Origin: Euzebya sp.
Lineage (GTDB): Bacteria > Actinomycetota > Nitriliruptoria > Euzebyales > Euzebyaceae
Assembly (NCBI RefSeq): GCF_964222135.1
Contig: NZ_CAXQBR010000094.1
Location: forward strand, 62,001-126,000
Length of the DNA stretch: 64,000 bases
Direction: 5' to 3'
In this document: in pieces, positions 1-64,000 of the stretch
Position numbering within the stretch: the first letter of the stretch is position 1
Layout: each line of letters starts with the position of its first letter
Program-made: the position numbers and the translations under genes
The notes under the pieces: generated by a model
What the model was told of the DNA's origin: nothing
Database searches by the model: none
What the model saw: the letters and a program-made list of their open reading frames with translations, nothing else

Positions 1-883
1 TCGCCAGCTGCCCCGGGTCGCGGTCGGCGGGGGCGGACTGGGGGGAGTAGGTGAACAGCAGCGGGCCCTGCCCGAAGCTGAGGGACGAGCCGGCCAGGGC
101 GTCGGCGAAGTCGTCGTTGCGGGCGATGACCGCCCAGGCCCCCTGGTAGGCGTCGATCACGTCGGTGTCGGGGCGGTCGAAGACGAACTGCGAGGTCGCG
201 ACCGCCTGGCTGATCGGCTCGGTGCCGCCGATCCCGCACGCCAGCCGCCGGATGGTCAGCTGCTGGCCCGGGTCCACCGTCGGGTTGGCGCAGACGGGGG
301 AGGGGGCGGGCTCGTCGCTGAGGGGGAGCGTCAGGCCGTCGTCGGGCAGGGAGTCGACGGCGACGGCCGTGCCCGCGGTCGGCTGGTACATCATCGTCGC
401 CGCCATGCGCACCGGGGACGCCCCGATGCAGTCCGGGGCGAACCGCGCCGCGATCTGGCCGGCGACGACCAACGTCTGCGGCTCGCAGACGTCCGCACCG
501 TCGTCGTCGACCAGGGAGGCGGCCAGGACCGGCTCGCCCTCGGCCTCGCCGCGGAACATCTCGAGGACCAGCTCGACGTCGTCGTCGGCGTCGGTCGAGA
601 AGCCCACCACCGCCCGGGTGTCCTCGTTCTCCCACGCGGCGTCCCCGACCGGGTCGAGGTTGCCGACCGTGTCGAGGATCACGACCACGTTGGCCTGCGT
701 CCGGTCGTAGTTGACGCACACCTCCACCAGGTCGGCCTGCGGGGCCCCGGCATCCCCGGTCACGTCGTCGTAGCAGCCGAGGGCCTGGAACGTCGAACCC
801 TGGAACGTCGAACCCTGGGAGGCAGCGGGTGCCGCCGGCAGCAGCGCGAGCAGCAGGACGGCGGGGAGGAGGCGGCGCAGCAT
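1..883 (-). CDS. Secreted CWB2-repeat surface protein, 3' end cut off by window edge
   Basis: The gene reads leftward from an ATG at 883 and is open to base 1, so the C-terminus is missing. Residues 1-21 form a signal peptide (MLRRLLPAVLLLALLP, then Ala-rich). A beta-rich region of about 190 residues with several Cys follows; I do not recognise it. From about residue 225 the sequence becomes a cell wall binding repeat 2 module, with the typical VIARNDDFADALAGS and GPLLFT motifs. CWB2 modules anchor proteins non-covalently to anionic wall polymers, so this is probably a wall-associated exported protein. A 15-bp tandem duplication doubles GSTFQ just after the signal peptide. It is divergent from the kinase gene at 996. 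Confidence 0.85.
   Translation of the reverse strand, partial: MLRRLLPAVLLLALLPAAPAASQGSTFQGSTFQALGCYDDVTGDAGAPQADLVEVCVNYDRTQANVVVILDTVGNLDPVGDAAWENEDTRAVVGFSTDADDDVELVLEMFRGEAEGEPVLAASLVDDDGADVCEPQTLVVAGQIAARFAPDCIGASPVRMAATMMYQPTAGTAVAVDSLPDDGLTLPLSDEPAPSPVCANPTVDPGQQLTIRRLACGIGGTEPISQAVATSQFVFDRPDTDVIDAYQGAWAVIARNDDFADALAGSSLSFGQGPLLFTYSPQSAPADRDPGQLA
784..818. repeat. 15-bp tandem duplication inside the CWB2 gene
   Basis: Two exact copies of CCTGGAACGTCGAAC lie at 784-798 and 799-813, followed by a partial third copy. The unit keeps the reading frame and duplicates GSTFQ next to the signal peptide cleavage region. Confidence 0.9.
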
Positions 884-920
884 GGTGACTCCGTAGACGA
901 CCAGATCGGTCAGGACGGTG

Positions 921-950
921 CGGTGACAAGACGATATCGTCCAGTCACCG
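921..950. promoter_or_regulatory. 30-bp near-perfect palindrome between divergent genes
   Basis: Outer arms CGGTGAC (921-927) and GTCACCG (944-950) enclose the perfect palindrome GACGATATCGTC (930-941). Only the two 2-base joints are not symmetric. It lies between the divergent CWB2 and kinase genes and covers the expected -35 position for the TAGCCT box at 956-961, so an operator is more likely than a terminator. The protein that binds it is unknown. Confidence 0.6.
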
Positions 951-955
951 TGGAG

Positions 956-961
956 TAGCCT
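956..961 (+). promoter_or_regulatory. Putative -10 box of the kinase gene
   Basis: TAGCCT matches the actinobacterial TANNNT -10 pattern and lies 34 bases before the GTG start of the kinase. The -35 position would fall within the 921-950 palindrome. No good -35 hexamer is visible. Confidence 0.35.
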
Positions 962-995
962 CTTCGGACATGCGAGTGAGGGGCGCGTAAGACCC

Positions 996-2564
996 GTGAG
1001 CGACCAGCCTGGACAGGCTCCGGACCCGGACTGGGTCCGGTTCGCCATGCCGGACGACTTCGCGGACCCCGTCCGCGTGGGTCGCGGCGGGTTCGGCTAC
1101 GTGTTCCGCGCCCGCGAGCTGTCCCTCAACCGGACCGTCGCGATCAAGGTCCTCAGCCAGCCCGCGGCGGACGAGAAGGCCGACAGCCGGTTCACCTCCG
1201 AGCTGCAGGCCATGGGCACGCTGGCGGGCCACCCCCACATCGTCACCGTCTACACCTGGGGCAAGACCGCCGGCGGGCACCCCTACATCGTGATGGCGTT
1301 CATGTCCGGCGGGTCGCTGAAGGACCGCATCGCCGGCGGGACGCTGCCGTGGGAGCAGACCCTCGACGTCGGCGTCAAGGTCGCCGGGGCGCTCGAGACC
1401 GCGCACCGCGCCGGGATCCTCCACCGCGACGTCAAACCCGAGAACATCCTGCTCAACAGCTTCGGCGAACCGGCGCTGGGCGACTTCGGCATCGCGCGGA
1501 TCACCGGCGGCACCGAGACGGCCACAGGGTCGATCACCGGCTCGCTGAGCCACGTCGCGCCCGAGGTGCTCGAGGGCAACAAGCCGTCGGCCAAGTCCGA
1601 CGTCTACTCCCTGGCCTCCACCCTGTACGCCCTGCTGCAGGGCAAGCCGGCGTTCGCGGGCGAGGCGGACGAGACCCTCACGCCGATGCTCGCCCGCATC
1701 CTGTTGAACCCGGTCCCGCCGGTGACCGCCCAGGAGGTCCCCGACGAGCTGCTCGAGGTCGTCACCCGCGGCCTGTCCAAGTCGCCGGGTGACCGCCAGT
1801 CCTCGATCGAGGCGTTCGGCCACGAGCTCCAGGCCGCCCAGGCGGCGCTCGGGATCCAGACCAGCACCATGCTGATCCGTGGCGAGGCCGACGACGACGT
1901 CAGCGTCTCCGGGACCGGTGAGATCTCGGCCACCAACGTCGGGCTCGGCGCGATCGACCTGCCGACGGTGGACCGCGAGCCGTCGCCCGCCACCGCGGCC
2001 GCCGCGGGTGCGGCCCTGCCGACGAACGTGGTCCAGAGCCCGGCCCCGCCACCCCCTGACCGGACCTCGTCGGCGCCGCCGCCCAGGCGTCGCGGCGCGC
2101 TCGTCGGCGTGGTCGTCGGCGTGTTCCTGCTGCTGGCCGGCGGCATCGGCGCCTACGCCCTGACCCGACCCGCTGACGACGGCGGGACGGACCCCACCGA
2201 GGAGGCGTCCGGCGCGACCGAGTCCGCGTCGCCGACCGAGTCCGGGTCCGACGCCGCGACCGAGCCCGGCGACCCCGACAAGACCGACGCTCCCGGTCTG
2301 ACGGTCCCCACGGCCGAGCCGACCACCGAGGAGCCGACGGAGGAACCCACCACCGAGGAGCCCACCGCCGACCCCACGTCGGACACACCGGCCGCACCCG
2401 CGCCGCCGCCTCCACCTCCTCCGCCAGCGGCCCCACCGCCTCCGCCCCCACCCCCGCCTCCGCCGCCACCCCCTCCACCACCGCCGCCGCCGCCTCCACC
2501 ACCGCCTCCACCGCCCCCACCACCACCGCCTCCGCCGCCACCCCCGACGGCTGAGCCGATCTGA
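996..2564 (+). CDS. Membrane Ser/Thr protein kinase with polyproline tail
   Basis: This is a 522-residue Hanks-type kinase starting with GTG. The glycine-rich loop GRGGFGYV is at residues 29-36 and the ATP-binding Lys51 is in VAIK. The catalytic loop HRDVKPEN is at 143-150 and DFG begins at 163. After the kinase domain (to about 285) comes a linker, one membrane helix near 367-389, and an extracytoplasmic tail rich in Thr, Glu and Asp. The tail ends in 8 prolines, two alanines and 38 consecutive prolines (480-517). There are no PASTA repeats, so it is not a typical PknB sensor. The tail probably spans the wall, by inference from its composition. The CopC-CopD gene follows after 11 bases, so the two are likely co-transcribed. 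Its substrates are unknown. Confidence 0.93.
   Translation: MSDQPGQAPDPDWVRFAMPDDFADPVRVGRGGFGYVFRARELSLNRTVAIKVLSQPAADEKADSRFTSELQAMGTLAGHPHIVTVYTWGKTAGGHPYIVMAFMSGGSLKDRIAGGTLPWEQTLDVGVKVAGALETAHRAGILHRDVKPENILLNSFGEPALGDFGIARITGGTETATGSITGSLSHVAPEVLEGNKPSAKSDVYSLASTLYALLQGKPAFAGEADETLTPMLARILLNPVPPVTAQEVPDELLEVVTRGLSKSPGDRQSSIEAFGHELQAAQAALGIQTSTMLIRGEADDDVSVSGTGEISATNVGLGAIDLPTVDREPSPATAAAAGAALPTNVVQSPAPPPPDRTSSAPPPRRRGALVGVVVGVFLLLAGGIGAYALTRPADDGGTDPTEEASGATESASPTESGSDAATEPGDPDKTDAPGLTVPTAEPTTEEPTEEPTTEEPTADPTSDTPAAPAPPPPPPPPAAPPPPPPPPPPPPPPPPPPPPPPPPPPPPPPPPPPPPPPTAEPI
2433..2546 (+). repeat. Run of 38 proline codons
   Basis: Thirty-eight consecutive CCN codons, with mixed third bases, encode the near-terminal tail of the kinase; a shorter run of eight proline codons precedes it at 2403-2426. 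The mixed codons suggest selection on the protein rather than simple trinucleotide slippage alone. Confidence 0.95.
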
Positions 2565-2575
2565 GCGGGGTCGAC

Positions 2576-4864
2576 GTGAGACGGCTGGGTGCCGCCAGGC
2601 CATCCGGCCCGGCGGTCTGGCTGGCGCTGGTGCTGGCCGTGGGCGTCCTGGTGGTCGGGCCGATCCGGCCCGCGGCAGCGCACACCGCCCTGCTCGGGTC
2701 CTCGCCGGCGTCCGGCGACCGGTTGGCCTACTCGCCCGACGAGATCGTCCTGTCCTTCGCCGCCCCGGTCGACGTCCGGACCGTCGGGCACCACCTCCGC
2801 ACCGCCGACGGGGAGGAGATCGCCGTCGAGGTGGCCACCCCCGGACCGACGGCGGACGTGGTCGCCTTCGAGGTGCCGCGGTTGGCGCAGGGCACCTACG
2901 GCTTCGCCTGGGAGTCCGTCGGCGACGACGGCCACCGCCTCAGCGGCGAGGTCGTGTTCGGGGTGGGCACCGCACCCGGTGCCACCGGCTCGATCGCCGG
3001 GGGTGGGGACCCGCTGGCCACCGCCCTCGACCTGTCCGCCCTGGCCGGGCGCGTGGCCTGGTACGTCGGCCTGGCGCTCGCCGCCGGCGTCGCTGCGCTG
3101 GGCATCCGCGCCACGACCCTCCCGGGTGCGTTGGCCCGACGGCGCGTGCCGGGGGTGCTGGCGGTCCTGGCGGGCGCGGCGGCGCTGCGCGGCGTCGTCG
3201 GCGCGCTGATCGTCCTCGAGGCCGGCGGCGGGATCGGACGGGCCCTGGGCTCACGACCCCCGCTGTGGTGGGCGGCCGTCGCCGTCGGGGTGTGGGCGCT
3301 CCGCTGGGTCGTCGTCCACCGGCCGGCGGTCCTCGCCCGGACCTCCGCGGCCCGTGCGCTCGGGGTGGCGGCCGGCCTGGCCGTCCTCGGGGGCACCGTC
3401 GCCGGGCACGCCCCCACCCGCCCGGACCCCGCCGTCGCGATCGCGGTCGGCGCGGTCCACGTGGCCGCCGCGGCCGCCTGGGTCGGGCCGCTGCTGGTGC
3501 TGGCCCTCATGGCGCGGACGCCGGCGTGGCGCGCGCTCGACGACGACGAGCGGCGGGCCACCCTCCGCCGCGCGATGGCGACCGTCGCCCGGACCGCGGG
3601 GTGGGCGCTCGCGGCGGTGGCGGCCTCCGGCGCCCTGCTGGCGCTGCGCGCGTGGGACGGCAGCGTCAGCACGTCCTTCGCGTGGGCGCTCGGGATCAAG
3701 CTCGCCGTCGTCGCGGCGATCGCGGTGCCCCTCGGCGTCCTCCACCACCGGACCCGCGACCGCTGGTCGGCGGTGCCCCGCACGGTCCGGATCGAGGCCG
3801 CCGGCCTGGTGGTCGCGATGGTCCTCGGCGGCGTCCTCGTGGGCGTCGACCCGGGCTGGTCCGGAGGATCGGGGGAGGCGGACATCGCACTCGAGGCCCT
3901 CCTGGACGGCACCGCGACCGACCCGGCGGCGTGCGCCGACCTGGACGTGGGGCGCGCGGCCTGCGTCCGCACCGCCCTCGAGCAGGTGCTGGTCGCCGAG
4001 GGGCCCCAGGCCGCGATCGACATCGTCGCCGAGCTCTCCACCACCGACGACCACGTCATGGCGAACTGCCACCAGGTCGCCCACGACCTGGGCAACGACG
4101 CGTCGGAGCGCATCGACGACATGGCGACCGCCCTGGCGGTGGAGGGGTCGGTCTGCTGGTCCGGCTACTACCACGGGTTCGTGGAGGCGCGGCTCGCCGC
4201 GGTGTCGACCGACGACCTGACCGCTGCCCTCCCGACCTTCTGCGAGAGCGCCGCGGAGCCGCGGTACTCCTTCACCCACTACAACTGCCTGCACGGGCTC
4301 GGGCACGGCCTGATGCTCCGGGTCGACTCGAACCTCTTCGACGCGCTGCCGCTGTGCGACGCGACGGGGGAGGAGTGGGCGATCCACTCCTGCGCCTCCG
4401 GCGTGTTCATGGAGAACGTCATCGCCGCCCAGCAGGGCCTCGACACCGGCGGGTTCGACGACGAGGACCTCCTCCACCCCTGCACCGCCGTCGACGACCT
4501 GGTGGCGGGCGACTGCTACCTGATGCAGACCTCCTACGTCCTGTGGCGCCTCGACGGGGACGTCCCCGCCGCGTTCGGCTGGTGCGACACCGCGCCCGAG
4601 GCCCACCGCACGACCTGCTACCGGTCGATGGGTCGCGACATCTCCTCCCGCGCCGCGCTGGACCCGGTCCAGGTCGTCGAGCTGTGCGCGCAGGGACGCG
4701 CCGACCTGGTCCGCTGGTGCATCGACGGCGCCGCCTCGAACGCGGTCTACGAGCAGGCCGGGACCGATGCCGCCGACGCGCTCTGCGCCGCGGTCACCGG
4801 CGACCTGCGGACGGCCTGCACCGAGGCGAGGGACACCGCCGCCGGGATCGTCGCCGCCGGCTGA
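2576..4864 (+). CDS. CopC-CopD copper protein fused to a 16-Cys C-terminal domain
   Basis: The 762-residue protein starts with GTG. A signal peptide ends at AAA, so the mature chain begins with His36 (HTALLGSSPASGDRL), as in CopC proteins that bind Cu(II) through the N-terminal His. A second CopC motif, DDGHRLSG, precedes a CopD-type region of about eight membrane helices (roughly 150-430). From about residue 435 to the end lies a soluble domain with 16 cysteines and His-rich motifs such as CHQVAHDLG, GYYHGFVE, CLHGLGHGL and CASGVFMEN. I do not recognise a named family for it; the even Cys count fits disulfides outside the membrane. The first two parts suggest copper binding or uptake; the role of the third is unknown. 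The gene ends three bases before a convergent glycosyltransferase gene. Confidence 0.85.
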   Translation: MRRLGAARPSGPAVWLALVLAVGVLVVGPIRPAAAHTALLGSSPASGDRLAYSPDEIVLSFAAPVDVRTVGHHLRTADGEEIAVEVATPGPTADVVAFEVPRLAQGTYGFAWESVGDDGHRLSGEVVFGVGTAPGATGSIAGGGDPLATALDLSALAGRVAWYVGLALAAGVAALGIRATTLPGALARRRVPGVLAVLAGAAALRGVVGALIVLEAGGGIGRALGSRPPLWWAAVAVGVWALRWVVVHRPAVLARTSAARALGVAAGLAVLGGTVAGHAPTRPDPAVAIAVGAVHVAAAAAWVGPLLVLALMARTPAWRALDDDERRATLRRAMATVARTAGWALAAVAASGALLALRAWDGSVSTSFAWALGIKLAVVAAIAVPLGVLHHRTRDRWSAVPRTVRIEAAGLVVAMVLGGVLVGVDPGWSGGSGEADIALEALLDGTATDPAACADLDVGRAACVRTALEQVLVAEGPQAAIDIVAELSTTDDHVMANCHQVAHDLGNDASERIDDMATALAVEGSVCWSGYYHGFVEARLAAVSTDDLTAALPTFCESAAEPRYSFTHYNCLHGLGHGLMLRVDSNLFDALPLCDATGEEWAIHSCASGVFMENVIAAQQGLDTGGFDDEDLLHPCTAVDDLVAGDCYLMQTSYVLWRLDGDVPAAFGWCDTAPEAHRTTCYRSMGRDISSRAALDPVQVVELCAQGRADLVRWCIDGAASNAVYEQAGTDAADALCAAVTGDLRTACTEARDTAAGIVAAG

Positions 4865-4875
4865 TCCTCAGCGGC
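4856..4875. terminator. Hairpin spanning two convergent stop codons
   Basis: GCCG(G)CTGA pairs with TCAGCGGC around a TCC loop, with one bulged G. The left arm holds the TGA of the copper gene and the right arm holds the reverse TGA of the glycosyltransferase gene, so it could act as a bidirectional terminator. There is no T-tract on either side. Confidence 0.45.
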
Positions 4876-6037
4876 CCGCGTGGTGGCCTGCGATGGCGGC
4901 GTGCCAGGCGTCGACGGTCCGGCTGACGGCGGCGTCGGGGTTGAGCGTCTGGCGGACCCGCTTCGCGGCGCGCACCACGGCGGGCAGGTCGGGGTCCTCG
5001 AGGGCCTCGACGATGCGGGCGCGCAGCATGCCGATGTCGCCGGGGCGGACCAGCAGCTGGCGCTCGACGAGGTCGCGGACGCCGCCGGAATCCGTCGCGA
5101 CCAGGGGGCGACCCATCAGCACCGCCTCGGCGGCGACAAGCCCGAACCCCTCGGCGTGCGACGGCTGCACGACCACGTCGGCGGCGGCGTACTCGGCGGC
5201 GAGGTCAGCCTGGGGGATCCGGCCCGGCAGCTCGAGGTCGACCCCCCGCGTCGCCGCCAGCCCGCGCAGCGTGACCTCGTCCGGCCCGTCCCCGACGATG
5301 CGCAGGCGCACCGGCCGACGCAGACCGGCGACGGCCTCGACGAGGTCGCGGAAGCCCTTCTCCGGCACCAGCCGGCCGACGCCCAGCACGACCGGGCGGT
5401 CGAGGGAGACGACCGGCGCGACCGGGGTGATCGCGTCGAGGTCGATCGGCATCGGGTTCAGGCCGTGCGCCTCCACGCCGATGGCCGCGGCGGCCCGGTC
5501 GGCCAGCGACGTGGAGACAACGTCGATGCGGTCGGCGGGCTCGAGCGCCCAGCGGGCGAGGCCGGCCAGCGGCGGCCGTGACTCCACCAGGCCCACGTCG
5601 GTGCCGTGCAGGTGGACGACCAGCGGGACGTCGACTCGCGCCGTCCGGGCGATCACGGCGCCCGGCAGCCACCAGTGGACGTGGACGACGTCGGGCCGCC
5701 ACCGCCGCACGGCGCGGCGCAGCGCCGCGGCCATCTCGACGCCGAACGCGCCGAGCAGCCCGGGGCCGAACGGCGGGCGCAGCGCGATGCGGTGCATCTC
5801 CCCCCGGTAGGCCAGCCGCTCCGCGCCGTCCGCGGCGTAGCGCACCCGGCGGACCGGCGTGCCGGCCACCACGTCCACCTCCGGCAGGCGGGCGTCGTGG
5901 GGTGCGATCACCCGCACGTCGTGGCCGGCGTCGCGGATCGCCCGCGCCCACATGCCGAGGAACGCCGCGGAGGGGTCGTCGTCCCACCGGGGGAAGACGT
6001 GGGTCAGGGCGATGACGCGGAACGGCCGCCCGCTCAC
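4868..6037 (-). CDS. GT4-family glycosyltransferase
   Basis: This is a 389-residue GT-B fold enzyme. The N-terminal half begins RVIALTHVFPRWDDD and carries the loop VHVHWWLPGAV. The C-terminal half has GVGRLVPEKGFRDLVEA and the retaining-enzyme E-x7-E site in EGFGLVAAEA. It likely transfers a sugar from a nucleotide sugar to a lipid or glycan acceptor at the cytoplasmic membrane; neither sugar is predictable. The GTG start at 6037 overlaps the stop of the upstream GT2 gene (GTGA), so translation is probably coupled. A longer reading frame continues upstream but only antisense to conserved GT2 codons, so I reject that start. Confidence 0.9.
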   Translation of the reverse strand: MSGRPFRVIALTHVFPRWDDDPSAAFLGMWARAIRDAGHDVRVIAPHDARLPEVDVVAGTPVRRVRYAADGAERLAYRGEMHRIALRPPFGPGLLGAFGVEMAAALRRAVRRWRPDVVHVHWWLPGAVIARTARVDVPLVVHLHGTDVGLVESRPPLAGLARWALEPADRIDVVSTSLADRAAAAIGVEAHGLNPMPIDLDAITPVAPVVSLDRPVVLGVGRLVPEKGFRDLVEAVAGLRRPVRLRIVGDGPDEVTLRGLAATRGVDLELPGRIPQADLAAEYAAADVVVQPSHAEGFGLVAAEAVLMGRPLVATDSGGVRDLVERQLLVRPGDIGMLRARIVEALEDPDLPAVVRAAKRVRQTLNPDAAVSRTVDAWHAAIAGHHAGR

Positions 6038-7005
6038 GTGGCCGGTCCGGGGTCCCCGTCGTCGGCCAGCACCCGCCGGACCCGGTACGGGATCTCCTGG
6101 CGCGCGTTCGAGTGGCGCAGGACGTCCCCGATGAACCCGGTGCCGATCAGCTGGACCCCGACCAGGAAGCTCAGGACCCCGAACTGCAGCAGCGGCCGGG
6201 TCCCGATCCCCTCGCCGGCGAACCACAGCGCGCTGAGGTACGCCATCACCCCGAACCCGATCAGGCTGAGGGCCGCCCCGACCCCGCCGAACAGGTAGAG
6301 GGGCCGGTCGGCGAAGCGGGTCAGGAACAGGACCGTCAGCAGGTCGAGCATGGTCTTCGGGAAGCGCAGCAGGCTCAGGTACTTCGACGTGCCGGCCTGG
6401 CGCGGCCGGTGCTGCACGGCCACCTCCGACACCCGGAAGCCCAGGTCGTGGGCCAGGACCGGGAAGAAGCGGTGGAACTCCCCGTACAGCGGCAGCTCGT
6501 CGACCACCTCGCGGCGCATCAGCTTGAAGCCGGTGTTGAAGTCGTGCAGGTCGAGGCCGGTGAAGGTGCGCGTCGCGGCGTTGTACATCCGGCTGGTCCA
6601 GCGCTTGGCCGCGCGGTCGATCCGGGCGGCGCGCCACCCGCCGACCAGGTCGTGGTCACCTGCCTCCATCTCGGCGAGCAGCTTCGGCAGCTCGGCGGGC
6701 ACGTCCTGGCCGTCGGCGTCCATCGTGACGATCAGCTCGCCTCGGGCCTGCGCGAACCCCGCGGCCAGCGCCCCGGACTTGCCGAAGTTCCGGCGCAGCA
6801 CGACCACCCTGACCAGACCGGGGTCGTTGGCCTGGAGCTTGGCGAGCTCCTCGGTCGTCCCGTCGGTGGAGCCGTCGTCGACGTACACGACCTCGCTCGA
6901 GACGTCGAGGCCCGCGAGGGCATCGACCAGCTCGGCGTGGAACGCGGGCAGGGACTCGATCTCGTCGAAGACCGGCACCACCGCGGACAGGGTGACGGGG
7001 TTCAT
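6034..7005 (-). CDS. Polyprenyl-phosphate glycosyltransferase (DPM1/GtrB-like GT2)
   Basis: This 323-residue GT2 enzyme has VVPVFDEIESLPAF at the N-terminus, VYVDDGSTDGT near residue 40 and the metal-binding region MDADGQD. The phrases NFGKSGALAAGF and HDFNTGFKLMRREV are typical of enzymes that load a sugar on undecaprenyl or dolichyl phosphate. Two membrane helices lie near the C-terminus (about 240-300). The product would be a lipid-linked sugar donor for membrane glycosyltransferases, such as those of the GT-C type nearby. It forms a two-gene operon with the downstream GT4 gene. A TACGCT box nine bases before the ATG, with no Shine-Dalgarno sequence, suggests a leaderless mRNA. Confidence 0.9.
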   Translation of the reverse strand: MNPVTLSAVVPVFDEIESLPAFHAELVDALAGLDVSSEVVYVDDGSTDGTTEELAKLQANDPGLVRVVVLRRNFGKSGALAAGFAQARGELIVTMDADGQDVPAELPKLLAEMEAGDHDLVGGWRAARIDRAAKRWTSRMYNAATRTFTGLDLHDFNTGFKLMRREVVDELPLYGEFHRFFPVLAHDLGFRVSEVAVQHRPRQAGTSKYLSLLRFPKTMLDLLTVLFLTRFADRPLYLFGGVGAALSLIGFGVMAYLSALWFAGEGIGTRPLLQFGVLSFLVGVQLIGTGFIGDVLRHSNARQEIPYRVRRVLADDGDPGPAT

Positions 7006-7014
7006 GACCGGTCC

Positions 7015-7020
7015 AGCGTA
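7015..7020 (-). promoter_or_regulatory. TACGCT -10 box, leaderless type
   Basis: TACGCT on the minus strand ends nine bases before the ATG of the GT2 gene. At this distance transcription would start at or next to the start codon. Confidence 0.4.
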
Positions 7021-7086
7021 CGCGCCGGCGTGCGCAGCCCCGCCGTGGCGACCCGGACAGCGGGTCGGTCGTCCGCCTGGGCGCGG

Positions 7087-7290
7087 TCACCAGCCGCCGC
7101 GCGGCGCCTTCGGCATGATCACCCACAGGATGACGTAGGCGAGCTCGCCGGCTCCGACGAGCCCGAAGACGATGAAGCCGAGCCGGACGAGGGACGTGGA
7201 CACGCCGAAGCGCCGGGCCAGGCCGGCGCAGACCCCCGCGATCATCCGGCCGTCACCCCGGCGGGGGCGCTGCAGGGTCGTGGTGGCCAT
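7087..7290 (-). CDS. PspC-domain small membrane protein
   Basis: This 67-residue protein has the PspC core: GRMIAGVCAGLARRFGV, then one membrane helix (about 37-59) ending LWVIMPKAP. PspC proteins work in envelope stress responses or as small membrane modulators; without a neighbouring pspA or sensor kinase its exact job is open. A good Shine-Dalgarno sequence (GAGAGG) precedes the ATG, so this gene is translated with a leader. The 81 bases between its stop and the GT2 gene on the same strand hold only that gene's promoter box. Confidence 0.85.
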   Translation of the reverse strand: MATTTLQRPRRGDGRMIAGVCAGLARRFGVSTSLVRLGFIVFGLVGAGELAYVILWVIMPKAPRGGW

Positions 7291-7352
7291 CGGCGGTCCT
7301 CTCCTGGCGGCATGACGTGGCGTCCCCCGGAACCTTCCCGCACCCTGGGCCC

Positions 7353-7763
7353 ATGGAATCGCGCACCGTCACGATCGAGACCGGCCACGAGTTCGCCCAC
7401 GTCGACCTGACCGGCCACGTCGAGGCCTTCCTCGCCGACGTCGGCGCGGGCGACGGGCTGGTGAACGTCTTCCTGCCCCACGCCACCGCGGGCGTGGCGA
7501 TCATGGAGCTGGAGCCGGGCACGCGCGCGGACACCCCCCGGGTGCTCGGCGACCTGCTGCCCCGCGACGGCCGCTGGGCCCACGACCACGGGTCGCCGGG
7601 GCACGGCGCGGACCACGTCCTGCCGCTGCTCGTCGCCCCGTCGGTGAGCATCCCCGTGCTCGGCGGGCGGCTCCAGCTCGGGACCTGGCAGTCGGTCGTG
7701 CTCGTCGACCCGAACGTCGACAACCCGACCCGCACGGTGCGGGTGTCCTTCCTGTCCGGCTGA
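7353..7763 (+). CDS. YjbQ / UPF0047 family protein
   Basis: This 136-residue protein has the family signatures LPHATAGVAIMELEPG, HDHGSPGHGADH and GGRLQLGTWQSVVLVD. Members form small homotrimers, and weak thiamine phosphate synthase activity has been reported for some; the cellular role is not settled. I start at ATG 7353 (MESRTV) because the family begins there; upstream in-frame codons would add an unconserved Pro-rich stretch. It is divergent from the PspC gene and precedes the glycosyltransferase series. Confidence 0.88.
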   Translation: MESRTVTIETGHEFAHVDLTGHVEAFLADVGAGDGLVNVFLPHATAGVAIMELEPGTRADTPRVLGDLLPRDGRWAHDHGSPGHGADHVLPLLVAPSVSIPVLGGRLQLGTWQSVVLVDPNVDNPTRTVRVSFLSG

Positions 7764-7821
7764 GCGCACCGCCGCGTTCCGTACACTGCGGCCGCCCCGC
7801 CCCCGCCAGGAGCCCCCCTCG

Positions 7822-10368
7822 ATGTCCACCGCTGAGCCCGCACTGCCCACGTCGTTCCGCGAGGGCATGCCGACGATCACCGTCGTGCTCGTCAACCTCG
7901 ACGGCGAGGACATGTTGGGGCCCTGCCTGGACAGCCTCGGCCGCCAGACCTACGACCCGGACCTGGTCGAGGTCATCCTGATCGACAACGCCTCGACCGA
8001 CGGCTCGGTCGACATGGTGCGGAGGCGCTACCCGCACGTCCGGGTGATCGTCAACGACGTCAACGTCGGCTTCGCGCCCGCGGTCAACCAGGGCGCCCGC
8101 CTGGCCAACGGCGAGTACCTGGCGCTGCTCAACAACGACGCCGAGGCCGACCCGAACTGGCTGGTGGAGGCGGCGCTGTACCTGATGGGCCACGAGGAGG
8201 TCGGCTGCGTCGCCTCCCTCATCCTGTCCGAGGACCGCGCCAGCGTGGACTACGCCGGCTCCGCGATGGCCTTCAACGGCATGGGCTACGCGCTGCACAA
8301 CTCGAAGCCGGCCCACGAGATCCCCGGCTACGCCGAGCCGACGCTGTTCGCCTCCGGCGGGGCGATGGTCACCCCCACCGCGCTGTTCGTCGACGCCGGC
8401 GGGTTCGACGAGAGCTACTTCGCGTTCTTCGAGGACGTCGACTACGGCTGGCGCCTGTGGATCCTCGGCCACGAGACCCACTTCGTGCCCGCGTCGAAGG
8501 TCCTGCACCGCCACCACGGGACGATCAAGCGCTTCGGCTACGCCCGCGAGCGCTACCTGCTCGAGCGCAACGCCCTCGCGACGATCTACAAGAACTACGG
8601 CGACGACAACCTGGCCCGCGTGCTGCCCGGCGCGGTGCTGCTGACGCTGATGCGCGGCCTCAGCGACGTCGACGACGACCACGACCTGCCCGACTTCGCC
8701 ATCACCCCGGACGCGGCGAACCTCGACGACACCGACGTGCCGATCTCGGCCCTGTCCGCCGCCCACCTGGCCGCCATGCGCGACTTCGGTCGGGCGCTGC
8801 CGACCCTGACCGCGAAGCGGTCGGCCGTGCAGGGCCGCCGGGTCGCCTCGGACGCCGAGGTGCTGCCGCTGTTCCGCGAGTCGCTCCGTCCGAACGTCGG
8901 CGGCATCGAGTACACCGAGGTCTTCGACGCGGTGCTCGAGGCGTTCGACCTCACCGACGCCCTCGCCGGGCGGGCCCGGGTCCTGATCGTCACCGGTGAC
9001 ACGCTCAGCGCCCGGATGGCCGGACCGGCGATCCGGGCCTACGAGATGGCGACCGTCCTCACCCAAGCGGGGTTCGAGGTGACGCTCGCGTCGACGTCGC
9101 CACCCGAGATCGCCGGCCGCGAGGTGGCCGGGCGGCGGTTCACCGTCACCCACGCCGGACCGCCCGGCGCGCTGATGGCGCTGCTCGACTCGATCGACAT
9201 CGTGATCTTCCAGGGCTTCGTGATGCACGCCCACCCCGAGATCGAGTCCTTCGACGGACCGGTGGTCGTCGACATCTACGACCCCTTCCACCTCGAGAAC
9301 ATGACCGCGCGGAAGCACGAGCTCGACTGGTTCCGCTACACGACGCACAACAGCGACCTGGCGGTCCTCAACCGCCAGCTCGAGCGGGGGGACTTCTTCG
9401 TCTGCGCGTCGGAGAAGCAGCGTGACTTCTGGCTCGGGCAGATGTCGGCGCTCCGGCGGATCAACCCGGCGACGTTCGACGACGACGAGTCGCTCCGCTC
9501 CCTCATCGACGTCGCGCCCTTCGGGCTGCCGGGCGGCCCGCCGGTCCGCACGATGGCGAAGGCGATCCGCGGGGTGGTGCCGGGCATCGAGCCCGACGAC
9601 TTCCTGCTCATCTGGGGCGGGGGGATCTACAACTGGTTCGACCCGCTGACGCTGATCGAGGCGGTCGGCCGCGTCGCCGCCGAGCACCCCGACGTCAAGC
9701 TGTTCTTCATGGGCAACGCCCACCCGAACCCCGAGATCCCGAAGATGGCGATGGCGTCCAACGCCTACGTGCTCGCCGAGAAGCTGGGCCTGCTCGGCAC
9801 CCACGTGTTCTTCAACGAGGGGTGGGTCGAGTACGGCGAGCGCCAGAACTACCTGCTCGAGGCCGACGTGGGCGTGTCGACCCACTACGAGCACCTCGAG
9901 ACCCGCTACAGCTTCCGGACCCGCATCCTCGACTACATCTGGTGCGAGCTGCCGATCATCGCCACCGAGGGCGACACCCTGTCCCTGCTCGCGAAGGAGC
10001 GGGGGCTCGGCATCGCGATCCCGCCCGAGGACGTCGACGCGTGCGCCGACGCGATCCGGCGGCTGCGGGAGGACCGCGCCTTCCACGCGGAGTGCGTCGC
10101 GAACCTGCAGGCGATCAAGCCGGACATGACCTGGGACCGCGCGATGGCGCCGATCGTCGAGTTCTGCATGAACCCGCGCCGTGCCGCCGACGTCACCGGC
10201 GTGCGCCGCGCGTACGTGAAGCTGAACCCGATGCCCGGCGACGTCGTGCCGCCCCGGTCGGCGCTGTACTACGGCAGGCGGTTCCTCGAGAACGCGCGGC
10301 AGCAGGGTCCGCGGGCGGCGCTCACCCACGCCCGCAACATCGTCCGGCACTACACGCGTCGGACCTAG
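7822..10368 (+). CDS. Two-domain GT2-GT4 glycosyltransferase, first paralogue
   Basis: This 848-residue protein fuses two different glycosyltransferases. Residues 19-250 are a GT2 domain: TVVLVNLDGEDMLGPCLDSL, LIDNASTDGS, the metal-binding region NNDAEAD (104-110) and FEDVDYGWRLW (203-213). From about 385 a GT4 domain begins with RVLIVTGDTLSARMAGPAIR, continues through WGGGIYNWFDP near 600, and ends near 790. It has no membrane helix, so it is probably cytoplasmic and could add two sugars in succession to one acceptor. An AGGAG ribosome site lies 8 bases before the ATG. It shares layout and motifs with the gene at 11782. A membrane glycosyltransferase starts 2 bases after its stop. Confidence 0.9.
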   Translation: MSTAEPALPTSFREGMPTITVVLVNLDGEDMLGPCLDSLGRQTYDPDLVEVILIDNASTDGSVDMVRRRYPHVRVIVNDVNVGFAPAVNQGARLANGEYLALLNNDAEADPNWLVEAALYLMGHEEVGCVASLILSEDRASVDYAGSAMAFNGMGYALHNSKPAHEIPGYAEPTLFASGGAMVTPTALFVDAGGFDESYFAFFEDVDYGWRLWILGHETHFVPASKVLHRHHGTIKRFGYARERYLLERNALATIYKNYGDDNLARVLPGAVLLTLMRGLSDVDDDHDLPDFAITPDAANLDDTDVPISALSAAHLAAMRDFGRALPTLTAKRSAVQGRRVASDAEVLPLFRESLRPNVGGIEYTEVFDAVLEAFDLTDALAGRARVLIVTGDTLSARMAGPAIRAYEMATVLTQAGFEVTLASTSPPEIAGREVAGRRFTVTHAGPPGALMALLDSIDIVIFQGFVMHAHPEIESFDGPVVVDIYDPFHLENMTARKHELDWFRYTTHNSDLAVLNRQLERGDFFVCASEKQRDFWLGQMSALRRINPATFDDDESLRSLIDVAPFGLPGGPPVRTMAKAIRGVVPGIEPDDFLLIWGGGIYNWFDPLTLIEAVGRVAAEHPDVKLFFMGNAHPNPEIPKMAMASNAYVLAEKLGLLGTHVFFNEGWVEYGERQNYLLEADVGVSTHYEHLETRYSFRTRILDYIWCELPIIATEGDTLSLLAKERGLGIAIPPEDVDACADAIRRLREDRAFHAECVANLQAIKPDMTWDRAMAPIVEFCMNPRRAADVTGVRRAYVKLNPMPGDVVPPRSALYYGRRFLENARQQGPRAALTHARNIVRHYTRRT

Positions 10369-10370
10369 GC

Positions 10371-11744
10371 GTGCGCGCACCCGCGGTCGTCGGCCGGGCC
10401 GGAGCCCGGCTCGTCCCCGCCCCGCTGCGCGACGACCGCACCCGCGGGCGGCTGCTCGGCTGGCTCGGCGTCGGCCTCGTCGTCCGCCTGCTGATCGCCC
10501 CGTTCACCGTCAGCGCGGACATGCTGGCCGTCTACTGGCGCTCCCACCTGATCGCCTACGACGGGACGGTCTTCAGCGACTACCTGGTCAACATGGGGGC
10601 CCACTACACCCACGCGGTCAGCCTGCGGGTCCTCGACCCGCTGCTGCCGCCGGCCGACGTGCTGTGGACCGACCCGTGGTGGTGGTCGGACTCAGTCGGC
10701 CTGGCGCCACAGGTGCAGCGGGCGTTCGTCGACACCGACGGGATCTTCGGCACCCTCCTCACCCTCAAGCTCCCCTACCTGGCCTTCGACCTCCTCGCCG
10801 GGCTCGTCCTGCTCGCGCTCGTCGCCCGCTGCGCCCCGCGGGCGGTCGAGCGGAGCTGGGCGTTCTGGATGCTGTCGCCCATCGGGCTCTACGCGACCTA
10901 CGCGTTCGGGCGCTACGAGATGTTCGCGGTCGCGCTGGTCGTCGTGGCGCTGTGGGCCTGCGAGCGGCGCCACCTCTGGTGGGGTGCGCTCGCGCTCGGC
11001 ATCGCGATCACGATGCGGGGCTACCCGATCCTGCTCGTCCCGGCCTTCGCGCTGGTGGTCAGCCCGAAGCTGCTGCGCCAGATCGCCTGGGCCGCCGTCG
11101 CGCTGGCCCCCTTCGCGCTGGTGCTGGCCACCAACACCCTGCTGGCCGACACGGTCGGCGAGTTCGCCCGGCTGCGGGACTTCGACACCGGCTCGACGTT
11201 CCTCGCCTACACCGTCGACGTGGACGGCCCCGGCCCGATCTACCTCTTCGTGCTGTTCCTGCTGGGGCTGTACGGGGTCATGTTGGGCCGTGCGCGCGGC
11301 TGGTGGGGGAGGGGACCGGTCGCGGTCGAGGACCTGTGGGTCTGGCTGCTGGTCCTCCACGCCGGCCTGTTCGCCCTGACCACGTTCAGCGCCCACTACT
11401 TCGCCTGGTTCACCCCGTTCGTCGCGCTCGGCCTGGCCCGCCGACCGACGTGGCGGGGGCTCGGCTGGCTGCACCTGCTGCAGGTGGTGGTCGTGCTCGC
11501 GATGGCCGACCTCCTCGGTGGGCCCGGGACCACCTGGGGGCTGTTCCAGCCGCTGCAGCCGGACCTGGCCGACGCCGTCCCGACCCTCCGCGAGCTGCTG
11601 CTGACCGCGCCGGACGCCGCCGAGCAGGCCGCCGGGGCGCTCCGCACCGCCTTCATCGCGCTGACCGCCCTGCTGGCCTGGCCGGCGCTCGCCGAGCTGT
11701 GGCGTGGCGATCCGGCCGAGGGCGCCCTCAGCCCCCCTCCGTAG
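10371..11744 (+). CDS. Polytopic membrane glycosyltransferase (GT-C-like)
   Basis: This 457-residue protein has about ten hydrophobic segments and starts with GTG two bases after the preceding stop. The stretch AFGRYEMFAVALVVVALW and GIAITMRGYPILLVPAFAL resembles PIG-M-like and related GT-C mannosyltransferases, which use polyprenyl-phosphate sugars outside the membrane. An early acidic loop after helix 1 would be the catalytic site in that fold, but I cannot assign the residue. The polyprenyl-sugar synthase at 6034 could supply its donor. The tight spacing to both GT2-GT4 paralogues implies one pathway. The exact family needs a profile search. Confidence 0.75.
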   Translation: MRAPAVVGRAGARLVPAPLRDDRTRGRLLGWLGVGLVVRLLIAPFTVSADMLAVYWRSHLIAYDGTVFSDYLVNMGAHYTHAVSLRVLDPLLPPADVLWTDPWWWSDSVGLAPQVQRAFVDTDGIFGTLLTLKLPYLAFDLLAGLVLLALVARCAPRAVERSWAFWMLSPIGLYATYAFGRYEMFAVALVVVALWACERRHLWWGALALGIAITMRGYPILLVPAFALVVSPKLLRQIAWAAVALAPFALVLATNTLLADTVGEFARLRDFDTGSTFLAYTVDVDGPGPIYLFVLFLLGLYGVMLGRARGWWGRGPVAVEDLWVWLLVLHAGLFALTTFSAHYFAWFTPFVALGLARRPTWRGLGWLHLLQVVVVLAMADLLGGPGTTWGLFQPLQPDLADAVPTLRELLLTAPDAAEQAAGALRTAFIALTALLAWPALAELWRGDPAEGALSPPP

Positions 11745-11781
11745 GCTGGCCCGCGACCCGTCCCCTCCTCCGGAGACCCCC

Positions 11782-14355
11782 GTGACTCGATCCCTCCCCA
11801 CGGTCACCGTCGTCATCATCAACTACAACGGCGGCGACTTCCTGCTGCCGTGCCTGCAGTCGGTGCTGGACCAGGACTACCCCGCCGACCGCGTCGAGGT
11901 CCTGCTGATCGACAACCACTCGACCGACGGGTCCCTCGAGAAGGCCCGGGCGCAGTTCCCCACCATCCGCATCGTCGAGAACGAGCGCAACGGCGGGTTC
12001 GCGCCGGTCGTCAACCAGGGCGCCCGCCTGGGGAGGGGTGAGTACGTCGCGCTGCTCAACACCGACGCCGTCGCCGACCCCACCTGGCTGCGCGAGCTGA
12101 TCCTCCCCCTCGTCGGGGACCCCCGCATCAAGGTGACCGGCGGGCTGCTGCTCGACGACACCGGCACCCGGGTCGACTTCGCCGGCGGGGTCCTCGCGTT
12201 CTACGGGCAGGGCTTCATCCCCCACCGCGGGGAGGCACCGCCGGCGGACCTGCGCCGCCGCCCCTCGATCTTCGTGTGCGGCGCCTCGATGGCGATGCCG
12301 CGCAAGTGGTTCCTCGAGGTCGGCGGGTTCGACGAGGACTTCTTCGCGTTCGTCGAGGACGTCGACTTCGGCTGGCGGACCTGGGTGCTCGGCGGGGAGG
12401 TCTGGTTCATCCCCGAGTCCGTCGCGCGCCACCGCCACCACGGCACGATCGAGCGCTTCGGCCACCCGCGGGAGCAGTACCTCATCGAGCGCAACGCGCT
12501 GGCCAGCGTGTTCAAGAACTTCGACGACGACAACCTCGCCCGCACGCTGCCGTCGTCGCTGATGCTGTCGCTGCTCCGCGGGTTCCACGACGAGCGGTCC
12601 GAGCTGGGCGACTACCGGATCTCCGAGGAGTCCGCCGGCACCCCGCCGCCCGAGCCGGTCGTGTCGTCCCTGACCGGGGCGCACATGGCGGCGATCCGCG
12701 ACTTCGGGCTGATGCTCGAGAAGCTGCGCCACAAGCGTGCGTTCATCCAGGACAACCGGCAGCGGCCGGACGCCGACGTCTTCCGGTTGTTCGACAACCC
12801 CGTGGCGGCGAACGTGGTCGACCCGGTCTTCACCTCGGTGTTCCACCAGGTGATCGACGCCTTCGACATGTCCTGGCCGGGACGCTCCCGCCAGCGCGTC
12901 CTGATCCTGACCGCCGACCCGCTCGGCGCGAAGATGGCCGGTCCGGCGATCCGCGTGTGGGAGATGGCCCGCGCGCTGTCGGCCGAGCACGACGTGCTGG
13001 TCGCCTCCACCCACGAGCCCCAGACGTCGGCCGCCGAGCGCGCCGCGTCAGCGGGGCGCTCGGGACCGGCCGGGGGGCAAGCCGGTCCGGCCGAAGGTCG
13101 AAGCGGCTTGGGCGGGTTCCGGCTCGGCCACATCGACGACTCGAACGCCCGGCGGCTCGCCGACTGGGCCGACGTGATCGTCACCCAGGGGTTCATGCTG
13201 CACTTCTTCCCGCAGCTCGCCCGGTCCGAGGCGGCGATCGTCGTCGACATCTACGACCCGTTCCACATCGAGGCGCTGGTCATGCGGAAGGACCTGCCGC
13301 CGGAGGAGCGCTGGAACACGATGAACTCCGACGCCGACGTCGTGAACGCCCAGCTGGAGCGCGGGGACCTGCTGCTGTGCGCGTCGGAGTCCCAGCGCGA
13401 CTTCTGGCTCGGCCAGCTCGCGTCGCTCAAGCGGATCAACCCCGCGACGTACGACGAGGACCCCGACCTGCGGCGGCTCCTGACCGTCGTGCCCTTCGGC
13501 CTGCCGGCCGAGCCGCCGGTCCAGACGCGCCGGGCGATCCGCGACACGACCGACGGGATCGGCGACGACGACATCGTCCTGCTGTGGGGCGGTGGCATCT
13601 ACAACTGGTTCGACCCGGCCACGCTGATCCGCGGGTTGCACACCGCCATCCAGTCCGAGCCGCGGCTCAAGCTCTACTTCCTGGGCACCGCCCACCCCAA
13701 CCCGGCGGTCCCCGAGATGGCGCGGCTGTCCGAGGCGCACCGCGTCGCCGAGGAGCTCGACCTGCTCGGCACCCACGTGTTCTTCAACTCCGGCTGGGTC
13801 GACTACGACGACCGCGCGAACTACCTGCTCGACGCCGACATCGGGGTCTCGACGCACTTCCTGCACCTCGAGACCAAGCTCAGCTTCCGGACCCGGATCC
13901 TCGACTACCTGTGGGCCGGCCTGCCGATCCTCACCACCGGCGGGGACCTCCTCAGCGGCCTGGTCACCACCCACGGGCTGGGTGAGGTCGTCGAGGCGGA
14001 GGACCCCGACGCGATCGCCGGCGCCCTGCTGCGGCTGGCCGATCCCTCCACCCGTGAGGGGGTCCGCGCCAACGTGACGGCGTTCGCGCCGACGATGACC
14101 TGGGACCGCGCGCTGGAGCCGCTGGTCGAGTTCTGCCGGTTCCCACGTCGCGCCCCGGATCTCCGCAGCGACGAGCCCCGGTACCTGGTCCGGCGCGATC
14201 GCAACCGGCTGACCCGGCGGAGCCCGCGCGATCTCGTGCGCAAGTTCCAGGACTTCGCGGCCGAGCAGGGTGTGCGCGGCGCGGTGGCCGAGGGCGTCAA
14301 CTCCCTCCGGGTCCGCCTCGCCGCACGTCGCGCGCGGGCGCAGGCCGAGGCCTGA
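11782..14355 (+). CDS. Two-domain GT2-GT4 glycosyltransferase, second paralogue
   Basis: This 857-residue protein repeats the architecture of the gene at 7822. The GT2 half has TVTVVIINYNGGDFLLPCL, NHSTDGS, LLNTDAVADPTW and FVEDVDFGWRTW. The GT4 half starts near 373 with VLILTADPLGAKMAGPAIR and includes WGGGIYNWFDPATLI. A Gly/Ala/Ser-rich insertion at about 417-443 is absent from the first paralogue. I use GTG 11782 because homology to the paralogue starts there; an earlier ATG at 11704 lies inside the previous gene. The stop lies 59 bases inside the 3' end of the convergent DUF2142 gene. The two paralogues likely act at different steps of one glycan. Confidence 0.9.
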   Translation: MTRSLPTVTVVIINYNGGDFLLPCLQSVLDQDYPADRVEVLLIDNHSTDGSLEKARAQFPTIRIVENERNGGFAPVVNQGARLGRGEYVALLNTDAVADPTWLRELILPLVGDPRIKVTGGLLLDDTGTRVDFAGGVLAFYGQGFIPHRGEAPPADLRRRPSIFVCGASMAMPRKWFLEVGGFDEDFFAFVEDVDFGWRTWVLGGEVWFIPESVARHRHHGTIERFGHPREQYLIERNALASVFKNFDDDNLARTLPSSLMLSLLRGFHDERSELGDYRISEESAGTPPPEPVVSSLTGAHMAAIRDFGLMLEKLRHKRAFIQDNRQRPDADVFRLFDNPVAANVVDPVFTSVFHQVIDAFDMSWPGRSRQRVLILTADPLGAKMAGPAIRVWEMARALSAEHDVLVASTHEPQTSAAERAASAGRSGPAGGQAGPAEGRSGLGGFRLGHIDDSNARRLADWADVIVTQGFMLHFFPQLARSEAAIVVDIYDPFHIEALVMRKDLPPEERWNTMNSDADVVNAQLERGDLLLCASESQRDFWLGQLASLKRINPATYDEDPDLRRLLTVVPFGLPAEPPVQTRRAIRDTTDGIGDDDIVLLWGGGIYNWFDPATLIRGLHTAIQSEPRLKLYFLGTAHPNPAVPEMARLSEAHRVAEELDLLGTHVFFNSGWVDYDDRANYLLDADIGVSTHFLHLETKLSFRTRILDYLWAGLPILTTGGDLLSGLVTTHGLGEVVEAEDPDAIAGALLRLADPSTREGVRANVTAFAPTMTWDRALEPLVEFCRFPRRAPDLRSDEPRYLVRRDRNRLTRRSPRDLVRKFQDFAAEQGVRGAVAEGVNSLRVRLAARRARAQAEA

Positions 14356-15856
14356 CCGCGGGTCCCGCGACCAGCGGGGTGAGCGCCAGCGCCACCGCGC
14401 CGGCCACAGCGGCGAGGAGGACCACCAGATCTGGTCCCGGCGGCCCCCAGGCGGGGTCGGTCAGGTGGTCGAGCAGCGCGCTGCCGCGCCCCGTCCCGTA
14501 GCGGGACGCCGCCTGGAGGTGCGCCGCGACGTGCACGACGGCGACCGTCCCCGCCACCACCGCGATCAGCAGACCGGGCAGCCGGGTCGGCAGCCGGTGG
14601 CCGCGGTGGGCGACGGTGAGGGCGGTCACCGCGGCGATGCCGAAGGCCACCGGGATCGTGTAGCGGCCCTGCCAGGTGAAGCCCATCTCGGGGGCCGTCA
14701 GGCCCTCCGCGACGACGGGGAGCGCCGCGGTGCCGACGACGAGCGCGGCCAGGACGGCGCGCTGGCGCCAGGTGCCGACCAGCGCGGCGGCGAGGAGTGC
14801 CGCACCGGTCGCGGCCGCCCACAGCCACAGCATGGGGGAGGGGAGGGGCAGGTCGAGCGTGCCGAACACGCCGACGAGCTGTGCGAGGCGCCCCTCGGAC
14901 ATCGCGAGCGACTGGGCGATCGCCCCCTCGGTCGTGAGCGCCGGGTTCGGGCGGCCCACGAAGGTCTCCAGGGCACCGGACCAGGCGACCCAGACCCCGG
15001 CGCCGGCGATGCCGATCGCGGCGACCGCGGCGGCGATCCGCGCCGTGCGGCTGGCGCGGAGGGCGGCCCAGCGGTCGGCGTCGAGCGACACGACCAGCGC
15101 GGTGACGACGATCCCGACGGCGATCAGCGGGGACAGCGGGCGGCTCCACGCCGTCCCGACCGCGGCCAGGGCGGCGATGCCGGCGACCCGGCGGTCGTCG
15201 GGGGTCCGGACCAGCGCGATGACGCCCAGCCACAGCGCCGCAGAGGCGGCGATCTCCATCCCGTTCGGGTTCAGCGTCCCGAGCAGGAACACCGCCGTCG
15301 GGGTCAGCCCCAGCAGGGTCGCGGCCACCGCCAGCCGGCTGCCGAGGCGGGCGGCCAGCCACACCGCGGCGCCGACCACCAGTGAGCCGGCCAGCGCCTG
15401 GGCGAGCCGGCCGGCGTACAGCGCCGGGGTGGGGTCGAGCACCCGGCTGGGGGCGCCGACCAGGGCGTACCACAGCGGCGGGTACGCCCCGGCTGCGGTG
15501 GCCTGCAGGATCGTCCCGTCGGCCGGGCCGAGGGTCGGCATGCACGCCGCGGGCGCGCCGTCGGCCACGCAGCCGCCGAGGGTCTCGATGCCGCGGTAGC
15601 CGGCGGGCACCGCGACCTCGAACAGGACGGCCTCCTCGCCGGTGGCCTCGTTGGCGAACGCGAAGGGCCGTCCGAGCAGGTCGCCGTGGGCCAGCGACAC
15701 CGCCCGGATCGCGTGCGCCGCCTCGTCGGGGGAGGTCATCAGCGGGCTGGTCAGGGCCCAGGCCGAGGCGAGGAGGGCGCAGCCGAGCACCGCCACCGCC
15801 GCCGCGCGGCGGGCGCGGCGATCGGCGTCGGTCGCGGTGCGTGCGCTGTCGAGCAT
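14297..15856 (-). CDS. DUF2142 polytopic membrane protein
   Basis: This 519-residue protein has a short cytoplasmic N-terminus and about ten to twelve membrane helices. After helix 1 comes TSPLMTSPDEAAHAIRAVSL, where the Asp-Glu pair in a PDE-x-x-H setting is the typical DUF2142/GT-C-like loop. Such proteins occur in polysaccharide loci and are thought to be membrane glycosyltransferases, although activity is unproven. ATG 15856 is chosen because GGGGAGG lies just upstream; a longer frame adds only an Arg-rich stretch. It is encoded opposite to the glycosyltransferase series, and its last 59 bases overlap the end of the gene at 11782. Four palindromic boxes lie 103-224 bases upstream of its start. 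Confidence 0.85.
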   Translation of the reverse strand: MLDSARTATDADRRARRAAAVAVLGCALLASAWALTSPLMTSPDEAAHAIRAVSLAHGDLLGRPFAFANEATGEEAVLFEVAVPAGYRGIETLGGCVADGAPAACMPTLGPADGTILQATAAGAYPPLWYALVGAPSRVLDPTPALYAGRLAQALAGSLVVGAAVWLAARLGSRLAVAATLLGLTPTAVFLLGTLNPNGMEIAASAALWLGVIALVRTPDDRRVAGIAALAAVGTAWSRPLSPLIAVGIVVTALVVSLDADRWAALRASRTARIAAAVAAIGIAGAGVWVAWSGALETFVGRPNPALTTEGAIAQSLAMSEGRLAQLVGVFGTLDLPLPSPMLWLWAAATGAALLAAALVGTWRQRAVLAALVVGTAALPVVAEGLTAPEMGFTWQGRYTIPVAFGIAAVTALTVAHRGHRLPTRLPGLLIAVVAGTVAVVHVAAHLQAASRYGTGRGSALLDHLTDPAWGPPGPDLVVLLAAVAGAVALALTPLVAGPAVRPRPAPARDVRRGGPGGS

Positions 15857-15958
15857 GACCTCCCCGTCGTCGTACCGGCCCAGCGTGGTGCGCCGTGGAC
15901 GACGTCGCACCCGCCGTCGGCTGTGCCGGATGGCCGGTCCGGGCCCCACGCGCCGGAA

Positions 15959-16080
15959 CTCAGATCTGAGCCCCAGGTCCGTGGGTGGAGCTCCGGCTCA
16001 GATCTGGGATCCTGGTCGGGCGAGCTCGAGCTCGGATCTGAGGGGTAGGTCCGCCGGCGCAGCCACGGCTCAGATCCGAG
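15959..16080. repeat. Four copies of a 12-bp palindrome CTCAGATCTGAG
   Basis: The copies are CTCAGATCTGAG (15959-15970, perfect), CTCAGATCTGGG (15997-16008), CTCGGATCTGAG (16031-16042) and CTCAGATCCGAG (16069-16080). Each imperfect copy differs by one base. The start-to-start spacing is 38, 34 and 38 bases. They fill the gap between the lipoprotein gene and the DUF2142 gene, both on the minus strand, and the last copy overlaps the lipoprotein stop codon. An operator array for DUF2142 or a small REP-like repeat are the main options. Confidence 0.85.
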
Positions 16081-16762
16081 GATCACGACGGCGCAGGCCC
16101 CACGCCGCCAGGGTCAGCCCGCCGGCGGCCGCCAGCAGCCACAGCACGGCGAAGACCGGTTCGTCGGCCAGACGGGCACCGGTCGACCGCGCCACCTCGA
16201 CGACCTGGTCCACCACCTCGCCGGGACCCGATGGGCTGATCACCCGGAACGCGAGATCCCCCTCGATCGACCCGCCCGCGACCGACCCGCCCGCGACGAG
16301 CTCACCGCCGGCGTAGGGGTCGTTGGTGATCCCGTCGGTCCCCTCGAGCGGGGTGTTGGCCCACAGGGCGAGCGGGCTCCCACCCTGCCAGCCGACCTCT
16401 GCCAGCACCACGTCGCCCACCTCGACGGCCGGCTCGAACCGCGCCTCGGCCCAGCCGCCGTCGACCAGCACGTCGCCGGGGACCGCGGCTGACGCGAGCA
16501 CCTCCCCGCTGGCGGGGTCTCGCAGCGCCACCTCGAGCTCGCCGGTCGGGTCCGGGTCGGCGGCGAACGTGGCGACCACGACGGCGAGGCCGCTGACCCG
16601 GTCGTCGGCGGGGTTGACCGTCTGCCCGACGACCTCGCCGGCCTCCAGGGTGATCGGCGTGTTGAGGGTCGGCTGGAACGGCTCGCCGCCCACGCGCCCG
16701 CAGCCGGCGGCGCCGGCGAGCAGCACCACCACCAGCGCCAGTCCGGCCGTCGCACGTCGCAT
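16070..16762 (-). CDS. Lipoprotein with C-terminal membrane helix
   Basis: This 230-residue protein starts MRRATAGLALVVVLLAGAAG and continues with Cys21, a plausible lipobox. The middle is beta-rich, with wording such as LEVALRDPASGEVLASA and LALWANTPLEGTDG, which looks like a carbohydrate-binding-like sandwich, but I recognise no family. A hydrophobic helix (about 198-220) followed by RRRDP ends the protein, so both ends may be attached to the membrane. A TAGCCT box seven bases before the ATG suggests leaderless transcription. It may share an operon with the DUF2142 gene, but the 213-base gap with four palindromes makes separate control likely. Confidence 0.75.
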   Translation of the reverse strand: MRRATAGLALVVVLLAGAAGCGRVGGEPFQPTLNTPITLEAGEVVGQTVNPADDRVSGLAVVVATFAADPDPTGELEVALRDPASGEVLASAAVPGDVLVDGGWAEARFEPAVEVGDVVLAEVGWQGGSPLALWANTPLEGTDGITNDPYAGGELVAGGSVAGGSIEGDLAFRVISPSGPGEVVDQVVEVARSTGARLADEPVFAVLWLLAAAGGLTLAAWGLRRRDPRI

Positions 16763-16769
16763 GCACGCA

Positions 16770-16775
16770 AGGCTA
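16770..16775 (-). promoter_or_regulatory. TAGCCT -10 box, leaderless type
   Basis: TAGCCT on the minus strand lies seven bases before the ATG of the lipoprotein gene, with no Shine-Dalgarno sequence between. Confidence 0.4.
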
Positions 16776-16809
16776 GTGCCGGGCGGGCCGGTCGGGCGGG
16801 GGGTGATCG

Positions 16810-16837
16810 TTCGGACGGGGGTCACGGCACGGTAGCG
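16810..16837 (+). promoter_or_regulatory. Putative promoter of the CAP-CWB2 gene
   Basis: TTCGGA (16810-16815) and TAGCGT (16832-16837) are separated by 16 bases. The start codon lies 61 bases further on. Confidence 0.3.
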
Positions 16838-16898
16838 TGCGGCAGCCTGTTCGGATCGCGGGGGGCGCGACGACCGCACGGGGACCCACGACGACCAC

Positions 16899-18302
16899 AT
16901 GCAGCGACCCGCTCCCACCGCCCCCACCCTCAGCCGCCGGACGGCGCTGACCGGTCTGCTCGCAGGCGGGCTCGCGCTGGCCCTGCCGGGTCGGCGTGCC
17001 GCTGCCGCCGCCGACGGCGTCGCCGCCGTGCTGCTCAGCCGGATCGACGACGAGCGCCGCCGCCACGGGCTTCCCCCGCTGCCCGAGGACCCCCAGCTGT
17101 CTGCGGTGGCCCACGCGTGGAGCGGCCGGATGGCCGGCGGCGTCGGCCTGCGCCACAACCCCGACGCGGAAGCCCAGTACGGGTGGCCGGTCGACCGCGC
17201 CGGCGAGGTCGTCGCCTACGCGGCGAACCCGGTGCGCTCCGCCGAGGAGCTCGCCGCGGAGATCGTCGGCAGCTGGATGGCCTCATCAGGGCACCGGGCG
17301 ATCATCCTCGGCTCGGGCTGGACCGACATCGGGGTCGGCTGGGGGCTCGGGGCCGGCGGACGGCTGTACGCCACCGCGAACGTCATCACCGCGCCCCTGC
17401 CCGCCGCCGCCCGCGAGGCCGTCACGGTGTCCCAGGAGCTCATCGGCGCCGGGTCGGCTCCCCGGGTCGTCATCACCCGCGGCGACGACCCCGTCGACGC
17501 GCTCGCCGGGTCGGCGCTGGCCGGCGCGGACTGCCCCATCCTGTTCACACGTGCCGGACGACCCCTCGGCGACCTGGTGCTGGGGGAGGTGGCCCGCGCG
17601 GCGGCACCCGGCGGCCAGGTGCACCTGCTCGGCGGCGCCCTGCCGGGTGAGGTGGCGGACCAGGTGCGCGGGCTCGGCCTGACGGCGGTCCCGGTGGCCG
17701 GCGGGTCGCGGTACGCCACCGCGGCGGCGGTCGCGCGAGAGGTCGTGCGGTCGCGCCAGCGCCCCGGCCGCGCCTACCTCGTGCGAGCGGACGCGTGGGC
17801 CGACGCGGTCAGCATCGCCGGTCCCGCGGCGCTGGCCGGAGCCCCGGTCCTGCTGGTCGACCGCGACCACGTGCCCCACGAGACCGCCGCCGCGCTCGCC
17901 GACCTGGGCGACGTCGAGCGGATCGTCGTCGGCGGCGCCGGCGCGATCGCCGAGTCGGTCGTGTCCGCCCTGCGCGCCTACCGGGTGGCCGGCCCCGACC
18001 GGGCGAGCACCGGGGCGGTGGTGATGCGCGAGGTGTGGAGCCGCCACCGGGCCGCGGTCGGCGACCACCTGGTGGTGACCCCCGGCTGGGCGGGCGACGG
18101 CTGGGTGACCGCGCTGGCCCACGCGACCTACGGCGCTCGCCACGGCGCACCGCTGCTGTTCTCCTCCGGTGCCGTCCCGCCGCCGGTCCGCGACGCCCTG
18201 GTCCAGACCGGCTACTCCGCGGCCACGGCAGCGACCGTCCGCTTCTCGCGCGGGGTCCCGCAGGCGGCCCGACAGGAGTACCTCGCGCTGACGGGTCACT
18301 AG
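16899..18302 (+). CDS. Exported CAP-domain protein with three CWB2 repeats
   Basis: The 467-residue protein begins with a Tat-like signal: the twin arginine in LSRRTALTGLLAGG is followed by a hydrophobic stretch and an alanine-rich cleavage region. Residues 40-165 are a CAP/SCP domain, recognisable from IDDERRRHGLPPL, HNPDAEAQYG, SSGHRAIIL and DIGVGWGL. The rest is three CWB2 repeats of about 90-95 residues, with phrases such as GSALAGADCPILFTRAG and VHLLGGALPGEVADQVRG. CAP domains occur in secreted proteins of varied and often unknown function; CWB2 would hold it on the wall. It precedes another CWB2 gene and the Wzm/Wzt exporter. Confidence 0.9.
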   Translation: MQRPAPTAPTLSRRTALTGLLAGGLALALPGRRAAAAADGVAAVLLSRIDDERRRHGLPPLPEDPQLSAVAHAWSGRMAGGVGLRHNPDAEAQYGWPVDRAGEVVAYAANPVRSAEELAAEIVGSWMASSGHRAIILGSGWTDIGVGWGLGAGGRLYATANVITAPLPAAAREAVTVSQELIGAGSAPRVVITRGDDPVDALAGSALAGADCPILFTRAGRPLGDLVLGEVARAAAPGGQVHLLGGALPGEVADQVRGLGLTAVPVAGGSRYATAAAVAREVVRSRQRPGRAYLVRADAWADAVSIAGPAALAGAPVLLVDRDHVPHETAAALADLGDVERIVVGGAGAIAESVVSALRAYRVAGPDRASTGAVVMREVWSRHRAAVGDHLVVTPGWAGDGWVTALAHATYGARHGAPLLFSSGAVPPPVRDALVQTGYSAATAATVRFSRGVPQAARQEYLALTGH

Positions 18303-18427
18303 TCCGCGCTGACTGGTCTGACAGTCCGGTGAACCGTCACCACGCGCACGGACGGCGGTCGTCGTGACGTCGTAGGGTCGACCCGCGCGGCCGGACGTGG
18401 CGGCCGCCGGCCACCGAGGAGCCTCCC

Positions 18428-20692
18428 ATGACCTGGTCCCGCACGCGTGCCCTCACGGCGGTCGTCGCGCTCGTCGCGCTGGTGGCGGCCCTGCCGGCAT
18501 CCGCCCAGCCCTCCGACACGATCTCGATCGTGAAGGAGGGGGAGGAGGGGCTGAGCAACGCCGAGATCGCCGCCCGGCTGTCGGAGTCGACGTTCCAGTC
18601 CGCCGACCGCGTGGTGATCGGGCGGGACGACGAGTTCGCCGACGCGATGACGTCCGGGCTGCTGCAGGCCGACAGCCCGCTGCTGCTGGTCCCGCGCGGC
18701 GGACCGGTGCCACAACGGGTCCTCGACCAGCTGCAGCTGCTCGATCCCGCGGAGGTGCTGCTCCTGGGCGGGGTGGACGCGATCGCGGAGACGGTCGCCG
18801 AGGAGCTGGACCAGGCCGGCTACGCCGTCGAGCGGGCCTTCGGGGCGTCCCGGTTCGAGACCGCCACCGAGATCGCGGACCTCGCCGCCGCCGACGCCGA
18901 CACGGTCCTCATCGCCCGCGCGTTCGCCGACCCGGGGGCCGCCGACCCGACCCAGGCGTTCGCCGATGCGCTCGCCGCCGGCGGGTGGGCCGCCGAGAAC
19001 CGCTGGCCGATCCTCCTGACCCAGACCGACGTGCTGACCGGCACCACCCGGGACTGGCTGGCCGACCACGACGTCGAGCAGGCGTTCATCCTCGGCGGGA
19101 CCGCCGCGGTCAGCGACGCGGTCGCCACCGAGCTGGCGTCCCTCGTCGGCGACGTCGAGCGCGTCGCCGGTGCCGACCGGTTCGAGACCGCGATCGAGGT
19201 CGCCGCGAAGCGGGGCGCGGACAGCGCCGCGGACGCCGCGCGGGTCACCCTCGTCGAGGCGCAGGACGCCGATGCGTGGGCAGGCGGGTTCGCCTCCGCC
19301 GCCCACTCCGCCGCGTTCGATGCCCCGGTCGTGCTGGCGAACGGCAGCGGCCTGCCCGACGCGACCGAGGACTGGCTCGGCGGCGGCAGCGCGTTCGCCC
19401 AGACGACCGTCGACCCAGGCGACGTGGTGCTGACCTGCGTCAGCCTGCCCGAGGCCTGCGACGAGGCACGCGCGGCCCTCGACCTGCCCCCAGCCGTCAC
19501 GATCAGCTTCGACCCGCCCGGCGGATCGGTCGAGCAGGGGACGGTCGTGACCGTCACCGTCGACGGCGAGCTGGAGCAGCTGACCGTCGACGGCACCTGC
19601 CTGGCCTCCCCCGCCACCACGACGGCCGCGAGCCAGGCGGTCACCCTGACCGAGCCGGGCGCGTGCGAGCTGGTCGCCACCGCCACGCTCGCCGGCGGCG
19701 CCACGCAGTCCGCGACGGCCGGCTACGACGTCGGCGAGGCGCCGGTCCGCCAGATCGTCTACCTCACGAGCGACCTCGCGACCGACGGGACGACGGGCGA
19801 CATCCGGCTGGTCGGCATCGACGGCTCCGCCCCGCAGATCGCTGCGCCGTGCGACCAGTGCCGCGACCTGCGGCTGTCGCCGGCCGCGACCCGGTCGGTC
19901 ACGGTCGAGCCCGCCGGCCTGGTCCTGCGGAGCGCGCCCGGCTTCGACGACCCGGTGCTGCTCGCCGCCGCCGACTCCGTCACCTCCTTCGCGTACCCGC
20001 AGTTCACCCCCACCGGGGACGCGGTCGTGGTGACCCGGTACCTCCAGGGCGTCCCGTCGGTGGTGCACATCGACCTGTCCGGCACCGTCACCGGGGTCGC
20101 CGAGGGCGCCACCCTGGCCGGCTTCGACGCGGTCGGCGCGACCGCCGCGGTGTCCGGCGGGGTCGGGGCGCTGGTGCTGCGCACCTCGTCGTCGCCGGAC
20201 GGGACCGTCACGTCCCTGCTCCTCGTCGACGTGCTGGGGGCGGACGAGGACCAGCCCCTCTTCTCGACCTCCCTGCTGGTCGCCTCGGCGTCGATCAACC
20301 CCGGCGGGACGGCGTTCGCCGCATCCCTCCCCGGTGCGGGCCGGGTCGTCGTCGGGACGCTCCCCGGCAGCCGGACGACGCTCTCGACGCCGGAGACCGA
20401 GCAGGTGGTCGTCTACGACCCGGTCTGGCGGAACGCCTCCACCCTGGTCGGCGTGGACGGGGGTCAGCTCGGCCCGCGTCCGGTCGCGATCTCGATCGGG
20501 TCCGGACAGCTCGACGTGACGGCGGGGCCCGTCGTCGAGGGCCTGCAGGCCCCCGGACGCGTCGGCCAGCTGCCCGACGGCCGGCTGCTCGTCGACCTGA
20601 CCGGGCACCTGGCGACCGCGGCCGGGGACGTCCTGGCGGCGCACGGCGACGTGATCACGAGGAACCCCCAGCTGCTGGCCCCCCCGAGCTGA
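18428..20692 (+). CDS. Exported protein: three CWB2 repeats, Ig-like region, beta-propeller-like C-terminus
   Basis: This 754-residue protein has a signal peptide cleaved after ASA (about 26). Three CWB2 repeats follow (about 40-345), with VIGRDDEFADAMTSG, VLLLGGVDAIAETVAEEL and FILGGTAAVSDAVATEL. The next section (about 355-440) is a beta-sandwich resembling a bacterial Ig-like fold with a pair of cysteines. The C-terminal 300 residues look like a TolB/WD-type beta-propeller (IVYLTSDLATDGTTGDIRL, FTPTGDAVVVTRYLQG). The anchor is therefore N-terminal, unlike the neighbour at 16899. It is probably a surface protein whose propeller binds a ligand or partner. A terminator-like hairpin follows, and the stop codon lies in a 14-bp tandem duplication. 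Confidence 0.85.
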   Translation: MTWSRTRALTAVVALVALVAALPASAQPSDTISIVKEGEEGLSNAEIAARLSESTFQSADRVVIGRDDEFADAMTSGLLQADSPLLLVPRGGPVPQRVLDQLQLLDPAEVLLLGGVDAIAETVAEELDQAGYAVERAFGASRFETATEIADLAAADADTVLIARAFADPGAADPTQAFADALAAGGWAAENRWPILLTQTDVLTGTTRDWLADHDVEQAFILGGTAAVSDAVATELASLVGDVERVAGADRFETAIEVAAKRGADSAADAARVTLVEAQDADAWAGGFASAAHSAAFDAPVVLANGSGLPDATEDWLGGGSAFAQTTVDPGDVVLTCVSLPEACDEARAALDLPPAVTISFDPPGGSVEQGTVVTVTVDGELEQLTVDGTCLASPATTTAASQAVTLTEPGACELVATATLAGGATQSATAGYDVGEAPVRQIVYLTSDLATDGTTGDIRLVGIDGSAPQIAAPCDQCRDLRLSPAATRSVTVEPAGLVLRSAPGFDDPVLLAAADSVTSFAYPQFTPTGDAVVVTRYLQGVPSVVHIDLSGTVTGVAEGATLAGFDAVGATAAVSGGVGALVLRTSSSPDGTVTSLLLVDVLGADEDQPLFSTSLLVASASINPGGTAFAASLPGAGRVVVGTLPGSRTTLSTPETEQVVVYDPVWRNASTLVGVDGGQLGPRPVAISIGSGQLDVTAGPVVEGLQAPGRVGQLPDGRLLVDLTGHLATAAGDVLAAHGDVITRNPQLLAPPS

Positions 20693-20712
20693 CCCGCCCG
20701 AGCTGACCCGCC
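20685..20712. repeat. 14-bp tandem duplication over a stop codon
   Basis: Two exact copies of CGAGCTGACCCGCC lie at 20685-20698 and 20699-20712. The TGA in the first copy is the stop of the CWB2-propeller gene. Confidence 0.85.
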
Positions 20713-20723
20713 CCTCGGCCGTC

Positions 20724-20748
20724 GGGGCACCCGGTTCGCCGGTGCCCC
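20724..20748 (+). terminator. GC-rich hairpin with TTCG loop
   Basis: GGGGCACC(C)GG pairs with CCGGTGCCCC around a TTCG tetraloop, with one bulged C. It lies 32 bases after the CWB2-propeller stop and before the Wzm gene. There is no T-tract, as is common in GC-rich actinobacteria. Confidence 0.55.
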
Positions 20749-20777
20749 GCGCCGGTGCTGGCAGACTTCTGGTCGTC

Positions 20778-21641
20778 ATGTCCTCCCCCACCGCTGTGGC
20801 GGCGGAGGTCTGGAACGCCCGCGAGCTGCTGCGGAACCTCGTCTCGAAGGAGCTGAAGGTCCGCTACAAGGGCTCGGTCCTGGGCTTCGCCTGGTCCCTC
20901 GTCACGCCCCTCCTCATGGCCGCCGTGTTCACGGTGGTCTTCGCCACCTTCCTGCGGATCCCGTTCGGCAACGGCAACTTCACGGTCTTCTTCCTCGCCG
21001 GCTACCTGATGTGGCAGTTCTTCCAGAACTCCGTCATGAGCTCCGCCGGGTCGATCATCGCGAACGGCCAGCTGATATCGAAGGTGTACTTCCCCCGCGA
21101 GCTGATCCCCTTCAGCCTGGTGCTCAGCCAGGGGGTGCACCTGTTCCTCGCCCTGGTGGCGACCACCCCGCTGTTCCTGTACTACCGCGGTTTCCACCCC
21201 GAGGTCGTGCCGCTCCTCCTCGTCGCGATCCTGCTGCTGACCATCTTCACGACCGGCGTGTCGATGCTGTTCGGCGCGCTGACGGTCAAGTTCAGGGACC
21301 TGACCGAGCTCCTCCAGGTCATCATGCAGACCTGGTTCTACCTGACCCCCGTCATCTACTCGATCGAGACGATCCGCGGCGCCACCGCCAACGGCGACCA
21401 GCTCGTGCGGCTCATCCGGCTGAACCCCATGACCTGGTTCGCCGAGCTGTTCCACACGCTGATGTACGGCATCGCGCTGCCCCTCACCCCGGGCGACCCG
21501 ACGGGCGGCCCGCCCCACCCGCCGCCGGGCAACGCCGACGACGTGACCTGGCTGGTGTGCACGGCCTGCGCCCTCGTCGCCTTCGCCGTCGGCTACGTCG
21601 TGTTCCGCCACCAGGCCGCGACCTTCGCGAAGGAGGTCTAG
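20778..21641 (+). CDS. Polysaccharide ABC exporter permease (Wzm-like, ABC-2 type)
   Basis: This 287-residue permease has six membrane helices. It begins with the family pattern WNARELLRNLVSKELKVRYK and GSVLGFAWSLVTPLL, and includes VMSSAGSIIANGQLISKVYF and the conserved region NPMTWFAELF. Such permeases pair with Wzt-type ATPases to export lipid-linked O-antigen, teichoic acid or galactan-like polymers. ATG 20778 is preferred over an upstream ATG at 20742 because family homology starts after it. A CAGACT box ten bases before it fits a short or absent leader. The ATPase gene follows after two bases. Confidence 0.93.
   Translation: MSSPTAVAAEVWNARELLRNLVSKELKVRYKGSVLGFAWSLVTPLLMAAVFTVVFATFLRIPFGNGNFTVFFLAGYLMWQFFQNSVMSSAGSIIANGQLISKVYFPRELIPFSLVLSQGVHLFLALVATTPLFLYYRGFHPEVVPLLLVAILLLTIFTTGVSMLFGALTVKFRDLTELLQVIMQTWFYLTPVIYSIETIRGATANGDQLVRLIRLNPMTWFAELFHTLMYGIALPLTPGDPTGGPPHPPPGNADDVTWLVCTACALVAFAVGYVVFRHQAATFAKEV
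21631..21637 (+). promoter_or_regulatory. Strong ribosome-binding site fixing the Wzt start
   Basis: AGGAGGT ends six bases before GTG 21644 and overlaps the last codons of the permease gene. It supports this GTG over the many upstream in-frame codons. Confidence 0.8.
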
Positions 21642-21643
21642 CC

Positions 21644-23038
21644 GTGGATGACACCCCGGCCATCCGGATCCGCGGTCTGCACGAGATCTTCCGGATCTAC
21701 GACGAGGTGCCGCCCGGCATCAAGGAGCGGCTCACGAGCTTCCGCCGCGCGCACTACCGCGAGTTCCACGCCCTCGACGGCATCGACCTCGACATCATGC
21801 CGGGCGAGCGGGTCGGCCTGGTCGGCCACAACGGGTCGGGCAAGTCGACGCTGCTCAAGTGCATGGCGAAGATCCTCCCGGCCGACCGGGGGACGGTCGA
21901 GGTCAACGGGCGGGTCGCCACCCTCCTCGAGCTGGGCGCCGGCTTCAGCCCCGAGCTGACCGGGCGCGAGAACATGTACCTGAACGGCTCGATCCTCGGC
22001 CTGACCCGTGCAGAGGTCGACGCGAGCTTCGACCGGATCGTCGACTTCGCCGGCGTCCGCGACTTCATCGACAACCCGGTGAAGAACTACTCGAGCGGCA
22101 TGTACGTCCGCCTCGGGTTCGCGATCGCCGTCAACGTCGACCCCGACATCCTCCTGGTCGACGAGGTCCTGGCCGTCGGCGACCAGACCTTCCAGGAGCG
22201 CTCGCTGTCGCGCATGCAGGCCTTCGCCGAGGCGGGCAAGACCGTCGTGCTGGTCAGCCACGACCTCGGCAGCGTCGAGAAGCTGTGCGACCGGATCGTG
22301 GTCCTCGAGGGCGGGCACATCGTCTTCGACGGGCCGTCGGCCCAGGCGCTGGAGGAGTACCAGCGACGCCTCGCCACCGGCCACGGCACCGACCTGCACG
22401 TCCCCGACATGCCCGAGCTGTCCGGCCACCGCACCGACGAGGACGACGAGGATCCGGTCACCCACGCGGTGCGCATCGACGAGGTGACCCTCGACCTGCC
22501 GGACGCCGAGGACGACGTGCAGGCCCGGGCGCCGCGCGTCGACACCGGATCCCCCGCGACGCTCCGGATCACCGCCACGCCGACCGCGCAGCTCGTCGGC
22601 GACGGCGGCCTGTACGTCCGCGTCGTCGTGCGCCGCCCCGACCTGGGAGTGCCGCTGTACGACTCCCGCACCTCCTACCGGGTCCAGTACGTGGCTCCGC
22701 CGCCACCGGACGAGCCGTTCACCACGACCGTGGACCTGCGCCTCAACGTCCTCAGCGGCACGTACCTCTTCGACGTCGAGATCGGCAACGCCGAGACCGA
22801 CGCGGTCCACGCGGTCGAAGAGGCCGCCGCCCGCGTCGTCGTGCGCGGCCAGCCGTGGGACGTCGGCATCGTCCCGCTCGACCTCTCCTTCGGCCTGTCG
22901 AACCCCCGCGGCGTGTGGCCGCCCGAGTCCGAGCCGCCGGGCGTCGACGAGGGCGGCCCCGAACGCCACCCCGACCCGTTGTGGCCTGCGGGCGGCACCG
23001 CGCCGACGCAGGTGTCCACCGACGCGAGGAACTCGTGA
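21644..23038 (+). CDS. Polysaccharide ABC exporter ATPase with extended C-terminal domain (Wzt-like)
   Basis: This 464-residue ATPase has Walker A GHNGSGKST (61-69), the family signature YSSGMYVRL near 150 and Walker B ILLVDEVLAVGD near 170. The N-terminal DEVPPGIKERLTSFRR stretch is typical of the Wzt/TagH/RfbB group. Residues from about 285 form an extra beta-rich domain (YDSRTSYRVQYVAPP, DLRLNVLSGTYLFDVEIGN), as in Wzt proteins where it recognises the non-reducing end cap of the glycan. This implies that a capped or otherwise marked polymer is exported. The gene overlaps the next GT2 gene by four bases (GTGA). Confidence 0.92.
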   Translation: MDDTPAIRIRGLHEIFRIYDEVPPGIKERLTSFRRAHYREFHALDGIDLDIMPGERVGLVGHNGSGKSTLLKCMAKILPADRGTVEVNGRVATLLELGAGFSPELTGRENMYLNGSILGLTRAEVDASFDRIVDFAGVRDFIDNPVKNYSSGMYVRLGFAIAVNVDPDILLVDEVLAVGDQTFQERSLSRMQAFAEAGKTVVLVSHDLGSVEKLCDRIVVLEGGHIVFDGPSAQALEEYQRRLATGHGTDLHVPDMPELSGHRTDEDDEDPVTHAVRIDEVTLDLPDAEDDVQARAPRVDTGSPATLRITATPTAQLVGDGGLYVRVVVRRPDLGVPLYDSRTSYRVQYVAPPPPDEPFTTTVDLRLNVLSGTYLFDVEIGNAETDAVHAVEEAAARVVVRGQPWDVGIVPLDLSFGLSNPRGVWPPESEPPGVDEGGPERHPDPLWPAGGTAPTQVSTDARNS

Positions 23039-24048
23039 GGGTCACCGCGTGCGTGGTCAGCTACAACACCGCCGACCACCTGCCCGGGCTGCTCGACTCG
23101 CTCGCCACCCAGACCCACCCGGACCTGCACGTCGTCGTGGTCGACAACAACTCCCACGACGGGTCCGCCGACGTGGTCCGTCGCCGCGGGGACGTCGAGC
23201 TGATCGCCAACCGGCGCAACGTCGGCTACGCCGGTGCGGCGAACCAGGCGCTGGCCCGCGCCGGCGACGGCGGGCTGTTCCTCGTCACCCCCGACGTCCG
23301 CCTCGCCCCCGACCACATCGCCCGGTGCGTGGCGGCGATGGCCGCGCGACCGCGGGCCGCGAGCGTTCAGGGCCGCCTGCGGCGCATGGACGCCGACGGC
23401 CACGAGGTGCGCGTCGACGGCCACCCGGTGATCGACTCGACCGGGCACACGGCCCACACCAACCGCGTCTTCCGGAACCGCGGCGACGCCCAGCCCGACG
23501 ACGGGCGGTTCGACGAGGCGGCCGAGGTGTTCGGCGTGACCGGCGCGGCGGCGCTCCACCGCGTCGAGGCGCTCCACGACGTGGCGGTGGAGGGGGAGGT
23601 GTTCGACACCGACCTGTTCGCGTTCTTCGAGGACGTCGACCTCGACTGGCGACTCAAGGCCCGCGGCTGGGAGGCCTGGTACACGCCGGATGCGATCGGC
23701 GCCCACGAGCGGGGCGGTGAGGGGCCGCGCCGGTCGGCGCTCGTCGAGCGGCTGAGCTACCGCAACTGGTTCCTGACCGTGGCGAAGAACGACGACGTCG
23801 CCACCGCGCTGCCGCACGCCCACCTGCTGGCGGCCACCACGCTCCTGCGGACCGCGGACCTGGCGATCACCGTCCCCACCGCCTTCGTCATGGCCGTGAC
23901 CGACGTGCGGCTGCTCGGCTCGACCCTCCACAAGCGGCGTGTCGCCGACGCCCGTCGCACCGTCAGCCGCGCCGACATCGCCGCCCGCTGGTTCGAGCCG
24001 TTCGACTACGTGGAGTGGATCCGCAAGCGCCTCCGCCGCGGCTGGTGA
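23035..24048 (+). CDS. GT2 glycosyltransferase (rhamnosyltransferase-like)
   Basis: This 337-residue enzyme starts at GTG 23035, overlapping the ATPase stop. It has TACVVSYNTADHLPGLLDSL, VVDNNSHDGS, NVGYAGAANQAL, the metal-binding region VTPDVRL and FFEDVDLDWRLKARGW, typical of bacterial rhamnosyltransferase-like GT2 enzymes (WbbL group). Hydrophobic stretches near 270-295 may touch the membrane. Coupling to the Wzm/Wzt exporter suggests it builds the exported glycan. The specific sugar cannot be read from the sequence. Confidence 0.9.
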   Translation: MRVTACVVSYNTADHLPGLLDSLATQTHPDLHVVVVDNNSHDGSADVVRRRGDVELIANRRNVGYAGAANQALARAGDGGLFLVTPDVRLAPDHIARCVAAMAARPRAASVQGRLRRMDADGHEVRVDGHPVIDSTGHTAHTNRVFRNRGDAQPDDGRFDEAAEVFGVTGAAALHRVEALHDVAVEGEVFDTDLFAFFEDVDLDWRLKARGWEAWYTPDAIGAHERGGEGPRRSALVERLSYRNWFLTVAKNDDVATALPHAHLLAATTLLRTADLAITVPTAFVMAVTDVRLLGSTLHKRRVADARRTVSRADIAARWFEPFDYVEWIRKRLRRGW

Positions 24049-24052
24049 CCCC

Positions 24053-24058
24053 TACGAT
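24053..24058 (+). promoter_or_regulatory. TACGAT -10 box, leaderless type
   Basis: TACGAT lies six bases before ATG 24065 and five bases after the GT2 stop. If used, the coiled-coil gene is transcribed independently as a leaderless mRNA despite its place at the end of the exporter operon. Confidence 0.4.
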
Positions 24059-24064
24059 CCCCCC

Positions 24065-27000
24065 ATGAGCGACATCGAGTCCCGCGTCGACCAGGCCTTC
24101 GCGAACGCCGTCTCGTCCCAGCTCGACGAGCAGCGCGAGATCCGCCGACTCGTCGCCCGCGTCGACGAGAGCCTCGTCGCGCTGTCCGACGGGCTCGTGG
24201 ACCTGTCGGGCGAGGTGCGCGGGACCGCCCAGCAGCTCGTCACCCCCGACGCGCTCGACGACGTCCGCAGCGACCTCGGGCAGGCGATCGGCCGGCTCGA
24301 CCGCCACGTCGAGGAGCTGGGTGAGAACCTCGGCGGCCTCGCCGCCCTCGACGGCATCACCGAGGCCATCGCCGGGACGCGGGGAGAGCTCGTGCAGGCG
24401 CTCGCGGACCTCCAGCGGGACACCGCGCCGGTGGCCGAGGCCGTCGCCGGCACCCGCCAGGACGTCCTCCGCGCCCTGGACCGGCTCGGCGAGGCGATCA
24501 CGGCCACCCAGGACGAGGGCTGGCGGCAGGCGGTCGACCGGCTGGAATCCGTCGTGGTCGACCTCGAGCGCGCGCAGGCCGCCCAGGTCGATGTGTCGGC
24601 GGAGGCGGTGCGACGGCTCCGCGAGGACGCCGGCGCCGCCCTGCAGGGCCTCGCCGACGCCAGCCGGCAGGACCTGGAGGAGCTGCGCGACCGGGCGGGT
24701 CAGCGCCTCGCGGACCGCATCGACGAGATCGCCCGCCAGGTCGTCGACACGTCGGCCGATGCCAGCCGCCAGCTCGGCGAGTCCCTCGCCACCCGGACCG
24801 CGGACCTGACCGACGCCGTCACCGACGCGGTCACGGGCGCCGTCGACCGGCTCGACGAGGCAGCCGGCCGCCGGGACACCGCCGTCGCCGCGATCGAGGA
24901 GGCCGCCGCCCGCGCAGCCGAGCAGGCGGTGCAGGCCGTCGCCCAGCAGGCCGGACGGGCGGTCGCCGAGGGCACCGAGGGGCTGGCCGCCCGCCTCGCC
25001 GAGATCGCGGCCGCAGCAGCAGCGGACGCCGCGGCCCAGGCCGCCGAGGCCATCGAGCGGGCGCAGGCCGCGCACCTCGACACCGTCGCCGCGTCGTCGG
25101 TCGACGCCGCCCGGGCCCAGCTCGACGCCGTCGGGCAGGAGGCCGCCGCCCGGCTGGCCGAGATCGTCGACCGGGTCGGCGAGCGGGACCACGAACTGTC
25201 GTCCCTCGCGGACCGCCTGCAGGCCATCCTGGGCGGCCTGCGGCCGCAGCTGCGCGCGACGGCGGAGGACCTCACGGCGCAGATCAGCGCGCTGCAGGCC
25301 GACGGCGAGCGGCAGTCCCAGGTCCTCGGCGAGATCGCCGAGCAGATCGCCCGGGTCGTCGGCGACAGCGCCGCGGAGACCCGCCGGACCCTGGCCGAGG
25401 CGGTCGAGTCGCTCAGCAGCGTCCAGGCGGACGGGGTCGCCGAGATGACCCGCGCGACCGCCGCGATCAGCGAGGTCGCGCGCTCGCTCGAACCCACGAT
25501 CACCGCCGCCACCGCCGAGCTCCGGACGTCCCTCGAGGACCTCACGCGCGACGACCGCGCCCAGGTCGAGCAGGCGCTCGCCGCGCTGGCCGACGCATCC
25601 AGCGCCGCCCGCGAGGACGTCCTCGACGCCGTGGGACGTGCGACGGCTCGGCTGTCGGATGCCCAGACCCAGGGCATCGACCGCCTGACGGTCGTGACCA
25701 AGGACCTGGCCGGCCTGCCCGAGGAGATCCGTCCCGCGGTCCTCGAGGCCGTGGAGCAGCTGCGGGCCGGGGTCGCCCGGGGGGTGGAGGAGCTGCAGGC
25801 CGCGTCGGCGACGGCCGTCGGCCAGCTGGAGCCATCCATCGAGGCGTCGGTCGTCGGCCTGCGCGATGCGGTGCTGGCCGCGACGGAGGCCGACCGGGCG
25901 CGGACCGCCGACGCGGTGGCGGACCTCACCCGCACCGCCGAGGAGGCCGCGGCGGGCGTCCGCCGCGCCGCCGAGGAGGCGGCGCAGCGGGTCGCCGCGG
26001 CAGAGTCGGAGGGCGTGGCGGCGCTCGAGGCGACCACCGCGCAGCTGGGCGAGCTGGCCACGACCGTCCCCGGGCTGGTCGACCGCGCGGTCGAGACGAT
26101 CACACCCCAGCTGACGTCTCTGGTCGGGGAGTTCCGCGAGTCCCTGATGACCGAGGTCGAGGGGGACCGGACGCGGGCTGCCGAGGCGGCGGCGGAGATG
26201 TCGCGGGCGGCGGGGGAGATGACCGGCATCGCCGAGTCCTTCCGCGACACGGGCCGCAGCTTCCTACCGTCGGCCAAGGCACTGGTCACCCAGCTCTCGA
26301 GCGCCGTCGAGCAGGCCGCCGAGCAGAGCAGCGGCGTCGCCGGCGACGTGGCCGCGGAGGCACGGGACCTGCTGCTGCAGGCCGTCGAGCAGGTCCGCGC
26401 GGACCTCGCCGCGCAGGTGGACACGACCGCCCAGACGCTGGAGCGGGCCACAGCGGCCGCGCGTGACTCCGCATCCCGCGGCGTCGACGAGCTGCGCCAG
26501 GCCGCAGAGGCCCTCGGCGCGGTCAGCACCCAGCTCGAGCCCGGCGTCGCGGCCATCGTCGACCGGCTGCGCGAGGACCTGATCGCCGAAGCCGCCACGG
26601 CGCGCGACCGCACCGAGGAGTCCCTCGCCGAGCTCCGCTCCCAGCTGGTCACCGACGCCGCGGCCGAGCGCGCCCGGGTCGAGTCCGGCCTGGCGGAGCT
26701 GACCGGTGCCGTCCGCGAGGCCGTCGCCGCGCTGGCCGAGGAGGCCGGCACGACCCGCGGCGCCACCGAGTCCCTCGTCGACCGGATCGAGGCGAGCGGG
26801 CGGGAAGCCGCCGCCGGCCTCGGCGAGCACGTCGCGGGCGCCACCGGCCGCATCGACGAGGCCACCGGACGCATCGAGGCGGCCCTCGACCGCATCGACG
26901 CCGCGGGGAGCGGGCTGGTCGCCGCGCTCCGCGAGCAGGTCGCCGAGGCCGGTCGGACCGCCGCGGAGCAGTTGTCCGCGGACGTCGAGGTCACCCGCAC

Positions 27001-29050
27001 CCGGCTGACCGGGGTGCACGAGGGCCTCGGCGAGCAGGTCGGCGAGCTGGTGACCGTGACCGCCGAGCAGATCAGCGCGCTGATCGACCGCACGCGCGCG
27101 GACCTCGAGGCCCAGGTCGGCGAGGCGCGCGAGATGACCGGCCAGGACGTCGAGCGGCGCGAGCGCGCGGTCAGCCGGGTGGAGCAGACCGCCCGAGCCG
27201 TGGTCGCGGAGATCGCCGAGCTCATCGAACGGGCCGAGCGGGCGGTCGACGCCCGGTTGACGGTCTCCGCCGCCGGCGCCGACGACGCCGCCACGCGCAT
27301 GACCGAGACCGCGGAGGGGGTCGCCGAGCGCCTCGAGGCCCAGCTCGCCGGGTTCCGCGCCGAGGTCGAGGCCGCCACCGCGACGGTGCAGGCGACCGTG
27401 GCCGAGCGGACCGCGGGGCTGACCGAGCGCCTCGACGCCGCCACGGCGCTCGAGGCCGAGACCGTCCAGCGCGGCGCCGCGCGCGTGGCAGCCGGGACCT
27501 CCCGGCTGACCGCCGAGCGCGGCCGCACCCGCGACGCGCGGCGCGAGGCGGTCGCCGGAGGCGACGAGGCCGGCCGCGCCCAGCTCGCCCGCCTCGAGAC
27601 CGAGGTCGAGCGGTTGCTCTCCGGCGTGGACCAGCGGATCTCCCAGGTCGCTGACGCCCTCACCGAGGCGCAGTCCGGGACGCGTGCCGCCGAGGTGGCC
27701 CAGGGCGCGCAGCTCGAGCAGCTCGGCGTCGACGTCCGCGCGCACGTCAGCGAGCAGCTCGAGACCGTCCGCGCCGCCCTGGCCGGGCAGGTCGCCGCGC
27801 TCGCCGACCGGGAGGTGACCGGCGGGGAGCAGGTCACGACGGTGGTCGGGGGGCTCCAGGCGTCCCTCGAGTCCCAGGCCGCCCAGCTCGCCGAGCTGGT
27901 CGCCGAGCTGCGGAGCGCCGTCGTCGACGCCGTCGCAGACGACCGGCGCCACCGCGACGCGGGCCTCCAGGAGCTGAACGGCCTGGTCGACGCCGTGCGG
28001 ACCGAGCTCGCCGACGCGGTGCAGGGGGTCGCCGCCGCGGCGGCCCAACCGCCGGACGTCGGCGCCCTGGTGGAGGGCGCGGTGGCCGAGCAGGTCGACC
28101 GGGCCGTCCAGCGGCTGGGTCTCGCGGCCGAGGAGCGGGTGCAGCAGGTCGTCGACCAGATCGTCGCGGCGGCCGAGCGGATCGATGCCGTCAGCGCCGA
28201 CCAGGTCGTCAGGGCCGACCGGACCGAGGCGGCGCTCGCCGATCTGCGGGCCGGCATGCGGGCGGATGCCGACGCGGTCCTCGACGCCCTCGCCCAGCGC
28301 GCGGACTCGGTGCTCGACGGCGTCGGCGACCAGGCCGACTCGGTCCTGACGGGGTTGTCCGACGCCGAGCGCGCGCTCCGCGCCTCCCTCAGCGACGCGT
28401 TCCAGCAGGTGCAGACCGACAGCCTCAGCCGCCTCGACGAGGCGACGTCCCGGCTGATCGCCCTCGGTCCCCGCCTCGAGCGCCAGACCTCTGGACGCGT
28501 CGACGAGGTGGTGCGCCAGGTCGTCGATGCCGTCGCCGACCTCACCGGCGCCGTCTCCGCCGTCGAGCGGCTCGACGGGCGCGTCGAGGACGCCGTGGGC
28601 CGGGCGATCGCCGAGGCACGCCGCAGCGCCACCGAACGGCTCCCCGCGGCCGGTGACGGCAGCGGCGCAGCCGACCCCGCCGCGGTCCGGGAGCTCCGGG
28701 ATCGCTTCGAGTCCCTCGAGATGACGCTCATGCAGCACGTCATCGACCTGCGCGAGGGCACCCACCAGACCGAGTCGGTGCTCGAGGAGCTGTCGCGCCA
28801 GCTCAGCTCGCTCCTCGCCCGGGACGAGGCGCGGCGCCACCGCTGGGCCAGCCCGCAGCGGGGCGCCGCCGCGGGACCCGAGGCGGTGGCGCCGCCGCCC
28901 CCGCCGGCACGGACCGCCGTCGAGGCGCCGGAGGACGCGGTCGTCACCCCGCGCTCGCTGGGCAACGTGTGCCCCGACTGCGGCTTCGTGGCGAAGACGC
29001 CGCCGGGGTTGGCCGCGCACCGCCGCACCTGCCCGGGCCGCCGCTCCTGA
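24065..29050 (+). CDS. Giant coiled-coil protein with C-terminal C2HC zinc-finger motif
   Basis: This 1,661-residue protein has no signal peptide and no membrane helix. Almost the whole chain (about 15-1580) is Ala, Glu, Arg, Asp, Gln, Thr and Val rich, with heptad-like phrases such as RIDEATGRIEAALDRIDAAG. This predicts a very long helical rod or a set of amphipathic helices, like apolipoprotein or chemoreceptor-type repeats. After a short Pro-rich linker it ends with CPDCGFVAKTPPGLAAHRRT and Cys1656: Cys1636, Cys1639, His1652 and Cys1656 would bind zinc. I recognise no named family. Scy/FilP-type polar scaffolds of actinobacteria are a functional analogy only. It lies directly after wzm-wzt-GT2, so a scaffold for polymer synthesis or polar export is a plausible guess. 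Confidence 0.8.
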   Translation: MSDIESRVDQAFANAVSSQLDEQREIRRLVARVDESLVALSDGLVDLSGEVRGTAQQLVTPDALDDVRSDLGQAIGRLDRHVEELGENLGGLAALDGITEAIAGTRGELVQALADLQRDTAPVAEAVAGTRQDVLRALDRLGEAITATQDEGWRQAVDRLESVVVDLERAQAAQVDVSAEAVRRLREDAGAALQGLADASRQDLEELRDRAGQRLADRIDEIARQVVDTSADASRQLGESLATRTADLTDAVTDAVTGAVDRLDEAAGRRDTAVAAIEEAAARAAEQAVQAVAQQAGRAVAEGTEGLAARLAEIAAAAAADAAAQAAEAIERAQAAHLDTVAASSVDAARAQLDAVGQEAAARLAEIVDRVGERDHELSSLADRLQAILGGLRPQLRATAEDLTAQISALQADGERQSQVLGEIAEQIARVVGDSAAETRRTLAEAVESLSSVQADGVAEMTRATAAISEVARSLEPTITAATAELRTSLEDLTRDDRAQVEQALAALADASSAAREDVLDAVGRATARLSDAQTQGIDRLTVVTKDLAGLPEEIRPAVLEAVEQLRAGVARGVEELQAASATAVGQLEPSIEASVVGLRDAVLAATEADRARTADAVADLTRTAEEAAAGVRRAAEEAAQRVAAAESEGVAALEATTAQLGELATTVPGLVDRAVETITPQLTSLVGEFRESLMTEVEGDRTRAAEAAAEMSRAAGEMTGIAESFRDTGRSFLPSAKALVTQLSSAVEQAAEQSSGVAGDVAAEARDLLLQAVEQVRADLAAQVDTTAQTLERATAAARDSASRGVDELRQAAEALGAVSTQLEPGVAAIVDRLREDLIAEAATARDRTEESLAELRSQLVTDAAAERARVESGLAELTGAVREAVAALAEEAGTTRGATESLVDRIEASGREAAAGLGEHVAGATGRIDEATGRIEAALDRIDAAGSGLVAALREQVAEAGRTAAEQLSADVEVTRTRLTGVHEGLGEQVGELVTVTAEQISALIDRTRADLEAQVGEAREMTGQDVERRERAVSRVEQTARAVVAEIAELIERAERAVDARLTVSAAGADDAATRMTETAEGVAERLEAQLAGFRAEVEAATATVQATVAERTAGLTERLDAATALEAETVQRGAARVAAGTSRLTAERGRTRDARREAVAGGDEAGRAQLARLETEVERLLSGVDQRISQVADALTEAQSGTRAAEVAQGAQLEQLGVDVRAHVSEQLETVRAALAGQVAALADREVTGGEQVTTVVGGLQASLESQAAQLAELVAELRSAVVDAVADDRRHRDAGLQELNGLVDAVRTELADAVQGVAAAAAQPPDVGALVEGAVAEQVDRAVQRLGLAAEERVQQVVDQIVAAAERIDAVSADQVVRADRTEAALADLRAGMRADADAVLDALAQRADSVLDGVGDQADSVLTGLSDAERALRASLSDAFQQVQTDSLSRLDEATSRLIALGPRLERQTSGRVDEVVRQVVDAVADLTGAVSAVERLDGRVEDAVGRAIAEARRSATERLPAAGDGSGAADPAAVRELRDRFESLEMTLMQHVIDLREGTHQTESVLEELSRQLSSLLARDEARRHRWASPQRGAAAGPEAVAPPPPPARTAVEAPEDAVVTPRSLGNVCPDCGFVAKTPPGLAAHRRTCPGRRS

Positions 29051-29063
29051 CCGGGGGAACCGA

Positions 29064-29088
29064 CCCGGTGCCGCCCGGCGGCACCGGG
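29064..29088 (+). terminator. Strong hairpin after the coiled-coil gene
   Basis: CCCGGTGCCG (29064-29073) pairs perfectly with CGGCACCGGG (29079-29088) around a five-base loop. It starts 14 bases after the stop codon. There is no long T-tract. Confidence 0.65.
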
Positions 29089-29161
29089 GTTCGACCGTGT
29101 CGCCGAACCCGCCGAGAGCGCCGCCGACCACCCCGCCTACCACACCCGAACCCGATCGGGG

Positions 29162-29190
29162 TTGACGTTCCACCACCTTTCGCCGAGAAT
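29162..29190 (+). promoter_or_regulatory. Putative whiB promoter
   Basis: TTGACG (29162-29167) and GAGAAT (29185-29190) are separated by 17 bases, which fits the housekeeping sigma factor. Transcription would start near 29197, inside the following dyad. Confidence 0.5.
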
Positions 29191-29196
29191 CGCAGT

Positions 29197-29210
29197 CGTG
29201 TAGTTACACG
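29197..29210. promoter_or_regulatory. Perfect inverted repeat at the expected whiB transcription start
   Basis: CGTGTA and TACACG flank a GT spacer. The dyad covers the predicted +1 region, a classic repressor position. It is unusually AT-rich for this genome. Confidence 0.5.
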
Positions 29211-29264
29211 TCTGTGGCACGCCGCGGACGCTGGTGGACGCGACCGACGACCGAGAGGCAGGAC

Positions 29265-29498
29265 ATGATCGGCATCGAGCAGCTGCCGTGGGCCGACCGT
29301 GCGAAGTGCCTGCAGGCCGAGCCCGACACCTTCTTCCCCGAGAAGGGCGGGTCGACGAGGGAGGCCAAGCGAATCTGCTCCATGTGCGAGGTGCGCGCCG
29401 AGTGCCTGGAGTACGCCCTGGCCAACGAGGAGCGCTTCGGGATCTGGGGGGGCATGAGCGAGCGGGAGCGGCGCAAGCTGAAGCGACTGGCCTCTTGA
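29265..29498 (+). CDS. WhiB-family iron-sulfur regulator (WhiB2/WhmD-like by neighbourhood)
   Basis: This 77-residue protein has the four WhiB cysteines (15, 38, 41, 47) in a C-x22-C-x2-C-x5-C pattern that would hold a 4Fe-4S cluster. The turn GIWGGMSERERR and a basic C-terminal stretch (KLKR) follow. WhiB proteins bind the main sigma factor and tune transcription. The neighbours (large GT2, DUF5719, DUF3499, phosphomannomutase) match the whiB2/whmD locus of mycobacteria and streptomycetes, where the regulator is linked to cell division. I prefer ATG 29265, with a GAGGC-type ribosome site, over an in-frame GTG at 29214. Confidence 0.93.
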   Translation: MIGIEQLPWADRAKCLQAEPDTFFPEKGGSTREAKRICSMCEVRAECLEYALANEERFGIWGGMSERERRKLKRLAS

Positions 29499-29587
29499 CC
29501 ATGCGGACGGGGAGCTGATGTGCGGCGTGCCTCGTTAGGCTTCGCCCCCATCGCCGGGATCCCCTGACCCCGATCCCACTTCCCCCG

Positions 29588-32500
29588 ATGTCCTCACCAC
29601 CCCCCGCCCCCTACGCCCCCGACGCGGCGGCGCCGACGACCCCGCCGCGCGTGCTGGCCATCCTGGTCAGCCGCGACGGCGAGGAGTCCGTGGCCGCCGC
29701 GCTGCGGACCCTGGCCGCCCAGCGCTACCCGCGCCTCGACGTCGTCGCCGTCGACAACGCCTCGACCGACCGGACCGCCGACGTCCTGACCAGGCGCCTC
29801 GGCGCCGAGCGGGTCATCCGCTCGGAGCGGAACGTCGGCTTCGGGCGCGCGATCGCCCTCGCCCTCCGCTCCGAGGCCGTCGCCGAGGACGTGGACTACG
29901 TCCTGTGCGTCCACGACGACCTGGCCCTGATGCCCGACGCGGTGCAGTGGCTCGTCGACGCGATGGAGACCGACCCGACGCTGTCCGTCGTCGGTCCCAA
30001 GCTGCGCGAGTGGGACGAGGAGCCGCTGCTCCAGCAGGTCGGGATGAGCGCCGACGTCTTCCTGCGGGCCGAGTCGCAGCTCGACCCCGGCGAGCTCGAC
30101 CAGGGCCAGCAGGACGGCCGCGGCGACGTCCTGTACGTGTCGACCGCCGGCATGCTGGTCCGCCGCGAGGTCTTCGCCCGCCTCGGCGGCTTCGACGCCC
30201 GCTTCGACGCGTTCCGCGACGACCTGGACCTCTGCTGGCGCGTGTGGATCGCCGGCCGCCGGGTCGCCGTGGTCCCGGCCGCCGTCGGCTACCACGTCGG
30301 CGCGGCCGCGAGCGGCGCACGCCCGGACCTCGACCTGGCCGAGTCCCGCTACCGCACCGAGCGCCACGCGATCGCCTCGATGCTGAAGAACTACTCGGGA
30401 CGGCGGCTCGCGTGGGTGCTGCCCCTCAGCGCGCTGGTGAACCTCGCCCGCATGGTCGCGCTGGTGATCGCGCGGCGCTTCGGCGAGGCCTTCGCCGTGG
30501 TCCGCGCCTACGCCTGGAACCTCGGGCAGCTGCCGGGGACCCTCCGGCGCCGACGGGTCGTGCAGGCCACGCGGCGCCTGCCCGACAGCCGCCTCTCCGC
30601 GCTGTTCACGCCCGGTCTGCCGCGGCTGCGCCAGTACGCGGACTCCCTCCTCGAATCCCTGGCCGGTGGCAGCACGCGCGCGCTGGTCGACGCCGAGGAC
30701 GTCTCGAGGGTCGGGGTGGACCCGCTGGCGGACCAGCCGATCCAGCGGTTCCTCCGCGACCGCCCCCTCGTGCTGCTCGGCGTGCCCCTGCTGATCGCGT
30801 TCGCGCTGTCGGTGACCGGCTTCCTCGACTCCGGCGCGATCGTCGGCGGCGAGGTCGCCCCCTGGCCGGACTCCCCGATGGCGTTCCTGTCGAGCTACCT
30901 CAGCGGGTGGAGCGGCGATCCGCTCGCCTCCGCCAGCGCGCCCTCGCCGATCCAGGCGGTGCTCGGCCTGCTGTCGGGCCTCCTCGCGGGCAGCGCGTGG
31001 CTGGCCCAGCGGGTGCTGGTCTTCGGGATCGTGCCCCTGGCGTTCACGACCACCCTCCGCGCCGGCCGGCTCGTGACCAACCAGCCCTGGCCGCGCGTCG
31101 TCGGCGCGGCCATCTACGTGCTCTCACCCGCGGTCCTCGGGACGCTGGCCGAGGGCCGGTACGGCCTGGCGATCGTGGCGGGCCTGCTGCCCGCGGTCGT
31201 CTCGCTGACCATCACCACCGTCGACCCCCGCACGGCCCCCGGGGTGGCGTGGCGGTCCACCGCGCTCCTCAGCCTGGCCGTCGTGCTGTCCCTCGGCGCG
31301 GATCCGATCGAGGGGCTGCTCGTCCCGGTGATCATCGTCGTCGCCCTGGTCGTCGCGGTGCTCCGGGGGTGGGTGCGCCCGTTCGTCCGCCTGGCCGTCG
31401 GCGCCGTCGGTGCGGTCCTGATCCTGTCCCCGTGGCTGGTCGACCTCGTGCGCGACGGCGGTCCCGGCGCGGGGACGCTCGCGTCCGGCGCGGGTGCGCC
31501 GGCCGTCGACATCCCGCTGTGGCGGGCGTTGACCGGCCAGCCGCAGATCGTCGACGGCCTCGATGGGGTGATCGGCTGGGGGATGGTCGCCATCCCCGCT
31601 GCGGTCCTCCTCGGCGCGCTCGTGGTCGGCATGCGCGCGCGGCCCCTCATCACCGCGTCGCTGGTCCTGCTGGTCGTCACCTCCGGCGGGCTGGCCTGGG
31701 CGACCGGCTACTACGACGTCCCCTTCGTCCACCCGCCCGCGCTCCTGCTGCCCGGCGCCGTCGGGCTGGCCGTGCTGGGGATGATCACCGCCCGGTGGTC
31801 GACGGAGACCCTCACGGCTGCCGACTTCGGCGTCGCCCAGGTCGGCACGGCCGTCGCCGGGATCGTGCTCGTCGGCGGGGTGGTGGCGGGCCTCGGCCTG
31901 CTGGCGAACGGCCCCTGGACCGAGCTCTCCCAGGACCCCCAGCTCGTCCCCGCGTTCATCGGGGCGGACGCCGAGCAGGTCGGGGAGTACCGGGTGCTGT
32001 TGGTCGACCGGGCCGAGGACGGCGCGGTCAGCTGGGAGGTCGTCGGCGACCAGGGACCGGTGATGACGTCGTTCGGGACGTTGCGGGACGCGGCGCTGAG
32101 CGACGTCATCGCCGACGCGCTCGCCCAGATCGACGAGGGGGTCAGCACCGAGGCGGCCGCGGTGCTCGGCGTGCTGAACGTCCGCTACGTCGTGCTGCTG
32201 ACCCCCGAGCCCGCCCTGCGAACGGCGCTCAGCCGACAGGTCGACCTCGAGCCGCTGCCCTCCACCGCCGCGGTCAGCTACCAGGTCCGGACGTGGCTGC
32301 CGCGCGCCGCGGTGATCGGCGAGCCCGCCGCCGGACGGCTGCTGGCCACCGGCGACCCGGGCCCGACCCGCGACGTCGACGTCCAGGCCCTCGACCCCCG
32401 GTCACCGAGCGCCTACGTCGGCCAGGTCGGTCCCGCCACGGGCGCGCTCGTCGTCAGCGAGGCCGGATCGTCGGCGTGGCGGGCCGTCGTGGGCGGGATG

Positions 32501-32806
32501 GACCTCGAGCGCGTCCTGGACGACCCGGTCAACGCCTACGCGGTCGCGGTCGACGAGCCCGTGACCGCCCAGGCCAGCGTGTCGACGGGCTTCGCCCTGC
32601 GCCGCCGGGTCGTGGTGGCCCTGCAGGTCCTCGTCGTCCTCGCGATCATCTCCCTGGCCGTCCGCCCGCCCGGCGCACGCGTCCGCCCGGAGCGCAGCAC
32701 CTCGCTGCCGACCGACCTGGTCGGCCTGGCCGACACGACCACCTCCTTCCCGCGGATCGACCCGGACGCCGCTCCGCCCGGCACCACCAGGGGAGGTGGG
32801 CCGTGA
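29588..32806 (+). CDS. Large GT2 glycosyltransferase with polytopic membrane C-terminus
   Basis: This 1,072-residue protein has a GT2 domain at about 20-270 (VLAILVSRDGEESVAAALRT, VDNASTDRTADVL, CVHDDLALMPDA, FRDDLDLCWRVWIAG). About a dozen membrane helices and extracytoplasmic loops follow, ending with a helix near 1015-1035. The combination occurs in actinobacteria beside whiB2 and DUF5719, probably in cell envelope glycan synthesis. The extracytoplasmic part suggests it also exports or further processes its product. A TAGGCT box 46 bases upstream is a possible promoter. Its stop overlaps the DUF5719 start by four bases. Confidence 0.88.
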   Translation: MSSPPPAPYAPDAAAPTTPPRVLAILVSRDGEESVAAALRTLAAQRYPRLDVVAVDNASTDRTADVLTRRLGAERVIRSERNVGFGRAIALALRSEAVAEDVDYVLCVHDDLALMPDAVQWLVDAMETDPTLSVVGPKLREWDEEPLLQQVGMSADVFLRAESQLDPGELDQGQQDGRGDVLYVSTAGMLVRREVFARLGGFDARFDAFRDDLDLCWRVWIAGRRVAVVPAAVGYHVGAAASGARPDLDLAESRYRTERHAIASMLKNYSGRRLAWVLPLSALVNLARMVALVIARRFGEAFAVVRAYAWNLGQLPGTLRRRRVVQATRRLPDSRLSALFTPGLPRLRQYADSLLESLAGGSTRALVDAEDVSRVGVDPLADQPIQRFLRDRPLVLLGVPLLIAFALSVTGFLDSGAIVGGEVAPWPDSPMAFLSSYLSGWSGDPLASASAPSPIQAVLGLLSGLLAGSAWLAQRVLVFGIVPLAFTTTLRAGRLVTNQPWPRVVGAAIYVLSPAVLGTLAEGRYGLAIVAGLLPAVVSLTITTVDPRTAPGVAWRSTALLSLAVVLSLGADPIEGLLVPVIIVVALVVAVLRGWVRPFVRLAVGAVGAVLILSPWLVDLVRDGGPGAGTLASGAGAPAVDIPLWRALTGQPQIVDGLDGVIGWGMVAIPAAVLLGALVVGMRARPLITASLVLLVVTSGGLAWATGYYDVPFVHPPALLLPGAVGLAVLGMITARWSTETLTAADFGVAQVGTAVAGIVLVGGVVAGLGLLANGPWTELSQDPQLVPAFIGADAEQVGEYRVLLVDRAEDGAVSWEVVGDQGPVMTSFGTLRDAALSDVIADALAQIDEGVSTEAAAVLGVLNVRYVVLLTPEPALRTALSRQVDLEPLPSTAAVSYQVRTWLPRAAVIGEPAAGRLLATGDPGPTRDVDVQALDPRSPSAYVGQVGPATGALVVSEAGSSAWRAVVGGMDLERVLDDPVNAYAVAVDEPVTAQASVSTGFALRRRVVVALQVLVVLAIISLAVRPPGARVRPERSTSLPTDLVGLADTTTSFPRIDPDAAPPGTTRGGGP

Positions 32807-34560
32807 CCGACGCCGGCACCGACGACATCGGGTCGGGGCGCCGACCGCGCGTGCGGGGTCGCAAGCGCGGCATCGCGCTGCTCCTCGTCGCCGTCCTGGT
32901 CGCCGGGGCGAGCGTCGCCGCGAGCCAGCTGACCGACCCCGCCGCCATGACCGCCGCGCCGACGCCCGAGCCCGTGACGGCGGCCACCAGCGGCACCGCC
33001 TACTGCCCGGCCGTGGCCGGGGAGGGCGACACCGCCCAGCTCGAGATCGCCTCGGCCAGCGCGACGGAGCCCTCCGAGATCACCGTCACCCGCTACGTCG
33101 ACGGCCAGCCGATCAGCGACGCGCCCCGCCAGCTGGCGGCCGGGACCAGCGAGGTCCTCGAGATCCCCGACGCCCAACGGGCCGTCCCGTTCGCCATCGA
33201 GTGGCGCGGCGGTCCCGTCGTGGCCCAGCACGCGATCGCCGACGACACCGAGCGCGCCCTCGCCACCTGCGCCACCCAGCCGTCGGACCGCTGGTACCTG
33301 GCGGGCTTCGACACCAACCGCGGGAACACCTCGACCCTCCACCTGTTCAACCCGTTCGGCTCCGACGCCGTCGTCCAGCTGCGCTTCGGCACCCTGGAGG
33401 GGCCCGTCGACCTCGTCATCGCCGACGAGCTCACCGTCCCGGCCGGCGAGGTCGTCAGCCGCGACCTGGCGGAGTTCCGCCCGGAGACCGCCGACCTCGC
33501 CGTGTCGGTCGTGGCCCGCTCCGGCCGGGTCGTCCCGCAGGGCGAGGTCGTGCGCGGCCCCGCCGGGGAGGGGCTCGAGGCCATCACCGGACGGGCCCTC
33601 GTCCCCGCGTCGCCCACCCCCGGCCCGACGCTGCTGCTGCCCGAGGCGCTGGTCGACGACGTCACCGAGAGCTGGGTGACGGTCTACAACCCCGCGGACC
33701 GCCACGCCGCCGTCGAGGTGCAGGTGTCCACCCCGCTCGGTACCGCCTCGACCCTGGCCAGCGAGCTGACCGTCCCGGCGGGCGGCACCGCCCGGATCGA
33801 CCTGGCCGACCTGTCCGCGCTCCCCCGGATGGGGGTGCGGCTCGAGAGCGTCAACGGCATCGGGCTCGTCGCGAGCCGGACGAGCGCCGTCCGGGACGGC
33901 GAGCGGACGGGTGTGACGATCACCCCGGCGGTCGGCACGGCCGACGAGGAGTGGGTCGTGCCGGGGGCGGTGGGCACCGACGCCGTGCTGACGGTCTTCA
34001 ACCCCGGGACGGCGGTGGCGACCGCGACGGTCGAGGTCGCGGGCGACCCCGTCGACGGTGCCGACGGCATCGAGGTGCCCCCGAACGCGCTGGTCGAGGT
34101 GCCGTTGGGTGACGTCGAGGGCGGCGGGGCCGCGCTGGTCACCGCCGACCTGCCCGTCGTGGCCGGCGTGGTGTCGCTCGGCGAGGGCGCCGCGGCCACG
34201 TACTGGTCGGCCACGGGCGTGCCGCTGTCTGAGCTGATCGGCGGCGGTCAGGCCCTGCCCCCGCGCCGCGACCCGTCGCTGTCCTCCCGGCCGGCCGTCT
34301 CGGCGACCGCGACGCCGACGCCGACCCCGGTGCCGGACCGCGGGGGTGAGGGGCAGCTGGACGCCACCCCGACCCCGACGATCATCGGCCCGCCGAGCGA
34401 GACCCCGACCCCCTCACCGGGTGCGGTGCCGCCCGCCGAGACGACCGAGCCCGCGACGACAGAGCCCGCACCGACCGAGACCGGCACCGGCCAGCCCGGT
34501 CCCGACCCGGGCGGCCCCGACGCGGCGCCGACGACGACCGAGGACAGCCTCTTCGGCTGA
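32803..34560 (+). CDS. DUF5719 family membrane-anchored protein
   Basis: This 585-residue protein starts with GTG 32803, overlapping the preceding stop (GTGA). After a basic N-terminus it has one signal-anchor helix (GIALLLVAVLVAGASVAAS). Repeated beta-sandwich units follow, with phrases like GNTSTLHLFNPFGSDA, WVTVYNPADRHAAVEV and DAVLTVFNPGTAVATATV. The last 110 residues are a Pro/Thr/Glu-rich tail, probably wall-spanning. The family is always near the large GT2 and DUF3499 genes in actinobacteria, but its function is not known to me. Two conserved-looking Cys near 67 and 147 may pair. The gene ends with no gap against the convergent gene at 34561. Confidence 0.8.
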   Translation: MTDAGTDDIGSGRRPRVRGRKRGIALLLVAVLVAGASVAASQLTDPAAMTAAPTPEPVTAATSGTAYCPAVAGEGDTAQLEIASASATEPSEITVTRYVDGQPISDAPRQLAAGTSEVLEIPDAQRAVPFAIEWRGGPVVAQHAIADDTERALATCATQPSDRWYLAGFDTNRGNTSTLHLFNPFGSDAVVQLRFGTLEGPVDLVIADELTVPAGEVVSRDLAEFRPETADLAVSVVARSGRVVPQGEVVRGPAGEGLEAITGRALVPASPTPGPTLLLPEALVDDVTESWVTVYNPADRHAAVEVQVSTPLGTASTLASELTVPAGGTARIDLADLSALPRMGVRLESVNGIGLVASRTSAVRDGERTGVTITPAVGTADEEWVVPGAVGTDAVLTVFNPGTAVATATVEVAGDPVDGADGIEVPPNALVEVPLGDVEGGGAALVTADLPVVAGVVSLGEGAAATYWSATGVPLSELIGGGQALPPRRDPSLSSRPAVSATATPTPTPVPDRGGEGQLDATPTPTIIGPPSETPTPSPGAVPPAETTEPATTEPAPTETGTGQPGPDPGGPDAAPTTTEDSLFG

Positions 34561-34956
34561 TCAGTCCGGGTAGGGGGGCTGGCCGAGGGCCTCGCGGATC
34601 GCGCCGGCGACGGCCCGGTGGATCTCGCCGACCAGCTCCACCCGCGTGCTCGCGCGCAGCTCGAGGGGGCGGCGGTGGACGATGAGTCGGGCGCGGCCGC
34701 CAGGCCGTGGGAGGGTGAGGGACGCGAGCCGCACCCCGTCCTCGGGGTGGGCTGGCAGGTCCGGGTCCGGGACGTCGTCCACGACGAGCTCCGCCGCCCG
34801 CACGTGGGGGCGGAGCTCGGTGGGCAGGGCGGCGACCACCTGCTCGACCAGTGCGAGGAACCTGGCGCGGTCGGCGACCCGGAAGCCGCCGGCGGGGCGC
34901 CGGCGCTCGTCGGCGTCGACCCGGGCGACCCGCCCGTGTGGGTCGTGGGGAGCCAT
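34561..34956 (-). CDS. Metallopeptidase-family (minimal MMP-like) protein with degenerate metal site
   Basis: This 131-residue protein matches the small actinobacterial metallopeptidase-like family by context and by RARLIVHRRPLELRASTRVE. The family's HExxx motif appears here as GEIHR in ELVGEIHRAVAGAIREALG, so the usual first His is lost and catalysis is doubtful. The gene is inverted relative to its partners: it converges on DUF5719 and diverges from DUF3499, whereas I recall related loci as co-directional. A TACCCT box seven bases before the ATG suggests a leaderless mRNA. It could also be an unrelated basic protein; the family call is moderate. Confidence 0.6.
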   Translation of the reverse strand: MAPHDPHGRVARVDADERRRPAGGFRVADRARFLALVEQVVAALPTELRPHVRAAELVVDDVPDPDLPAHPEDGVRLASLTLPRPGGRARLIVHRRPLELRASTRVELVGEIHRAVAGAIREALGQPPYPD

Positions 34957-34963
34957 CGGCGGG

Positions 34964-34969
34964 AGGGTA
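34964..34969 (-). promoter_or_regulatory. TACCCT -10 box, leaderless type
   Basis: TACCCT on the minus strand lies seven bases before the ATG of the metallopeptidase-like gene. Confidence 0.35.
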
Positions 34970-35005
34970 GCGCCGCAAATGCGCGGCGTGACGCGCGTCC
35001 TCCCG

Positions 35006-35011
35006 TACGGT
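35006..35011 (+). promoter_or_regulatory. TACGGT -10 box, leaderless type
   Basis: TACGGT lies six bases before the ATG of the DUF3499 gene, and no Shine-Dalgarno sequence is present. Confidence 0.4.
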
Positions 35012-35017
35012 CAGGAC

Positions 35018-35797
35018 ATGGCCGACATGCGTTCGTGCATCAAGACGGGGTGTCGATGGCCTGCCGCCGCGACCTTGTCCTACCGGTACGCCACCGCCGA
35101 GGTGTGGCTGTCGGACCTGGCCGACGACCACCCCTCGACCCACGACCTGTGCCCGCACCACGCCGATTCGATGACGGTCCCGCGCGGGTGGGCCCTGGTC
35201 GACGACCGCCGCCCGGTCGAGGCCGTCCACGAACCCTCCGCCGCCGAGATCGTCGAGCGCGTCGCCACCCTCCGGGGCAGCGTCGACCGCATGCTGGAGG
35301 CTGAGGCCGAGCGCCCGCAGGAGCGCGCGTCGCGCTACAGCCGGCTGCTCGCCGACCTGCCGACCTACGACCCGCCGGCGGAGGACCAGGGCGCGGACGA
35401 CGCCGGCGACCACGTCGTCGGGTCCGGCCGGCACGCGCTGGTCGGCGTCGGCCTGTCCCACGAGATCGCCCCCGTGTCCGCCGACATGGCGGTGGTCCGC
35501 TCGGTGCTGGGTCGCCAGCGGTCCGCCACCCGCCCCGCCGGGGAGGACGCGTCGGCCGACCACGCCGATGACGTCGAGGTGGTCGAGGTCGACCTGTCCG
35601 ACGGCGAGCCGTCCGACCGGGTCGAGTCCGACCGCGAGCCGTCAGACCGGGTGGAGGAGCCGCCCGCCCCGTCGGTGCCCCAGGTCCGCGGCGCCGTCGT
35701 CCTGCCCCTCCCCTTCATGTCCGAGTTCGCCCCCGAACCCGGCCCGGCAGCCGACGACGCGCGCGAGCGCGCGCGCGAGCGCGACCGGGAGGGCTGA
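35018..35797 (+). CDS. DUF3499 family protein with acidic C-terminal tail
   Basis: This 259-residue protein opens with the family core MRSCIKTGCRWPAAATLSYR, then DLCPHHADSMTVPRGW; the Cys/His set looks like a zinc site. DUF3499 proteins are usually about 100-140 residues, so the extra disordered tail rich in Asp, Glu, Ser and Arg is unusual. The role is unknown, but the gene is a constant neighbour of whiB2 and phosphomannomutase in actinobacteria. A second in-frame ATG nine bases downstream is also possible as the start. The DUF6788 gene begins three bases after the stop. Confidence 0.82.
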   Translation: MADMRSCIKTGCRWPAAATLSYRYATAEVWLSDLADDHPSTHDLCPHHADSMTVPRGWALVDDRRPVEAVHEPSAAEIVERVATLRGSVDRMLEAEAERPQERASRYSRLLADLPTYDPPAEDQGADDAGDHVVGSGRHALVGVGLSHEIAPVSADMAVVRSVLGRQRSATRPAGEDASADHADDVEVVEVDLSDGEPSDRVESDREPSDRVEEPPAPSVPQVRGAVVLPLPFMSEFAPEPGPAADDARERARERDREG

Positions 35798-35800
35798 CCG

Positions 35801-36211
35801 GTGGGCCTCCCGCGCGCCCTCGTGGACGAGGTGCGCCGTCTCGACGAGGGCCAGCTCCGCCAGCTCCTCATCCTCGCCCGGGGGTTGCTGCTCGGGTCCG
35901 AGGAGCCGGTCATCGAGGTCAGCGACCTCCCGGGGATGCCGACCGTCCGCTACCGCCAGAAGCGCGTGGCGTGCGGGAAGGCGGCCTGCAGCTCGTGCCC
36001 GCACGGCCCCTACTGGTACGCCCACTGGACCGAGGACGGTCGACGGCGCAGCCGCTACATCGGCGCGGAGCTGCCCGCGGACGTCCGCCGCAAGCTCGAG
36101 GACCTCGACCGGCAGCTGGGGGACGACGGGACCCGGCGCGAGGTCGCAGCGGGCGGCGAGGTGGGGATCGGTGGCGGGAGGCGGCCTGCGCGCCTCCGCC
36201 TGGTCGAGTGA
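35801..36211 (+). CDS. DUF6788-like small zinc-motif protein
   Basis: This 136-residue protein starts with GTG. Its centre carries RVACGKAACSSCPHGPYWYA and then RRRSRYIGAELPA. That CGKxxC-x2-C-HGPYWY pattern is typical of small proteins often found beside mobile elements or recombinases, although no recombinase is visible here. The N-terminal 50 residues look helical. The C-terminus is Gly/Arg-rich and probably disordered. Its stop codon lies in the first unit of a 14-bp tandem repeat. Confidence 0.7.
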   Translation: MGLPRALVDEVRRLDEGQLRQLLILARGLLLGSEEPVIEVSDLPGMPTVRYRQKRVACGKAACSSCPHGPYWYAHWTEDGRRRSRYIGAELPADVRRKLEDLDRQLGDDGTRREVAAGGEVGIGGGRRPARLRLVE

Positions 36212-36255
36212 CACTGGTCGAGTGACGCTGGTCGAGTGACGCTGGTCGAGTGACC
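36200..36255. repeat. Four tandem copies of a 14-bp unit carrying TGA
   Basis: CTGGTCGAGTGACR/C units lie at 36200-36213, 36214-36227, 36228-36241 and 36242-36255, differing only in the last base. The unit length is not a multiple of three, so the TGA appears in all three frames over three units. The first TGA is the DUF6788 stop. Confidence 0.9.
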
Positions 36256-36389
36256 CGCGCGGACTAGCCATCTCGCACCCGCCGAAATGGTTCCTCTGGG
36301 TCATGGCCGCGGTACGGAGGGTGACCGATCGTAGTGATGAGCGCTCCCACGGAGGGGAGCCCCGACGTCGCCACGAAGGTGATCTCCCG

Positions 36390-36572
36390 ATGGCTCAGTC
36401 CGTCACGTGCCCCAACTGCCGCTCTGACGACCTGCTCGTCGTGCGCCTGTCCCCGAAGGACACCCCGATGCGGTTCCACACCTGCCGCCACTGCGAGCAC
36501 CGGTGGTGGGAGGACATCGTCGAGGGCACCGACGTCGCCCTCACCGCCGTCCTCGCCCACATCGCGGGGTAG
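36390..36572 (+). CDS. Small zinc-ribbon protein
   Basis: This 60-residue protein consists mainly of a zinc ribbon: CPNCRSDDLLVVRLSPKDTP, then CRHCEHRWWED. The Cys4 arrangement resembles the TFIIS/RPB9-type ribbon found in archaeal and bacterial accessory proteins. Its role is unknown; nucleic acid or protein binding is the usual guess. ATG 36390 follows GAAGGTGA. An earlier in-frame ATG at 36303 would add an Arg/Glu-rich stretch without family support. Confidence 0.7.
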   Translation: MAQSVTCPNCRSDDLLVVRLSPKDTPMRFHTCRHCEHRWWEDIVEGTDVALTAVLAHIAG

Positions 36573-36587
36573 CGGCGGCGCGAGCCG

Positions 36588-38240
36588 TCAGGGCACCAGC
36601 TTGCCCGGGTTGAGGATGCCGGTCGGATCGACGGCGTCCTTCAGCGCGCGCAGCAGCGACACGCCGACGTCCCCGACCTCTGCGGTCATGTAGGGACGGT
36701 GGTCGGTCCCGACCGCGTGGTGGTGGGTGATCGTCCCGCCCGCCGCGAGGATCGCCTCGCTGGCCGCGGCCTTGGCGGCGCGCCACTGCGCGAGCTCGTC
36801 GCCCTGGTCCTGGCGCGCGATCCAGGTGTAGTAGAGCGAGCAGCCCGACGGGTAGACGTGGCTGATGTGGCACAGCACGAGCGGCGGGGTGCCGCGATCG
36901 CCGAGGGCGTCGTGCAGCGCCCGGCGCACGGCGCCGTACAGCCGGGGGATGGCCGACCAGGTCGTCGCGGTCTCGAGCGTCTCGACCATGACCCCGCGGT
37001 CCATCAGCTCGTCGCGCAGGTACGGCCCGTCGAAGCGGCCGTGCGCCCACGCGTCACCGGGCCGGGTGCCCAGCCGCAGGGTCTCGTGGCCGCGGAGCAC
37101 ACGGGCCGCCGCCGCCCGGCCGAGCGCGACCGACGCGCGTGACCCGTCCCAACCCAGGATCAGCAGGCACCCCTCGCCGTAGCCGCGCAGCGACAGGTAG
37201 CCCCGCAGCGCCGTGCCCTTCACCCCCTCGGTCTGCTGCACGAACGTCCGGGTCTCGTCCACGTCGGACAGGCGGCACACGTCCGGGGCGACGCCGGCCT
37301 GCACCAGCTCCCGCAGGATCGCCGCGCCCTCGGTGAACGAGCGGACCGCGTGGGCCTCGTACACCTCCACCTCGGGGGCGTGGTGGATGCGCAGGGTGGC
37401 CTCGGTGATCACGCCGAGGAGCCCCTCGGAGCCGACCACCACCTGTCGGAGGTCCGGGCCGGCGGCGGTGGCGGGCGAGACGCCCGCGGACAGCTCGCCG
37501 ATCGGCGTGGCGACCCGGACGGCGTGGACGAGCTGGTCGATGCGCCCGTGCCCGGTGGACGCCTGCCCCGCAGAGCGGGTGGCGACGTAGCCGCCGATCG
37601 AGGCGTAGGCGTAGCTCTGGGGGAAGTGGCCGAGGGAGTAGCCGCGACGGCGCAGCTCGGCCTCCGCCTCGGGCCCGCGGATGCCAGGCTCGAAGGTCGC
37701 CAGCAGCGACTCCTCGTCCAGGGTGACCAGCCGGTCCATCCGCGCGAGGTCGAGCGCGATCAGCGAGTCGAACCCGCCCCGCTCAGGCTCGACCCCGCCG
37801 ACCACGCTCGTCCCCCCGCCGAAGGGCACCACGGCGACGCCGCGCTCGGCGGCGACGGCGAGGACGGCCGCGACCTCCTCGTGCGACCCCGGCAGCACGA
37901 CCGCGTCCGGGGCGGCGACGGCGTCCCCCTGGCGTCGCCGGAACAGGTCGGGGTAGCTCTTGCCGCCGGCGTGGCGGACCCGGGTCAGGTGGTCGTCGAG
38001 GACCCGATCGGGACCGACGATCGCCTCGAGGGCGCGTCGGTCGTCGTCGGACAGCGCCGAGGGGCCGACCCGCACCTCCTCGAGCGGCACCGGTGGGGTG
38101 TGCCGGTCGAGCGGCCCGATCTCCTGGGCCAGGAGCGCCTCCGCCCGGGGCGACAGGCCGGGTCGGCGCGTGGGGTCGCCCCAGCCGTGCCAGATCATCG
38201 GCGTGGTGGGGGCGGTGATGAGGGTGGACGACTCGTGCAT
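36588..38240 (-). CDS. FAD-linked oxidase related to alkyl-DHAP synthase
   Basis: This 550-residue flavoprotein has the FAD loop VVPFGGGTSVVGGVE, then GQASTGHGRID, CHISHVYPSGCSLYYTWIA and THHHAVGTDHRPYM, which parallel alkyl-dihydroxyacetonephosphate synthase (AGPS). In ether-lipid synthesis AGPS replaces the acyl group of acyl-DHAP with a fatty alcohol. Bacterial relatives are often listed only as FAD-binding oxidases, so substrate identity is open. The divergent neighbours are a TetR regulator and a GlpD-type glycerol-3-phosphate dehydrogenase, which makes DHAP; this supports a glycerol-phosphate-linked role. The gap to the TetR gene is 25 bases, so both probably share control by that regulator. 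Confidence 0.85.
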   Translation of the reverse strand: MHESSTLITAPTTPMIWHGWGDPTRRPGLSPRAEALLAQEIGPLDRHTPPVPLEEVRVGPSALSDDDRRALEAIVGPDRVLDDHLTRVRHAGGKSYPDLFRRRQGDAVAAPDAVVLPGSHEEVAAVLAVAAERGVAVVPFGGGTSVVGGVEPERGGFDSLIALDLARMDRLVTLDEESLLATFEPGIRGPEAEAELRRRGYSLGHFPQSYAYASIGGYVATRSAGQASTGHGRIDQLVHAVRVATPIGELSAGVSPATAAGPDLRQVVVGSEGLLGVITEATLRIHHAPEVEVYEAHAVRSFTEGAAILRELVQAGVAPDVCRLSDVDETRTFVQQTEGVKGTALRGYLSLRGYGEGCLLILGWDGSRASVALGRAAAARVLRGHETLRLGTRPGDAWAHGRFDGPYLRDELMDRGVMVETLETATTWSAIPRLYGAVRRALHDALGDRGTPPLVLCHISHVYPSGCSLYYTWIARQDQGDELAQWRAAKAAASEAILAAGGTITHHHAVGTDHRPYMTAEVGDVGVSLLRALKDAVDPTGILNPGKLVP

Positions 38241-38265
38241 GCTCGCGCTACTTTGACATCTGGAT

Positions 38266-38838
38266 ATGAAACGTACAAGTGTCGATCAGGTCCTGGACGC
38301 CACCAGGGCGGCCGTCCTCGACCTCGGCGTGCGCCGCACCACCTTCGCGGAGGTCGCGCGGCGAGCCGGGGTGTCCCGCGCGACGTTGTACACCCACTAC
38401 CCCGACGTGGAGGCGGCCGTCACGGCCGTCCTCACCCGCGAGCTCGGCGCGGTCCTGGCCGCTGCGCGGGGTCCCGCCGGGTCCGCCCCGCACGCGCGCG
38501 CCCGCCTGGTCGGCACCATCCGCCGGGCCGTCACCGCCCTGGTCGGCGACCCGCTGCTCGCGAAGGCGCTCGCGGTGGACGCCGACACGCTCGTGCCCTA
38601 CGTGGTGTCGCGCTTCGGCGCGGTGCAGCGGATCGCCCTGGACCTCGTCGTGGAGGGCGTCCGGGCGGGCCACGAGGACGGGTCGGTGCGGCACGGCGAC
38701 CCCGGCGTCCTGGGCCTCACCGTGGTGCTGGCCGTGCAGTCGCTGGTGCTGGCCCAGCGCGTCCCGGAGGTGGCTGCGGTGGGGGAGGGGTTGGCCGACG
38801 CCCTCGCCGACGTGGTCGACCGGGGCCTATCCCCGTGA
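38266..38838 (+). CDS. TetR-family regulator
   Basis: This 190-residue protein has an N-terminal helix-turn-helix, FAEVARRAGVSRATLYTHYP (about 26-45), and an all-helical ligand-binding domain. It is divergent from the FAD oxidase and overlaps glpD by four bases (GTGA). It therefore probably represses both, responding to a lipid or glycerol-phosphate-type ligand; this is inferred from position. The 25-base divergent gap is very short, so any operator must overlap the start regions. No long palindrome is evident there. Confidence 0.9.
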   Translation: MKRTSVDQVLDATRAAVLDLGVRRTTFAEVARRAGVSRATLYTHYPDVEAAVTAVLTRELGAVLAAARGPAGSAPHARARLVGTIRRAVTALVGDPLLAKALAVDADTLVPYVVSRFGAVQRIALDLVVEGVRAGHEDGSVRHGDPGVLGLTVVLAVQSLVLAQRVPEVAAVGEGLADALADVVDRGLSP

Positions 38839-40412
38839 GCGCGTCAGCGGTCAGGGGACCGGGCGGGGGGCGGGACGTCCCGTCGGCCCTCACCGCGGTG
38901 CGGCGGCGGCGGGAGCTCGAGCGCCTGGCGGAGGGGTGGCGCCCGGACCTGCTCGTCGTCGGCGCCGGGTTCACCGGCGCGGGGATCGCCCTCGACGCCG
39001 CGCTGCGGGGCCTGTCGGTCGCCGTGGTCGACCGGGCGGACCTGGCGAGCGGGACGTCGCGGTGGTCCTCCAAGCTCGTCCACGGCGGGCTTCGCTACCT
39101 CGCCGGGGGCGACCTCGCGCTGGCGCGGGAGTCGGCCCTCGAACGCGGGGTGCTGATGGAGCGCGTCGCACCGCACCTGGTGCGTCCGCTGCCGTTCGTC
39201 ACGCCGCTGAACGCCGGGATGCCGCCGGTCAGCGGCGCGCTGGCCGGACTCGGCTACCTGGCCGGGAACGCGCTGCGGCTGTCGGCCGGGACCAGTGGGC
39301 TGACGCTCCCCGGCCCCCGGCTCGTCGGCCCCCGCCGTGCGCGGGCGATGGTCCCCGCGATCGGGCGCCCCGCCCTGCGCGGCGCCTGGGTCAACACCGA
39401 CGGGCAGCTGGTGGACGACGTCCGGGCGGTGGTCGCGATCGCCCGGACCGCCGCGGCCTTCGGCGCCGCCGTCCTGCCGCACGTCGCCGTGACCGCCGTC
39501 GGCGCGGACCGGGCCGACCTGGTCGACGCCCGCACCGGTGAGGGGTTCGAGGCCCGGGCCGGCCGGGTGGTCGTCGCTGCGGGCGCGTGGTCGGACGCCC
39601 TCGACGACCGGGTCGTGCTGCGCCCCTCGAAGGGGGTGCACCTGGTGCTCGACGGGGCGGCGCTCGGCCACCCCACGGCCGCGGTCGCCGCCCCCGTGCC
39701 GGGTCACCTCAGCCGGTTCGTCTTCGCGCTGCCCCAGCTCGACGGGCGGGTCTACCTCGGCCTGACCGACGACCCCGTCAGCGGGGCGGTGCCGGACGAG
39801 GCGCCGGTGCTGGATGCGGAGCGGGACTTCCTGCTCGACGCGATCAGCCGGGTCCTCGACCGCCCCCTCACCCCCTCGGACGTGGTCGGCGGCTACGCCG
39901 GCTACCGGCCGCTGGTGGCGGGGGGCGAGGGTGCGGCGCCAGCGGCCACCGCGGACCTGTCCCGCGCCCACCTCGTGCTCGACGACCCCGACGGGCCGAT
40001 CACCATCGTCGGGGGGAAGCTCACGACGTACCGGCGGATGGCCGCCGACGTCGTCGACCGGGTGAGCGATCGGCCCTGCACGACCGACCGCCAGCCCCTG
40101 GTCGGCGCGCTGCCCCGCCGCCGGCTCCCGGACGTGCCCGCGCGGCCCTGGCTGGTTGCCCGCTACGGCGGTGAGGCGCCGGACCTCGAGGCCCTCATCG
40201 CCGCCGACCCCTGGCTCGCCGGCCCCGTCGTCGACGGCCTGCCCCACCTCCGCGTCGAGCTGGCCTTCGCCGTGCGCCGCGAGGGCGCCACGTCCGTCGC
40301 CGACCTCCTCGACCGCCGCACCCGGATCGGCCTGGTCGCGAGCGACCGTGACGCCGCCGTCCCGATCGCCGAGGAGGTCCTGGCGCGCACCCCACCGCTT
40401 CGCACGGATTGA
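38835..40412 (+). CDS. glpD: FAD-dependent glycerol-3-phosphate dehydrogenase
   Basis: This 525-residue flavoenzyme starts with GTG 38835. The dinucleotide-binding motif DLLVVGAGFTGAGIALDAAL lies near residues 37-56 and the family motif SSKLVHGGLRYLAGGD follows. Later motifs are AWVNTDGQLVDD, RPSKGVHLVLD and GGKLTTYRRMA, all typical of GlpD. It oxidises sn-glycerol 3-phosphate to DHAP and feeds electrons to the quinone pool at the membrane. Its coupling to the TetR gene and closeness to the AGPS-like gene suggest a glycerolipid rather than general glycerol role. Confidence 0.92.
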   Translation: MSASAVRGPGGGRDVPSALTAVRRRRELERLAEGWRPDLLVVGAGFTGAGIALDAALRGLSVAVVDRADLASGTSRWSSKLVHGGLRYLAGGDLALARESALERGVLMERVAPHLVRPLPFVTPLNAGMPPVSGALAGLGYLAGNALRLSAGTSGLTLPGPRLVGPRRARAMVPAIGRPALRGAWVNTDGQLVDDVRAVVAIARTAAAFGAAVLPHVAVTAVGADRADLVDARTGEGFEARAGRVVVAAGAWSDALDDRVVLRPSKGVHLVLDGAALGHPTAAVAAPVPGHLSRFVFALPQLDGRVYLGLTDDPVSGAVPDEAPVLDAERDFLLDAISRVLDRPLTPSDVVGGYAGYRPLVAGGEGAAPAATADLSRAHLVLDDPDGPITIVGGKLTTYRRMAADVVDRVSDRPCTTDRQPLVGALPRRRLPDVPARPWLVARYGGEAPDLEALIAADPWLAGPVVDGLPHLRVELAFAVRREGATSVADLLDRRTRIGLVASDRDAAVPIAEEVLARTPPLRTD

Positions 40413-40501
40413 CCACTGACGACCGGTGGGGACCGCGCCGTCGTGGTCGATCCGTGCGGGAGGGAGCGGGGACGTGCGCTCGAGCGCCCCACCGTGTTCG
40501 C

Positions 40502-41146
40502 TCAGCGGACGGCGTGTGGTCGATCTGTGGGGGAGGAGGGGGCAGGACGCCGTGACAGGAGCCACGTCGTGGGGGCATCTACGCCGAACCCCCAGCCCCG
40601 GCCCAGGTCGATCCGGTGATCCACGTCGAAGCCCCGCCGCTGGTACCACCCGACGGCGTGGGGGTTCGCGGTCTCCAGGGTGAGGGGTCCCCGTCCCTCC
40701 CCCTCCGCATCGACGTGTGCCACGACCGCGTCCAGCAGCGCGGTGCCCAGCCCGCGTCCCTGGGCGTCCGGGTGGACCGCCAGCGTGTGGAGGACCCAGC
40801 AGGGTTGGGGGTGGCGGTGGCGCTCCAGCACCGCGTCGGCGTCCAGCGCCGGTCCGATCCGGCGGCCGTGCAGGGCGATGACCTCCGCGCCCACCTCTGC
40901 CGAGGGGCGGGCGGCCACACCCGGCGGGACGAGGATCGCCACCCCGTCCACCGGGTCCCCGGCGACCAGCACCCGGCTGTGGGCGAACGCGACGGTGCGC
41001 AGGTACAGGCTGAACAGCGACCGGGCGGCCCCGCGGTCCGGCAGGGTCCAGCTCAGCCACGGGTCCTCGGCGTAGGCGGCGTCGAGCACGTCCACCAGTC
41101 GACGCCCGCCGGTGGACACCGATCGGACACCGACGTCGCCACGCAC
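40502..41146 (-). CDS. GNAT-family N-acetyltransferase
   Basis: This 214-residue protein has the GNAT acetyl-CoA site: LHTLAVHPDAQGRGLGTALL followed by NPHAVGWYQRRGFDVD. The N-terminal third is less conserved, and the substrate cannot be deduced. It starts with GTG 41146, seven bases after a CAGGCT box whose complement is the -10 box of the divergent phosphomannomutase gene. The 89 bases between its stop and glpD hold nothing recognisable. Confidence 0.85.
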   Translation of the reverse strand: MRGDVGVRSVSTGGRRLVDVLDAAYAEDPWLSWTLPDRGAARSLFSLYLRTVAFAHSRVLVAGDPVDGVAILVPPGVAARPSAEVGAEVIALHGRRIGPALDADAVLERHRHPQPCWVLHTLAVHPDAQGRGLGTALLDAVVAHVDAEGEGRGPLTLETANPHAVGWYQRRGFDVDHRIDLGRGWGFGVDAPTTWLLSRRPAPSSPTDRPHAVR

Positions 41147-41152
41147 ATCCCC

Positions 41153-41159
41153 TAGCCTG
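41153..41159. promoter_or_regulatory. Overlapping divergent -10 boxes
   Basis: The plus strand reads TAGCCT (41153-41158), eight bases before ATG 41167. The minus strand reads CAGGCT (41159-41154), seven bases before GTG 41146. Both genes would be leaderless and compete for the same few bases. Confidence 0.45.
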
Positions 41160-41166
41160 TCGCGCG

Positions 41167-42537
41167 ATGGAGCATCTGCCGAGCGAGCGTGCGCTGTCCG
41201 AGCGACTGCACGGCATCGTCAAGGCCTACGACGTCCGCGGGACCGTGCCCGACCAGCTGGACGCCGAGGTCTGCCACGCCATCGGGCGGGCCGCCGCGGT
41301 CGAGCTCGGCGCCGAGAAGATCATCGTCGCCCGCGACATGCGCCCCTCCGGCCCCGAGCTGGCCGACGCGCTCATGGCCGGCATCCGCGCCCAGGGCGTC
41401 GACACCATCGACATCGGGTTGGCCTCGACGGACCTGCTCTACTACGCCTCGGGTGCTGAGGGGCTGCCGGGCATCGTGCTGACCGCCAGCCACAACCCGG
41501 CTCAGTACAACGGCATGAAGTTCTGCCGCGCCGGCGCCGCACCGGTGTCCCTCGACACCGGTCTCGGCGCGATGCGCGACCGCGCCATCGCCGGGGACTT
41601 CCCCGCTGCGGACCGCGAGGGGAGCCACGAGGTCGTCGAGGGGACGATCGAGCGCTACGCCGACCACGTCCGGTCCTTCGTCGACCTCGACGCGCTGCGG
41701 CCTCTGAAGGTGGCCGTCGACGCGGGGAACGGCATGGCCGGGCTGGTCGTGCCCGAGGTCTTCGACGGGCTGCCCGTCGACCTGGTCCCGTTGTACTTCG
41801 AGCTCGACGGCACGTTCCCGAACCACCCGGCCAACCCGATCGAGCCGGAGAACCTCCGCGACCTGCAGCGGAGCGTGCGGCTGCACGGCTGTGACATCGG
41901 CCTCGCGTTCGACGGGGACGCCGACCGGATGTTCTGCGTCGACGGGGACGGCGAACCCGTCTCCCCCTCCCTCGTCACCGCGGTCATCGCCGCGACGACC
42001 CTCGAGCGGCATCCGGGCGCGACGATCCTCCACACCCTGATCTGCAGCCGGGTCGTCCCCGAGACGATCGAGGCGCACGGCGGCACGGCCGTCCGCACCA
42101 GGGTCGGGCACTCGTTCATCAAGCAGGTCATGGCCGAGACCGGTGCGCGGTTCGGTGGCGAGCACTCCGCGCACTACTACTTCGCCGACAACTACCGGGC
42201 GGACTCCGGGCTCATCGCCGCGGTGATCCTGCTCGAGGCGCTCAGCCGGTCCGGGGGGAGCTTCGCCGACCTGGTGGCCCCCTACGACCGCTACGTCGCC
42301 TCCGGCGAGATCAACTCCACCGTGGCCGACCCCCAGGCGGCGGTGGACGCGGTGGAGCGCGCCTTCGCCGACGAGGCCACACTGTCACGACCCGACGGGC
42401 TCCTCGCCGAGGCCGACACCTGGTGGTTCAACCTGCGCCCGTCGAACACCGAACCGCTGCTCCGCCTGAACGTCGAGGGCGACGACGAGGCCACCATGAC
42501 CGCCGTCCGCGACCGCGTCCTGTCCCTGATCCGCTGA
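41167..42537 (+). CDS. manB: Phosphomannomutase/phosphoglucomutase
   Basis: This 456-residue alpha-D-phosphohexomutase carries the phosphoserine loop TASHNP (Ser108), the metal-binding loop DGDADR (249-254), the sugar loop GGEHSAHYYF and the phosphate-binding RPSNTEP near the end. It interconverts hexose 6- and 1-phosphates, supplying GDP-mannose or UDP-glucose for glycan synthesis. The position after DUF3499 (with an inserted block) and before Trm112 matches the manB locus of mycobacteria and streptomycetes, so mannose supply is the likelier main role. It could feed the glycosyltransferases of this window. Confidence 0.93.
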   Translation: MEHLPSERALSERLHGIVKAYDVRGTVPDQLDAEVCHAIGRAAAVELGAEKIIVARDMRPSGPELADALMAGIRAQGVDTIDIGLASTDLLYYASGAEGLPGIVLTASHNPAQYNGMKFCRAGAAPVSLDTGLGAMRDRAIAGDFPAADREGSHEVVEGTIERYADHVRSFVDLDALRPLKVAVDAGNGMAGLVVPEVFDGLPVDLVPLYFELDGTFPNHPANPIEPENLRDLQRSVRLHGCDIGLAFDGDADRMFCVDGDGEPVSPSLVTAVIAATTLERHPGATILHTLICSRVVPETIEAHGGTAVRTRVGHSFIKQVMAETGARFGGEHSAHYYFADNYRADSGLIAAVILLEALSRSGGSFADLVAPYDRYVASGEINSTVADPQAAVDAVERAFADEATLSRPDGLLAEADTWWFNLRPSNTEPLLRLNVEGDDEATMTAVRDRVLSLIR

Positions 42538-42550
42538 GGAGAGAAGACCC

Positions 42551-42772
42551 ATGGCCGTCCCGAAGGAGCTCGTCGAGTTGCTCCGCTGCCCCTGCGCCAC
42601 GCACTCCGAGATCGAGTACAAGGAGCGGCGGCAGGTGATCCTCTGCCAGTCGTGCACGGCGGTCTTCCCGGTGCGCGACAACATCCCCGTGATGCTGCTC
42701 GACGAGGCCAAGCCGCCGCGCGGGCAGTCCGAGATCACGACCGGCGACGGCACGATCATCCGGGAGTCCTAG
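42551..42772 (+). CDS. Trm112-family small protein
   Basis: This 73-residue protein has LVELLRCPCATHSEI and later CQSCTAVFPVRDNIPVMLLD, the Trm112/YcaR-like zinc-binding fold. In actinobacteria it sits next to phosphomannomutase, perhaps as a partner or stabiliser of a methyltransferase or other enzyme; the actual partner here is unknown. A GAGGAGAGAAG ribosome site precedes ATG 42551, only 13 bases after the phosphomannomutase stop, so it is co-transcribed. Confidence 0.88.
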   Translation: MAVPKELVELLRCPCATHSEIEYKERRQVILCQSCTAVFPVRDNIPVMLLDEAKPPRGQSEITTGDGTIIRES

Positions 42773-42774
42773 TC

Positions 42775-43575
42775 GTGGCGGTCACCGACATCGACGCCGT
42801 CGCGTCCGGGCTGACCGAGCGGCTGGAGGGGCGGGAGCCCGCCGTCATGCTGACCCTGGGCTCGGGGCTCGGCGGGTTGGCGGACGGCGTGGAGGAGCGC
42901 ATCGAGGTCCCCTTCGCCGACGTCGGCCTGCCCGACACGACCGTGCCGGGCCACGCCGGGAAGTTCGTCGCGGGGACGATCGACGGGGTGCAGGTGCTGG
43001 TCCAGCAGGGCCGGGTGCACCTGTACGAGGGGCTCGGCGTCGACCGGGTCGTCGCCGCGGTCCGCGCCGCCGCCGCGATCGGGGTCGGCACGTACGTGGT
43101 GACCAACGCCGCGGGCGGGCTGGCGGACACCTTCGACCCCGGCGACCTGATGGTCATCGCCGACCACATCAACCTGTCGGGCCAGAACGCGCTGACCGGC
43201 ATCGTCCCGCCGCACTTCCTCGACCAGTCCAACGCCTACGACCGCGACCTGCGGGCGTCGTTCGAGGCGACCGCGAAGGCGGAGGGGGTGGCGCTCCAGC
43301 GGGGTGTGTACGTGGGGCTGGCGGGCCCGACCTACGAGACGCCGGCGGAGGTCATGATGCTCCGCACCATCGGGGGCCACGCCGTCGGGATGTCCACGGT
43401 CAACGAGGTAATCGCTGCCAACGCGGCGGGCATGCGGGTGCTCGGCTGCTCGCTGATCACGAACGTCCACCGGCTGGGCGGGACGAAGACCGACCACGAG
43501 GAGGTCATGCGCGAGGGCAAGGCCGCCGGGCCCCGGTTGGCCTCGGTGATCAGGGCCTGGCTTCCGTCGCTCTGA
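42775..43575 (+). CDS. Purine nucleoside phosphorylase
   Basis: This 266-residue trimeric-type phosphorylase has LTLGSGLGGLADGVE (phosphate site), QGRVHLYEGL, GLAGPTYETPAEVMML, AVGMSTVNEVIAANAAGM and the base-binding SLITN. It splits purine nucleosides such as inosine and guanosine with phosphate, in salvage. The start is GTG 42775, two bases after the Trm112 stop, so it is translationally close. An Asn replaces the common Pro in the MSTV(P/N)E segment, probably with little effect. Methylthioadenosine phosphorylases are a less likely alternative. Confidence 0.9.
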   Translation: MAVTDIDAVASGLTERLEGREPAVMLTLGSGLGGLADGVEERIEVPFADVGLPDTTVPGHAGKFVAGTIDGVQVLVQQGRVHLYEGLGVDRVVAAVRAAAAIGVGTYVVTNAAGGLADTFDPGDLMVIADHINLSGQNALTGIVPPHFLDQSNAYDRDLRASFEATAKAEGVALQRGVYVGLAGPTYETPAEVMMLRTIGGHAVGMSTVNEVIAANAAGMRVLGCSLITNVHRLGGTKTDHEEVMREGKAAGPRLASVIRAWLPSL

Positions 43576-43728
43576 TCGCATCCCCGGTGACGGATGTGTG
43601 ACGGAAGGTGGATCTTTCCTGAAAGCACTTGCGCTCGGGGTCGACTGCGAGGATCCTCACGCGATCTGAATCGCACGCCACCGCGGGACCTGGGGTGGGG
43701 GGTGGCACCTCCGTGAGGGGAGACCTCC

Positions 43729-46086
43729 ATGCCCAGGAGCCTCGCTGGCCCTGCCGTCATCGTCCTGTCCCTGCTCGCACTGGTCGCCGCGCTGCTCGCG
43801 GTCGGCGCGTCGGATGCCTCGGCCCAGGGTGGCTTCGCGCGTCCTGACGGCGACGAGGTCTTCCAGCAGGGGACGGAGAAGCCGCCGCCTCCACTCATCG
43901 TGAACACCGAGGAGGACTCGTACGACGGGGAGTGCGATCCGATCGACGCTGCCGAGGCGGAGTGCTCCATCCGCGATGCCATCCATGAGGCCAACGACGT
44001 GCGGGGCGGCCACGACACGATCACCTTCGCGGATGGGATCGACCACATCGTGTTGACGCGCACCGGCGACGGTGGGGTCGACCAGGGAGATCTCGACATC
44101 ACCCAGGCGGTCGCAATCATCGACGCGGAGGGAGTCGTCCTCGATGCGTCCGGGTTGCAGACGCAGTTCACGGGCGGCGACGCCGGTCCAGACCGCGTGA
44201 TGCACGTCTCGCACCCTCTCTCGCCGGTCGTGAACTTCGCGGGTACATCACCCGTCGACCTGGTGGGGTTGACCCTGCAAGGCGGGTCGGGCGTCGCCAG
44301 TGGTGGGGGGTTGCTCGTCGACGAGGGGACATGGGTGGAAGGCACCTCGCTCACGTTGCGAGACAACAGCGCCGGCGTCGGCGGCGGGGCCGCGGTGCAG
44401 GGCCGCCTCACGTTGACCGGGAGCACGGTGGAAGGGAACTCCGCCATCGCGTACGGCGGTGGCCTGTACACCATCAACGGGACGGTGGAACTGGTGAACT
44501 CCACCGTCACCCTCAACGTGGCGAGCGATGGAGGGGGGCTCACGGCCGACACGGACCTCGCCAGCGCGACGCTTGTGCTGGTCCACGCGACGGTCCTGGA
44601 CAACGAAGCAGTCGGAATCTCCTCCTTCGCGGGCTTGACAGAGCGGGCGGACAACATCCTCGCGTTCGCCGGCGGCTCCGATGACGCCGTGAACCTGACC
44701 GCGAACTACTCCGTCATCCAGACCGACGGACCGAACAGTAACTGCAGGTTCTTGACCGACAACGGGACCGTGACAGTCGAGGGTGCAGCCAACGCGACCA
44801 ATGACGAGAGCTGTGAGCTCGACGCTTCAGGGAATGTCGTCGATGTCACGAACACCTTCGGTCCGCTCGCAGACAACGGGGGTTTGACCCGGACCAGGGC
44901 TCTGCTCGCGGGTTCAGAGGCGATCGACGCGATCGACGTGACTTCAGTTCCGGGCTTCGCGCAGGGGACGGGATCGTGTGCCGTCGAACTGGATCAGCGC
45001 GGTGTGAGTCGTCCCCAGGACGGGCCGGACGCTGACACCACCCCGGAGTGCGACCGCGGCGCGTTCGAGTTCGTGCCGCAGCCCAGCAACCCGGAGAACC
45101 CCGGCAGCACGCCAACTCCCCAGCCCGAGCCCACGATCCCGCCGGTGCAGGTGAACATCGACCGGTGTGGTGGGGAGACGCGGACCGAGACGGCCACGGA
45201 GTGCTCGGAGGAGACGTTCCCCGACGGCGCGGACGCGGTGGTCCTGGCGCGGGCGGACGACTTCCCCGACGCCCAGGCCGGTGCGCCGCTCGCGGTCGAG
45301 CTGGGCGCGCCGATCCTCCTCACCCAGACCGACGTGCTGTCCACGCCGACCGCTGACGAGATCGAGCGGCTGCTCGAGCCCGGCGGGACCGTGTACCTCC
45401 TCGGCGGCACCGAGGCGATCAGCCAGGCCGTCGAGGACGAGCTGATCGCGCTCGGCTACGAGGTCATCCGCTACGGCGGGGAGAACCGGTACGCCACCGC
45501 GGTGGTGATCGCGACCGAGGGGCTCGGCTCCCCGGGCACGGCGCTGATCGCCGACGGCGGCACGTTCACCGACGCGATCGCGGCGGGTGCGGCGGCGGTG
45601 GTGGCCGGCGACTCCGACTTCGCCCAGGACGAGGTCGGCGCCGCAGTGCTGCTCACCGCACCGGACGGGATGCCGGCGGAGACCGCGGCCTACCTGGCGG
45701 AGGCCAAGCCGGACGAGGTCATCGCGATCGGCGACCGCGCCGGCGAGGTCGCCGGCACCGAGGAGATCGTGACCGGTGACACCCCCGCTGCGCTCTCGGT
45801 CGCAGTTGCCGAGCGGTTCTTCACCGACCCCGCCGCGGTGGGCATCGCGACCGACGCGGTGTTCGTCGACGCGCTGACGGGTTCGTCGATCGTGGGCAAC
45901 CCGTCGGTGGGTCCGGGCCCGATGCTGTTCACCGATCCCGAGGAGCTGTCCCCGGAGGTGGAGGCCTACCTGGTCGCCACGGCCGAGGCGATCGACCGGA
46001 GCATCATCTTCGGCGGCATCGAGGCGGTCAGCACGGCGGTCGAGGACGCGATCATCGCCGCCCTCGGCGGGGACGCCGCACCCTGA
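43729..46086 (+). CDS. Exported beta-helix protein with three CWB2 repeats
   Basis: This 785-residue protein has a signal peptide ending ASDASA (about 32). Residues 55-450 look like a right-handed parallel beta-helix. It opens with a CSLREA-like stretch (CSIRDAIHEANDVRGGHDTI) and closes with the choice-of-anchor Q pattern (GPLADNGGLTRTRALLAGSE, then DQRGVSRPQ and CDRGAFEF). A Pro-rich linker (about 452-475) leads to three CWB2 repeats, with VVLARADDFPDAQAG and VYLLGGTEAISQAVEDEL. Beta-helices of this type occur in adhesins and carbohydrate-active surface proteins. The helix part is lower in GC than the anchor part. A GGGGAG ribosome site precedes the ATG, and a strong hairpin follows the stop. 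Confidence 0.88.
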   Translation: MPRSLAGPAVIVLSLLALVAALLAVGASDASAQGGFARPDGDEVFQQGTEKPPPPLIVNTEEDSYDGECDPIDAAEAECSIRDAIHEANDVRGGHDTITFADGIDHIVLTRTGDGGVDQGDLDITQAVAIIDAEGVVLDASGLQTQFTGGDAGPDRVMHVSHPLSPVVNFAGTSPVDLVGLTLQGGSGVASGGGLLVDEGTWVEGTSLTLRDNSAGVGGGAAVQGRLTLTGSTVEGNSAIAYGGGLYTINGTVELVNSTVTLNVASDGGGLTADTDLASATLVLVHATVLDNEAVGISSFAGLTERADNILAFAGGSDDAVNLTANYSVIQTDGPNSNCRFLTDNGTVTVEGAANATNDESCELDASGNVVDVTNTFGPLADNGGLTRTRALLAGSEAIDAIDVTSVPGFAQGTGSCAVELDQRGVSRPQDGPDADTTPECDRGAFEFVPQPSNPENPGSTPTPQPEPTIPPVQVNIDRCGGETRTETATECSEETFPDGADAVVLARADDFPDAQAGAPLAVELGAPILLTQTDVLSTPTADEIERLLEPGGTVYLLGGTEAISQAVEDELIALGYEVIRYGGENRYATAVVIATEGLGSPGTALIADGGTFTDAIAAGAAAVVAGDSDFAQDEVGAAVLLTAPDGMPAETAAYLAEAKPDEVIAIGDRAGEVAGTEEIVTGDTPAALSVAVAERFFTDPAAVGIATDAVFVDALTGSSIVGNPSVGPGPMLFTDPEELSPEVEAYLVATAEAIDRSIIFGGIEAVSTAVEDAIIAALGGDAAP

Positions 46087-46108
46087 CCCACGGCTCGTCA
46101 TGACGCGA

Positions 46109-46135
46109 CGGCCGGCCACCCCACGTGGCCGGCCG
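46109..46135 (+). terminator. Strong hairpin after the beta-helix CWB2 gene
   Basis: CGGCCGGCCAC (46109-46119) pairs perfectly with GTGGCCGGCCG (46125-46135) around a five-base loop, 22 bases after the stop. It separates the CWB2 gene from the his genes. Confidence 0.7.
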
Positions 46136-46189
46136 CCGTCGTGCCCGGGCCGACCCCCGACCCGAATCGCCACCTCCACCACCCGCCGG

Positions 46190-46195
46190 TAGCAT
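46190..46195 (+). promoter_or_regulatory. TAGCAT -10 box, leaderless type
   Basis: TAGCAT lies ten bases before the ATG of hisE, with no clear Shine-Dalgarno sequence. Confidence 0.4.
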
Positions 46196-46205
46196 CGCCG
46201 CCGTC

Positions 46206-46490
46206 ATGGCCGACCTGCTGACCGACCTCGAGTCCCTCCTGCGCTCACGCAAGGCCGAGCGACCCGAGGGCTCGTACTCGGCGACCCTGGTCACCGACCC
46301 CGTCGCGGTCCAGCGGAAGATCATGGAGGAGGCGTTCGAGGTCTGCCTCGAGCTGGGCGCGCCCACCGTGGACCGCGACCGCGCCGCCTCCGAGGCCGCC
46401 GACCTGGTGTTCCACCTCCTCGCCGGCCTGGTCGGCGCCGGGGTGTCCTGGGACCAGGTCGTCGCCGAGCTCGCCGACCGCCGTCGCTGA
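46206..46490 (+). CDS. hisE: Phosphoribosyl-ATP pyrophosphatase
   Basis: This 94-residue all-helical protein has ESLLRSRKAERPEGSYSATL, KIMEEAFEVCLEL and ASEAADLVFHLLAGLV, the MazG-like HisE signatures with the acidic metal-binding residues. It hydrolyses phosphoribosyl-ATP to phosphoribosyl-AMP, the second step of histidine synthesis. hisG follows after 31 bases, an arrangement conserved in actinobacteria. I start at ATG 46206; the frame is open upstream but runs through the terminator hairpin. Confidence 0.93.
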   Translation: MADLLTDLESLLRSRKAERPEGSYSATLVTDPVAVQRKIMEEAFEVCLELGAPTVDRDRAASEAADLVFHLLAGLVGAGVSWDQVVAELADRRR

Positions 46491-46521
46491 CGCGGCCCGT
46501 CGTCCCACCTCGAGGACCGAG

Positions 46522-47397
46522 ATGAACGCCATCCCTGCCCGCAGGCCCAACGGCGGGCGCGCCCGCATCGCCGTCCCCTCCAAGGGGCGCCTCCGCGACG
46601 AGGCGCTGAAGCTGCTGTCGACCGCCGGCTACCCGACCTCCGGCCTGCGGGGCTCGGGGTCGATGGCCTACGCCGGCGAGGCGCTCGAGCTGATCGAGAT
46701 GCGCCCCCGCGACGCGGCCGCCGCGCTGTCCGCCGGTGCGCTGCACGGGGCGTTCATCGCCACCGACATCGCGATGGAGCACGACCTGACCGACCTGACC
46801 TCCCGGCCCCTCGGCTACGCGCGGTCGAGCCTGGTCGTCGCCAGCCGCGACGACGACGGGCGTCGTGACCACACCGACCTCGCCGGCGGGGTCGTCGCCA
46901 CGCACATGCCGAACCTCACCGAGGCGTTCTTCGCCGCCGAGGGCATCGACGTCCGCGTCGTGGCGATGGGCGGCTCGCTCGAGGGGGTCTGCGCCGCCGG
47001 CCTCGCCGACGCGATCGTCGACAACTCAGAGACCGGCACGTCCCTGCGACAGAACCGCCTGCGCGTCCTCACGGTGATCGAGGAGTGCGAGGCCGAGTTC
47101 GTGCACCGACCCGGCCTCAAGGCGCTCGAGGACCTCGAGCTGCGCCTCGAGGCCGCCCTGACCGCCCGCCAGCACCGCTACGTCATGCTCCACATCCCCC
47201 GGGACCGGATCGACGACCTCGTCGACCTGTTCCACGGCCTCGAGTCCCCGACCGTCCTGCCCCTGGCCGGGCGCGAGGACCTCGCCGCCGTCCACTTCGT
47301 CGCCCGCAACGGCGAGCTGTGGGAGCGGCTGGTGGATCTCCGCGCCATCGGGGCCTCCGACATCGTGGCCACCCAACCCGTCGCACTGCTCGAGTAG
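46522..47397 (+). CDS. hisG: ATP phosphoribosyltransferase, long form
   Basis: This 291-residue enzyme catalyses the first, committed step of histidine synthesis (ATP plus PRPP). It begins with RIAVPSKGRLRDEALKLL and has GLADAIVDNSETGTSLRQN, the PRPP-binding loop. The extra domain after about residue 210 (LMLHIPRD-type ferredoxin-like regulatory domain, here YVMLHIPRDRIDDLVDLF) marks the long, hexameric HisG that needs no HisZ and is inhibited by histidine. It is coupled with hisE. Confidence 0.93.
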   Translation: MNAIPARRPNGGRARIAVPSKGRLRDEALKLLSTAGYPTSGLRGSGSMAYAGEALELIEMRPRDAAAALSAGALHGAFIATDIAMEHDLTDLTSRPLGYARSSLVVASRDDDGRRDHTDLAGGVVATHMPNLTEAFFAAEGIDVRVVAMGGSLEGVCAAGLADAIVDNSETGTSLRQNRLRVLTVIEECEAEFVHRPGLKALEDLELRLEAALTARQHRYVMLHIPRDRIDDLVDLFHGLESPTVLPLAGREDLAAVHFVARNGELWERLVDLRAIGASDIVATQPVALLE

Positions 47398-47414
47398 CGG
47401 AGGCCAGGACGGGC

Positions 47415-49076
47415 TCAGGCCCGGGAGCCGAGCCACTGGCGCAGCAGCACCACTGCGACACCGCCCAGGGCCAGCGCGGTCGTCCCCGCCGTCACCAGCG
47501 CCGAGCCGGGCGACACGCCGCCGTCGACGGCACCGGCGAAGCTCGCCACCGGCACCAGCCCCACCACCAGCGCGGCCCCGGGGCCGACCATGGACTGGGA
47601 GGCGTACATCGCGATGCCCGTCTCGCCGTACAGCAGGATCACGGTGGGATCCGGGGGCTCGCGCAGGGCCGCGTAGGCCGCGGCGACGACGGTGCTGGGC
47701 ACGACGGCGGCCACACCGAGGGCTGCCACCCACGCCACCTCGCCGCCGCCGGCCACCGCCGCGGTCACCGCACCCGCAGCGGCGGCCATGACCGCGAGGA
47801 CGACGCCCGGCAGCACCAGGTGGGCCAGCAACACCGCCCGGGCCGACCGGCCGAGCTGCCGGATGCCGAAGCGCTGGGAGGCCTCGACCTTCAGCGGCTC
47901 CACCAGGGCGCTCGCCGCCCCGTAGCCGCAGACCACCGCGACCGCGGCCCAGGCGAAGCGGGCGGTCAGCTCGTCTGACGTCGCCGATGAGGCCGCCCAC
48001 CCCGCCGTCGAGCCGACGGCGAGGAGCAGCACCGCCCGCCCCCACAGCCACGGGCCGCGCAGGAGCACCGCCGCGCCGATCCACGGGACCACCAGCGCCC
48101 GCCGCGGCCGGACCGGCATCCGCCGCAACCGCCGACCGACCAGGGCGCTGACGGCCAGCCGGCGGGCCGCCGTCACCGCGCCGACGTCCATCCAGAACAC
48201 GCCGGTCGCCACGGCCCGGGCGGTGCCGGCACGTCGCCGGAGCTCCTCGAACGTCGGCGACCCCGCCGTCTGCAGGCTCGCCACGACCGCGATCGCGGTG
48301 ACCAGGGTGAGGAGCGCGACCGCGATCGGCCATCCCGCCACGTCCGCGCCGGCGGCGGCCTGCACCGGCGCGGTCGCCCACCCCCACGGCCCGCTCCAGC
48401 GCGCGGCCACGCCGACGAGCTCATCGGTGACCAGCGCCAAGCCCACCACCGCCGCCAGCACCAGCGGGGTGGCCCGCAGCACGGCCCTGGCGAGCGTGGG
48501 CCGGCACTCGACCGCCCACGACCCAGCCGCCGCCAGCGCGCCGACCAGCGCACCACTCGACGTGCAGGCCGCCAGGAGGGGGAGGGGAGGGACGTCGAGC
48601 TCGGCGACCAGCACCACCCACAGCACGACGCCGCCCACGACCCCGAGGCCAGCGGTCCACGCCAGCCCGCGGATCAGGCGCGGGCGGATGAGGTCACCTC
48701 GCGGCACGGGGGCGCTGAGCAGCCACGTGAGATCGGCATCGTCGAAGACGACCGGCCCCCGCCAGGTGCCGAGCCGGAGGGCCAGCAGACCGACGAGCAC
48801 CAGCCCTGCCGGCAGCCACGTCGCGAGGTCGTCGCGGATCGCGTCCTGCACCGAGCCGGCCGCGGGATCGGCCGCCAGCGCCTGGGCGATCAACCAGCCG
48901 GCCGGGACGCCGATCAGCGCGAGCCAGACGTAGAGGCGGTACAGCTGGTCCGAGAGCGTGCGCCGTGCGGCGTCCCGGGTGCGCAGCTCCTGCAGCCAGG
49001 CCCGCACCATCGGGGCGTCGGGGCGGGAGAGGTCCTCGTCGGGGACGTCGCCGTCCCCCGCTGCGTCGCCCGTCAC
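47415..49076 (-). CDS. ABC exporter membrane subunit, DUF6297-like
   Basis: This 553-residue protein has about twelve membrane helices and few polar loops. It starts with GTG 49076, overlapping the ATPase stop (GTGA), so it is the membrane partner of that ATPase. The N-terminal phrase WLQELRTRDAARRTLSDQLY, followed by TWLLSAPVPRGDLIRP, resembles large actinobacterial ABC-2-type permeases of unknown substrate; the DUF number is a guess. It converges on hisG with a 17-base gap. Confidence 0.75.
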   Translation of the reverse strand: MTGDAAGDGDVPDEDLSRPDAPMVRAWLQELRTRDAARRTLSDQLYRLYVWLALIGVPAGWLIAQALAADPAAGSVQDAIRDDLATWLPAGLVLVGLLALRLGTWRGPVVFDDADLTWLLSAPVPRGDLIRPRLIRGLAWTAGLGVVGGVVLWVVLVAELDVPPLPLLAACTSSGALVGALAAAGSWAVECRPTLARAVLRATPLVLAAVVGLALVTDELVGVAARWSGPWGWATAPVQAAAGADVAGWPIAVALLTLVTAIAVVASLQTAGSPTFEELRRRAGTARAVATGVFWMDVGAVTAARRLAVSALVGRRLRRMPVRPRRALVVPWIGAAVLLRGPWLWGRAVLLLAVGSTAGWAASSATSDELTARFAWAAVAVVCGYGAASALVEPLKVEASQRFGIRQLGRSARAVLLAHLVLPGVVLAVMAAAAGAVTAAVAGGGEVAWVAALGVAAVVPSTVVAAAYAALREPPDPTVILLYGETGIAMYASQSMVGPGAALVVGLVPVASFAGAVDGGVSPGSALVTAGTTALALGGVAVVLLRQWLGSRA

Positions 49077-49804
49077 GTCGGAGTGATCCCGATCGCGGCC
49101 GCCTCGGGGCTCGCCACGACGGCGTCGAGCGGGCCGTCCGCCACGACGTCGCCGCGCGAGAGGACCAGCGCACGGTCCGCCAGCCCCGACGCGAAGTCCG
49201 GCCGGTGCGTGCTGAAGACCAGCGCGCGGCCACGGCGCTTGACGGCGTGCAGCCGGCGGTGGAGGACGTCGCGTCCGGCGGGGTCCAGGCGGAGGGTCGG
49301 CTCGTCGAGGAGGATCAGGCGGAAGGGGCGGATCAGGGCGCACGCGAGCTGGGTGCGCTGCTGGAGACCGGCCGACAGCTGGTGGGGGAGGTGGTCGTGG
49401 TGCTCGGCCAGCCCCAGCTCGTCGAGCAGCGGGTCGACGTCGTCCAGATCGGCGCCGTGGGCGACCGCGACCAGCTCCACGTGCTCGGCGACCGTCAGGT
49501 CCCGGTAGAAGATCGGGGCGTCATCCACGTAGGCGGTCGCGGCACGGGCCTTCGCGGCCTCGGGCTCGGTGTGCGGGTCCGCACCGGCCACCCGGATCCG
49601 ACCCCCGGTCGGCGTCAGCAGACCCGCGATGCAGTCGAGCGCGGTCGTCTTCCCGGACCCGTTGTGGCCGAACAGCACGACGCCCTCCCCGCGGGCGACG
49701 TCGAGGTCGAAGTCGGCCAGGGCGGTGACGCCCTCGTAGGCGCGGGTGAGGCCCTGCACGCGCAGGACGAGCTTCCGCTTCGGCGCGCCGGGCTGCTCGG
49801 TCAT
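49073..49804 (-). CDS. ABC transporter ATPase
   Basis: This 243-residue ATPase has Walker A GHNGSGKTT, signature LSAGLQQRTQLACAL, Walker B LILLDEPT and the switch His in VFSTHRPDF. The domain order is ordinary for ABC-2-type exporters. I take ATG 49804 rather than GTG 49813 because a TACAGT box (49817-49812) lies seven bases before the ATG and would itself overlap the GTG. Its substrate is unknown. It forms a two-gene operon with the downstream permease. Confidence 0.9.
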   Translation of the reverse strand: MTEQPGAPKRKLVLRVQGLTRAYEGVTALADFDLDVARGEGVVLFGHNGSGKTTALDCIAGLLTPTGGRIRVAGADPHTEPEAAKARAATAYVDDAPIFYRDLTVAEHVELVAVAHGADLDDVDPLLDELGLAEHHDHLPHQLSAGLQQRTQLACALIRPFRLILLDEPTLRLDPAGRDVLHRRLHAVKRRGRALVFSTHRPDFASGLADRALVLSRGDVVADGPLDAVVASPEAAAIGITPT

Positions 49805-49811
49805 CGCGGAC

Positions 49812-49817
49812 ACTGTA
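49812..49817 (-). promoter_or_regulatory. TACAGT -10 box that decides the ATPase start
   Basis: TACAGT on the minus strand lies seven bases before ATG 49804. It overlaps the alternative GTG 49813, so transcripts from it could not include that codon. Confidence 0.45.
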
Positions 49818-49930
49818 GGGACAGGTCAGTCCACGTAGGGGCAGAAGGGGTGCCCGTCCGGGGCGCGCATCACCCTGACGTGGTCCTGTGGCTGACCCGT
49901 TCGGTGGGCCACACCCACCCGGGCCCGCAC

Positions 49931-49970
49931 GATGTGCAGATCGGCCACCTGAGCGGCCGAAGTGCACATC
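49931..49970 (-). terminator. Long hairpin after the HAD phosphatase gene
   Basis: GATGTGCA (49931-49938) pairs with TGCACATC (49963-49970), and TCGGCC (49941-49946) pairs with GGCCGA (49955-49960). A 2x2 internal loop and an eight-base apical loop separate the arms. It lies 50 bases past the HAD stop on the minus strand. No T-tract follows, so a regulatory role is also possible. Confidence 0.5.
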
Positions 49971-50020
49971 GGCGCCGCCCGGACCCGGCCAGCGCACCCC
50001 GGACCCCGCACCGCCAGACC

Positions 50021-50701
50021 TCACCCCGCCAGCATCGCCCCGAGCGACGCGGCGTCGGCCGCCACCACCGCGGCGCCGGCGGCGCCCAGGCGGGCGGCCC
50101 AGGCCTCGTCCGCGTGCCCGCCGCCGGTGAAGCCGATCACGTCCATCCCCGCCGCGCGGGCGGCCTGCACGCCGAACGGCGAGTCCTCCACCACCCCGCA
50201 GGCCGGCGCCTCCACCCCCAGGGCCGCCGCCGCGTGGAGGAACAGGTCCGGCGCCGGCTTGCCCCGCTCGACGTCCTCGGCGCTGAACCGCGCCCCCACC
50301 TCGAACAGATCCGCCAGCCCCGCGGTCCGCAGCGACAGCGCGATCCGCGCGTGCGACGACGACGACGCGACCGCGCACGGCACCGCCAGCCCCTCGACCA
50401 CCGCGCGCATCCCCGGGACCGCCACCAGCCGCTCGGCGAGCGCGGCGTGGCTGTCGGCCTCGAGGCGCGCCCAGAACGCGTCGTCCAGGTCCACGCCGAA
50501 CTCCTCCACGACCATCCCGCGCATCGCCACCGCCGACGTGCCGACGTACCGCGCAGCCAGCTCCGCCGGCGTCAGCGACACCCCGACCGCGGCCAGGGCG
50601 GCCACCTCCACCTCGATGGCGATGACCTCGGAGTCGACCAGCACGCCGTCCATGTCGAAGATGACGGCGCTCGGTCCGCCCGCGCGTCCGCGCGACGTCA
50701 T
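50021..50701 (-). CDS. HAD-superfamily phosphatase
   Basis: This 226-residue protein has motif I FDMDGVLVDSE with the nucleophile Asp, the motif II region VASSSSHAR, motif III Lys in GKPAPDLFLHAAAALG and motif IV VEDSPFGVQAARAAGM. The helical cap between motifs I and II matches beta-phosphoglucomutase-like and phosphoglycolate-like members. Either a sugar-phosphate mutase or a phosphatase is possible. ATG 50701 overlaps the preceding oxidoreductase stop (ATGA). Confidence 0.88.
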   Translation of the reverse strand: MTSRGRAGGPSAVIFDMDGVLVDSEVIAIEVEVAALAAVGVSLTPAELAARYVGTSAVAMRGMVVEEFGVDLDDAFWARLEADSHAALAERLVAVPGMRAVVEGLAVPCAVASSSSHARIALSLRTAGLADLFEVGARFSAEDVERGKPAPDLFLHAAAALGVEAPACGVVEDSPFGVQAARAAGMDVIGFTGGGHADEAWAARLGAAGAAVVAADAASLGAMLAG

Positions 50702-51666
50702 GACGCGGTCAGGACGATCTTCCCGAAGAGGTCCCCCTCGACCATGCGCGAGTACGCGGTGCGGGCCTCCTCCAACGGGTACGTCGCGTCGATCAGCGGG
50801 CGGACCCCGGTGGTCAGCAGGAACTGGACCAGGTCGGCGAGCTCGGCCCGGGTCCCCATCGTCGAGCCGATCACGCGGAGCTGGCGGAAGAACAGGTGGG
50901 CCAGCCCACCCTGGATGTCGCCGCTGGTCATCCCCGACACCACGACGGTGCCCTGGGTGCGCACGGACTTGAGGGAGTGCTCCCACGTCGCCTGGCCGAC
51001 GGACTCGAGGACACCGTCCACGCGCTCGGGCAGCCGCGCGCCGGACTCGAAGGCCTGGTCCGCGCCCAGCTCGACGGCCCGGGCGCGCTTCTCCTCCGAC
51101 CTGCTGGTCACCCAGATGCGCAGCCCCCCGGCTCGGCCCAGCAGGATCGCCGCGGTGGACAACCCGCCGCCCGCCCCCTGCACCAGCACGGTCTGCCCCG
51201 GCCGGAACCCGCCCTGGACGAACAACATGCGGTACGCGGTCAGCCACGCCACCGGCAGGCAGGCGGCCTCGGCGAAGCTCAGCTCGGCGGGCTTGTCGAT
51301 CAGGTTGACCGAGGGGACCGCCAGGCGCTCGGCGTGGGTGCCCGGCCAGCGCTCGCTGAACAGGCTGAACGGCACGTCCGGGTCGGTGTCCGACGCAAGC
51401 CCGTCGCGGCCCGCGACCACGCCGTGGCAGATCACCTCCCGCCCGTCGGCCGTCACCCCCGCCGCGTCCCCGCCGAGGATCATCGGGAGCTGCTCGGCCT
51501 TCAGGCCGACCCCCCGCAGGCTGAACAGGTCGTGGTGGTTCAGACCGGCGGCCTGGACGGTGACCAGCTCCCAGCCGTCGGGGACCTCCGGCTCGGGGCG
51601 GTCGCCCACGACCAGGCCGCTCAGGGGGTTCTCGGCATCGAAGGACTCGACGTAGACAGCGCGCAT
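50698..51666 (-). CDS. Quinone-oxidoreductase-like MDR dehydrogenase
   Basis: This 322-residue medium-chain dehydrogenase/reductase begins MRAVYVESFDAENPL, has GLNHHDLFSLRGVG and GGDAAGVTADGREV, then the nucleotide-binding VLVQGAGGGLSTAAILLG. It lacks the four-Cys structural zinc lobe of classic alcohol dehydrogenases. The substrate is unknown. A TAGGCT box eight bases before ATG 51666 suggests a leaderless mRNA. It forms an operon with the HAD gene and is divergent from comF. Confidence 0.88.
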   Translation of the reverse strand: MRAVYVESFDAENPLSGLVVGDRPEPEVPDGWELVTVQAAGLNHHDLFSLRGVGLKAEQLPMILGGDAAGVTADGREVICHGVVAGRDGLASDTDPDVPFSLFSERWPGTHAERLAVPSVNLIDKPAELSFAEAACLPVAWLTAYRMLFVQGGFRPGQTVLVQGAGGGLSTAAILLGRAGGLRIWVTSRSEEKRARAVELGADQAFESGARLPERVDGVLESVGQATWEHSLKSVRTQGTVVVSGMTSGDIQGGLAHLFFRQLRVIGSTMGTRAELADLVQFLLTTGVRPLIDATYPLEEARTAYSRMVEGDLFGKIVLTAS

Positions 51667-51674
51667 GGCGCCAG

Positions 51675-51680
51675 AGCCTA
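51675..51680 (-). promoter_or_regulatory. TAGGCT -10 box, leaderless type
   Basis: TAGGCT on the minus strand lies eight bases before the ATG of the MDR dehydrogenase. Confidence 0.4.
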
Positions 51681-51754
51681 GTGCCCCACCTGGCGACCCA
51701 CCCATCCACAGCCCGCACGCACCGGCCCGGCGGACGCCCCCGCCGACGGCCACC

Positions 51755-52420
51755 ATGCACGGGGTGCGCGCGCTCGTCGACCTGCTCCTCCCACCCCGCT
51801 GCCTGGCGTGCCGCTGGTGCGGCGCCGAGCCGCTGTGCGACCGCTGCGGGCAGGCGCTCGTCACCGACGAGGTGCGCCACCACCTCGACGACGGGATCCG
51901 CGCCGTGGCGGCCTACGCCTACGGCCCGCCGCTGTCCACCGCGATCAAGCGGGTCAAGACCGACGCGCTGCGGGCCGGGGCCAGGGGCCTCGCCACGCTG
52001 CTGACCCCCCACCTGCCCGACGGCGTGCCGCGCACCTGGGTGCCCGCCACCCGCCGTCGCCGCCGTCGTCGCGGCCTGGACCTCCCCGAGGTGCTGGCGG
52101 GCCGCGATGCCGTCCCCCTCCTCCGCGCCGTCGGCGACCGGGCGGACCACGGGACCATGGCTGCCGCCGACCGCCGGCGGGTGACCGCGGACGCCTACGA
52201 GGTGACGACTCGCCCGCCCGCGGCGGTCGTGCTCGTCGACGACGTCCGCGCGACCGGGGCCACGCTGCTGGCCGCCGCGCAGGCGCTGCGCCGAGACGGC
52301 GCCCGGCGCGTGCTGTGCGTCACCTTGGCAGCGTCGCCCGGGCCGCCGTCCGCGGCTCGTCGCCGGGCTCCAGGCGATCCGGGTCGAGGCTCGTCAGCTG
52401 CGTCGGGACGCTCGTCGTGA
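51755..52420 (+). CDS. comF: ComF-family phosphoribosyltransferase-like protein
   Basis: This 221-residue protein begins with LLLPPRCLACRWCGAEPLCD, a zinc-ribbon start with several Cys. YAYGPPLSTAIKRVKTDAL follows, then the PRPP-loop VVLVDDVRATGATLLAAAQA near residue 163. ComF proteins help pull DNA through the membrane in transformation, and homologues persist in many actinobacteria. The family normally ends shortly after VLCVTLA; here about 30 extra Gly/Ala/Arg residues overlap the convergent permease gene by 101 bases. In mycobacteria comF lies beside hpf and secA; here the potassium module separates them. Confidence 0.85.
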   Translation: MHGVRALVDLLLPPRCLACRWCGAEPLCDRCGQALVTDEVRHHLDDGIRAVAAYAYGPPLSTAIKRVKTDALRAGARGLATLLTPHLPDGVPRTWVPATRRRRRRRGLDLPEVLAGRDAVPLLRAVGDRADHGTMAAADRRRVTADAYEVTTRPPAAVVLVDDVRATGATLLAAAQALRRDGARRVLCVTLAASPGPPSAARRRAPGDPGRGSSAASGRSS

Positions 52421-54659
52421 CCACGCCGCGGATGAACAGCAGGGTGCTCTTCAGCTGCAGGACCGACTGGTTGTGCAGCGAGCGCTGCCACCAGCGGGAC
52501 ATGATGAACTCGCTCATCACGACCGTGACGACGGTGTGCTGGCCGTCCGGCTCGAACTCCTCGACGTAGTCCCGCAACGAGTCGACGACCGACCGGTAGG
52601 GGCTCTCGATGATGTCGAGGGGGATCGTCAGCCCGATGCGCTGCCAGTCGCTCAGGATCTCGCCGGACCGGGCGCCGCTGACGTTGATCGAGACCGCCTG
52701 GACCGACGTCGCCTGCAGGGACTCGGCGTAGGCGATGGCCCGCATGGCGGCCTGGTGGACCCGGTTGACGAGCACGACGACGTGGTGCTCGACGGGCTCG
52801 ATGACCTGGTAGGGGCCCGGACCGCCGATGGGCGCCACGACGTTGGTGACCACGACGCTGCCGTCGGCCACCAGGGCTGCCTTGGCGCGCTGCGCGATCC
52901 GGTGCCGGCGCGCCACGTCGAGCCAGGTGTCGCTCCGCGTCTCGGGCACCAGGGCGACGGTGAACGCGTCGGCGTGCTCGGCCGCGGCCGCCGTGGCCGC
53001 GTTGCGCATCGCGGTGGAGGGGACCTGGGTCAGCCCCGACGCCTGCTCGTGGACCTCGAGGCCGGGGGCGAGCGCGCGCCAGCGCTCGCGCGCGTCGCTG
53101 CGCCGTGCGCCGGTGGGGACCAGGACCGCCTCGACGGACTGGGCGCCGACGGCGTAGGCGTACGCGACCGCCGAGGCCGTGGCCGCGTCCACCCGGTCCT
53201 CCACGATCACGACCCGCACCGGGCGGCGCGGCTCCCGGCGCAGGCCCAGGTGCTGGATGGCGGCGTCGAAGGCGTCGTAGTGCCGCTTGGTGCCGGTCAT
53301 CAGCCACACCAGCAGCGGCCCGACGATCAGGATCACCCAGGCGCCGACGGTGAACTTGGTCGCCAGGACGATCACCAGGACCGAGGCGGTGGCGGTGGTG
53401 CCGACGACGTTGACCGCGATCCTCGCCTGCCAGCCGGGCGTCCGCTGCCGCAGCCAGTGCCGGACCATCCCTGCCTGGGACAGGCTGAAGGCCGTGAACA
53501 CGCCGACGACGTAGAGGCCGACCAGCAGGGTCACCCGCGCGCCCGACAGGACGATCAGCATCCCGGCGGCGAGGCTCAGGACCAGGATCCCGTTCGAGAA
53601 GACCAGGCGGTCCCCCCGCCGGGACAGCTGCCGCGGCAGGTAGCGGTCCATCGCGAGGGTCGACGCCAGCCGCGGGAAGTCGGCGTAGGCGGTGTTGGCC
53701 GCCAGGAACAGGATCGCGGCGGTCGCCACCTGCACGGCGAAGAACAGGACCGACTCCTGGCCGAAGACGGCGGCGGCGATCTGGGAGGTGACGGTCCGCT
53801 CCACGCCCTCGAAGGCCACCACGCCGGGGATCCGCGTCGCCAGGTAGGCGATGCCCGCGAACAGGGGCGCCGCGATCAGGCCGATGGCCCCGAGCACCAG
53901 GGCCGCGTTCCTCGCCGCGGGTCGGCGGAACGCGGTCACGCCGTTCGAGACGGCCTCGACGCCGGTCAGCGACGTCGAGGCGGTCGCGAAGGCCCGCAGG
54001 ACGATCAGGATCGTCAGCCCCCCACCCACGTCGGGGAGCACGGTCTGGGTGAACGGCACCTCGCGGCACCCCGACGCGCACTGGGCGATCCCGAGCCCGA
54101 TCATGAGAGCCATCACGATCAGGAAGCCGTAGACCAGCACGGCGACCGGCACGCTCGACTCCCGGACGCCACGCAGGTTCATCACGGCGATGACGGCGAG
54201 GAACGTGAGCCCCACGATCAGGCGAGCCGGTGCGATCTCGGGGAACGCCGACACGATCGCCGCCGTCCCCGCGGACACCGAGACGGCCACCGTGAGCGTG
54301 TAGTCGATCAGCAGGGCGGCAGCAGCGACCAGGCCGGCTCGCTCGCCCAGGTTCGCGCGGGCCACCCGGTAGGCCCCACCGCCGTCAGGGTAGGCCCGGA
54401 CGGTCTGGCGGTAGCCGACGACCACGATCAGGATGAGCACCGCGACGAGCCCTGACAGGGGCCACACCACCGACAGCGCGCCCGCGCCGGCGAGTGCGAG
54501 GACGACCATCGTCTCCTCGGTCGCGTACGCCGCGGAGGAGAGCGTGTCGGAGGCGAAGACGGGCAGCCCCAGCGACGGGGGCAGCACCTGCTCGGTGAGC
54601 TCACCGCTGGCGCGCGGGTCCCCGATCAGCCGGCGCTTGAGGGAGGAGAGAATCGCCAT
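52320..54659 (-). CDS. APC-superfamily permease with C-terminal cytosolic domain, probable K+ transporter
   Basis: This 779-residue protein has about twelve membrane helices in the APC fold. It starts with LPVFASDTLSSAAYATEETM and YPDGGGAYRVARANLG, as in KimA/YdaO-like and related actinobacterial permeases. Residues from about 490 form a cytosolic domain with two alpha/beta halves (RVVIVEDRVDAATASAVAYA). The divergent TrkA pair matches the M. tuberculosis Rv2690c-ceoB-ceoC order, so potassium uptake controlled by RCK proteins is likely. Amino acid transport cannot be excluded. I start at ATG 54659, ten bases after a TAGGCT box. Its 3' end overlaps comF. Confidence 0.82.
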   Translation of the reverse strand: MAILSSLKRRLIGDPRASGELTEQVLPPSLGLPVFASDTLSSAAYATEETMVVLALAGAGALSVVWPLSGLVAVLILIVVVGYRQTVRAYPDGGGAYRVARANLGERAGLVAAAALLIDYTLTVAVSVSAGTAAIVSAFPEIAPARLIVGLTFLAVIAVMNLRGVRESSVPVAVLVYGFLIVMALMIGLGIAQCASGCREVPFTQTVLPDVGGGLTILIVLRAFATASTSLTGVEAVSNGVTAFRRPAARNAALVLGAIGLIAAPLFAGIAYLATRIPGVVAFEGVERTVTSQIAAAVFGQESVLFFAVQVATAAILFLAANTAYADFPRLASTLAMDRYLPRQLSRRGDRLVFSNGILVLSLAAGMLIVLSGARVTLLVGLYVVGVFTAFSLSQAGMVRHWLRQRTPGWQARIAVNVVGTTATASVLVIVLATKFTVGAWVILIVGPLLVWLMTGTKRHYDAFDAAIQHLGLRREPRRPVRVVIVEDRVDAATASAVAYAYAVGAQSVEAVLVPTGARRSDARERWRALAPGLEVHEQASGLTQVPSTAMRNAATAAAAEHADAFTVALVPETRSDTWLDVARRHRIAQRAKAALVADGSVVVTNVVAPIGGPGPYQVIEPVEHHVVVLVNRVHQAAMRAIAYAESLQATSVQAVSINVSGARSGEILSDWQRIGLTIPLDIIESPYRSVVDSLRDYVEEFEPDGQHTVVTVVMSEFIMSRWWQRSLHNQSVLQLKSTLLFIRGVVTTSVPTQLTSLDPDRLEPGDEPRTAARATLPR

Positions 54660-54668
54660 CGGTGTGCG

Positions 54669-54675
54669 TAGCCTA
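54669..54675. promoter_or_regulatory. Palindromic -10 box shared by divergent genes
   Basis: TAGCCTA contains TAGCCT on the plus strand (54669-54674) and TAGGCT on the minus strand (54675-54670). The minus box lies ten bases before the permease ATG. The TrkA start is 26 bases past the plus box, and a weaker CACACT (54688-54693) sits seven bases before its GTG. Confidence 0.45.
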
Positions 54676-54700
54676 CGCAGCATCGGACACACTGACGCCG

Positions 54701-55399
54701 GTGACTGACGCGACGACCACGAAGCACGTCCTGATCGGCGGCTGCGGCCGCGTGGGGGCCGGCTTGGCCAGGACCCTCGACGAGGCCGGCCACGACGTGG
54801 CGGTGATCGACCGCGACGACCGGGCGTTCAGGCGGCTCGGCGAGGCGTTCGGCGGCCGCACCGTCCGGGGGATCGTCTTCGACCGCACCACCCTCGTGCG
54901 GGCGGGGGTGGAGGAGGCGGATGCGTTCATCGCCGTCACCAGCGGCGACAACTCGAACATCGTGTCGGCCCGGACCGCCCGCGACCACTTCGGGGTCCGC
55001 AACGTCGTCGCCCGCATCTACGACCCGCAGCGGGCCGAGATCTACGAGCGCCACGGCGTCACGACCATCGCCACCGCGCGCTGGACGACCGACGCGATCC
55101 TCGTCCACCTCATGCAGCGGTCGGGTCGCGTCGAGACGACGATCGGGCCGGGGGAGGGGGACGTCGTGGTCATCGCCCACGACCTGCCGCCCGCGCCGGC
55201 GGGCCCGTGGGAGGTCGAGTCGTTCTCGCGCCAGGGGCGCTGGATGCTGGTCGCCGTCACGCGCACGGGGCAGACGACCGTCCCGGTGCCGCGGCAGCTG
55301 GTGCAGGCGTCGGAGCGGATCCACCTGGCGGTCCAGCGCAGCGCCCTCCGCGAGGCCGAGGAGTTCATCACGTCCCTCGACGAGGGGGAGGGGAGCTGA
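54701..55399 (+). CDS. TrkA-type potassium regulator, first copy
   Basis: This 232-residue protein has an RCK_N Rossmann fold: KHVLIGGCGRVGAGLARTLD, an acidic residue after strand 2 (VIDRDD), and DAFIAVTSGDNSNIVSART. The C-terminal part resembles a modified RCK_C domain. Such proteins bind NAD(H) or nucleotides and gate potassium channels or transporters. It matches CeoB of M. tuberculosis in size and place. I use GTG 54701, not an earlier ATG at 54662, which lies within the shared promoter. Confidence 0.88.
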   Translation: MTDATTTKHVLIGGCGRVGAGLARTLDEAGHDVAVIDRDDRAFRRLGEAFGGRTVRGIVFDRTTLVRAGVEEADAFIAVTSGDNSNIVSARTARDHFGVRNVVARIYDPQRAEIYERHGVTTIATARWTTDAILVHLMQRSGRVETTIGPGEGDVVVIAHDLPPAPAGPWEVESFSRQGRWMLVAVTRTGQTTVPVPRQLVQASERIHLAVQRSALREAEEFITSLDEGEGS

Positions 55400-55403
55400 C
55401 GCC

Positions 55404-56075
55404 ATGCGCATCGTGATCGCAGGTGCGGGCGGCGTCGGCCGCTACCTCGCCGCCGAGCTGGCCGGGCGGGGCCACGACATGACCCTGATCGAGCGGAAGG
55501 CCGAGGCGCTCGCCAAGATCGCCGGCGCCGAGATCACCGTGGTCGACGGCGACGCCTGCTCGCCCGCGGTGCTCGAGGAGGCGGCGGTGCGGGACGCCGA
55601 CGTCGTGGTGGCCCTGACCGGCGACGACGAGGACAACCTCGTCATCAGCCTGCTCGCGAAGGAGGAGTTCGCCGTCCCGCGCGTGCTCGCCCGGGTCAAC
55701 TACCCGACGAACGAGTGGCTCTTCGACGCCTCCTGGGGCGTCGACCTGGCCGTGTCGCCCCCGCACCTCCTGACCGCCCTGGTGGAGGAGGAGGTGCTGA
55801 GCGGCGACCTGATCTCCCTCCTCAAGCTGCAGCGGGGGGAGATCGAGCTGCTCGAGGTCCGCCTGGACGCCGACAGCGTCGGCGTCGGGATGCGCGTCGA
55901 CGCCCTCGACCTGCCCACCGACTCGGCGATCGTGGCGATCGTCCGCGGCACCCGCGTGCTACCGGTCCGTGGCACCACGCCGCTCGCCGAGGACGACGAG
56001 GTCCTCGCGCTCGTGCCCGGCGGTGCCCTCGACGCGGTCCGACGGGCCCTCATCGGCGACCCCCGTCGCCGCTGA
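55404..56075 (+). CDS. TrkA-type potassium regulator, second copy
   Basis: This 223-residue protein begins MRIVIAGAGGVGRYLAAELA. It has the acidic residue in LIERKAEAL and then DADVVVALTGDDEDNLVISL, completed by an RCK_C ligand domain (about 140-220). It is 4 bases downstream of the first copy and corresponds to CeoC. The two probably form a heteromeric ring controlling the divergent permease or another channel. Its stop lies in a 20-bp palindrome shared with the OB-fold gene. Confidence 0.9.
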   Translation: MRIVIAGAGGVGRYLAAELAGRGHDMTLIERKAEALAKIAGAEITVVDGDACSPAVLEEAAVRDADVVVALTGDDEDNLVISLLAKEEFAVPRVLARVNYPTNEWLFDASWGVDLAVSPPHLLTALVEEEVLSGDLISLLKLQRGEIELLEVRLDADSVGVGMRVDALDLPTDSAIVAIVRGTRVLPVRGTTPLAEDDEVLALVPGGALDAVRRALIGDPRRR

Positions 56076-56086
56076 CGTCAGCGGCG
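56067..56086. terminator. 20-bp perfect palindrome over two convergent stop codons
   Basis: CGCCGCTGACGTCAGCGGCG is a perfect palindrome. The left TGA ends the second TrkA gene and the right TCA is the stop of the OB-fold gene on the other strand. As RNA it forms the same hairpin in both directions, so it is a good bidirectional terminator candidate despite lacking a T-tract. Confidence 0.6.
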
Positions 56087-56440
56087 CGTGTCCTCGGAGC
56101 AGGAGTAGGGATCGCGGACCAGGCACCACGTGGGGTTGCGCATCGTCGGCATCCCGCCGTCGCGGCACACGGTCCCCTCGAGCCTGAGGCCGCGACCGAG
56201 CTCGAGGCCGGTCAGCACCTCCGGACCGGTCCAGACGACGCGGAGCTTGCCCGTCCCGTCGGTGACGACCGCCTCCATGGACTCGCCGGGGACCAGTCGG
56301 AGGCGCTGGATGACCCCGAGCGCCACGGCCTGCTGGCGGGGCTCGAGCTCGTTCAGTCGCGTGCAGCCCTCGAAGAGCTCGCACCAGGACTCGAGCTGGG
56401 CGATGCGCGACCGGTCGGACTTCTGTGACGTCGTGGGCAT
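56078..56440 (-). CDS. OB-fold nucleic-acid-binding-domain protein
   Basis: This 120-residue protein has an N-terminal linker and then an OB-fold-like barrel: LRLVPGESMEAVVTDGTGKL and VVWTGPEVLTGLELGRGLRL. The ordering (permease, TrkA, TrkA, OB-fold on the opposite strand) matches the Rv2694c position in M. tuberculosis; a DUF3159 gene usual at that site is absent here. The function is unknown. ATG 56440 follows GGAAGG at a good distance. A TACTGT box (56491-56486, minus strand) is a possible promoter. Confidence 0.8.
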   Translation of the reverse strand: MPTTSQKSDRSRIAQLESWCELFEGCTRLNELEPRQQAVALGVIQRLRLVPGESMEAVVTDGTGKLRVVWTGPEVLTGLELGRGLRLEGTVCRDGGMPTMRNPTWCLVRDPYSCSEDTRR

Positions 56441-56654
56441 GTCGGTGGACCTTCCAACCACTTGCATCCGCGCGGTGTTCCGACCACAGTATCGGTAGCG
56501 ACGCTGAGGAGGTGATCGGTTGATCCGGGTTCCAGCTCGGCACCGACGCGTTCCTCGAGACCCACGGCCCCGTCCTGCGCCCACGCGCACGTCGGGGCCG
56601 TTCTGCGTCGTCAGCGCAGTGCCGTGACGCCTGCGCGCGACATGACAACCGAAC

Positions 56655-56659
56655 AGGAG
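56655..56659 (+). promoter_or_regulatory. Ribosome-binding site that decides the hpf start
   Basis: AGGAG lies six bases before GTG 56666. The earlier ATG at 56642 has no such site, and HPF proteins begin at the equivalent of GTG 56666 (VDIILRARN). Confidence 0.7.
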
Positions 56660-56665
56660 CACCAC

Positions 56666-57277
56666 GTGGACATCATCCTCCGAGCCCGCAACTGCGAGGT
56701 CAGCAGCAAGGTCAAGGACGAGGCGCGGCGCAAGGTCGAGCACGCGACGCGCATCTTCGACCGGATCATCGACCTCGAGATCTGCTTCTCCGAGGAGGTC
56801 AACCCACGGATACCGAACCCCGCAGGGGTGGAGATCACCGCCCGCTCGAAGGGGCACACCGTCCGCGCCGTCGGCGGGGGGGATGACCACCACGAGGCGC
56901 TGGACCAGGCCATCGCCCGCCTCGAGCGCCAGCTGCGCCGGTGGAAGACCCGCCTGGTCGACCGGGGCCGCCGCGCGAAGGGTGACGAGCCCAAGGCCAA
57001 CGGCCACCTGCCGGACCTCCGGGCCACCCGCGCGGGTGACGACGCCGACGACGACCCGATGCCCTCCATCGTCCGGCGCAAGTCCTTCGAGCTGACGCCG
57101 ATGTTCCCCGAGGAGGCGGTCCTGCAGCTCGAGCTGCTCGGTCACGACTTCTACCTCTTCACCAACGCCGGCACCGGTGAGCCCAACGTCGTGTACCGCC
57201 GGGAGAGCGGCGATGTCGGGCTGATCGAGGGCGTGACCAGCGCATCCGCGATGGCCGCCGCCGGGGGAGGAGCCTGA
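56666..57277 (+). CDS. hpf: Long ribosome hibernation promoting factor
   Basis: This 203-residue protein has the HPF/YfiA N-terminal domain (DIILRARNCEVSSKVKDEAR, LEICFSEEVNPRI, RQLRRWK near 95). After a variable linker comes the C-terminal dimerisation domain (SIVRRKSFELTPMFPEEAVL, DFYLFTNAGTGEPNVVYRR). Long HPF dimers join two ribosomes into inactive 100S particles in starvation. The gene lies before a response regulator and secA, as in other actinobacteria. A start at ATG 56642 would add eight residues. The 225-base gap upstream, shared with the divergent OB-fold gene, shows no long repeat. Confidence 0.92.
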   Translation: MDIILRARNCEVSSKVKDEARRKVEHATRIFDRIIDLEICFSEEVNPRIPNPAGVEITARSKGHTVRAVGGGDDHHEALDQAIARLERQLRRWKTRLVDRGRRAKGDEPKANGHLPDLRATRAGDDADDDPMPSIVRRKSFELTPMFPEEAVLQLELLGHDFYLFTNAGTGEPNVVYRRESGDVGLIEGVTSASAMAAAGGGA

Positions 57278-57303
57278 CCGCACTAGCTAGCACGGGTTAG
57301 GCT
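57274..57303 (+). promoter_or_regulatory. Putative promoter of the response regulator
   Basis: CTGACC (57274-57279) and TAGGCT (57298-57303) are separated by 18 bases. The promoter overlaps the hpf stop codon, so the regulator can be made independently of hpf. The start codon is 36 bases further on, behind AGAAGG. Confidence 0.4.
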
Positions 57304-57339
57304 GGGTCAGAGGACCATACGCCACGAGAAGGTGGAACG

Positions 57340-58035
57340 ATGACCCAGCCATCCCAGGGAACTGAGTCCCAGGGCGACTCGATCAAGGTGATCGTGGCCG
57401 ACGACCACGCCCTGTTCCGTCGCGGGCTCTTCATGGTCCTCGAGTCCGAGACGGACATCGACGTGGTGGCCGAGGCGAACGACGGGGACGAGGTCATCGC
57501 CCTGGCCGAGTCCCACATCCCGGACCTGGTGCTGATGGACGTGCGCATGCCCGGCACGACCGGCATCGAGGCGACCAAGGCGATCAAGGACAAGGTCCCC
57601 TCCACCAAGATCCTGATGCTGACGATCTCCGACGAGGAGGAGGACCTCTACGATGCGATCAAGGCCGGCGCGTCGGGGTACCTGCTGAAGGAGATCTCGA
57701 TCGACGAGGTCGCCGACGCGATCCGCAGCGTCCACGCCGGCCAGTCCCTGATCAGCCCGTCGATGGCCTCGAAGCTCCTCAACGAGTTCGCCCTCATGGC
57801 GAAGAAGGACGAGGAGAAGCAGCAGATGCCGGCCCCCCGGCTGACCGACCGGGAGATGGAGGTCCTGACGCTGGTCGCGAAGGGGATGAACAACCGCGAC
57901 ATCGCGAAGGAGCTGTTCATCTCCGAGAACACCGTCAAGAACCACGTGCGGAACATCCTCGAGAAGCTCCACCTCCACTCCCGCATGGAGGCCGTCGTCT
58001 ACGCGGTCCGCGAGAAGCTCCTCGAGATCAAGTAG
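57340..58035 (+). CDS. LuxR/NarL-family response regulator
   Basis: This 231-residue protein has a receiver domain (IKVIVADDHALFRRGLFMVL; phospho-acceptor Asp67 in LMDVRMPG; Lys in GYLLKEIS). A LuxR-type helix-turn-helix follows at about 167-225 (LTDREMEVLTLVAKGMNNRD, ENTVKNHVRNIL). No histidine kinase is adjacent, so it is an orphan here. The hpf - regulator - secA order recurs in streptomycetes, which suggests a conserved stress or secretion link. The first 14 residues are Gln/Ser-rich. Confidence 0.93.
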   Translation: MTQPSQGTESQGDSIKVIVADDHALFRRGLFMVLESETDIDVVAEANDGDEVIALAESHIPDLVLMDVRMPGTTGIEATKAIKDKVPSTKILMLTISDEEEDLYDAIKAGASGYLLKEISIDEVADAIRSVHAGQSLISPSMASKLLNEFALMAKKDEEKQQMPAPRLTDREMEVLTLVAKGMNNRDIAKELFISENTVKNHVRNILEKLHLHSRMEAVVYAVREKLLEIK

Positions 58036-58073
58036 CCCGCGGGCTCGTCTGGGGGGTGTCCCGGCCGACGTAG

Positions 58074-58217
58074 TCGGCGTGGGAGCGGGGGTGGCAGCGC
58101 ATCGCGGCCGGGCTGGCCGTCGCGGTCATCGGGTCCGGGCTGGTCCTCGGACTCGCGAGCCGCACCTCGCCCCTGGTGTTCCTCCCCACGCTCGTCGGCG
58201 GCCCCCTGCTCGTCTGA
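58074..58217 (+). pseudogene. Hydrophobic reading-frame remnant without start codon
   Basis: A frame opened after a TAG at 58071 reads WERGWQRIAAGLAVAVIGSG and a further hydrophobic stretch, then stops at 58217. No ATG, GTG or TTG precedes the hydrophobic part. It looks like the end of a membrane protein gene whose start is lost, but it could be chance. Confidence 0.3.
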
Positions 58218-58236
58218 CGGCGCCCGCATCGCCGTC

Positions 58237-59083
58237 ATGCGGTCCGCACCGCGGCTCACGACCTGGTTGGACGCCTCCATCATCGCGGTGCCGGCCGGGT
58301 ACGTGGCGTGGGAGTGGCTGTGGGAGCCCCACCCCCGGGTGACGGTGGCGTCGGCGGCCTCCGACGTGGTGTTCGTCGTCCTGATGGTCCCGATCACCGC
58401 GGCCGCACTCGACGGGGTCCGGGCCGAGCGGGAGTCGAGGGCGCCCCTCGTGGCCCTCGCCGCCGGGCTGGTGTGCTACGTCGCGTCGATGGTGATCGGG
58501 GCGCCGCCTGCTGTCGAGACCACGACCGCCATGCTGGTCTTCGACGCCGCCGGGCACGCCCTGCTGCTCCTCGCGGTCGTCCGCGGTCAGCGCTTGGCCC
58601 CGGCGCACCCCCGACCCCGCACGCCACCAGCCCCCGGCGGGCCGTGGCTGCCGTCCGCGGGGGCGCTGGCGACGATCGCGGTCGACCAGGGCGTGGTCGG
58701 CGCGGCGGAGGCCGGCGACGCGATCGAGACCGCGCTCGTGCCGCTCATCGCGTCCCTCGCGCTGGTGCGCCTCGTCGTGGCGATCCGCTCGCTGCGGGCG
58801 GCGCACGCCACGATCGCGGCGCCGGCACGCGGCGTGGACGGCCTGCTGCTGGTGGACCTCGACCGGGATCGACCGGCCGGACGGGCGGCACATCGCCCGG
58901 ACGCTCGTCGATCTGGCTCACCACCTCGGTCTGCGGGTGGTCGCGGAGGGCGTCGAGGAGGAGTCGCAGCGGGCCGCGCTCGTCGCGATGGGCTGCGACG
59001 TTCTGCAGGGCTACCTGATCGGACGTCCCGTCCCCCTCGACCGGTTCCTCGCCGACCACGCCGATACCCTTGAGGTGACCTGA
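58237..59083 (+). pseudogene. Decayed membrane GGDEF/EAL cyclic-di-GMP gene
   Basis: From ATG 58237 the frame encodes about 200 residues with roughly six membrane helices, then LLLVDLDRD, which resembles the first strand of a GGDEF domain. The next conserved stretch is in a different frame (+1): GIDRPDGRHIARTLVDLAHH, LGLRVVAEGVEEESQ and MGCDVLQGYLIGRPVP, the end of an EAL domain, finishing at TGA 59083. Most of GGDEF and EAL is therefore missing at the junction near 58859-58876, where TCGACCGG is repeated. It cannot make a working cyclase or phosphodiesterase. The membrane part alone could still be translated to a stop after 59070. Confidence 0.8.
58859..58876. repeat. Direct repeat at the deletion junction
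   Basis: TCGACCGG occurs at 58859-58866 and 58869-58876, exactly where the GGDEF beginning meets the EAL end. Such short repeats are typical footprints of deletion by slippage or recombination. Confidence 0.6.
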
Positions 59084-59145
59084 CGGGTCGCGGGCACGGC
59101 GCTGGCGATGCGTCTGAAGAGGATCACGACACGAGGGAGCCCACC

Positions 59146-62016
59146 ATGGTGCTCGACAAGCTGCTGCGTCTCGGTGAGGGGCGGCGCCTCAAGCAGCTCT
59201 GGAAGTCCGTCGACGAGGTCAACGCCCGCGAGGACGACGTCAAGGCCCTGTCCGACGGCGAGCTCGCAGCGCGGACCGACGAGTTCAAGAAGCGCCTGGC
59301 CGACGGCGAGACGCTCGACGACATCATGTTCGACGCCTACGCCACCGTCCGCGAGGCCGCCTGGCGGGTCCTGAAGCAGCGTCCCTTCGACGTCCAGATC
59401 CTCGGCGGCATCGTGATGCACCAGGGCGACATCGCCGAGATGAAGACCGGTGAGGGGAAGACGCTGACGTCGACCGCCCCGGTGTACCTGAACGCCCTGG
59501 CGGAGAAGGGCGTCCACGTCGTCACGGTCAACCCGTACCTGGCCAGCCGCGACGCCGAGTGGATGGGCCGCGTCTACGCGTTCCTCGGCCTGACCACCGG
59601 CTACGTCTACCCCCAGCAGAAGAAGGCGGACAAGCGGGCCGCCTACGCCTGCGACATCACCTACGGGACCAACAACGAGCTCGGGTTCGACTACCTGCGC
59701 GACCACATGGTCCTGAGCCCCGACCAGCTCGTGCAGCGCGGCCACAACTTCGCGATCGTCGACGAGATCGACTCGATCCTGGTCGACGAGGCCCGCACGC
59801 CCCTGATCATCTCCGGCCCGGCCGACCAGTCCAGCCAGTGGTACGAGATCTTCGCCCGGCGCATCGCCCCCAAGCTGACGCGGGACACCCACTACGAGGT
59901 CGACGAGGCCAAGCGGACCGTCGCGGTCACCGAGGAGGGCGTGGAGCGCGTCGAGGAGCTCCTCGGCGTCGGCAACCTCTACGAGAACGCCAACACCCCG
60001 CTGATCCACCACCTGCAGAACGCCATCCGGGCGAAGGAGCTGTTCCGCCGCGACGACGAGTACATCGTCGAGGGCGGCGAGGTGCTGATCGTCGACGAGA
60101 ACACCGGTCGCACCCTCCACGGGCGGCGGTACTCCGAGGGGCTCCACCAGGCCATCGAGGCCAAGGAGGGGGTGACGATCAAGGAGGAGAACCAGACCCT
60201 CGCCACGATCACCCTGCAGAACTACTTCCGGACCTACGACAAGCTCGCCGGCATGACCGGCACGGCGAAGACCGAGGAGAAGGAGTTCGCCGAGATCTAC
60301 GAGATGGGTGTCGTCGAGGTGCCGACGAACCGGCCGGTGCAGCGCGACGACAAGGCCGACCAGATCTACAAGAGCCTCGACGCGAAGCTCGACGCGGTGA
60401 CCGCGGACATCAAGGCCCGTCAGGAGAAGGGCCAGCCGGTCCTCGTCGGCACGGTCAGCGTCGACCGGTCCGAGCAGCTCTCCAAGCGGCTGACGGTCGC
60501 CGGCGTCCGCCACGAGGTCCTGAACGCGAAGAACCACTTCCGCGAGGCCGACATCGTCGCCCAGGCCGGTCGCCTCGGCGCGGTCACCGTGGCCACCAAC
60601 ATGGCCGGCCGCGGTGTGGACATCATGCTCGGCGGCAACCCCGAGGCGCTCGCGACGAAGGTCGCCAAGCGCGAAGCCGGCGCCGAGCCGGTGCTCGACC
60701 CCGAGACCGGTGAGGTGGAGCCGACCGAGGTGTGGCGCGAGCGCTTCCAGGCGGCCTACGACGCCGCGCTGGCCCGCTACGAGTCGGAGTGCGCGGAGGA
60801 GAAGCAGCAGGTCCTCGACCTCGGCGGGCTGTACGTCTGCGGCACCGAGCGCCACGACAGCCGTCGGATCGACAACCAGCTGCGCGGCCGTTCAGGCCGT
60901 CAGGGCGACCCCGGTGAGTCGCGGTTCTACCTGTCCCTCGAGGACGACCTGATGCGCTTGTTCAACGCGAGCGCCGTCGAGAGCATCATGAACCGGCTCA
61001 AGATGCCCGAGGACCTGCCCATCGAGCACAAGATGGTGTCGAACGCCGTCGCCCGGGCCCAGGCCCAGGTCGAGAGCCGGAACTACGAGATCCGCAAGAA
61101 CGTCCTCAAGTACGACGACGTGATGAACGCGCAGCGCAAGATCATCTACCGCGAGCGCGACACCGTCCTCCACGGCGAGGACGGCGAGGTCGAGGCGATC
61201 GCCGAGCAGTTCGTCGAGGACGCCGTCGAGAACCTCACCACGCTCTTCGCCCCGCCCGGGGTCTTCAGCGAGGAGTGGGACCTCGACCAGCTCGCCGAGC
61301 GCGTCCAGACCACGTTCGGCATCGACGACCTCGACATCGACCCCGCCGCGTACGCCGGCAAGGACGCCCACTTCGAGCTGCGCGAGGCGCTCGAGGAGCG
61401 CGTGATGGACGCCTACGGCGATCGTGAGGAGCAGGTCGGCGCCGCCGCGATGCGCCAGGTCGAGCGACGGGTGATCCTCAGCGTCGTCGACCGCGTGTGG
61501 CGTGAGCACCTCTACGAGATGGATCAGCTCCGCGACGGCATCGGCCTGCGGGCGGTCGGCCAGCGCGACCCCCTGGTGGAGTACCAGCGCGAGGCCTACA
61601 ACGCGTTCGTCGACATCCAGGCGCGGATCAAGGAGGAGTCGGTCGGCTACTTCTTCAACCTCCCGGTCCGCACCGAGGAGGCCCCCCCGGCCGACGAGTC
61701 GGGGAACGGCGCGAAGGCGGCGTCACCACGCCCGACGATCCGCCGCCCGTCCCTCGACGGCCGCTCGAGCAGGCCGATGGAGGCCCAGCTGAGCTACTCC
61801 TCCTCCCAGAGCGGTGCTGCGTCCCCGGCCCGCGGATCGAGCAGCTACTCGGTCCCCGCCGGGTCCACCACGGCCGCCGCCCCGGGCTCGGCGAAGGAGA
61901 ACGCGGCCGCCGCGGCAGCCCAGACCGGCACGGTCCGCAACGACGTGAAGGTCGGCCGGAACGACCCCTGCCCCTGCGGGAGCGGGGAGAAGTACAAGCG
62001 CTGCCACGGGTCGTAG
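59146..62016 (+). CDS. secA: Preprotein translocase ATPase SecA
   Basis: This 956-residue motor drives protein export through SecYEG. It has Walker A MKTGEGKT (99-106), [54 protein letters not shown] and [35 protein letters not shown] follows, and the C-terminal zinc motif [14 protein letters not shown] ends the chain. A Ser/Ala/Pro-rich linker (about 840-930) precedes the zinc motif. It is the housekeeping SecA1 type. A GAGGGAG site precedes ATG 59146. It would export the CWB2 proteins that carry Sec signals. Confidence 0.97.
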
Positions 62017-62049
62017 GTCGGTCGTTAGCCGTTCGTTAGGGGCGGGGGA

Positions 62050-62055
62050 TAGCGT
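62050..62055 (+). promoter_or_regulatory. TAGCGT -10 box, leaderless type
   Basis: TAGCGT lies six bases before the ATG of the last CWB2 gene, with no Shine-Dalgarno sequence. Confidence 0.4.
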
Positions 62056-62061
62056 GCGGCC

Positions 62062-64000
62062 ATGCGTCGTGCCACCCCCCTCCTCTGCGCCCTCGTCCTC
62101 CTCGCCACCCTCGTCACGCCCGCGACCGCGCAGGACGGACCGGGGTGGCTCTACGTCGGCCTCGACGGCGACATCGTCGCGATGCGCCCCGACGGCACGG
62201 ACCAGCGGAACCTGACCGCCACGGCCGACCGCTGGGAGGACCACCCCGACGTCTACGACGTCAGCGGCCGCGACGTCATCACCCAGTACCAGCTGATCGG
62301 TGAGGACGGGGAGCCGACCCGCCAGGGTGGCATGCACTACATCAACCCGGTCACCCCCGGGAACGACTTCGATCCCCTCTCCGGGTCGTTCGTGGCGGAG
62401 ACGTACGCGCCCTCCTGGGGGTTCGACACGTCCCGGTTCTTCTACTCCGACGGCGGCGACGAGATCGGGGCGGTGTACTTCTTCGAGGGGCGGGCCGCGA
62501 CGATCGTCGCGAACCGCGGTGGGGCCAACGGGTACTTCGACCCCGACGGCACGCCCAGCCAGACCGATCGCGACGAGGTCCTCTACACCTTCACCGCCGG
62601 CGGGCGGCTGGGCGGGCTGCGGCTCCTCAACTTCGGCGAGTCCCCCACCGACCTGCTGGTCGCCGCGGGGAAGTACGCCGCCGCCGGGTACGGCCGCTAC
62701 TACGCCGACGGCGACCAGGTCGTCTTCAGCTGCCGGATCAGCGACGGCGGGCCGCTGCAGCTGTGCCGCTCCGCACCCGACCAGGAGGGCACCGGGTTCG
62801 CCGCCATCCCGACGCCGGTCGACGCGATCAACGCCGCCGTGTCACCCGACGGCACCCGCGTGGCCTTCCGCGGCACCGACGGGTCGGTCTGGGTCGCCGG
62901 CATCGACGGGTCGAACCCGACCCAGCTCGTCGGCGCCGCTTCCGGGGAGGGGCTCGACTGGGGTCAGGAGATCCCGTTGCGGGGCGGTCCGACCCCCGAG
63001 CCCCCGACGCCGCCGGAGCCGGAGCCGCCGGCCGACCCCGCCCCCAACACGCCGCTCGAGCCGGGCGGGACCGACGGCGACCCGACCACGACCGAGCGGG
63101 CGGCGTTCACCGACGCGGGTCCGTACTCGACCGCGGTGTCCCAGGCCCGCTACCCCTCGACGTCCTTCGCGGGGGAGGCTGCGGGACCCGCGTACGCCAT
63201 CCTGAGCCGCGACGACGCCTTCGCCGACTCCCTCGCCGGCAGCGCGCTGAGCGGTGACGGGCCTATCCTGTTCACCCCGACCGACGAGCTGGCACCCGAC
63301 GTGGCGGACGAGCTCACCCGGGTGCTGCCCCCCGGTGGGACCGTGTACCTCCTCGGCGGCACGGCGGCGCTGGCGGAGTCCGTGGCCGACGCCGTCAGCG
63401 CGCTCGGCCTGACCCCCGAGCGGCTGAGTGGCCCGTCGAGGTTCGAGACCGCCGTCGCGGTGGCGCGAGAGGTGATCGCCCTCGGCGGGTCGACCGACGA
63501 GGTCCTCGTCGCCCGCGGCACCGGCCCGGCGGACAACCCCACCGCGGCGTGGGCCGACTCGGTGACCGGTGGCGCGTACGCCGCCGCGGCTCGCACCCCC
63601 GTGGTCGTCACCCCGTCCGAGGACCTCCACCCGGCCGTCGAGGCACTGGTCGCCGACACCGACGCCACCGCGGTGCGGCTCGGCGGCGACGCCGCGCTCA
63701 GCCCGGCGGTGGAGGCGGCGCTGCCCGGCTCGCGGCGCATCGCCGGGACCGACCGTGCCGACACCGCCGGCGCGATCGCGACCGAGCTCCTCGACTACGG
63801 TGTCGACGGACCCCGGACCGCACTGGTCCTGAACGGCTTCGCCGACGACGGCTGGATCTTCGGGCTCGCCGCCGCGGGGCTCGCCGCCGACCTCGGCGGC
63901 GCCCTGCTGGTGGTCGGGGCGGACACCGTGCCGCCGGCCACGCAGGCGCTGCTCAGCACCTGCGGGGACCCGCAGGTCGAGGTGCTGGTCCTGGGCTGGC
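62062..64000 (+). CDS. Exported TolB-like protein with CWB2 repeats, 3' end cut off
   Basis: The 646 codons seen begin with a signal peptide ending TPATAQ (about 25). Residues 26-300 look like a TolB/WD-type propeller (GWLYVGLDGDIVAMRPDGTD, INAAVSPDGTRVAFRGTDGS). A Pro/Glu-rich linker (about 312-345) leads to CWB2 repeats: AILSRDDAFADSLAGSALSG, VYLLGGTAALAESVADAV and a third begun by LVLNGFADDGWIFGLAAAGL, cut at the window edge. The parts are the same as in the gene at 18428 but in reverse order. A TAGCGT box six bases upstream suggests leaderless transcription. Confidence 0.88.
   Translation, partial: MRRATPLLCALVLLATLVTPATAQDGPGWLYVGLDGDIVAMRPDGTDQRNLTATADRWEDHPDVYDVSGRDVITQYQLIGEDGEPTRQGGMHYINPVTPGNDFDPLSGSFVAETYAPSWGFDTSRFFYSDGGDEIGAVYFFEGRAATIVANRGGANGYFDPDGTPSQTDRDEVLYTFTAGGRLGGLRLLNFGESPTDLLVAAGKYAAAGYGRYYADGDQVVFSCRISDGGPLQLCRSAPDQEGTGFAAIPTPVDAINAAVSPDGTRVAFRGTDGSVWVAGIDGSNPTQLVGAASGEGLDWGQEIPLRGGPTPEPPTPPEPEPPADPAPNTPLEPGGTDGDPTTTERAAFTDAGPYSTAVSQARYPSTSFAGEAAGPAYAILSRDDAFADSLAGSALSGDGPILFTPTDELAPDVADELTRVLPPGGTVYLLGGTAALAESVADAVSALGLTPERLSGPSRFETAVAVAREVIALGGSTDEVLVARGTGPADNPTAAWADSVTGGAYAAAARTPVVVTPSEDLHPAVEALVADTDATAVRLGGDAALSPAVEAALPGSRRIAGTDRADTAGAIATELLDYGVDGPRTALVLNGFADDGWIFGLAAAGLAADLGGALLVVGADTVPPATQALLSTCGDPQVEVLVLGW

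Follow-up and report, generated by a model that had tools for sequence, protein, structure and literature searches.

The window, by which we mean the whole 64,000-nucleotide stretch of Euzebya sp. DNA analysed here (genome G000, contig 94), carries a gene for a 1,661-residue rod-like protein that lies between three genes of glycan export and a whiB gene, the latter followed by a gene for a large glycosyltransferase that we call bigGT. The features of the locus are as follows:

20778–21641, + strand: wzm permease gene (Pfam/NCBIfam matches and PDB relatives), a neighbour not judged part of the system
21644–23038, + strand: wzt ATPase gene, with a C-terminal extension (Pfam/NCBIfam matches and PDB relatives), a neighbour
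23035–24048, + strand: GT2 glycosyltransferase gene (Pfam/NCBIfam matches and PDB relatives), a neighbour
24053–24058, + strand: TACGAT, a putative −10 box of leaderless type (TANNNT), by consensus match only
24065–29050, + strand: rod protein gene, an open reading frame of 1,661 aa
24065–24229, + strand: conserved, family-defining N-terminal helical block (alignments A1, A4 and A6; single helix in AlphaFold2, mean pLDDT 96.7)
24119–24136, + strand: motif Q-x2-E-Q-R, residues 19–24 (alignment of members)
24200–28699, + strand: acidic coiled-coil rod, period 3.635, hardly any aromatics or Lys
28832–28960, + strand: Pro/Ala-rich linker ahead of the terminal module (from the sequence)
28970–29032, + strand: C-terminal C2HC zinc finger (sequence, alignment and AlphaFold2 model)
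29162–29209, + strand: putative whiB promoter TTGACG-N17-GAGAAT, then the palindrome GTGTAGTTACAC, conserved in related genomes
29265–29498, + strand: whiB, WhiB-family regulator (PF02467, 3.8e-26)
29588–32806, + strand: bigGT, a GT2 glycosyltransferase of large size and constant neighbour of the rod family on its downstream side (domain matches and synteny)

Elsewhere in the window we noted an 848-residue protein joining a GT2 domain to a GT1-type glycosyltransferase domain in a glycosyltransferase-rich region (7822–10368), three proteins with CW_binding_2 repeats near sugar genes, one of them with a CAP domain (16899–18302, 18428–20692 and 43729–46086), and a 762-residue reading frame with an N-terminal CopC domain (2576–4864) that adjoins a Ser/Thr protein kinase gene (996–2564).

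The original prediction of a 1,661-residue rod-like protein without a membrane helix was borne out. The reading frame runs from the ATG at 24065 to the stop at 29050 and is present as a single copy in its genome, and hydropathy averaged over 19 residues peaks at 1.24 in the whole protein. Hydrophobic residues recur with a period of 3.635 that stays in one phase over 1,500 residues (spectral power 96; the maximum among 100 shuffles is 10.5), and since this period is near the natural turn of the α-helix, the hydrophobic stripe, which spans about 160 degrees of the helix, would be nearly straight. The rod is acidic, with a net charge of −7.7 per 100 residues, 0.4% aromatics and 0.1% Lys, and a tandem repeat search returned short arrays only. 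Its matches to Apolipoprotein and Baculo_PEP_C in Pfam and to LegC2/C7, SMC and ZorA in NCBIfam were judged to be composition matches of helical rods; ZorA, moreover, requires a membrane helix, of which the rod protein has none. Also as predicted, the protein ends in an exact C-x2-C-x12-H-x3-C (...NVCPDCGFVAKTPPGLAAHRRTCPGRRS), the sole occurrence of this pattern when the window was scanned in six frames. Orthologues conserve both ends of the protein, and dN/dS for the closest pair of them, G001 and G003, is 0.12, which rules out a frame artefact and establishes the frame as a real gene; the long antisense reading frames are consequently by-products of high G+C.

The GT2 gene was used to reach the same region in related genomes, in which the order wzm-wzt-GT2-gap-whiB-bigGT-DUF3499-PMM is widely kept. 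Orthologues of the rod protein lie in the gap in three genomes of the same genus (G001, 1,885 residues; G002, 1,583; G003, 1,929) and in one of the same taxonomic family (G004, 1,368). In the alignment with these four, good conservation is confined to the first ~50 residues and the finger at the end, and pN between the window protein and G002 is 0.16 at the N-terminus and 0.21 over the last 40 codons versus 0.43 in the rod. The protein is thus built of two slow-evolving ends and, between them, a rod that changes fast and varies in length, in agreement with the rod or tether architecture proposed for it.

The gene had also been placed at the end of a glycan-export operon. Adjacency was confirmed, as the GT2 stop codon (24046–24048) is followed after 16 bases by the ATG of the rod gene, but membership of the operon is doubtful. 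No Shine–Dalgarno sequence is present in the 16-base gap, as against the sequences upstream of wzt and GT2, and TACGAT lies six bases 5′ of the ATG, an arrangement that matches the consensus of a leaderless −10 box. Across the taxonomic family, with five genomes, the gap itself varies (16, ~51, ~146, ~160 and ~218 nt), being about 218, 146, 160 and 51 nt in G001 to G004, each of which has a TANNNT. Together with the separate whiB promoter, these features indicate that the rod gene is probably a transcription unit of its own, and the conserved promoter TTGACG-N17-GAGAAT suggests the same for whiB. Seven bases past the whiB promoter (TTGACG-N17-xAGAAT) stands the palindrome GTGTAGTTACAC, which is kept in G001 and G003, appears as the variant GTGTAACTACAC in G040 and is nearly kept in G050 (L036, L037, L045 and L113, upstream of whiB); it is likely to be the operator of some regulator.

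We traced the wider family with profiles of the N-terminal ~50 residues (A1, A3, A4 and A6) through 66 genomes of the class, 397 of the phylum and, with few genomes, two further classes. Searched against the contigs, the C-terminal 120 residues gave no match and the N-terminal profile gave three records. Q19, E22 and Q23 are invariant in 14 aligned members and R24 is present in all but two; the window protein carries this Q-x2-E-Q helix of the family. Before inclusion in the profile, members matched with E-values of 4e-16 (G024), 1e-8 (G102), 2e-7 (G040), 3e-7 (G088), 8e-6 (G071), 4e-5 (G161), 1.4e-4 (G151), 1.5e-4 (G099), 2.6e-4 (G219) and 6e-4 (G239 and G297). The homology of the distant members comprises about 50 residues plus synteny: those with first matches between 1e-8 and 6e-4 all lie at the same locus where the contig covers it and, as synteny is independent of the profile, this supports the weak sequence matches. 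Weak profile matches in G019, G022, G030, G115, G246 and G323 were discarded, the hit being in another frame, in another protein or in a neighbourhood that is not shared. A member in G085 (L153 5511–7370), in the same gene place and with a very long Ala/Lys tail, was missed by the N-terminal profile, suggesting that the family is larger than the profile counts show.

The usual gene place of the family is fbiC, rod gene, optionally whiB, then bigGT. The gene upstream is usually fbiC, of F420 synthesis, confirmed as the bifunctional CofGH in G071, G040, G219, G050 and G088, and bigGT is the next gene or the next but one downstream in every member whose downstream region is on the contig. A whiB gene intervenes in the class of the window and in G088, and the window's rod gene conforms to this pattern, lying directly upstream of whiB and then bigGT; in G071 and G099 about 10–25 nt separate the rod gene from bigGT. 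The function of this conserved, whiB-linked bigGT seems to be undescribed. In G071, bigGT and DUF5719 form one protein of 1,389 aa (L114 11211–15377), while in the window they are separate reading frames (29588–32806 and 29905–34560). Members range from ~320 aa in other classes to ~1,930 aa, with 1,583–1,929 aa among orthologues within the genus, and a rod period of 3.60–3.70 is found in nearly all of them. Ahead of the linker, members of families f3, f4, f5, f14, f40 and f44 carry another helical block, YL-x2-RD-x2-LE..., which has diverged in f1 and f11. The family's N-terminus is covered by no model of Pfam or NCBIfam, and no description of the family was found in the literature searched; the family is previously undescribed, although proteins that join a long coiled coil to a DNA-binding tail are already known. 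In f4 genomes without a rod protein, a gene of ~200–235 aa stands before whiB where G050 has its rod gene, and its product has an end like sigma factor region 4 (RQREAIELAYFxGHTYRDVARVLGIPEGTAKSRLRDGLxRL):

L047, 7183–7869
L049, 11627–12319
L057, 11378–12076
L064, 13633–14337
L068, 12458–13120
L069, 11827–12444

The C-terminus of the family is not uniform. A C2HC finger is present in the window protein and in G001 to G004, and a C2H2 finger in G024; the spacing C-x2-C-x12-H-x3-H/C holds throughout, with C, C and H kept in six orthologues and the fourth ligand a Cys that is replaced by His in G024. Within the class, a finger profile finds the finger in the rod gene only, one per genome, which excludes a dispersed zinc-finger family; three further matches below 0.01 are short and weak. 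The Pfam model zf-C2H2 does not match the window rod protein. Set against the β-β-α fold of the classical C2H2 type, the AlphaFold2 model of the finger shows a helix with a short bridge (pLDDT 74.6), and its nearest PDB folds by Foldseek, none of them significant (E ≥ 0.7), are almost all C2H2-type fingers, both DNA-binding (BCL11A and PRDM9) and protein-binding (EEA1 and NEMO). In G050 and G040, HHH_5 scores above the Pfam cut-off at the C-terminus (5.1e-11 and 7.9e-10, respectively), and in G040 this end also matches the C-terminus of UvrC at 1.1e-8. G071 and G085 bear long, histone-H1-like Ala/Lys tails, that of G071 with 26 K/R against 2 D/E, and both tails end in a common KTRTR-x-[YF]-I-P. 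The C-terminal ends of G099, G088, G161 and G219 are basic, as are those of most other members, and the tails of the f40 genomes are short and only weakly basic. As judged from these sequence features, the C-terminal module swaps between a zinc finger, a UvrC-like HhH and a histone-H1-like lysine tail.

These observations lead us to propose, with about even confidence, that the rod protein is a DNA-holding coiled-coil rod that acts as a nucleoid bridge, tether or organiser. Cytoplasmic rod chains would pair along the nearly straight stripe, the C-terminal module would most likely hold nucleic acid from its flexible linker, and the conserved N-terminal helix with its Q-x2-E-Q-R motif would most likely join chains or dock on a partner, so that the rod could bridge the nucleoid or anchor the chromosome to a partner in the envelope, which may be bigGT. 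Holding of nucleic acid is favoured because different kinds of module are exchanged at one place in the protein while the N-terminal motif and the gene place are kept; this replacement suggests that what selection maintains is the grip on nucleic acid rather than any given sequence. Several points weigh on the other side: single C2H2-type fingers often bind proteins, those of EEA1 and NEMO sitting on coiled-coil proteins and being among the Foldseek neighbours; the fold match of the finger is not significant; the f40 tails are short and weakly basic; and homology to the distant members amounts to ~50 residues and synteny.

By sequence alone, the window protein, a long helical rod with a C-terminus of DNA-binding type, resembles two known proteins. 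HbhA of Mycobacterium tuberculosis is a helical coiled coil that binds DNA through its C-terminal Lys/Ala/Pro tail (PMC10665949), and this tail is like those of G071 and G085. However, HbhA has 199 aa and an N-terminal hydrophobic stretch, whereas the rod of the window protein spans 1,500 residues and a zinc finger takes the place of a Lys-rich, AKKA-type tail, and the likeness is one of mode of action only, with no sequence homology shown. The Pseudomonas phasin PhaF is likewise a tether of two things, its rod joining DNA to another object through a long amphipathic helix, an oligomerising coiled coil and a DNA-holding C-terminal tail (PMC3574117); the window protein, which is not homologous to it, has no phasin domain and a far longer rod with almost no aromatics. 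The HhH of G050 and G040 recalls the C-terminus of UvrC, but it sits on a rod with no nuclease domain, and the window protein itself has no HhH.

The alternative that the neighbouring genes bring to mind, and that the original prediction had put forward, is a ruler, tether or scaffold for the Wzm/Wzt exporter. The rod gene does stand directly after wzm-wzt-GT2, though only in the window's genus, in G004 of its family and in one more genome (G015), and a coiled coil controls chain length in WbdD of E. coli O9a, which also belongs to an ABC-exporter polysaccharide system (PMC3482155). WbdD differs, however, in having kinase and methyltransferase domains, neither of which was matched by Pfam or NCBIfam in the rod protein, and in relatives the rod protein is not tied to the place of the exporter. 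By a hand count over the 66 genomes of the class, a GT2 orthologue (E < 1e-40) is present in 41, of which nine have the rod protein and 32 have none detectable, absence calls that rest on a short profile and incomplete genomes; in G018, G017, G010 and G016 no rod gene lies between GT2 and whiB. Conversely, the exporter is not directly beside the rod gene in G024, G040, G050, G060, G088, G071, G099, G151, G239, G161, G219 and G297: in G024 (an Egibacteraceae MAG) the gene directly follows a CAP-type gene with no wzm-wzt-GT2 beside it, in G050 and G060 fbiC lies upstream and the exporter genes do not adjoin, and in G040 it follows fbiC on a different contig from wzm-wzt-GT2. Survey of the relatives thus shows that the rod gene is not kept next to wzm-wzt; its places are not random, yet its fixed place is another one. 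A length ruler is not favoured either, given lengths that vary within the genus and fall to ~320 aa elsewhere, and the unconserved GT2 spacing, the missing ribosome site and the −10-like box of the gene itself add to the case against an exporter partner, which we consider highly improbable. As the exporter mostly occurs without a detectable rod protein and the rod occurs elsewhere beside fbiC, whiB and bigGT, we judge wzm-wzt-GT2 to be a neighbour peculiar to this lineage rather than a partner in function. The natural misreading is corrected in this way: neighbours in one genome hinted at glycan export, and comparison of many genomes removes that role.

The main rival to a DNA-holding rod is instead a protein–protein scaffold that gathers or positions bigGT as a cell-envelope glycosyltransferase, in which the terminal module binds protein and not DNA. 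In its favour, bigGT lies downstream in every member that can be checked, with or without whiB, and at short distances in G071 and G099, and the finger model resembles protein-binding as well as DNA-binding fingers; still, the modules that stand in the finger's place in relatives, HhH and histone-like Lys tails, are of kinds that bind nucleic acid, the rod gene of the window has its own −10-like box and is separated from bigGT by a whiB with its own promoter, and bigGT is present in many genomes of the class that have no detectable rod protein, so that we hold this reading to be possible but doubtful. The likeness to the large actinobacterial coiled-coil proteins DivIVA, Scy and FilP, together with the neighbouring whiB, whose family has regulators of cell division and of septation among its members, suggests a rod of their kind, polar or cytoskeletal, that would organise growth at the tip. 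Yet the window protein has no DivIVA domain (PF05103 was matched in one relative's rod only, at 0.0091), the conserved helix at its N-terminus is plain and carries a different motif, and the 51-residue coiled-coil repeat of Scy and FilP does not show in it, lag 51 of the autocorrelation not standing apart from 11, 29, 58, 62 and 69; such a role is unlikely. We think it very unlikely that the rod is an amphipathic helix of apolipoprotein or phasin type that coats lipid or granules and also holds DNA, as PhaF does in joining an amphipathic helix to a DNA-binding tail (PMC3574117). The Apolipoprotein match (3.8e-36), the period near 3.63 and the spread of hydrophobic residues over about 160 degrees would agree with it, but that Pfam model matches Ala/Glu/Arg-rich helices generally and falls below its cut-off in most members, no phasin domain was matched, and so few aromatics and Lys speak against a coat.

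Returning to the rod as a holder of DNA, synteny makes bigGT the natural candidate for the partner of the N-terminus. The specific arrangement in which the N-terminal helix docks on a membrane-located bigGT while the swappable DNA-binding module grips the nucleoid is a tentative and rather unlikely one; if true, coiled-coil rods would link wall growth to chromosome position via bigGT. More broadly, one gene place in several actinobacterial classes holds rods that have in common only a short N-terminal motif and whose DNA-binding-type end has been exchanged among at least three unrelated kinds of module. If confirmed, early-branching actinobacteria would have in it a long nucleoid tether of a new kind, encoded beside WhiB and the wall glycosyltransferase bigGT.
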